A DNA stretch of 30,238 nucleotides from Tieghemiomyces parasiticus (taxonomy: Eukaryota; Kickxellomycota; Dimargaritomycetes; Dimargaritales; Dimargaritaceae). Of this stretch, positions 1 through 30,238 are shown one piece after another; the first letter of the stretch is position 1, and the number at the start of each line of letters is the position of its first letter. The notes below the pieces were generated by a model, which searched no databases, was not told the DNA's origin, and saw only the letters and a program-made list of their open reading frames with translations. The position numbers and the translations under genes are program-made. The stretch spans positions 1 through 30,238 of the forward strand of contig JANBPT010000573.1 of the NCBI GenBank assembly GCA_027575765.1, in the 5' to 3' direction.

Positions 1-1537
1 CAGAGTGGTGGCAGCTATATTGAATAAAACTAATTTGACTTAGAAATCCTCAAAATAATTGGAGGCACCTGTATAGTTGTGAGGCCCGCCTTCCTAATAC
101 TCTTAGCTTTGTTAGCTATGTACTGTGGGTGTGCGATTGGTGTTGGGTATCGTAGTGGATAGCGTTGCAGTAGAGAAACGAATCTAAGTCCAGCGGATTT
201 TAGAATACATAAAATTTAAGATACCACAGGGCGAGCCCATGAGAAATTAAGAAATCTCGTGTGGTAGGCGTAAAGGTATTAAAATACTAAACACGCTTTA
301 AAGCTTCAAACGGGGGCTAGGGGTTGATATGTGGGATGCTAGCTGTCATTAATTAAATGGTGATCGTTAGGTCTTTTATAATTGGATGATGGCCAGCATC
401 AATCAAGTAACTAGCCAGCTTGAACTAAGGGAGTCCAGGACGACAGGCCGCGGCGGGACCGGGCGCCAACATGAATAGAAGGACGGCTAGGTAGCCGCCA
501 AAGCAAGGGTTGAGAAAAGAAATGACCCTGGAAGGATAGGAGGCGGCGGCGCCTGGAACGGAAGCAATGTTCGGAGATCAGGAGGATTGAACGCCTATCG
601 AAAAGGATAGATGGAAAGTAGGTAAAGGAGGGGGGATAGTAGGTAAGAATAAAAGCGTGAAGCCTGGATAATACAGACTACCAAACGGGTACGCCATCGT
701 TGATCGGGATCAAGCTTTGGCATGGGGTGCTCGGAGGCGTGGATGCGGCATCAATTAATGATTCAATGGAATTAACATTGGGAAGGCATTTCAATCAACC
801 ACATCTCTAATATGACTGCGGTTTAATATAAGCTGCAGGGTGAGAATACGATATAAGCAAAATACAAGCTATTTGACAGTATGGTGTTTTATTGAGGAGC
901 CAGTGGATAAATAGTTCATATTTCTCCCGACCAAAATCATGATCTGACGTTAGGCTGCAGCAATCATGTGAAACGATAGAAGGAAAAGCATGCAAAGAAC
1001 AGGCCACAATAAAGGCGGGGGGAACAGTGAAGGCATGACAGCATAGAAATAACTAATCGTGTTGTTAAGATAAACACAATTTAAAACTAGGCTTGTTAGG
1101 TTTATCATTATTGACATGCGAATCTAAAGTGCGGTGTCGCTGCTCCTAAGGCTATCGTAAGGCAGAAAGCACCTTGACCATACCAAGTCAATCACATTTC
1201 ATTCTACGTCCACATAATAAGCATTTTAGATGAGTCCATGCCTTTGCTGTCCTCTCGTCTATATTGCCATGGTTTCTCTTATGCTTTTTTCTTTCCCTTT
1301 TTCACAAGGTTGCTTCCGCCAAATTTTGTATGGTAACGCGGGTTGTAGGTATCGAAAGCCTGACGTTCAACAGAACCCTTCAAGCCATTGCGACGCCACA
1401 CAGGAACAAGTACCACTCCCTTAGTGCCAACGATTGGCCATAGTAAATGTATCGAGAGCCCTTGACTAACTACCGAGACCCAATCAAGACCCATTCCCCC
1501 CCACACATTGCCCGGCTATATAAGCCTACAAACCTAA
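1..1537. other. Intergenic DNA, no supported gene
   Basis: Downstream of the NRPS 3' end. Only short frames occur, the longest about 75 codons, and none has recognisable motifs. CpG is normal here (ten in the first 300 bases). A GC-rich patch lies at about 440-560. I found no tRNA or rRNA signature. Confidence 0.6.
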
Positions 1538-2606
1538 ATGCTAACATCTTTAACTTTATATCTATCTTGCACATATCGCAATAAACTAACCCCCAGGGTC
1601 TCGCCTACCGTACAGGCCGGAAGGTATAAATATATATACATATATATTCAATACTTGTCTGCCGACCACCACCATAAAAAGTTTCCATGTTTCTATCCTT
1701 GCCTGCATAGTATGTATTAGCACCACATTTACCCTTTAGTCCGTCGTCCTACTTTCTTTCCAATTGTTGCTACCAATGATTTACCTCTTTTACCTTCACC
1801 TAAAAACACCGGTAAGGACAAACACTTGTAACTTCGGAAGCCTCCCCCATTCTCTCTGGGTTCCTCCTCAGTTTATCAGGTCTACTTTTCCGTTATATTA
1901 TCTGGCATTTCATAGCACGTGGCTACCGCTTGCAGCCAAGCCCTTCCCTTAGCCCGCTCCGTATAGCTTATTTCTATCCTCATTAGCCATGAGCCAACTC
2001 GTAGCTTTTATTTAGAATTAAATCAGCCAACTCCTGCCGAAGTACTGCCACTTTAGACCTGTTGGTGTTGGCCGCCATTTACCCATACTATAGATAGGCC
2101 GATCAGCCTTTCTTTTTTTTACCTGATGCGACTCGTTACCCTTGAGTGCCAAACCCCCTGATGACAGAGGCTTCCACCAACTACTACATAAATTGTGCTG
2201 CTGTCACCCATGCCTGCATTTAGAACCCCGAAGTCAGACCTCTGCCAGTCACCCTTCCCTGTACTGCTATGACCTAGTCTCCTGCGGCCACTGGTTGCTT
2301 AGAGATGCCAAACGGTGACTAGGCAGTAGGAGGTTCACCACACTGGAGACGGTTACGGGCGTCTGGCAATCGGAGCTGGACAATCTCCCGCCAAGTGATT
2401 CAAGAATATGTTTTGATAGTTGGATGGAAAGGGCGTGCCGAGTGGTACAGAGCAATGGTCATTAGTTTAATTATGAACCAAAAAGGCGTCGATTGACAGG
2501 AACCTGATAGATCGCTTATAATGGCAAGAATACTGGGACGTTGTTAACAATACCACGTGGGATCGAAATATTTTACTGGGAGTTGGAAACCCAGGGCGAA
2601 GGAGAA
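1538..2606. other. Intergenic DNA and probable NRPS 3' untranslated region
   Basis: The part next to 2607 should contain the NRPS 3' end. No canonical AATAAA occurs on the minus strand between 2606 and 2400; AATTAA-type variants near 2466-2473 are the nearest. The minus-strand frame at 2267-2455 has no thioesterase GxSxG or other NRPS motif, so it does not look like a missing terminal exon. Confidence 0.55.
1625..1648. repeat. Short alternating TA tract
   Basis: A 24-base A/T tract of mainly alternating TA steps with one C. It is a simple repeat and marks non-coding DNA. It could also act as a TATA element for an unseen plus-strand transcript, though no gene follows it. Confidence 0.7.
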
Positions 2607-5600
2607 CTACATCGAGTCCGGAGTTACCACCATATGATGTACAGATTGTGACCAGACACTGAGTAGGCGTTGCACCATAGGAGGGATACCCTTATTCCTC
2701 TGTCCAATGACCAGCAGGTCCAGCCGGTCCCCTTCATGGGTAACGGCCAGTTCGAATGAGTAAGGGGAAGTATCGGCACGGTGGGCACGCAACTCAGTCA
2801 TTACGTCGGTCAGCTCCTGTAGTAGGGGCTGGCTACCATTGGATGTTACGAAGTCTTTGGTTGGGGCCAGGTAGCTAAACCCGAAAAACGGGTCAATTTC
2901 GTAGGGCCTGCGTTGAGTGGGGTCTGTAAAGTCACGCAGGTATCGCACCAGGGTCAGCTTCACTCCGTCTTCGATGCCTGTCTCGAGCATCTTCTGCGTG
3001 TGGTGAAGGGTGGTTCTAAAGCCGGCCGCGCGTGGCGCATCAAGAACGACGGGGACGTAGTGGGCAAAGAAGCCCACGGTGCGGGAGAGGTCGAAGGCGG
3101 TGTCACCAACGGGCTGGCGGCCATGGGTCATGAAGGCCAGACCCATGACGTTGAAGTGGAACACCTCCTGGTAGGCCACATGTAGAGCCGTGATCAGCAG
3201 CTCCATGGGGGTGGCACCAAAGCGGTTGGCGGCCGAGGTCAGGGTCGACGGGGAAATGTCCAGACAGACAAGGCATTCGGGATTCCGGCCACCAGGAGTG
3301 CTTTCAGGCATGGCCACTTCGCCTCGCAAACGCACCGCGAGGTCAGGGAGCGGTGGTGGTACAGTGAGGGCGTCGAGGTCGAGGTCCTGTGCTGTCTGAT
3401 GCAGATACTCAGCCCACGCTTGGCAGGAGACGGTGGGCGGTTCGACCTGCTGGTCCAGAAGCAGGCGGGTCAGGTCCTCGGCGAAGACCTTGTACGAGAA
3501 GTAGTCCGAGGCCAGGTGGTGGACGCAGTGGAAAAAGTACTGTTCGTGACCCAGGTCGAACACGTGGAACGTGCTGAGTGGACCACTTTCGATATCCAAC
3601 TCAAGGAGTAACGAAGGTAACATGCTCATAACAGTGGCGAAATCTTTGACGTGGTGTAGTTCAAACCGGTAGTGATCGTGCAGTGGATACTCACCAACGT
3701 CATAGGTCATGGTTCCCGTTTGGTCGTCTAGGTAGAAAAGACCACGGAGCATGGGGTGAAGCTCAACCATGCGCCTGACCATCGTTCGCCACTGTGCCTC
3801 GGGAAAGTTTCGGTCCGATTTGAATAATACAGGCAAGGCGACCTGGTTGGGGCTGGTGAACGGCATGGAAAAGAACGCCAGCTGACCAGGCGTCAAACGA
3901 GGGCAACCAATAACCTCGTGGTCCGGTCTGGTGCTGACGGTCGTGGTTTCGTCGACTGCTGCGCAAAGCCGAGCCACCTGGCGTAGGGTGCTGTTGCGGT
4001 TGAGGTCGGCGATGGCCAAATGAAGACCGTTACGCTGACATTGGGCCACCACCTGGATGGCAGATAAGGAGTTACCGCCGATCTGGTAAAAGGTGCTGTC
4101 CAGTCTAATGATACTCGCGTCCAGGCGCAGACAGTCAGCCACTGTCCGAATCAGTTGGGATTCGACGGGAGACAGGGTGGAGAGGTCAGTGTCCGTCGGT
4201 GAGCGGTTGAAGTGGAAAGGCGGCAGGGCCTTGCGGTCAACCTTGCCCACTCGGGTCCGGGGGAACTCAGCCAGGCCCACCAGGGCACTGGGCACCATGT
4301 AGTGAGGGAGGCAGCTACGGAGCCAGTCGAGAACGGTCTCGCTATCGCCAGACAATGCAGGGCAGACGTAACCGACCAGGTGCGTATCCTGGACCAGGAC
4401 ACAGGCCTGGGTGACCGTCGGGTGGGATTCGAGGAAGGCCTCCACTTCGCCGAGCTCGACACGGAATCCACGCACCTTGACTTGATGGTCGATACGGCCC
4501 AGACACTCGACCTGGCCGTCAGGGAGCCAGCGGGCCAGGTCCCCGCTCTGATACAGACGCTCGCCCGTCACGGGCCAGGTAATGAACTTCTCCGCTGTGA
4601 GCTCGGGGTGGTTCAGATAGCCCCTGGCAAGACCCTTTCCGCCCAGATAGAGCTGCCCGGTGACGCCGACAGGGACGGGGCGTAGGTACTCATCCAGAAG
4701 CAGGCCCACTGTGTTAGGTAGGGGACGGCCGATGGTGACCGTGTCGCCCACTCGTAGCTTGGCGTGGTGGGTGGCAATCGTGGCTTCCGCGGGGCCATAC
4801 AGGTTGATAAACTCGACATATGGGGCCCACTTGTCCACGAGCGTCTTCGGGCAGGCCTCGCCAATTACCAAGACGCTGGTCAGGTTGGGGAAGTCGGTGG
4901 GTTCGAATAGAGACAGGAGTGAGGGCGTGAATCCTGCTCGGGTGGAGATGGCCAGAGCGCTATGGCAAGTTTCGGGCTTGGCAATGACGATGGTGCCGCC
5001 ACACGACAAGGTGGTCCAAATCTCGGAGATTGACACGTCAAACATTGGTGCCAGCACGGTGGGCACCACAGACCCGACCGGCATGTCAATAACGTCACGG
5101 AACCCGCGGAGATAATTGGCCAGGGCACCGTGCTCGACCATGACGCCTTTCGGAACGCCCGTAGAACCAGAGGTATAGATTATGTAGGCAATATCGGTGG
5201 GACCAGCCTGCGCACCTTCCCAGTCTCGTACAGGCGCGTTGCGTAGAAGGTCTGTGCGTTGGATCGTCAGACGAGGTATGGTGATTGCCACGGTCAGGCT
5301 TGACAAATGATTAGACGACCCCACCACGGCAACACAGGCGGCGTCCTCCAAAATCACCAGCTGGCGTTCTGTGGGATAGTCAGGGGCTATGACCACAAAA
5401 GCTGACCCGGTCATCCATACAGCCAGTTGGCTCACAACGAGTTCCACGGAATTATCAGCTAATATACCGACTACGCGGCCAGGACCACATCCACTGGTCA
5501 AATTGAGTTGGTGGGCTAAGTGCTTTGACATCTGGTGGAGCTGGCCATAGCTATATTCCACGTTGCCGTCTCGCAGGGCAATGACATCGGGATTGGATTG

Positions 5601-8600
5601 TGCGCAGAATAGAAAGTCCTCGTGGGCATACGAGCCGGTGGGGAGATTGGTGGGGTTCCGGGCCCAGTCGCTGGTGAGCAGCTCGTGTTCGGATTCGGAT
5701 AACATACTCAAGGAAGTGACTAGATCTGAGGGCGACGTAGTGACCAGCGAGCGGATGGTGGTTTCTAGGTGGTTCACGAAGCGTTCCACGTAGTCAGTGC
5801 TGAATACTCCGGTTTGAAAGCCGGCCTTGACGTAGAGTTGCGTACCTTGGTGCGCCGCTATAAGAGTCAGGGGCACGTCGGTAGGGTCGTGACTGTCGAG
5901 GAGACTGAGGCGGATGGGCAGGTCCATGTCGGACTGCACTTCAGGGTAGTTCTGGTAGACGAGAAGTACGTTGAACAGTGGTTGCTCCGGACTCATGCCG
6001 CTCCACCGGTGGATATCGGTCAGCCGGCAGTGTTCAAAGTCGTAGGCCGCCGTGCCATCATGGTGGAGGGCCTGAAGGAGGTCACCCACGGTGAGCGCTC
6101 GGCCGATACGGGCACGGCAAGGGATGGTGCTGATGCAAGGCCCAATGGTGGACTCGACTTGCGCCACGGCCACGTTGCGGCCGGACACCACCGTGCCAAA
6201 GACCGGATGCTCGGACCCCGTGTGGCGGTGGAGGACGATGGCCACTACGGCTCTAAAAAACGTGGATACTGTGACACCATACGACTGGACAAAGTCGACG
6301 ACTTGATCGCCTAATTCCAATGTGCGGGCCAGGGAGCCATAGTATACTGCGTCGGAGGGCTTGACAGTCAAGTCGGGCACGCAGTAAGGGTCGACCAATA
6401 GGCTGGGCGACTCTATGCCATCCAACTGGGCCGCCCAGAACCGTTCGGCTTGAGTCGTGTCGCCAGCTTGAATATGCGCCACCAGCTCCTTCACCTGGCC
6501 AGCGGGTGGCGCTACTCGCCCGGCGTAGTTGAGCAGTAGGGCGTTCGTAAACAAGCCGCCTGACCACCCGTCGAGGATGGCGTGGTGAACTGATACGATC
6601 AGGCGGTGGTGATCCGGGGCAAGGTGAAACAGGCCGAAACGGATGGGGATCTGCCTGAGGTCGAAGCCCTGCTCCCGTTCAAGCCTCAGGTACTCCGCTT
6701 GGGCTGGCTCAGGGTCCAGGTCCGACCAGTCAGCCACGAGCCAGCGGGCGCCGGAATGCTTTCTAACTAGTTGCAAGTTGGCGAATGGCGTGTCGGGCAG
6801 TCCCAACAAGAACTGGGTGCGGAATATCGCGTGCTGCTGAGACATTGCTGCCCAGGCCTCCTGGAGTCGCCCTGTGTCCAGAGGGCCCTGGATGTTGTAG
6901 ACTGACTGCACCAAGTAGGCCGCCGGGTCTTTAAGCGTGGCTAGAAGGAGACCCTCCTGGATCGGGAGACAAGGGTATAAATCATCGACTTCATCAACCG
7001 GCAGGCCCAACTTTGGTAGAGTATTCTGAACCAAACTGCCAAATGCGGGCTCGGATAGGCGGGCGAGACCATAGTCACTAGCCGTGCGACACGGGAGGGG
7101 GCTGGCCAGTGCGGCCTGGATGAGCTGCTGGAGGTTGTCGAGCCAAAGGTTGGTGATGGTGTTGGCCGTGCTCTCGTGGTACATCATGGTTGAGTAGTCG
7201 AGGTTTAGGGTGAGACCATGTTTCCCGTCGTAATCACAGGAGGCACTCAAGGCATGCTGAACTACCTCGTCAAGGCTCAGGGCGTGCGACCAGCCGTTGC
7301 TAAGGACGGCTGGGGACCAGAAGGCGTCACTGGCTTCAAGTTGATTGAACCGACCGGCGTAATTGAACATGACCCCAGTGGGCTGGGTAAGGGACTTGTC
7401 ACTGGTCAATTGCGAAGAATCCCTTCCCTTCAAGTACTTGAGGAGGCCGTAGGGGAAGCCACTGTCAGGAATGGAGTGCAGGCGCTGCTTGACGTGGGCC
7501 AGCGGACGTAGTACTTGGGGAAGGGATGCATAGTGCTCACTCTGGCCAGTATGGAAGGCGACCGGGTAGATGGCTGTGAACCAGCCGAGAGTGCGCGACA
7601 CGTCAAGGTCCGAACGCCAGGGTTGGCGGCCATGGCCCTCCATTTGCACCTCCAGTGAGTCCAGTTGGAAGGTAGTGGTGAGGGCCATGACGAACGAGGC
7701 CACCATCAACTCCTGCGGCGAGGCGTCCACCCGTGGTGCCGCTTGCTCATAGAGTATTTGGGACAATTCCAACCCCAGATTCCGACCGACTGATTGGACA
7801 GTGCGATAAGTGACTGGGGCGGCTAGAACAGGTAAAATGTCAATCGGAAGGGTAGATATCGGACCGTGGTCGGGCCACAGGTCGTCAGCTAGAGTCGGGG
7901 CGTAATCGTTGACTAACATGGCCCATTCGCGAAAGGAAAGGGTCTTGGGCTGCAGCAACTGGCCCTGCAGTAGGGTCTCAAGGTCCTCCAGCATAATGCG
8001 CCAGGACACAAAGTCAATACACAGGTGGTGAACGGTGAGGTAGACGTAGGACTGAGCATCCACGGCGAGTAAAGAGCAGGCCAGCACTGGACCGTGCTCC
8101 ACGTTGATGGACTGCTGTGTGCGGAGAACCCAGTCGTCATAGTCATCTAGCAGTAGGCTTTCCTCGGTGACAGAGGCAAAGCGGGTCAGAAAGGCATCGG
8201 TGCTGGTGTCCTCGGGAAGAGGTAGCACTGCCATACTCGATTTGCCATCTCTGTCAGTTAAACACAGGCGTAGAATGTCATGATGCACCACCAGGGCACG
8301 GATGGCCTCCTTGAAAGTGACTACAGTGGGTGGACTCCGACAGCTAAGTAGGAAGGACTGGTTGAAGTGGTTGACATTACCCATGCTGGGAAGAACTTGG
8401 CGCATAACGGCGGTGGGGGATAAGGGGCCTGAGGGGTCCATCTGAGGTTTGGACTCACTTGTGTCCAGAATCAATTCGGCACATTGCTCTAGACGTGTCA
8501 ACATCGGGTGCTTCAAGATATCGGCCACCGTGAGCTTCAAGCCGTACTTCTTACACCGTGAGGAGAACTGGATGGCCGAAATGGAGTCACCGCCCAGGCG

Positions 8601-11600
8601 CAGAAAGGAGGCCGAGTGAACCACCCGAGCAGGGTCAACATTGAGAGTCTCACTGAGGGCGTGCCGAAGGGTGGCGAAGGTCTTAGAGACCGGTAGGTCA
8701 TCTGAGCCTGCTAAATCTGGCTCTTGGGGCAGGGGCAGGGCCTGGAGTGCCCGGCGGTCGACTTTACCAATGGAGGTCAGGGGCAGGGCCTCCATCGACA
8801 CAACCACCTTCGGCACCATGTAGTGGGGCAGCTTAGCCGTAATGTGCTCCTGCAGCGCTTCGACCTTGACATCAGTGGGTGAGACGTAGACGGCTAGGCA
8901 CTTGTCTTTGACCAGGGCCACGGCGTTGGCTACGCCGGGGAAGGCCTGGCACGTACTCTCGATCTCACCCAGCTCGATACGGAAACCGTGTAGTTTGACC
9001 TGGAAATCCTTGCGGCCCAGTACTTGCACCTCACCGTTGGCCAACCAGCAGCCCATGTCACCGGTACGGTACAATTGTCCGGCTCCAAAAGGATTGGCCA
9101 CAAACGCCTGATCTGTCAGCTCGGGTCGTCTCCAGTAGCCCCTGGATACAGCCTCACCACCGATGCAAAGTTCGCCTGACCGACCGATGGGCATGGCATG
9201 GAGTTGGTCGTCTAGAATGTGGCACTGTACGTTGGCCAAGGTCGTGCCGATGGTTACCATATCACTCGGATAGATGAGTTTGCTGTGACTGGCGATGGTC
9301 GCTTCACTGGGGCCATAGAAGTTGTGCAGGCGAACCCGACCCGTCCACTTCTCAGCCACGGCAGTTGGTAGAACCTCTCCGCCAGTAATCAAGGTAACTA
9401 TTTTAGGATAGGAATCGGCATCCAACGTAGCCAGTACGGAGGAAATCAGCAAACAAGCCGTGATGCGATGTAGGTCATCAAGAAGCTCCCCATCTTGGAG
9501 TACCAAGGTTCCACCAGCATGGAAAGCACCAAAAATCTCAAGTAAGAGAGCGTCAAAGGAGAGGTTGGACACCTGGAGAAACCGACAGTCAGGGAGCAAC
9601 TGGAGGCGTTCACTAAAAGCCAGGATAAAGTTGGCCAGGGAGCGGTGGGTGACCTGTACGCCCTTCGGCTGGCCAGTGGTGCCCGAGGTGAATACAATGT
9701 AAGCCAAGGAGTCAGGGTTATGCTCTGTAGGTAGTTGTAGTATTGGCCCCTGCGTGGGATTGGTCAAGACGCGGTCGGCATGGATAACTCGCTCCTGCGT
9801 GAGCCCAAGTTCGGCAGCTAGATCGCTTGCGGTGGAATGGGTCACTACCCATGGGTCGTCCAGAAGGTCTACCATGTAGAGGAGGCGGTCTGGGGCGTTG
9901 TTGGCGTCCATGGGCACGCACACACCTCCCAGGAGGAGTACGGCAAGGTAGCTGAATATGAACTCAGGGCAGCGCGTAAATAACAGTGCCATTCGGTCGC
10001 CACAACGAGCACCTTGGGTATGCAGGGCAGCAGCAATGGCGCAGGCCCGGTGGTACACCTCGGCATAGGTGAACTGGTCGCTGGCGGACTCCAGGGCAAT
10101 AGCATCAGCACGGGTGGCCAAATGTTGGGTGAAGAACTGGTGGGCCAGCCAGTCCTTCTGCGGAAAGTCGATGGTGATGCCGTCGGACCACTGGCTGACC
10201 AGCGCCTGCTCTGCTGCAGGCAGGGTCAGGATGTTACCAAGTTGTTCAGTATGGCCAGAGACAATGGCAGCTAGGCAATGGTCGATGAAGTGGACTAGGT
10301 AGTGGGCGTAGCTCGGGTTGCAGTATCGGGTCTGGTAACTCAGGTTCAGCATCAATGTATCATCCTGGTCATAGAAATTGGCAGTGTACGCATACTCTGT
10401 AAAGTTCTGTCCGGAACGAGGGACGTAGTTAATCTGGTCAGTACGGGTGGGGGTCGTGGTCTCGTAGTTGTCGTAGACTAGGAGGGAGGTAAACAGGTCA
10501 CTATCGGCATCCAACTTCGCCCACCGCTTGATATCGACTAGACTACATTGCTCGTACGCGGTGAGAGCCCCCGAGTCAGCATTGACTTGACGGAGGAAAC
10601 CGGTGATGGTGTGGTTGCGGTCAACTCTCACGCGTAGGGGTAGAGCATTAATGCACATACCCACCATACCTTCGATGCCAGGGACGGGCACGTTGCGACC
10701 CGACACGAGCACACCCAACGTAACCTCCTCATTCTCGCCAAGATACCGTGCTAAGGTTAGGGCCCAGACGGCGCGAAGTAGGGAGTTTACGGTCAGCCCC
10801 ATCCCACGGCAGAACTGTTTGATGGCAAGAAGGCTGGTGGACACGGGGTGACAAATCTCACCGTGCTCAGTTGGCGTGGCGTTGGACTCTTTGGGAAACT
10901 GGACGATGGGGTGCAGCTTGACCCCATCCAGGTTAGTCGTCCAGAAAGCTGCCATGCCTTCCTGGTCAATGCGGGTCAGATGTTGGATAAATTCATGGTA
11001 CTGGGGCCGTGGCTGGGTCTTCACACCGTGGTAATACTCCAGGGATTCGGCCATAACAGTACTCTCCGACCAAGCGTCGAGCAAGGCGTGATGGAACGTG
11101 GTGCAGAACAGGTGACTATTAGCCGGACCGCGGTAGACGGCAAAGCGAAGCAGCGGACCAGTCAGGGTGAAGCCGCGCGCCCGGTCGGCGGCAAGGTGGT
11201 GGTGCTCGGCCTGGCCAAGGCTTGTCAGGGGCTGGTCATGGTAGGTCCACTCGAAATCAGTGTCACGGAGTACCACTTGGAGGAAGGCGTGCTGCGACTG
11301 GTCGGCGGGGACAAGGAACTTGGTACGCAGGATCTGGTGGGATCGGACGACCTGCGACCAGCTGTGGTGCAGTTTGGCCACGTCAAGCGGGCCCGTCAGG
11401 TCGTAAGTCATCTGCACCATGTAGGCGCTGGGGTCTTTGAGGGTGCTGACGAGAAACCCCTGCTGCAGGCTGGACACGGGCAAGATATCCTCGATGGCTT
11501 CAGTCTCGACACCCAAGCTTGTCGCAATCTCGGCTGTCAGATCCTCAATAGCCACCCCAGAGAAAGCAACGAGTTCAAACGGCTGGTAGGCCATCGTGGT

Positions 11601-14600
11601 CGAGGGCGAGCTATCAAAGTCTATGATACCAGCAAGCGCCGCAGGGGTGCCGTACTGGAATATCTGCGCGATACTGACATGGATGCCATGGTCACGGCAC
11701 AGTGAGGAGAGCCGGATGGCCGAGATGGAGTCGCCACCCAGTTGGAAGAAGGACTCATGGATGTCGATCTGGGAGGCTGACATGTTAAGAACCTGGGCCA
11801 TGGTGTCGACGATTAGGAGCTGTACCTCGTTCTCCGGCGCAGTCACCAGTCGGTCGGATTTGTGGCAGACCAAAGAGGGCAGGAGGCCAAGCAGTCGGCG
11901 TTTGTCGGTCTTGCCGTTCGTATTAAGCGGTAGTTCAGTAAGCGGGAAGAAGGCACTAGGCACCATGTACGGCGGAAGGCGGGCCGCCGCGTGCGCCCTC
12001 AGGCTCGATGGAGCAACGGAGTCGGGACAAACAAACGCATACAGCTTACCAGATGAAAAAACCACTGCGACCGAGCTGACCTCTAAGCACTGACCCAGGA
12101 CAGCTTCGATCTCCCGGGGCTCCACACGATGGCCGCGAACCTTGACCTGATCGTCACTGCGGGCAAAGTACTCCACCGTCCCGTCCAGGAGCCAGCGGCC
12201 CATATCGCCCGTACGGTACAGGTAACCACTTCCGGTGTACGGATTGGGAAGGAGGGCCTTAGAATTAAGATCGGGGCGGTTCACATAGCCGCGGGTGACG
12301 CAGATACCGCCGACGTAAATCTCTCCAGGTACGCCGACCGGTACAGGGCGTAGCTTGTGGTCCAGGATGTAGCACTCAGTGTTGGGAAGCGGGCGGCCGA
12401 TGGTGACAGGGCCGCCAGTGATGAATTGCGCAGCGTGGCATACGAAACACTCAGTAGGGCCATACATGTTGGTGACGGGACAGTGGCTTGACCAGCGCTC
12501 GGCAAGAGGACGAGGCAGGGCCTCTCCAGCAGCAATCACACGGCGTAGGTTAGGGTACTTGGTCGGGTCGAGAGTGGCCAGGACGGAGGGCGTGGCCATT
12601 AGGACGTCGACCTTGGGCAACGTGTCCAGGAGGTCGTTGCGCAGTACGACCGTAGAACCGTTGCACACGGTGGCCAGGATCTCAACGAGGCAGCAGTCGA
12701 AGGTGAGGGCCATGTTCTGCATCACCCGCATTCCCGATCGGATGGCAATGACCTCCGGCGACTGCTGGACGAAGTTGGCCATGACACGGTGTTCCAGTTG
12801 GACACCCTTAGGTTGCCCTGTTGTTCCAGACGTGTAGAGGATATGGGACAAGTCGGTGGGCTGGACGATGGGAAGTCCAAGGTCCGTCGATTCACTGCTG
12901 TCGTTGATCAGTAAGGTGTCGAGAGAGTCCGTGGCCACCCCTGTGCCATGGCGAATGGCTTCCACCTTTTCCACGTCGCCAATATTGTACAGGATACGTT
13001 GGATTCCGCAGTCACGGGCAATGAACTGCAGACGGTCGAGGGGAAGGTTAGCATCTAAAGGCACAAATGAAGCACCTGCTAAGTGTACGCCCAACATAGC
13101 GGCGGCCGTACTAGGCAGACGGTCTATGAGTAGGCCAACCGGCTCTTCTCGCTGGACTTCCTGGGAGAGGAGATGGCGGGCAATGACCCTGGACTTCTCC
13201 AGGAGCTCCCGGTAGGTCCAGCTAATGTTACCCGAGACGGGGTCGTCGTACTCGACAGCGGGGTGGTCAGGGGTTCGCTCAGCTTGCTTAGTGAACAGCC
13301 CGGGAATACAAGTGTCAAAGTCGATAGGCTTAGTAGGGCGCGCCATGTTAACGGTTAAGCTCTGGAGCTCGGTACAGGTGAGCAGGTCCAGGTCAGCCAG
13401 ACTAGACGAACCGCTGTGCTGCTGGAGAATATCCGCCATCTGACTTATAATAGACCGTAAGTGTCCACCTAGAGCCTCAATGTAGGGTTGGGCAAAGTCA
13501 CTCGTGCTCCAGTTAAGAGCGGCTGTCAGCTGGTCATGCTCAACGTGGGTAATCACCGTCAGCGCATACTCCGTCGATTCGACTGCTTTGAGGTCTGAAA
13601 ACGTGACTGCCTGATCGTCGCTGTCCATGCCAGTGTTGGGGTAGTTTTCATAGACCAGCATCGTGTTGAACATGTCAGTGACTCGAAGGTCGCCCTCCAC
13701 CCAACAGTTCAGATCAGCAAGGTGACTGTGCTCCACGGCGACCAGTCGTTGGGTTTGCGCATTGATGCCCTGGAGAAAGCCCTTAAGTTCCATATCTGCT
13801 CCTATAGTTACACGACACGGTACGGTGTTGATCAGGCAACCTACGACACCGTCAACACCGGGCAAGTCCAGGGCACGACCCGACACAGTATTGCCGAACA
13901 CAATGTCGGATAAGCCGGTGTAGCGGTGGAGGAGGTAGGCCCAGGAGGCCTTGAGCAGGGTGTATATGGTCAACCCGTAGTCTTGAACCAGGGCCTGAAG
14001 GTGGGCCACGTCATCATGGATCACAATATGGTACTCGGTCCTGGTTGAGGAAGCAGCGGGGGCTTTCGGCAAAAGCAGCATCGTTGGTTGCTCGATACCT
14101 CGCAAGTAGTCCCCCCATACAGTCCGCGCCTCCTTATCATCCAGGTTGCCGATGTGCTCCACGTAGTCGGAAAATTCTACCGCGGGAGATAAACTGGCCG
14201 ACGGACCAGACGAGAGGAAGTGGCGCAGTTCCTGTGTAAAGATGCCAAACGACCACCCATCGATCAGCGCGTGGTGAATCGTCATGATCATGCGAGTGCT
14301 ATCCTGGGTGACCGGTGCAACGCAGTAGCGGAGTAGCGGTTGATCCGGGGTGAAGCCCAGGGCCTTGTCGCTTCGTAGGTAATCCTCCTCGTTCTGTACA
14401 CCGACCTCTGACCAGCACCCAATTGCTCGCCAGCCGAATCGAGGCCGCCGTGACACCACCTGGATGCCATTGCTCCGGGCGTTGCTGAAGGAGGTGAGAA
14501 AGACGGTGCGCAGGATGGAGTGGCGGGCAACGACTGCCTCGAGGGCGTGAAGGAGGACGTCGCTGTCGCTGACACCGTTGATGGTCATGGCGAACTGGAG

Positions 14601-17600
14601 AAGGTATTCGGTGGGGTCCTTGGCAGTGGCCGTCCAGAGTCCCTGCTGCATGGGCGTCATGGGGTACAAATTTTCCACCTCGTCAACGGTGAGTCCCAGG
14701 GTGGGGAGATCGGCAACGATCTTGGCCATGTCACCCTGATTGGCCTCGAGCAAAGGGAAGTCTGACGGCACCCACAGACCAGCAAGGTCGAGGGTCGCTA
14801 TTTCAGCCAAATACTTGCGTACCTGGTCACCCAGGGCCGCCACGGTAGCAGTTGGGACGACCTGCGGGCAGTAGTTGACGGTCAGCTGCAGGCCGGTACT
14901 GGTTTGCCATCCGAGGACCTCCAGTACCTGCGGGCGCAGCTCCTCATCACCACCAATGGGGATTAGAGGGAGGAGGTCGTGGCGGACGATCCAGGGCGCC
15001 TTCCCATGGCAGGTGAGGGCACGGTCATCGGTCGTTCGGCCGAGGAAGTTAAACACGACCTCCATGGGGTGGTAGGCGGCAGTCGCTTGAGAGCTTGGAT
15101 CGAGTGGTGCCTTCGGCCAGTCGGTTTCTAGGCCGTGGTGTCGTAGACTCCGCCGGGTGTGCTTGATTTGGTGGAGATGATCGCTAACACAAGTCGACGA
15201 AGTATTGGTCACCGTGACGGGCAGGATAGTGGTAAACCAGCCCACCGTGCGACTCAGATCCATACCCTCGTGCCAGGGGTGGCGGCCGTGGGATTCCGTA
15301 TGCACCGTAGTGGTGGGAGAGTGGGTCACCACGGCCAACGCCCCACAGAGGGCGGCCAGGAGGAGCTCGTCGAGGCGGAATGAATCCCCGGAAACCTGGA
15401 TAAGTGCCTCGGTTACATCGGTTGGGATCTGAACAGTGTGGCTGATCTCATTCCCAGCCGTGTTGGCCGGTAGTGCTGTCAGTGGACAGAGCGAGAGTGG
15501 CAACGGGTAGACCAACACGGGCTCAGGGTCCAAGTGGGCCACGCTTCGCTCCCGACGCCTCCGGTCGAGCTCCGAGGCCCAGTTGGCGAAGGGCAAGGAG
15601 GGTGGCAGGGGTGTAAGGTCGTCTAGCAGTGAAGTTAGGTCTTCCAGGAGGATGGACCAGGACACGAGGTCCACGACCAGGTGGTGTATGGTCAGGAAGA
15701 GCAGGGTTGGTGATGAACGACGGCCGTTCTCGGGAGCACCCAGGTGAACGAGTGCAGCGGCGACGTTGCGGCCCTGGTGAATGTCTATGGACTGCTGCAC
15801 TTGATAGCAGCATTGGGATAGCTCAGATTCGACACAGGTGACCTCGTGGACCTGGCTGGACAGAGTGGGAAAGGGAGGCGGAATGGTTTGGGACCATTGT
15901 CCAGTGGGGTCACGGCGGAACTGACTGCGCAGCACAGCGTGGTGATTGACCACGCGGAGCAGGGCCCTACCGAGCGTGTCACGTGAGACGGGGCGAGTGA
16001 GCTCGAGCAAGAAGGACTGGTTGAAGTGGCTGAGGCTACGGAACCCCTGGGCAAAGAACCAGCGCTGGATCGGGGTCAAAGGGAACGAAACTCCGTAAGG
16101 AATAGGGGCCAACCCGGAAGTCGTGGACTGGACAAGGCGTTCCATGGTGGTCGCTGCTGTGGACAGGGGCCGACTCTTAAGCAGTATGGGAACCGGGAGC
16201 CGGTAGCCTAACTGTCGACACCGCGCTGAGACCTGGATGGCCGAGATCGAATCGCCGCCGAGCCTGAAGAATGGGAGGTTGTCGGTAACCGGGTCGTGAG
16301 CTAGACCTAACGTCTCGACCACTGCGGTCCAAAGCACCTGCGACTCGGGTGACATTACATGCTCGCCCGCCAGTGTTGTACCCATTTCTAGGATTGACGC
16401 CTGGTACTTTAGGAATAAGGCAACTAGGGCCTGGCGGTCGACCTTGCCGTTGGTCGTTAGAGAGATATGGTCGAGGCCCATGATATGGCTGGGTACCATG
16501 TAACTCGGCAGGACCTCCTGCAGGGCCGATTTGACAGATGCTGTATCGAACTGTCCAGGGCATACAAAAGCCACCAGGGTGCGCTCATGGATAAGGACAT
16601 GAGTGTCTTGTACACCCGGTAAGTTGAGAAGTGCCCCACGCACCTCGGCCAGTTCGATACGGAATCCACGCAGCTTGACCTGGTCGTCACGGCGGCCCAG
16701 ACACTCCACCTCGCCGGTAGGCAGCCAGCGGCCGAGATCGCCGGTGCGGTACACAGGGCCGGATGAATAAGGCAGGCGAACAAACTTCACCTCGTTGAGA
16801 TCAGGCCGGTTGACGTAGCCCGCACTGACACCCAGGCCGCCCACACAGATCTCGCCGACGCTGCCGATGGGTACGAGCTGGTCGTGCTGGTTAACGATGT
16901 AGCATTCGCTGCCGGCGATGGGCCGGCCAATGGTGATGGGTTTGGCAAGCTGGGCCGTCAGGGTATGGCTAATGACAGTGACCTCGGTGGGGCCGTAGAG
17001 GTTCTGTACCTCGCAGTATGGGAGCCACTTGGCTGCCAGTTCAGTCGGCAGTGCCTCGCCCGCGCTCATGACCCGGCGTAGGTTAGGGTAGATCGTAGGG
17101 CTTAGGGAGCCCAAGACGGAAGGGGTTAGGAAGACGCCGTCGACGGTATGTAGAGCGGCAGGCATGTCGCCGTCGCTGAATACCAGCGTCGAAGACGTGC
17201 AGAGCGGGGACAGGGCCACCAGTATGAACACGTCGAAGCCAACGGCCATGGTCTGCAAGTAGCGTGTCCCAGGTTCCGGACAGAGCGTAGTCTCTGGTGC
17301 CAGGAGCAGGTTAGTCAGGCTGGCATGGCGGATTGTGACGCCCTTGGGCTGACCCGTGGTGCCCGAAGTAAATAGAATGTATGCCAGGTCTTCAGGGTGA
17401 TGGCAGTAAGGGGAGAGGGCAGAACCAGAGTCTAGCTCAGAGTTTAGGAGTTTCAGGCCTGGTAGGGCCTCCGTCCAGGTCACTCCGGTTTCAGTCATGT
17501 TCAGGACGACCGTGCATTGGGCGGTCTCAACCATGTAGCACTGACGCTGCTGGGGCAGGGCACTGTCCACGGGTACATAGACGGCCCGGAGTAGCCAGAG

Positions 17601-20600
17601 GGCCAACATGGCCATGACGGTGGCTGGACGGCTCTCTACGATTACTGCTACCCGGTCCTGCACTCCGATGCCGCGGTGCTGAAGGGCCCACGCCAGACTG
17701 TTGACCCGGGCGTCCATATCAGTGTAGTTCACAGTCTCCAACTGGGACTCGAGGGCCACCGTGTGAGGACTGCGCTGGACGCTGTCACAGACTAAGCTAA
17801 TGACACTGGTGCTGGTATCAGAAGGGTCGTACTCGCTGGGGCTCCGACCAAAGTCCTCTAGTAGGAGATGCTCCTCCGTCGGACATACCAAAGGGACCGT
17901 GGTCAAAGGTGAGGTGCTGGTGAGGGCGACTTGACAGTAGTACAGCAGGTTGGCCCCCAGGCGCTCGATGGTGGCTGAACCAAAAAGGTCCGGGTTGTAC
18001 TGGAGGGTCATGCCGTGGCTGGGACCGGAGAGACTGATTCGGAAGATGATATCATGCCGAAGGGCAGGGCGGGACTGGGCTTCAACATCCCATTCGACAG
18101 GGTCGACTGCGATACCCACACGGACTGGATGCCAGAGCGGGTAGGCCGGCTCGCGGGGAAGACCAGCGTACGGGTCGTAGTCTGGGGTCAAGTGGTCCAC
18201 GGAGCGTTGCAGCTGCTGCGTAAGGGCAGTGCTAAGGTCATCTAGACTGGACGCACTTGCGGCACCTGGGACTAGCACCGGACAAGCCAGGTGACCTAGG
18301 GAAACAGTATACGTTTCTCTACGACATACGCTATGGTTAAGTAGCATGTCAACCAGGACGTCATCGGTACCACAGATCCTTCCGAGATAGGACCCCACAA
18401 TGGCCGTCCACAGCCCAAGTGGTGCGACAGGGTTCCCTTCAGTAGGGCAGGATAATCCGCGGATAACCTCCTGGGCCAAGCCGAACCGAAGGCAGGCCGA
18501 ACTAAACGTGGGCACACGAGTGCGAGGACGGTCGAGCGGTAGTTTCAGATCCGCAGAGGCTTCGGCCATTGTCTCCGTCCAGTAAGCACGGACCGAGCTA
18601 TCTGATGGAAGGCGGCCGACGGTGGCTGTGCGTCCCATGGCGAGCGACGGGCTAACGTCAAACACCTGACCGTCATGTTTGGCTCTGAAGGCCAGCTGCA
18701 GCTCCTCGGTAAGGAGCTGGAATAACATCTCAGGTGCCAGGATCTGGTGGATACGGACCACCAGACTGGGTGGTTCCGGCTGGTAGAGAACGGCCAACAT
18801 ATCCGTGCTGACCAGGACCTTCCCAGCTGCTTCGAGGCCATTTCTACGCAGGGACTGGGAACCGACGGTAGCCTGGGAAGCCGAGGACAGACGCTTCGGA
18901 GAAAGCAGATAGGCTACGAGCCGGCCCTCCTCCTTACGGACCACGGTGCGCAGCCAGTCCACTCGGCTTAGGAGCTGGTCGAGGACCCACTGGACGTCCG
19001 AATGGGTAAGCTGGTGGGGAATACTGAGCTTGGCTTGGTGGTAGAACTGACCAGGGTCCTCCGAGAGTTGACAGGCGAGCCACACCTGGGCCTGGTAGGG
19101 TGTCACCTTCATCGGGCGGATCAGCTCAGACTTGGGCTCGTTCGATTGGCCTTCTGGTGTACGAATAGGCGATAGCGAAGGGCTGGAACGTTGGATCACC
19201 AGTGTCAAGCCGGCCAAATCATCGCAGGCCAGGACGTTCCGCAAGTCAAGGGTGGCCCTGAAACGTTGGCTGATGCGGTGCTCCAGCTGGAGGAACAGGG
19301 TGGGTCTAGCCAGCACAGACACCCAGGCATCCTCACCATCAGGCATCTCATCTCCGGTTCCCAGGAGCAGGTCGGTACAGGTCACGGCGAGCCACCTACC
19401 CACTGTGTCTAAGGACGACCCCTGGTTCTCTGTGTCCAACACATGAAGGTATGCCTCACCTAGCCGAGTAACCTCACCCTCACTGGCGCTGGACAAGTGC
19501 GGGTAAGCCTCAAGTGAGATAAAAGAGACAGGCACAAGGTCGGCAGGGAGGTTCACACCGGCCAGCAGAGGTCCGAATGACTCGCACGCAGTCTCGGGTG
19601 CTGAGACACGAGTTACGATGCGACCGCCGTGGATGCTGACAGAATAGGGTGAGGGCAGCCCTTGTTTGGCCAGGTAGTGATCTAGGACAGCAAGAGGCAG
19701 CTGAACACCGTCCACCGTAATCAGTCGCCCAGGACAGTTCTGGGTCGGATCAGGAGGCGAATTGAAAACCTGGGTGATTGTGGTGTCCGCAGTCGCTTTT
19801 GCGAGCTTGATTAGCACGGAGCTGACCTGCTGTACCAGTTGAATAATGTCGGCCTCACTGCAAAACATGCGCCTGTAGAAGCACTTGACGCCGACGGCAT
19901 GCGGTCCGTCGACGAAATCCAGGGTGAGCGGGTACTCGGTAAACTCGTGCACCCGTACCAGCTCCAGGGTCATGTCCCCGGCCTGATGTGAACCCTGGGG
20001 GAAGTTCTCGAAGCCACCGAGCACATGGAATAGAGGGGAGGCCAGGGTTGGACTGCACCAGGCCTGGACTTTGGCAAGACTGGTGTGCTCGAAGGGGATC
20101 ATCCCGGTGGCGTCGGCCTGGAGCTGCTGGAGCCATTGGCCGATGCGTTGGTCCGTCAGGCGGAACCGCAACGGAACGGTGTTGAGGCAGGGACCGACGA
20201 CGGTGTCAATGTCCGCCACGTCCAGGTTACGACCTGACACTACAAAGCCAATGACGAGGTCGTCCCGGTCCAGGTACTGGGCCAAGACGAGGGCGTAGGC
20301 GGCCTTTAGGAGGGTCGAGAGGGTCACACCAAACTGCTGGGCGGCATTGTGTAAGCGTGACTTATCGGCGTTGAGGGTACAGTGGTACTCGGCAAAGCCA
20401 TGCTCACCCGTGAGCTCCGTACTGAGCATGGGTGCTGGTGTGGGCTGAACACCCCGTAAATACTCAACCCAGAACGCACACGCCTCGTCTTGGTCCTGAT
20501 TGGCCACCTGTTCGACCACGGTGTTGAATGAAGGTGAGGCCAGTTGGTCTGCCATGTCTGGAGAGGCGTACAGCTGGCCCAGGTCACGCAGCAGGAGCGG

Positions 20601-23600
20601 GATTGACCAGCCGTCGACCAGGGCGTGGTGGATGGCCAGGACCAGCAGGTACTCGTTGGAACGCTCGGTGGGAAATATGTTAACCCGGACCATGGGCCTG
20701 GTCATGTCGAAGCCCAGGGCACGGTTTTCGTTGAAAAAGTCGGTCAGGGAAGGAAGGGGTGCCTCGGCTAGACTCCAGGCCAGCGGTGCGCGGTGTAGAA
20801 CAACCTGGGCAAGTCCGTTGCCAAGTGGTGCGACGGTCGGAATGAAGACGGTGCGCAGGACGCTGTGGCGCTGTGTTAAGTTCGCCAAAGCTTGCTGGAG
20901 CTGACTGAGGACTACTTCACCAGAGAGGGTTATGGCGGCCTGGACCAGGTAGGCCGAGTGGTCTTGCAGCGTAGCAACGAGCAGACCGCCCTGCATGGGG
21001 GTACATGGCAGGATAGCGTCTATGTTGGAAGCAGCAATGCCGCGTTCCTCCAGGTCGGCCAGCAGGGTGTCGAATTCCTGGGCGGTGGGCTGGAGTAGCG
21101 GCGCATCGAATCGAGTGAGAAGCGGCTGGACGGAAGCCGTTGGGGTGACGGCCAGGTGCTCGAGGTCTTGGCGCCACAGGCGGATCAGTTGTTCAGCCCA
21201 TTGGGTCCCATACACCCGCGGATTGTACTCCATGACCAGGCGCAGCCGGTCCTGGTTGACGAGGGGCATGGGGTTGATGTCGAAGATGACGTGTTCGTCG
21301 GGGGCAAAATCGTGCAGGCCGAAGCAGTCATCCCACTCGATGCTAACCGCACCACTGTTTGCGCCACCTGCACCCGCATTGCCGAACCGACCAAAGTAGT
21401 TGAACTGGACGTCGAGGCGCTCGGGGGTTTTGGCCAGGAGCTTGGCCCGCTCAGCTGGGTCCGCCCCCGGCATGTGGCGGAGTAGGCTGTAGGGGAAACC
21501 ACGCACGGGGATCTGCTGCATCGCCTCCTTGGTGTTATGTAGGGTGGCTAGGATCGAACTGCCCAGGGGTACGTCCAGGACCAAGGGGTACAGGACGGTG
21601 AACCAGCCTACGGTGCGACTCACATCCATGGCGTCCGACCAGGGCTCGCGACCGTGGCCCTCCATGACAAAGGAGACCTGGGTGGTACCCAACGCCTGGC
21701 AGTAGGCCCGGGCAAAGGAGGCCAAGAGAATGTCGCGCGGAGTGACACGCCATTGTGGCGCCAGTTGCAGCAGGAGCCGGGTGGTGAACTCCCGGTCGAA
21801 TTCGTGGGATATGGATAGGCGGGCAGCGGTGGGCACTGGGTCCAGGACCTCTGGGGGAGGCAGGAGTTGGCGGTTATCCACCATCATGCTCTGCACGGGC
21901 CAGGCATCGGCAGTGAGGGTCCGGGCGTAGTCGTCCAACTGGCTGCACCAGGTCTGGAAGGACAGGGTCTTGGGCGGCAGCTGACCCCCGGTAAGCAGGG
22001 TCTGCAGGTCCTCGATCAGGACACGCCAGGAGACCAGGTCAACTAGGGCGTGGTGAATGGTCCAGAACAGACGGGCTGGCTCGGACTCGGCGCCAGTGTG
22101 GATCAGACAGGCTGCCATGACAGGGCCGTCCGTGAGGTGCAGGCTGGACTGGACCTTCAAAATGAAGTCGGCATAGTCCACCTCGTTCACGGTGGCCTCG
22201 ATCACAGGGATGTGGCTGGGGATGGCCTCGGTAGTTGGGATGTACTGTTGCCACGCACCTGCCTCATTCAGCCTGAACCTAGCACGCAGGATGTCATGGT
22301 TGTTGGCCAGTTGGACTAGAGCGTGGCTAATCTGTCCGATTGTAACCGACGGATCCACACGCAGGGTGAAGGACTGGTTGAAGTGGTGGGGGTTGCGGAA
22401 CGGCAGGCCATAGAACCAGCGCTGAATCGGGGTTTGGTCGATACAGCCCTGGACCTGGTGCTGATTTTTCTCGGAGGCCGCCGTGGCCAGCGGGGTCAGT
22501 CTGGCGGCCAAGGCGCGGAACTGGCGACATTCGTAGATGAGCGGCACGGTGGCCTTGAACCCGAGCTGCCGGCATTTGGATACGAGCAGGATGGCCGAAA
22601 TGGAGTCACCGCCAATACGGAAGAAGTCGTCGGTTGTCCCAATGTGGTCACCAGGGAGCTGGAGGATCTGGGCCCAGGCCTCACGCAGGCGCAGCTCCAA
22701 GTCAGTGAGGCTTTGGGATTGTGCGGGGACTATCTCCAAGAAGGACTCAGTTGCGGTCGGTAAAGCCTTGCGGTCGACCTTACCGTTGGCGGTCAGCGAG
22801 AGGCGGGCTACGGGGACGACACGATCGGGTACCATAAACCTGGCCAAACGGCTGCGGAGGTAGTCTAGCAAGGCCACGGTGTCCACCGACTGGGGTTCCA
22901 CAAACAAGGCCAGAGAATTACTTTGAACAGAAGCCACGGCGAGCTGAGCGGCGGGAAAACTGGTGGCGGCAGCCTCGACCTCCTCGAGTTCGATACGGAA
23001 GCCCCGGAGTTTGATCTGGTGGTCCATGCGACCCAGCAGGTCGACGTGGCCATGGGACAGCCAACGGGCTCGGTCACCCGTCAAATACACGCGACCGGGA
23101 CCGAACGGATTAGCGATGAACTTGTGGGCGGTGAGGTCCGGCAGGTTGCAGTAACCACGGGCAATGCTCAGACCACCGATCAGAAGCTGGCCCGGGGCAC
23201 CCACGGGCACTAACCGCAGGTGGTCGTCCACAATGTAGCATAAGTAGTTAACACTGGGTGGACCGACCGAGATGTAGTTAGGATCAGCGAGAACTAGGGT
23301 ATTGGACGTCACCGTAGTTTCGGTGGGCCCGTAGACGTTGGCCAACTTGCAGTGGCCATGCCATTTGGCATGGAGGTCAGCAGTGACGTGTTCTCCGGCC
23401 AAGACCAGAAACGCTAGCTGAGGATACTGACCAGGGTTCAAGCGGGCGGCAAACGACGGCGTGACGATAGCCGAGTGCACACTCTGAAGGTCAGCCAGTA
23501 AGTCGGCACCGGGAATGACCACTGTCCCACCTTGGCAAAGAGTCCTGAGGAGACTCCATAGGATACCGTCGAAGCCCAGTGAGAGGACTAGTAGGTCACG

Positions 23601-24980
23601 CTTGCCGGGTCCATAGTCGCCTGCATAGGTCAGATCGGTAGCAAAATTAGCCAGATTGCCGTGCTCGACCATAACGCCCTTGGGCTGGCCTGTGGTACCC
23701 GAGGTGTACACAATGTAGGCCAAGTCAGTGGGCTGTGGGCGATGGACAGCAGACGGTGCACCGGCCCCATTCGTGGCTGCAATAGATGGGGTCTGTTTGT
23801 CGACTTGCAGGGTGGGAAGCGTGAGGTCTCCCAGAAGAGCCTGGGTCGTTGATGTAGTCAGGACCAGCGTAACCGCGCTATCTTGGACGATGTAGCGGAT
23901 ACGCTCTTCGGGGTACTCCGGGTCAATGGGCACGTAGGCAGCGCCAGACTTGAGCACGGCAAACAGGGCTATCACAAACTCGATGGACTTGGGCAGGAGG
24001 AGGGCGATACGAACCTCGGACTGGGCTCCATGGTCGCGGGTAAGCATCAGGGCTAGGGCCGAGGTCATCAGGTCAAACTCGGCGTAGGTGACGGTGCGGC
24101 CCTCGTGGTTCAGAGCGATACCGTCAGGGGTTCTGCTCGCCCATTTACCGACTAGGAGGTGAACAGGGGTATTGACTGCATCAGGGTGATCGATGGTGCC
24201 GGCGAACTGCAGGAGGCGTTGGCGCTCGATCCCATCTACCCAGGCCACATTGGCGATGGCTAAGTGTGTGAGCTGTTTGGGATGCACCATCGCCTCGGCC
24301 AATGCACGGACCACGATACAGAATTGGCGTCCGAGTTCCTGCACCGCTGCCTCGGCCACCTGGGTGCGGTCGAAGGCCAGACGAACCTCTAGACTACCCG
24401 GGACCACCTGCCAGGAGAGGACGAGAACGGCCCGAGTCATCGTCGCCAACATAGTAAGGGAGGCCTGTTCAACGCTAACGCTAGACTTGTGGCTGGGGTT
24501 GAGACTCAATGGGTTGTGGTCCCAAGACTGAGTAGATGAATAGTTGGCGTAGCTAACTAGGACGGTGTTGAGCTGGCCCTGGTCGCTAGCCTGTACCGGC
24601 CACTCCTGTTGATGCAAAGGATGATATGAAGAAGAGATCGGATGTCCGAGGGCCGAGGCAAGCTTGACACCGGGGTCAAGGCGCAGACCACACACGGTGA
24701 GACTGCTGGCCGGGAGTTCAGGGTCCAGCGGCGGCGACAGGGCCTGGACATGGCCGAAAGCAACTTGTTCAGCACCGGTGTAGCGGGACAGGAGGATGCC
24801 CCAGGCCACCTTGCAGAGTCTGTCGGGGTGGAGGTTGGTTGACAAGGGAGTCCCCGCCGAAACCTGGCCGTAACCAGGCTCAGGGTGAAGGGGCTTGACC
24901 AGGGGAACGGCAGTGGTCGGGGGAGGACCGTCCACGTTGTCGGCAGAGGCGGGAGGATTAGGATCAAGGACAGCCAGCAT
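2607..24980 (-). CDS. Five-module nonribosomal peptide synthetase, 7,457 aa, single exon
   Basis: This is a giant cytosolic assembly-line enzyme that activates amino acids as adenylates, loads them on phosphopantetheine arms and condenses them into a peptide. Domains in order (residues): partial C 40-255, A1 270-742, T1 758-832, E1 843-1278, C2 1300-1735, relic block 1736-2384, A2 2385-2852, T2 2875-2950, E2 2965-3398, C3 3405-3855, A3 3885-4365, T3 4385-4455, C4 4468-4910, A4 4938-5415, T4 5430-5508, E4 5517-5965, C5 5970-6425, A5 6445-6920, T5 6937-7010, terminal E-like 7022-7445. All five A domains keep the A10 lysine and all five carriers keep their serine. The start is the first Met after an in-frame TGA at 25065-25067 and has A at -3 (ACCATG). 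The 28 open codons before it contain no Met. The stop is TAG at 2607-2609. No TE or reductase domain follows. The product is unknown, and a short 5' exon cannot be excluded. Confidence 0.97.
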   Translation of the reverse strand: MLAVLDPNPPASADNVDGPPPTTAVPLVKPLHPEPGYGQVSAGTPLSTNLHPDRLCKVAWGILLSRYTGAEQVAFGHVQALSPPLDPELPASSLTVCGLRLDPGVKLASALGHPISSSYHPLHQQEWPVQASDQGQLNTVLVSYANYSSTQSWDHNPLSLNPSHKSSVSVEQASLTMLATMTRAVLVLSWQVVPGSLEVRLAFDRTQVAEAAVQELGRQFCIVVRALAEAMVHPKQLTHLAIANVAWVDGIERQRLLQFAGTIDHPDAVNTPVHLLVGKWASRTPDGIALNHEGRTVTYAEFDLMTSALALMLTRDHGAQSEVRIALLLPKSIEFVIALFAVLKSGAAYVPIDPEYPEERIRYIVQDSAVTLVLTTSTTQALLGDLTLPTLQVDKQTPSIAATNGAGAPSAVHRPQPTDLAYIVYTSGTTGQPKGVMVEHGNLANFATDLTYAGDYGPGKRDLLVLSLGFDGILWSLLRTLCQGGTVVIPGADLLADLQSVHSAIVTPSFAARLNPGQYPQLAFLVLAGEHVTADLHAKWHGHCKLANVYGPTETTVTSNTLVLADPNYISVGPPSVNYLCYIVDDHLRLVPVGAPGQLLIGGLSIARGYCNLPDLTAHKFIANPFGPGRVYLTGDRARWLSHGHVDLLGRMDHQIKLRGFRIELEEVEAAATSFPAAQLAVASVQSNSLALFVEPQSVDTVALLDYLRSRLARFMVPDRVVPVARLSLTANGKVDRKALPTATESFLEIVPAQSQSLTDLELRLREAWAQILQLPGDHIGTTDDFFRIGGDSISAILLVSKCRQLGFKATVPLIYECRQFRALAARLTPLATAASEKNQHQVQGCIDQTPIQRWFYGLPFRNPHHFNQSFTLRVDPSVTIGQISHALVQLANNHDILRARFRLNEAGAWQQYIPTTEAIPSHIPVIEATVNEVDYADFILKVQSSLHLTDGPVMAACLIHTGAESEPARLFWTIHHALVDLVSWRVLIEDLQTLLTGGQLPPKTLSFQTWCSQLDDYARTLTADAWPVQSMMVDNRQLLPPPEVLDPVPTAARLSISHEFDREFTTRLLLQLAPQWRVTPRDILLASFARAYCQALGTTQVSFVMEGHGREPWSDAMDVSRTVGWFTVLYPLVLDVPLGSSILATLHNTKEAMQQIPVRGFPYSLLRHMPGADPAERAKLLAKTPERLDVQFNYFGRFGNAGAGGANSGAVSIEWDDCFGLHDFAPDEHVIFDINPMPLVNQDRLRLVMEYNPRVYGTQWAEQLIRLWRQDLEHLAVTPTASVQPLLTRFDAPLLQPTAQEFDTLLADLEERGIAASNIDAILPCTPMQGGLLVATLQDHSAYLVQAAITLSGEVVLSQLQQALANLTQRHSVLRTVFIPTVAPLGNGLAQVVLHRAPLAWSLAEAPLPSLTDFFNENRALGFDMTRPMVRVNIFPTERSNEYLLVLAIHHALVDGWSIPLLLRDLGQLYASPDMADQLASPSFNTVVEQVANQDQDEACAFWVEYLRGVQPTPAPMLSTELTGEHGFAEYHCTLNADKSRLHNAAQQFGVTLSTLLKAAYALVLAQYLDRDDLVIGFVVSGRNLDVADIDTVVGPCLNTVPLRFRLTDQRIGQWLQQLQADATGMIPFEHTSLAKVQAWCSPTLASPLFHVLGGFENFPQGSHQAGDMTLELVRVHEFTEYPLTLDFVDGPHAVGVKCFYRRMFCSEADIIQLVQQVSSVLIKLAKATADTTITQVFNSPPDPTQNCPGRLITVDGVQLPLAVLDHYLAKQGLPSPYSVSIHGGRIVTRVSAPETACESFGPLLAGVNLPADLVPVSFISLEAYPHLSSASEGEVTRLGEAYLHVLDTENQGSSLDTVGRWLAVTCTDLLLGTGDEMPDGEDAWVSVLARPTLFLQLEHRISQRFRATLDLRNVLACDDLAGLTLVIQRSSPSLSPIRTPEGQSNEPKSELIRPMKVTPYQAQVWLACQLSEDPGQFYHQAKLSIPHQLTHSDVQWVLDQLLSRVDWLRTVVRKEEGRLVAYLLSPKRLSSASQATVGSQSLRRNGLEAAGKVLVSTDMLAVLYQPEPPSLVVRIHQILAPEMLFQLLTEELQLAFRAKHDGQVFDVSPSLAMGRTATVGRLPSDSSVRAYWTETMAEASADLKLPLDRPRTRVPTFSSACLRFGLAQEVIRGLSCPTEGNPVAPLGLWTAIVGSYLGRICGTDDVLVDMLLNHSVCRRETYTVSLGHLACPVLVPGAASASSLDDLSTALTQQLQRSVDHLTPDYDPYAGLPREPAYPLWHPVRVGIAVDPVEWDVEAQSRPALRHDIIFRISLSGPSHGMTLQYNPDLFGSATIERLGANLLYYCQVALTSTSPLTTVPLVCPTEEHLLLEDFGRSPSEYDPSDTSTSVISLVCDSVQRSPHTVALESQLETVNYTDMDARVNSLAWALQHRGIGVQDRVAVIVESRPATVMAMLALWLLRAVYVPVDSALPQQRQCYMVETAQCTVVLNMTETGVTWTEALPGLKLLNSELDSGSALSPYCHHPEDLAYILFTSGTTGQPKGVTIRHASLTNLLLAPETTLCPEPGTRYLQTMAVGFDVFILVALSPLCTSSTLVFSDGDMPAALHTVDGVFLTPSVLGSLSPTIYPNLRRVMSAGEALPTELAAKWLPYCEVQNLYGPTEVTVISHTLTAQLAKPITIGRPIAGSECYIVNQHDQLVPIGSVGEICVGGLGVSAGYVNRPDLNEVKFVRLPYSSGPVYRTGDLGRWLPTGEVECLGRRDDQVKLRGFRIELAEVRGALLNLPGVQDTHVLIHERTLVAFVCPGQFDTASVKSALQEVLPSYMVPSHIMGLDHISLTTNGKVDRQALVALFLKYQASILEMGTTLAGEHVMSPESQVLWTAVVETLGLAHDPVTDNLPFFRLGGDSISAIQVSARCRQLGYRLPVPILLKSRPLSTAATTMERLVQSTTSGLAPIPYGVSFPLTPIQRWFFAQGFRSLSHFNQSFLLELTRPVSRDTLGRALLRVVNHHAVLRSQFRRDPTGQWSQTIPPPFPTLSSQVHEVTCVESELSQCCYQVQQSIDIHQGRNVAAALVHLGAPENGRRSSPTLLFLTIHHLVVDLVSWSILLEDLTSLLDDLTPLPPSLPFANWASELDRRRRERSVAHLDPEPVLVYPLPLSLCPLTALPANTAGNEISHTVQIPTDVTEALIQVSGDSFRLDELLLAALCGALAVVTHSPTTTVHTESHGRHPWHEGMDLSRTVGWFTTILPVTVTNTSSTCVSDHLHQIKHTRRSLRHHGLETDWPKAPLDPSSQATAAYHPMEVVFNFLGRTTDDRALTCHGKAPWIVRHDLLPLIPIGGDEELRPQVLEVLGWQTSTGLQLTVNYCPQVVPTATVAALGDQVRKYLAEIATLDLAGLWVPSDFPLLEANQGDMAKIVADLPTLGLTVDEVENLYPMTPMQQGLWTATAKDPTEYLLQFAMTINGVSDSDVLLHALEAVVARHSILRTVFLTSFSNARSNGIQVVSRRPRFGWRAIGCWSEVGVQNEEDYLRSDKALGFTPDQPLLRYCVAPVTQDSTRMIMTIHHALIDGWSFGIFTQELRHFLSSGPSASLSPAVEFSDYVEHIGNLDDKEARTVWGDYLRGIEQPTMLLLPKAPAASSTRTEYHIVIHDDVAHLQALVQDYGLTIYTLLKASWAYLLHRYTGLSDIVFGNTVSGRALDLPGVDGVVGCLINTVPCRVTIGADMELKGFLQGINAQTQRLVAVEHSHLADLNCWVEGDLRVTDMFNTMLVYENYPNTGMDSDDQAVTFSDLKAVESTEYALTVITHVEHDQLTAALNWSTSDFAQPYIEALGGHLRSIISQMADILQQHSGSSSLADLDLLTCTELQSLTVNMARPTKPIDFDTCIPGLFTKQAERTPDHPAVEYDDPVSGNISWTYRELLEKSRVIARHLLSQEVQREEPVGLLIDRLPSTAAAMLGVHLAGASFVPLDANLPLDRLQFIARDCGIQRILYNIGDVEKVEAIRHGTGVATDSLDTLLINDSSESTDLGLPIVQPTDLSHILYTSGTTGQPKGVQLEHRVMANFVQQSPEVIAIRSGMRVMQNMALTFDCCLVEILATVCNGSTVVLRNDLLDTLPKVDVLMATPSVLATLDPTKYPNLRRVIAAGEALPRPLAERWSSHCPVTNMYGPTECFVCHAAQFITGGPVTIGRPLPNTECYILDHKLRPVPVGVPGEIYVGGICVTRGYVNRPDLNSKALLPNPYTGSGYLYRTGDMGRWLLDGTVEYFARSDDQVKVRGHRVEPREIEAVLGQCLEVSSVAVVFSSGKLYAFVCPDSVAPSSLRAHAAARLPPYMVPSAFFPLTELPLNTNGKTDKRRLLGLLPSLVCHKSDRLVTAPENEVQLLIVDTMAQVLNMSASQIDIHESFFQLGGDSISAIRLSSLCRDHGIHVSIAQIFQYGTPAALAGIIDFDSSPSTTMAYQPFELVAFSGVAIEDLTAEIATSLGVETEAIEDILPVSSLQQGFLVSTLKDPSAYMVQMTYDLTGPLDVAKLHHSWSQVVRSHQILRTKFLVPADQSQHAFLQVVLRDTDFEWTYHDQPLTSLGQAEHHHLAADRARGFTLTGPLLRFAVYRGPANSHLFCTTFHHALLDAWSESTVMAESLEYYHGVKTQPRPQYHEFIQHLTRIDQEGMAAFWTTNLDGVKLHPIVQFPKESNATPTEHGEICHPVSTSLLAIKQFCRGMGLTVNSLLRAVWALTLARYLGENEEVTLGVLVSGRNVPVPGIEGMVGMCINALPLRVRVDRNHTITGFLRQVNADSGALTAYEQCSLVDIKRWAKLDADSDLFTSLLVYDNYETTTPTRTDQINYVPRSGQNFTEYAYTANFYDQDDTLMLNLSYQTRYCNPSYAHYLVHFIDHCLAAIVSGHTEQLGNILTLPAAEQALVSQWSDGITIDFPQKDWLAHQFFTQHLATRADAIALESASDQFTYAEVYHRACAIAAALHTQGARCGDRMALLFTRCPEFIFSYLAVLLLGGVCVPMDANNAPDRLLYMVDLLDDPWVVTHSTASDLAAELGLTQERVIHADRVLTNPTQGPILQLPTEHNPDSLAYIVFTSGTTGQPKGVQVTHRSLANFILAFSERLQLLPDCRFLQVSNLSFDALLLEIFGAFHAGGTLVLQDGELLDDLHRITACLLISSVLATLDADSYPKIVTLITGGEVLPTAVAEKWTGRVRLHNFYGPSEATIASHSKLIYPSDMVTIGTTLANVQCHILDDQLHAMPIGRSGELCIGGEAVSRGYWRRPELTDQAFVANPFGAGQLYRTGDMGCWLANGEVQVLGRKDFQVKLHGFRIELGEIESTCQAFPGVANAVALVKDKCLAVYVSPTDVKVEALQEHITAKLPHYMVPKVVVSMEALPLTSIGKVDRRALQALPLPQEPDLAGSDDLPVSKTFATLRHALSETLNVDPARVVHSASFLRLGGDSISAIQFSSRCKKYGLKLTVADILKHPMLTRLEQCAELILDTSESKPQMDPSGPLSPTAVMRQVLPSMGNVNHFNQSFLLSCRSPPTVVTFKEAIRALVVHHDILRLCLTDRDGKSSMAVLPLPEDTSTDAFLTRFASVTEESLLLDDYDDWVLRTQQSINVEHGPVLACSLLAVDAQSYVYLTVHHLCIDFVSWRIMLEDLETLLQGQLLQPKTLSFREWAMLVNDYAPTLADDLWPDHGPISTLPIDILPVLAAPVTYRTVQSVGRNLGLELSQILYEQAAPRVDASPQELMVASFVMALTTTFQLDSLEVQMEGHGRQPWRSDLDVSRTLGWFTAIYPVAFHTGQSEHYASLPQVLRPLAHVKQRLHSIPDSGFPYGLLKYLKGRDSSQLTSDKSLTQPTGVMFNYAGRFNQLEASDAFWSPAVLSNGWSHALSLDEVVQHALSASCDYDGKHGLTLNLDYSTMMYHESTANTITNLWLDNLQQLIQAALASPLPCRTASDYGLARLSEPAFGSLVQNTLPKLGLPVDEVDDLYPCLPIQEGLLLATLKDPAAYLVQSVYNIQGPLDTGRLQEAWAAMSQQHAIFRTQFLLGLPDTPFANLQLVRKHSGARWLVADWSDLDPEPAQAEYLRLEREQGFDLRQIPIRFGLFHLAPDHHRLIVSVHHAILDGWSGGLFTNALLLNYAGRVAPPAGQVKELVAHIQAGDTTQAERFWAAQLDGIESPSLLVDPYCVPDLTVKPSDAVYYGSLARTLELGDQVVDFVQSYGVTVSTFFRAVVAIVLHRHTGSEHPVFGTVVSGRNVAVAQVESTIGPCISTIPCRARIGRALTVGDLLQALHHDGTAAYDFEHCRLTDIHRWSGMSPEQPLFNVLLVYQNYPEVQSDMDLPIRLSLLDSHDPTDVPLTLIAAHQGTQLYVKAGFQTGVFSTDYVERFVNHLETTIRSLVTTSPSDLVTSLSMLSESEHELLTSDWARNPTNLPTGSYAHEDFLFCAQSNPDVIALRDGNVEYSYGQLHQMSKHLAHQLNLTSGCGPGRVVGILADNSVELVVSQLAVWMTGSAFVVIAPDYPTERQLVILEDAACVAVVGSSNHLSSLTVAITIPRLTIQRTDLLRNAPVRDWEGAQAGPTDIAYIIYTSGSTGVPKGVMVEHGALANYLRGFRDVIDMPVGSVVPTVLAPMFDVSISEIWTTLSCGGTIVIAKPETCHSALAISTRAGFTPSLLSLFEPTDFPNLTSVLVIGEACPKTLVDKWAPYVEFINLYGPAEATIATHHAKLRVGDTVTIGRPLPNTVGLLLDEYLRPVPVGVTGQLYLGGKGLARGYLNHPELTAEKFITWPVTGERLYQSGDLARWLPDGQVECLGRIDHQVKVRGFRVELGEVEAFLESHPTVTQACVLVQDTHLVGYVCPALSGDSETVLDWLRSCLPHYMVPSALVGLAEFPRTRVGKVDRKALPPFHFNRSPTDTDLSTLSPVESQLIRTVADCLRLDASIIRLDSTFYQIGGNSLSAIQVVAQCQRNGLHLAIADLNRNSTLRQVARLCAAVDETTTVSTRPDHEVIGCPRLTPGQLAFFSMPFTSPNQVALPVLFKSDRNFPEAQWRTMVRRMVELHPMLRGLFYLDDQTGTMTYDVGEYPLHDHYRFELHHVKDFATVMSMLPSLLLELDIESGPLSTFHVFDLGHEQYFFHCVHHLASDYFSYKVFAEDLTRLLLDQQVEPPTVSCQAWAEYLHQTAQDLDLDALTVPPPLPDLAVRLRGEVAMPESTPGGRNPECLVCLDISPSTLTSAANRFGATPMELLITALHVAYQEVFHFNVMGLAFMTHGRQPVGDTAFDLSRTVGFFAHYVPVVLDAPRAAGFRTTLHHTQKMLETGIEDGVKLTLVRYLRDFTDPTQRRPYEIDPFFGFSYLAPTKDFVTSNGSQPLLQELTDVMTELRAHRADTSPYSFELAVTHEGDRLDLLVIGQRNKGIPPMVQRLLSVWSQSVHHMVVTPDSM
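2646..3917 (-). other. Terminal E-like / condensation-superfamily domain, catalytic Glu missing
   Basis: Residues 7022-7445, ending 12 residues from the C terminus. Family features: LTPGQLAFFSMP for the opening motif, HHLASDYFSY with H7154/H7155/D7159, THGRQP at 7285-7290 and FDLSRTVGFF at 7296-7305. The EGHGR glutamate of E1 and E4 aligns with Met7284, HFNQSF is absent, and no FNYxGR is recognisable near FFGFSYLAP (7365-7373). It is unlikely to epimerize by the usual two-base route. With no TE or reductase after T5, a role in releasing or cyclizing the peptide is possible. A structural leftover is the alternative. Confidence 0.8.
3951..4172 (-). other. T5: terminal peptidyl carrier domain (GGNSL)
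   Basis: Residues 6937-7010 with TFYQIGGNSLSAI and Ser6971. It differs from the GGDSISAI of the other four. Its GGNSL form is closer to carriers that do not serve an E domain, although an E-like domain follows. Confidence 0.92.
4221..5648 (-). other. A5: adenylation domain, divergent from A1-A4
   Basis: Residues 6445-6920. The A3 core is YTSGSTGVPKG at 6602-6612, whereas A1-A4 all read TSGTTGQPKG. Also LYGPAEA at 6727-6733, YQSGD at 6810-6814, RIDHQVKVRGFRVE at 6829-6842, and VGKVDR with Lys6913. Hand-derived code: D6648, V6649, S6652, G6683, L6704, I6706, L6727, I6735, A6736, K6913 (DVSGLILIAK). Ile at position 301, normally Gly or Ala, is unusual and would narrow or reshape the pocket. Substrate unknown. 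Confidence 0.9.
5706..7073 (-). other. C5: condensation domain following E4
   Basis: Residues 5970-6425. DCL-type opening 'DLYPCLPIQEGLLLATLKDP' at 6000-6019, HHAILDGWS at 6132-6140 intact, VVSGR at 6264-6268, 'CISTIPCRARI' at 6282-6292. It joins the tetrapeptide on T4 to the residue on T5. Confidence 0.92.
7086..8432 (-). other. E4: epimerization domain
   Basis: Residues 5517-5965. Motifs: LSPTAVMRQVLP in place of the usual TPIQxWF opening, HFNQSF at 5538-5543, HHLCIDFVSW with H5651/H5652/D5656, MEGHGRQPW with Glu5781, DVSRTLGWF at 5793-5801, and FNYAGRF at 5872-5878. The catalytic His and Glu are present, so residue 4 is predicted to be D. The degenerate first motif is the only oddity. Confidence 0.91.
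8457..8693 (-). other. T4: peptidyl carrier domain
   Basis: Residues 5430-5508 with SFLRLGGDSISAI and Ser5466, immediately ahead of E4. Confidence 0.93.
8736..10169 (-). other. A4: adenylation domain
   Basis: Residues 4938-5415. Motifs: FTSGTTGQPKG at 5097-5107, FYGPSEA at 5221-5227, YRTGD at 5304-5308, RKDFQVKLHGFRIE at 5323-5336, and IGKVDR with Lys5406. Hand-derived code: D5143, A5144, L5147, L5177, I5198, G5200, F5221, I5229, A5230, K5406 (DALLIGFIAK). The usual TPS after position 278 reads ISS here, so the pocket floor may differ. A hydrophobic substrate is likely. Confidence 0.9.
10251..11579 (-). other. C4: condensation domain, HHxxxDA variant
   Basis: Residues 4468-4910. The opening 'DILPVSSLQQGFLVSTLKDP' at 4498-4517 is DCL-like although no E domain precedes it. 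The catalytic motif is HHALLDAWS at 4630-4638, with Ala4636 in place of Gly. The His pair and Asp are kept, so it is probably active. VLVSGR follows at 4757-4762. I see no HHxxxxGD motif near the start (SHQILRTKF instead), so it is not an obvious dual E/C domain. Confidence 0.9.
11616..11828 (-). other. T3: peptidyl carrier domain without a following E domain
   Basis: Residues 4385-4455 with SFFQLGGDSISAI and Ser4418. Its motif is the same GGDSISAI as in T1, T2 and T4, which all precede E domains, but here the next domain is C4. Confidence 0.93.
11886..13328 (-). other. A3: adenylation domain
   Basis: Residues 3885-4365. Motifs: YTSGTTGQPKG at 4049-4059, MYGPTEC at 4172-4178, YRTGD at 4255-4259, RSDDQVKVRGHRVE at 4274-4287, and NGKTDK with Lys4357. 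Hand-derived code: D4095, C4096, V4099, M4128, I4149, A4151, M4172, V4180, C4181, K4357 (DCVMIAMVCK). A Cys at position 236 is unusual. The pocket is nonpolar and the substrate unknown. Confidence 0.9.
13416..14768 (-). other. C3: condensation domain following E2
   Basis: Residues 3405-3855. DCL-type opening 'NLYPMTPMQQGLWTATAKDP' at 3437-3456, HHALIDGWS at 3569-3577 intact, 'KASWAYLLHRYTGLSDIVFG' at 3677-3696 and TVSGR at 3698-3702. It joins the D-dipeptidyl donor on T2 to the residue on T3. Confidence 0.92.
14787..16088 (-). other. E2: epimerization domain
   Basis: Residues 2965-3398. Motifs: LTPIQRWFF, HFNQSF at 2985-2990, HHLVVDLVSW with H3099/H3100/D3104, TESHGRHPW with Glu3229, DLSRTVGWF at 3241-3249, and FNFLGR at 3310-3315. 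The catalytic Glu is kept, but the following Gly is Ser (ESHGR rather than EGHGR). It is probably active, giving a D residue at position 2. Confidence 0.9.
16131..16358 (-). other. T2: peptidyl carrier domain
   Basis: Residues 2875-2950 with FFRLGGDSISAI and Ser2911. It is followed by an E domain, in keeping with its GGDSI form. It is the first intact carrier downstream of C2. Confidence 0.93.
16425..17828 (-). other. A2: adenylation domain
   Basis: Residues 2385-2852. Motifs: FTSGTTGQPKG at 2537-2547, LYGPTEV at 2661-2667, YRTGD at 2744-2748, RRDDQVKLRGFRIE at 2763-2776, and NGKVDR with Lys2846. Hand-derived code: D2583, V2584, L2587, F2617, M2638, A2640, L2661, V2669, I2670, K2846 (DVLFMALVIK). 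The pocket is entirely nonpolar apart from the invariant Asp and Lys, which points to an aliphatic or other hydrophobic residue. Confidence 0.9.
17901..19118 (-). other. Relic condensation domain, HHxxxDG replaced by HQILAPE
   Basis: Residues 1955-2360. The opening 'VTPYQAQVWLACQLSEDPGQFYHQA' matches the LCL-type start LSFAQQRLWFLDQLEPxxxxY. The catalytic motif reads HQILAPE at 2078-2084, so the catalytic second His is Gln2079, Asp is Pro2083 and Gly is Glu2084. Later condensation features persist in weakened form (LGLWTAIVGSYLGRICGTDDVLVDMLLN at about 2188-2215). It cannot catalyse by the known mechanism but may still serve as a spacer or docking platform. Confidence 0.75.
19185..19412 (-). 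other. Relic carrier domain, GGxS replaced by ARPT
   Basis: Residues 1857-1932 keep the shape of a carrier: an acidic GEDAWVSVL run, then 'ARPTLFLQLEHRISQRF' aligned to 'GGHSLLATQLVSRIRQRF', then LDLRNVLACDDLAGL matching LPLRxLFExPTLAGLA. The serine that takes the phosphopantetheine arm is Thr1894 (codon 19299-19301) and both glycines are lost, so it should not be primed. The homology to a carrier is strong in pattern but unverified by any profile search. Confidence 0.68.
19446..19733 (-). other. Relic adenylation C-terminal subdomain (core deleted, catalytic Lys lost)
   Basis: Residues 1750-1845 align with only the last 100 residues of an A domain. VDGVQLPLAVLDHYLAKQG corresponds to the A8 region (VRGFRIELGEIEAxLxxHP), 'GGRIVTRV' to the (D)GRLVAYV strand, 'LPADLVPVSFISLEAYPHL' to LPxYMVPSxFVxLxxLPLT, and 'SEGEVTRL' to (T)NGKVDRxAL. 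The A10 lysine is Glu1836. The roughly 400-residue core with the AMP-binding motifs is absent. It cannot adenylate anything. The assignment rests on hand alignment. Confidence 0.7.
19776..21083 (-). other. C2: condensation domain following E1
   Basis: Residues 1300-1735. The start 'AILPCTPMQGGLLVATLQD' at 1322-1340 is the DCL-type opening (YPLTPLQEGML class), as expected after an E domain. The catalytic HHALVDGWS is intact at 1451-1459, and the VVSGR segment is at 1580-1584. It should take the D-residue from T1. Its nearest downstream carrier is dead (see the relic block), so its acceptor is probably T2, about 1,175 residues further on. Confidence 0.9.
21147..22454 (-). other. E1: epimerization domain
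   Basis: Residues 843-1278. It opens with TPIQRWF, then HFNQSF at 866-871, HHALVDLVSW with H976/H977/D981, MEGHGREPW with Glu1107, DVSRTVGWF at 1119-1127 and FNYFGRF at 1193-1199. The His and Glu pair that handles the alpha proton in E domains is present, so it should convert the T1-bound residue to a D/L mixture for C2. HHxxxDLVSW instead of HHxxxDGVSW is, as far as I recall, usual in fungal E domains. Confidence 0.93.
22485..22709 (-). other. T1: peptidyl carrier domain
   Basis: Residues 758-832. The phosphopantetheine site is FFRIGGDSISAI with Ser793. The GGDSI form is usual for carriers that hand over to an epimerization domain, and one follows directly. This carrier holds the first aminoacyl residue. 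Confidence 0.93.
22755..24173 (-). other. A1: adenylation domain, loading module
   Basis: Residues 270-742 form a complete adenylation domain: A3 core YTSGTTGQPKG at 425-435, A5 VYGPTET at 549-555, A7 YLTGD at 632-636, A8 RMDHQIKLRGFRIE at 651-664, and A10 NGKVDR with Lys734. By hand alignment to GrsA-PheA the specificity residues are D471, G472, W475, I505, V526, A528, V549, V557, T558 and K734 (DGWIVAVVTK). The DxW start and small residue at position 301 suggest a bulky hydrophobic or aromatic amino acid. That substrate class is an inference; I do not recognise the exact code. Confidence 0.9.
24216..24863 (-). other. C1: partial N-terminal condensation domain (C-terminal half only)
   Basis: Residues about 40-255 match only the second half of a condensation domain. 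'KVAWGILLSRYTGAEQVAFG' at 57-76 corresponds to the usual K(A/S)xWxLLLxRYTGxxDxVFG segment, and the rest follows the family's late helices and strands. The HHxxxDG half is missing, and the VSGR that normally follows VFG is replaced by HVQAL. Truncated C remnants ahead of a loading A domain are common in fungal synthetases, so this is probably a non-catalytic part of the initiation module. No HHxxxDG motif was seen on the minus strand within about 1 kb upstream. Confidence 0.75.
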
Positions 24981-25099
24981 GGTTACAAGGCGTAGGGAAA
25001 GGATAGTTTGACGGAGGTTGAAGCGTACGTTGGCCGTGGTAGAAACGGAGTTGGCGATGGATAATCAAGCTACGAGTGCAGAAGTCGGTTTAGAGAGTT

Positions 25100-25105
25100 C
25101 TTATA
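25100..25105 (-). promoter_or_regulatory. Possible TATA-like element (TATAAG) upstream of the NRPS
   Basis: Read on the minus strand the sequence is GGGGTATAAG, about 120 bases before the ATG. Position and sequence fit a core promoter element, but one six-base match in AT-rich DNA is weak evidence and no start site is known. Confidence 0.2.
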
Positions 25106-26294
25106 CCCCAGCTGTACTGAGTAGGGGTGTGAGGCAGTCATGTCCCAGGGTAAGTGATATCCCTGGCTTTCAACGCAGCTAACCTGGAGGGCAAGGTCCA
25201 GACTACTGCCTGTCACTCTGATGCGGCGACCTCTTTGGCCTATTTTTTGTTCTCTATAGCGTGACTGGAAACCAGATTTACTGTGCTCCTGGATACAGGC
25301 TATCGACTGACAATGCATCTACCTGTGCGTTGTATTCGTCACCCACTTGGTATGCTTCTCAAAGCCACCCAGAAGGATGCATTATATGTATACTGTACGA
25401 CTATCAACTAAAGTGGATTAGGTACATACAGGTATACCAGTGAGTTGCTCCCTCACATAGAGTGCGACGGAGGGGTTTGGGAGCTCTTCCCCCGGAGGGC
25501 GAACTGCCCTGCTGCCACCCTTGGTCCCCAACCGCAATGCTCCGCAGGTCGCCATAATCGCAGGGACAGTCGTCAAACTCTCCCCAAGCAAAAGGGCAAG
25601 TAGAAAGGCCGGGAACGAACCCGGATCACTCTTTCACTGTTCAGTCGTTAATTGTTTCGCTATTGTGCATCTGCCTTCACGGATTCCCATGCACACCCTC
25701 TCACCAGTATGATTTTGGTCTCAGTTCACTCTCCTTGTTGGCCGTGTCGACCCTCTCTAGTTAGGCAAAAATTATTAAACTCAGCTCAATAGAGTAAAGC
25801 GGAGGTGAAAAAAGGAAAGTTGGTGCCCATCAATGGGAAGTGCGGTCGTGAGGTATGGAGTGGTGCCCATACATCATTTCTAGGATTCCTTGCCTAGTCT
25901 TGCCCATGCATATACATCCATGGTTTTCATCCTTGCCCCTGCGTGCTACCCTCAGCTTGACCGCTAACCATGCCTACCCATCCAACCAATACAATCGGGT
26001 ATGCCAAGGAAGGCCGTATGGATCAGGGGGCTTCATGTTAGTGTTTCATGCGTGTCCCCTAAATTCAACGGATGGTGTAATGGAGGATACTACTCGAGGG
26101 CGAAGGAAGAGGAGGTACTAAATGTAATGCCGTGCGGTAACTACGTCTCTCATTATTATGGTGACATGGCCTAATTACATCCAGCTGTGGAAAAGAAATA
26201 TCCAATGAGGAGAAAAAGTGGTTCGAGTGGCAGTGGGGGTAGTGACCCCTCCCGCAGGTGGGACGGGTGGTGGGAGTGTAGCAAGTAGAGATCA

Positions 26295-26329
26295 GGGGAG
26301 GGGTTACCCTTTAGGGGGGGGGAAGAGGG
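26295..26329 (+). other. Potential G-quadruplex, G-rich run
   Basis: GGGG, A, GGGG, a ten-base loop, nine consecutive G, AAGA, GGG. This fits the relaxed four-tract G-quadruplex pattern. It lies about 1.3 kb upstream of the NRPS start. The function is unknown and the nine-G run is also prone to sequencing error. Confidence 0.4.
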
Positions 26330-26720
26330 ACTGCTGGTTAAGGCATCATATCCAGATGCGACGGAGTGCAAAGGTAAGGATGTTGTGACGGGGAGTGTGC
26401 GTCCCGAGGGAGGAGAGTACAAGAAAAGACCGAGTGGGGTCAGGTGGCGAGCGGGCCAGATAGGAAATAAAGATATTTATTAGTTGCACACTTAGTGCGA
26501 TTAAACTGTCATGGGCGTGTTGTCGGCTATAAGTATGTGCGCGGTTTGGATGACGCGATACCGTTTGTTGGATTCGTTGGGGTGGTGGTTCAGGCCTTGC
26601 CTTTGCGTTGAGTGTTTCTTTAGGCGATCCTCTGGTCGTGCCCACTGGCGACGTTCTATATGGAACAATGTGGGCTTCTCCTGCGGTCGCCCTCTTGTGT
26701 GGCAGGAGGCCTTTTGACTG

Positions 26721-28020
26721 ACTCATTGGTTACAATGTCATGGTGATGGTGGGAGGGTATGGAGTCTGGGGCCATCAGGAAGGCCAGACCAGTGGCTGTT
26801 TCTGGGGATGTAATACTGGCCTAGAAATAGTACTTATAAAACTGGAGTTTTGACGTTCTACAAGAAAAAGTAATGGGTTTTAAAAAGTATATGTGAAATC
26901 GAATGACAGTGTTCAAGGTGTCATTTAATTAATGAAAAATAGACAGCATTTTTATACAAGGTTGCCGACACAAGAACAGGACAATAATAGACCATGACAT
27001 GATATCATAGAATGTGCAATTGACTTAAACATTAGATCGAGGGGTTTTAACTATAGCATAGCCCAGAATCAGAGTTTGTAAAACCTGGCAGACAATTGGT
27101 ACGCTGCAAGCACCATGTATTGGTGGAGAAATGGAGGGAGAAGGCACCAAGGGAGGCGCCTTTGTCATTGTTATGCCTAGTTCCGGTACAGGTTCAATAA
27201 CAGAAAAGAAAGGGGAATAAATGTTAGAGGTTTTAGCAGAAAAGAAGTTCCAATTTATTGCCAAGTACAGAAGGAACAATATATATACTATAGAATAGAC
27301 TATTGTCAAATAGTTAAGTCTCCTGTCAATGTAGTCATCATCATGGTTCCATCATTGGCAGTTGCTAAAGTGGTAAAGCTAAAGGATTGTGTTGTAGGGT
27401 AAAACTACCCCAGAGGAAACTTGGGTTAAATGAATATGATTTACTGAAAATAAATTGACTAAAAAACGTTATGAGAATGATTTTAGAGTTGTGGGGTAAG
27501 CTATTGTTTATTGAGTAGAAACCCAGAGGGTCTTTTATATGGAATGACGTCCAGCATCATTCACCATGGCTACAGGTTGGGTAAAGCAAACCCAAGTGTA
27601 ATGATCAAGCAACAAGTTCTTTGATGGGGAACTTTATTCTTGAAAAGGTAGAGAAGAAAGTGAAAGAAAGTGATGTTTGATAATGATAGAAAGTAGGGAG
27701 GGAAAGGGGGAGTATATATATGAAAAAGGAAAGGAGGGAAATGGTAGAGGAAGGAGGGAGGATTTGGTTGTTGAGGATTTTTGTGAGGACAAAATCCAAG
27801 GGAGAGAAATGGGAGAAAAAAGGAGGAGAACAATATGGAAATTGCTTACTAATGGGATGTAGCCAATAAGGATGGCCACTTCAAATCCTTTCGTTTTTGT
27901 GCCTGCTTGAAGAAGATGGGAAAAAAGGAGATGAGTCATGCCAAGACTCAAAGGAACCTCAGAGAACAATAGATAGGTCTGGGTAACCATCCAAGCACCA
28001 ATAAGGTATCAGGATGGATG
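26721..28020. other. AT-rich, CpG-poor intergenic DNA
   Basis: No supported gene. About ten CpGs are seen over 1.3 kb, far fewer than in the DNA to the left. The stretch 27650-27840 is strongly purine-biased on the plus strand. The frames found there, up to 118 codons on the minus strand, are low-complexity Phe/Leu/Pro/Ser translations of that bias. Confidence 0.55.
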
Positions 28021-28203
28021 AGAAAGGGAGAGGGAGAGGGAATGGGAATGGGAATGGGAATAGGAATAGGAATAGGAATAGGAATGTGAATGGGAAAGGG
28101 AAAGAGAAAGAGAAAGGGAAAGGGAAAGGGAAAGGGAAAGAGAAAGGGAAAGGGAAAGAGAAAGGGAAAGGGAAAGAGAGGAGGAGAGAGGAGGAAGGGG
28201 AAA
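28021..28203 (+). repeat. Purine hexamer repeat: GGAAT(G/A) units, then GGGAAA/GAGAAA units
   Basis: The first part (to about 28090) repeats GGGAAT and GGAATA. The second part (28092-28203) is an uninterrupted run of 112 purines built mostly of GGGAAA with GAGAAA variants. The two related unit families side by side suggest slippage growth from a shared hexamer. Such mirror-like homopurine tracts can form triplex DNA. The Ser-Leu and Phe-Pro frames across it are translation artefacts. Confidence 0.95.
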
Positions 28204-28249
28204 TGTGGTGAATTCACCACAACCTCCACCCTCCATTATGCTGAAATCG

Positions 28250-30185
28250 ATTTGTGATGCCATTTCAAGCAAATGGGACATGGGATGAGAGAGAATTAGA
28301 GTATAATATTGTTCCCAGCCCTCTAGGAAACTGACAGTGGAGGATGAGAAGGGTGACAAGGGATTGAAAGATTTGGGGTGGATATGGAGTGGATCCCACT
28401 TTACCCTTTTTAGAGTCAATACCAATACCTAGAATTTCCAGGTTTGCCCTGGGGCCTGCATTGGGTAGCCCTGGGAGTGGGATATGAGGAAAGGCCCCCT
28501 ATTCTCCCCCCACTCTAGTACACCTCCTTCTCCCACCCCAACAAGGCAATCCTGTTGACCCAGGATTGCCCACCATTACATTTGTTGCTTGTGTGCAACT
28601 ATGAAGACTTGGCATTACAACTGGCCTTGATCCTCTGCATGCCTAGATCAGCCAACTGGGGCCCTGCTGTATAGTGGCCATTGTCACTTACGCCTCTACT
28701 TCCCAACACCCAGTTTCAGTTTGCAATATCCCACCACCATTGGCCTTTGCAACTACAGCAACTAGCTAGCCATGATATCAGTGTGGGTATTGCATTGTTT
28801 GGGAATTGTCTAATGTAAACCAGGCATTAATGCCACTGTACCCTACACCCCTACAGTTGGGGAAGGAAATAGGTGGTTATTTCTCTTTGTCTGTGGTTAC
28901 TATAAGCACCAAATCTACATTATAATAGACCCTATACTCCAGTGGTAGCTAAACTAGCCACAAGGGGAAAATCCAATTGTAAGGTATGGCCACAAATAAC
29001 AGGTTGATGTTTAGGTAAGGTTATTGGCTGGTAGGCTTTATATATGCATTTGGCTAGTGTTATCAGATGGCACTGCATTGATGCAATCATACAAAAGGCG
29101 CACATAAAAAGGGAAAAAAGATGGGTGACTTCACAGCAAGAGGGATTTGTTTGTACCATATAACAACTCTATGGCAGGTAAATATGCCAATTCATTGTAA
29201 AACTCTTTTCAACCTGGCTTGGCACTATCCCTGTTGTAATTGAGCCTACTGATTCAAAGGCAATGGGCCAGTGTTCCTGTGGCTAATTGTGAAAAAGACG
29301 GTTTGTGGCACCCATTAAACTAACCATCCAGCTGCTGCCACCAATCACCCCATTTCTTTGCAGCACTCACACAGTGGACCCCTCAGACTGCAGGAACTTC
29401 CAAGCCACCATAAACCATTAATGTCACACTTTATACAGTAGTAAGTGTTATTTTACACTAGGATTGCCCATCCTTGCTTAGTTGTGTCCATAGGGTACAC
29501 CCAGCCTATGGCAACCACTGTCCTGGCCAGCCTTCCTTACCTACATTTGGTTCTACTATCCACTGTTCCTCTACTTCTGCTCTATCCCAAACCCAGCAAC
29601 TTGGCAGCTATTTGTTTGCTGGTGCATCCTTAGGCTTTGCCCAATTATATGCAATGACCTACCCTGGTACTGATCAAAGACTGACAGGTACTGCAAACAG
29701 CCCCACATCCTTCTTTCACATACACAGCACTAAGTATCCTCCCTACTCATAAACATGCCACCCACAGACCACAACCAGGTACAATGGGTGCATTGCTATT
29801 TCATTTGGATGGCTACTGACAGGCAGATCAGGGCCTGTAGACCATACTACCTCCTAATACCTTAGAGTACAGTGTGGAGAGGGGTATGCAATGAAATAGC
29901 CCAAGGTCCAATGCAGTTGGAATGATGATGTATCCTTCCCTTAAAGGCCTTCCAGGTTATCTGGGGTTGCCACCACCCAGTCCCATGGTGCAGAGACTTA
30001 CACTGCCATATAATACCAGTAAACTCAAAGAATAGCCATAATGAATAGTCTTTGAATTGGAGAGTTCCACATAAATATATGCATATCTCTGTATATGGCA
30101 TACTAAACCTGTGAGCCAGTCTACCAAGTGAAAGGGTGCTGCTATCACAATCATTTGAGGTAATGGTGCAAATCAAGGTGGAAAA
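28250..30185. other. CpG-depleted non-coding DNA
   Basis: Only three CpG dinucleotides occur in about 1.9 kb (at 28691, 29099 and 29299), although base composition is moderate and TpG/CpA steps are plentiful. No gene is supported. The longest frame nearby, minus strand 29862-30221 (119 codons), is unrecognised. The pattern is what methylated CpG decay leaves in old repeats. No terminal repeats or transposase motifs were seen. Confidence 0.75.
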
Positions 30186-30238
30186 CGAATTGACGAAAGG
30201 TATGGACCAATCAGAGTGCATTATTTAGTTTTTTATGC

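Follow-up and report, generated by a model that had tools for sequence, protein, structure and literature searches.

A module stripped of its catalytic motifs is conserved between C2 and A2 in a family of non-ribosomal peptide synthetases of Tieghemiomyces parasiticus

Layout of the synthetase

The window, the whole stretch of DNA analysed here (30,238 nucleotides of contig JANBPT010000573.1 of the mycoparasitic fungus Tieghemiomyces parasiticus), encodes a non-ribosomal peptide synthetase (NRPS) in which a pseudo-module, hereafter the block, is found between the condensation domain C2 and the adenylation core A2. The main features are the following, the degenerate parts of the block being designated pseudo-A_C, pseudo-T and C0.

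2607..24980, minus strand: NRPS open reading frame of 7457 aa, with five A3 motifs and five GGxS carrier motifs
24156..24980, minus strand: half condensation domain (C-lobe only), N-terminal, before A1, residues 1-275, recognised by a profile match
21111..22433, minus strand: E1-like domain after T1, with HHALVDL at residue 976; limits approximate, set by eye
19776..21098, minus strand: C2, with HHALVDG intact at residue 1451
17829..19775, minus strand: the block (pseudo-module), residues 1736-2384
19440..19736, minus strand: pseudo-A_C, the C-terminal subdomain of an A domain from about the A8 hinge, with the A10 Lys changed to Glu (residue 1836, codon 19473-19475)
19188..19424, minus strand: pseudo-T, a helical carrier fold, with Ser changed to Thr (residue 1894, codon 19299-19301)
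17829..19127, minus strand: C0, a two-lobed condensation fold with HQILAPE (residues 2078-2084, 18729-18749) replacing HHxxxDG
16641..17828, minus strand: A2 adenylation core; 32 of the 34 A2-type copies listed adjoin an upstream C0 or its C-lobe

The initial annotation had read this region as an open frame in which the adenylation core is deleted and the A10 lysine, the carrier serine and the condensation motif are all substituted, and each of these points was borne out: the frame is open across residues 1736-2384, A_N is absent with Glu at the A10 place, Thr1894 occupies the place of the carrier serine and HQILAPE that of HHxxxDG. The marks of a working C-A-T module, namely A_N (in the window), the A10 Lys, GGxS and HHxxxDG, are all missing from the block.

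In profile-profile comparison, the N-terminal half C of the window matched the C-lobe columns of working C domains (P = 4.1e-9, 189 columns), and no match was found between the half C and C0 (P = 0.21). Starts of the half C type account for 46 rows in the genome, partial ones included. One NRPS frame of 7785 aa (C1142) has such a half C at its N-terminus (46%) and gave no block, C2-type or A2-type row; the 2.8 kb inspected there are A3-T3-C4-like. Elsewhere in the window, a terminal C-like domain near position 3500 (minus strand) displays HHLASDY instead of HHxxxDG at residue 7154, and a low-complexity purine/pyrimidine stretch occupies about 27600-28230, upstream of the NRPS gene, with a GC skew of 0.40 over 27001-28500.

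Fold of the block

The block consists of a probable A_C fold, a carrier fold and a C fold, in colinear order. Searches with the Pfam families proposed in the initial annotation upheld its domain assignment for Condensation, which matched all 26 full-length copies, and weakly for PP-binding (10 of 26, best E 0.014), and failed to do so for AMP-binding_C (none of the 26); in the window's own copy, the C domain was the only Pfam match. A profile built from the 26 copies matched C domains of the PDB with a best E of 3.8e-24, and its positions 69-467 matched the A-PCP-C chain of DhbF. The stretch 10-86 of the same profile falls on the A_C of Txo2 and is not significant alone (i-Evalue 14). When the first 200 or so residues of the block (10 copies) were compared with the five working A_C-T pairs of the window, the profiles aligned over 184 columns with P = 4.6e-5 and a probability of 68.5, against P = 0.27 for the control comparison with A_N.

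Structure prediction, also proposed at the outset, agreed with the domain reading: the AlphaFold2 model of the block (pLDDT 75.5, pTM 0.77) aligns to LgrA and DhbF chains over 684-719 columns (ranks 1-4). For pseudo-A_C, the fold is suggested by colinear structure alignments, including that to 6mg0_B, and, at the sequence level, by its joint profile match with the carrier part. The Pfam Condensation match and the two-lobed fold place C0 in the condensation superfamily; the X-domain structures 4tx2 and 4tx3 are among its structure matches, ranked below ordinary C domains. The similarity of the block to an A_C-T-C fold exceeds chance. The loss of A_N reaches to the hinge or close to it and leaves A_C almost whole, so that the deletion corresponds to one subdomain rather than to a vaguely delimited core.

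Copies in the genome and loss of motifs

A protein search of the source genome returned 36 places, none with an internal stop. Pseudo-A_C is included in 29 of them, 26 at full length and three partially, of which C1302 and C490 end at a contig edge and C556 runs into a stop after pseudo-T; the remaining seven match the C-lobe of C0 alone. In C556:44812-45444 (L045), no C0 match was found past the stop that closes the NRPS frame. Identity to the window among the 29 copies ranges from 28 to 100%: fourteen, the window among them, share at least 85%, and the remaining full-length copies fall to 51, 46, 42, 41, 34 and 28%. Thirteen copies of 85-89% identity with the same length and the same junctions lie on other contigs, and assembly collapse is therefore ruled out. 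Two further T. parasiticus proteins carry the block, P0125 and P0129, on contigs of 8712 and 6404 bases, respectively.

The copies are paralogues of one genome, so that gene conversion and some allelic copies are possible, and the copy count may include alleles. Dimargaris cristalligena belongs to the same order as T. parasiticus. D. cristalligena is described as possibly non-haploid (review, PMC10386755) and as having 21 predicted NRPSs (PMC7466969). The conservation that the initial annotation proposed to look for in orthologues was observed among same-genome paralogues; no orthologue from another species was found among the matches listed in the protein searches (120 of 268, 120 of 157 and 120 of 238), where all matches listed above the ordinary NRPS level came from T. 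parasiticus. In the last of these, many of the matches listed were Burkholderia pseudomallei NRPSs of the ordinary kind, 22-24% identical, and were left aside. In two of the searches, only candidates sharing most words were scored, and the most divergent T. parasiticus copies (28%) were themselves absent from the resulting lists, hence restriction of the block to this species is weakly indicated.

Motif positions were compared across 28 aligned copies, leaving out C1302, whose stretch is too short and which has D in place of the A10 Lys and T in place of the carrier Ser. Lysine is found at the A10 place in none of the 28 (D 14, E 9, G 2, C 2, S 1). The carrier serine place is occupied by V in 11, T in 5, A in 4, S in 4, I in 2, L in 1 and P in 1; in the four copies with serine (C627, C811, C47 and C556) no GG precedes it, and GGxS occurs in none of the 29. 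The condensation motif is intact in none of the 27 copies that span it: the second His has become Q in 24 and P in three, the first His is kept in 25 and replaced by L in two, and the Asp is retained in one. The most divergent block inspected, at C102:56450-57450 (L055), reads HVLIMDG and so departs from the motif in its catalytic second His alone.

Remnants of the adenylation core

Four genes (C604, C1169, C490 and C485) have, between C2 and pseudo-A_C, about 390-400 extra residues in open frame that represent a degenerate A_N core, designated pseudo-A_N.

L041:2815-4002 and L039:5908-7110: pseudo-A_N core of about 396 aa, with matches confined to four genes

About 94 residues near its start match the working A_N profile (P = 7.8e-7, probability 91.7), A6 to A8 are recognisable by eye, and the middle has no profile match; no A3 motif was found by pattern in the pseudo-A_N of P0222 or P0129. 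The C604 and C485 types are 30-33% identical to each other. In the C604-C1169-C490 trio, dN/dS amounts to 0.25 [0.15-0.42] for C2, 0.38 [0.27-0.53] for the block and 0.61 [0.40-0.94] for pseudo-A_N, with overlapping intervals.

The copies with pseudo-A_N are the missing intermediate between a full module and the block. Together with the five GGxS carriers of the window enzyme, they uphold the descent from a full elongation module put forward in the initial annotation. An intact ancestral module was not found among the genome rows listed, the nearest being the pseudo-A_N copies and C102 with its HVLIMDG. In a tree of 15 block rows, C102 being partial, the block rows cluster separately from six working A_C-T-C segments (100/100). 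Copies with pseudo-A_N are interspersed among copies lacking it, which implies at least two separate losses if regain is excluded; it is in this part of the tree that the program warns of long branches meeting.

Position and co-inheritance

Domains were assigned to the C2 type at 46% identity or more (the next row is at 36%; 95 rows listed) and to the A2 type at 327 bits or more (105 rows listed). The block lies behind all 27 C2-type domains listed, three of these blocks being partial; it follows directly (within 78 bases) in 23 and after an A_N-sized stretch in four. Upstream of 34 listed A2-type domains, the whole block adjoins directly in 26 and only the C-lobe of C0 in six. The other two, C102 and C486, are separated from a C2-like domain upstream by a gap of some 650 residues, and the one kilobase inspected in the C102 gap is a divergent pseudo-A_C-pseudo-T-C0. 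The block is found between C2 and A2 wherever both are present, and among the C2-type genes seen A_N has been removed repeatedly and the block has not. E1 is not constant, no E motif being present at that place in P0010 (C962).

The other two block copies, C753 and C675 (L028 and L029; P0126 and P0128), have the N-terminal half C within about 120 bases of the block; A1-T1-C2 is missing between the two and the block is retained. The initial annotation described the block as a spacer that C2 must bridge, and this holds in part: the reading is incomplete, since these two genes keep the block without a C2 before it. Seven other genes (C459, C1069, C554, C1, C478, C297 and C247; L046-L051 and L053) appear to start with the C-lobe of C0 at most about 80 residues past an in-frame stop; six continue into an A2-type domain and C247 lies at a contig edge. 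The genome search gave no match to the N-lobe of C0 in these seven, where an upstream exon could be too divergent. As they lack pseudo-A_C, pseudo-T and apparently the N-lobe, those parts are dispensable where C2 is gone as well.

Selection on the block

The block is under purifying selection, weaker than that on its flanks. Pooled over the 14 close copies, dN/dS is 0.40 [0.35-0.47] for the block, against 0.27 [0.22-0.33] for C2 and 0.29 [0.25-0.33] for A2, and an earlier, less complete run agreed. Within the block, pseudo-A_C is constrained no more weakly than the flanks (0.26 [0.18-0.38]), pseudo-T is the weakest part (0.55 [0.35-0.81]), and the N- and C-lobes of C0 give 0.33 [0.24-0.44] and 0.47 [0.37-0.60]. 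Among ten chosen pairs, not all independent, the block value lies between 0.25 and 0.56 in nine; the C1330/C489 pair gives 0.88 [0.43-3.11] at a dS of just 0.014. For the C753-C675 pair, the upstream flank (0.56) extends outside the gene and is uninformative. At the observed dS and on a star-like tree, neutral evolution would yield about 165 changes and 4.4-5.5 stops per lineage, that is 62-77 stops over the 14 copies; none is observed, and the matched length varies among them by one end residue only.

These values bear on the fossil reading of the initial annotation, in which the lost chemistry stands and the suggestion of recent decay is not supported: the dN/dS comparison it had called for returned a constrained block. 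With 29 copies, the same dead motifs and purifying selection, the block is one ancient pseudo-module. Recent or private decay is rejected on the basis of the 29 conserved copies and the dN/dS of 0.40.

Relation to known systems

N-terminal truncated C domains occur in fungal NRPSs of the cyclosporin and PF1022 type, the X-domain of glycopeptide NRPSs sits in the last module, and VibF C1 is a single domain of a bacterial siderophore enzyme. The truncated domains provide a half C before A, as at the N-terminus of the window enzyme and in the genes starting with the C0 C-lobe, whereas C0 in the window is internal and of full length. The X-domain resembles C0 in being of C type, nearest to LCL, in having a disrupted HHxxxDG and in serving a non-catalytic purpose (PMC8949500), and the inactive C1 of VibF, by the title of a work cited in PMC8795117, is a dead condensation domain kept structurally, for dimerisation. 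Unlike the X-domain, C0 lies between C2 and A2 and is accompanied by pseudo-A_C and pseudo-T; unlike VibF C1, the block is a whole module common to a gene family.

Fungal ferrichrome synthetases are reported to contain degenerate A domains (PMC2644324), and the dA of Schizosaccharomyces pombe sib1 module 2 is likewise a dead A domain kept in frame in a fungal NRPS. For the T and C adjoining it, charging by another A domain has been proposed (PMC2644324), whereas in the block none of A, T and C retains its chemistry and most copies have lost the A_N core. Dead A domains and inactive C-type domains are thus known already. The open-licence literature searched by title and start of abstract, like the passages searched in PMC10478498, yielded no conserved module that is dead throughout, which is no proof of novelty; no paper on a Tieghemiomyces NRPS was found in the same literature.

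Possible roles of the block

Retention under selection in nearly thirty sister enzymes suggests that the block is probably a structural part rather than debris. The account that we favour, by a modest preference, is that of an ancient C-A-T module whose adenylation, carrier and condensation chemistry would have been lost before the gene family spread in the genome, with A_C-T-C kept as a non-catalytic structural bridge. The chain would skip the block, C2 joining the T1 residue to the T2 residue, and pseudo-A_C and pseudo-T, with floppy linkers at both ends, may tether C2. The loss of one residue, from six to five, proposed in the initial annotation may have accompanied the change. C0 would occupy the position of a working C beside A2 and offer the usual C-domain partner surface. 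Such a platform for A2 is a best guess, prompted by the co-inheritance of the C0 C-lobe with A2 and by analogy to the half C before A1. Weighing against it, constraint within C0 is stronger on the N-lobe than on the C-lobe, and the half C shows no visible kinship with C0; AlphaFold2 gave a poor model for the C0-A2 pair (pLDDT 58.4, pTM 0.49), and the joint travel of C0 and A2 could reflect plain linkage. More specifically, and tentatively, the block may be a dedicated non-catalytic A_C-T-C scaffold, its A_N core dropped at the hinge more than once, kept between the first and second working modules of a large fungal NRPS family and governing how C2 gets to T2 or how A2 is kept in place.

The strongest rival, which we consider rather unlikely, makes the block a jobless passenger: as part of a giant protein, it has to remain in frame, soluble and folded, and this would suffice to bring dN/dS below 1 without any function of its own. 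Its constraint is indeed lower than that of both flanks, most of all in pseudo-T, and the C1330/C489 value of 0.88, with its very wide interval, points the same way. A passenger ought, however, to be deletable in frame, and the block stays in spite of two or more losses of A_N and one or more of the whole first module. It is present behind every C2-type domain listed and kept in C753 and C675, and pseudo-A_C is as constrained as the working flanks. This retention counts against a passenger without killing the idea.

Less probable still is a role of C0 in recruitment or oligomerisation, by which it would act like the oxygenase-recruiting X-domain of glycopeptide NRPSs or the dimer-forming inactive C1 of VibF. 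C0 is an inactive C-type fold with X-domain structures among its matches, but these rank under ordinary C domains and the place of C0 differs from that of the X-domain. The precedents are those of PMC8949500 and of the title cited in PMC8795117.

It is very improbable that pseudo-T or C0 still handles the chain in some copies by complementation: serine at the aligned site in C627, C811, C47 and C556 and the HVLIMDG of C102 would allow it, but the window has Thr, GGxS is absent throughout, and the catalytic second His is missing from all 27 spanning copies and from C102. The slightest chance goes to a true fossil, recently decayed by one internal deletion private to the window gene, which would fit the lost motifs and the sole Pfam match to the C domain in the window copy but not 29 stop-free copies, dead alike down to 28% identity, with a dN/dS of 0.40.

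Implications

Residue counts should not rest on domain-like blocks alone. Module deletion or fusion is a recurring difficulty in NRPS engineering. If the structural bridge that we favour is real, the family would be a natural assembly line in which a skipped module is not only tolerated but selected for. A dead full module, a block with A_N excised, enzymes that have lost their first module and genes reduced to the C-lobe coexist as stages in one genome. The family thus displays which pieces evolution dropped and which it kept, and is relevant to the engineering of NRPS modules.
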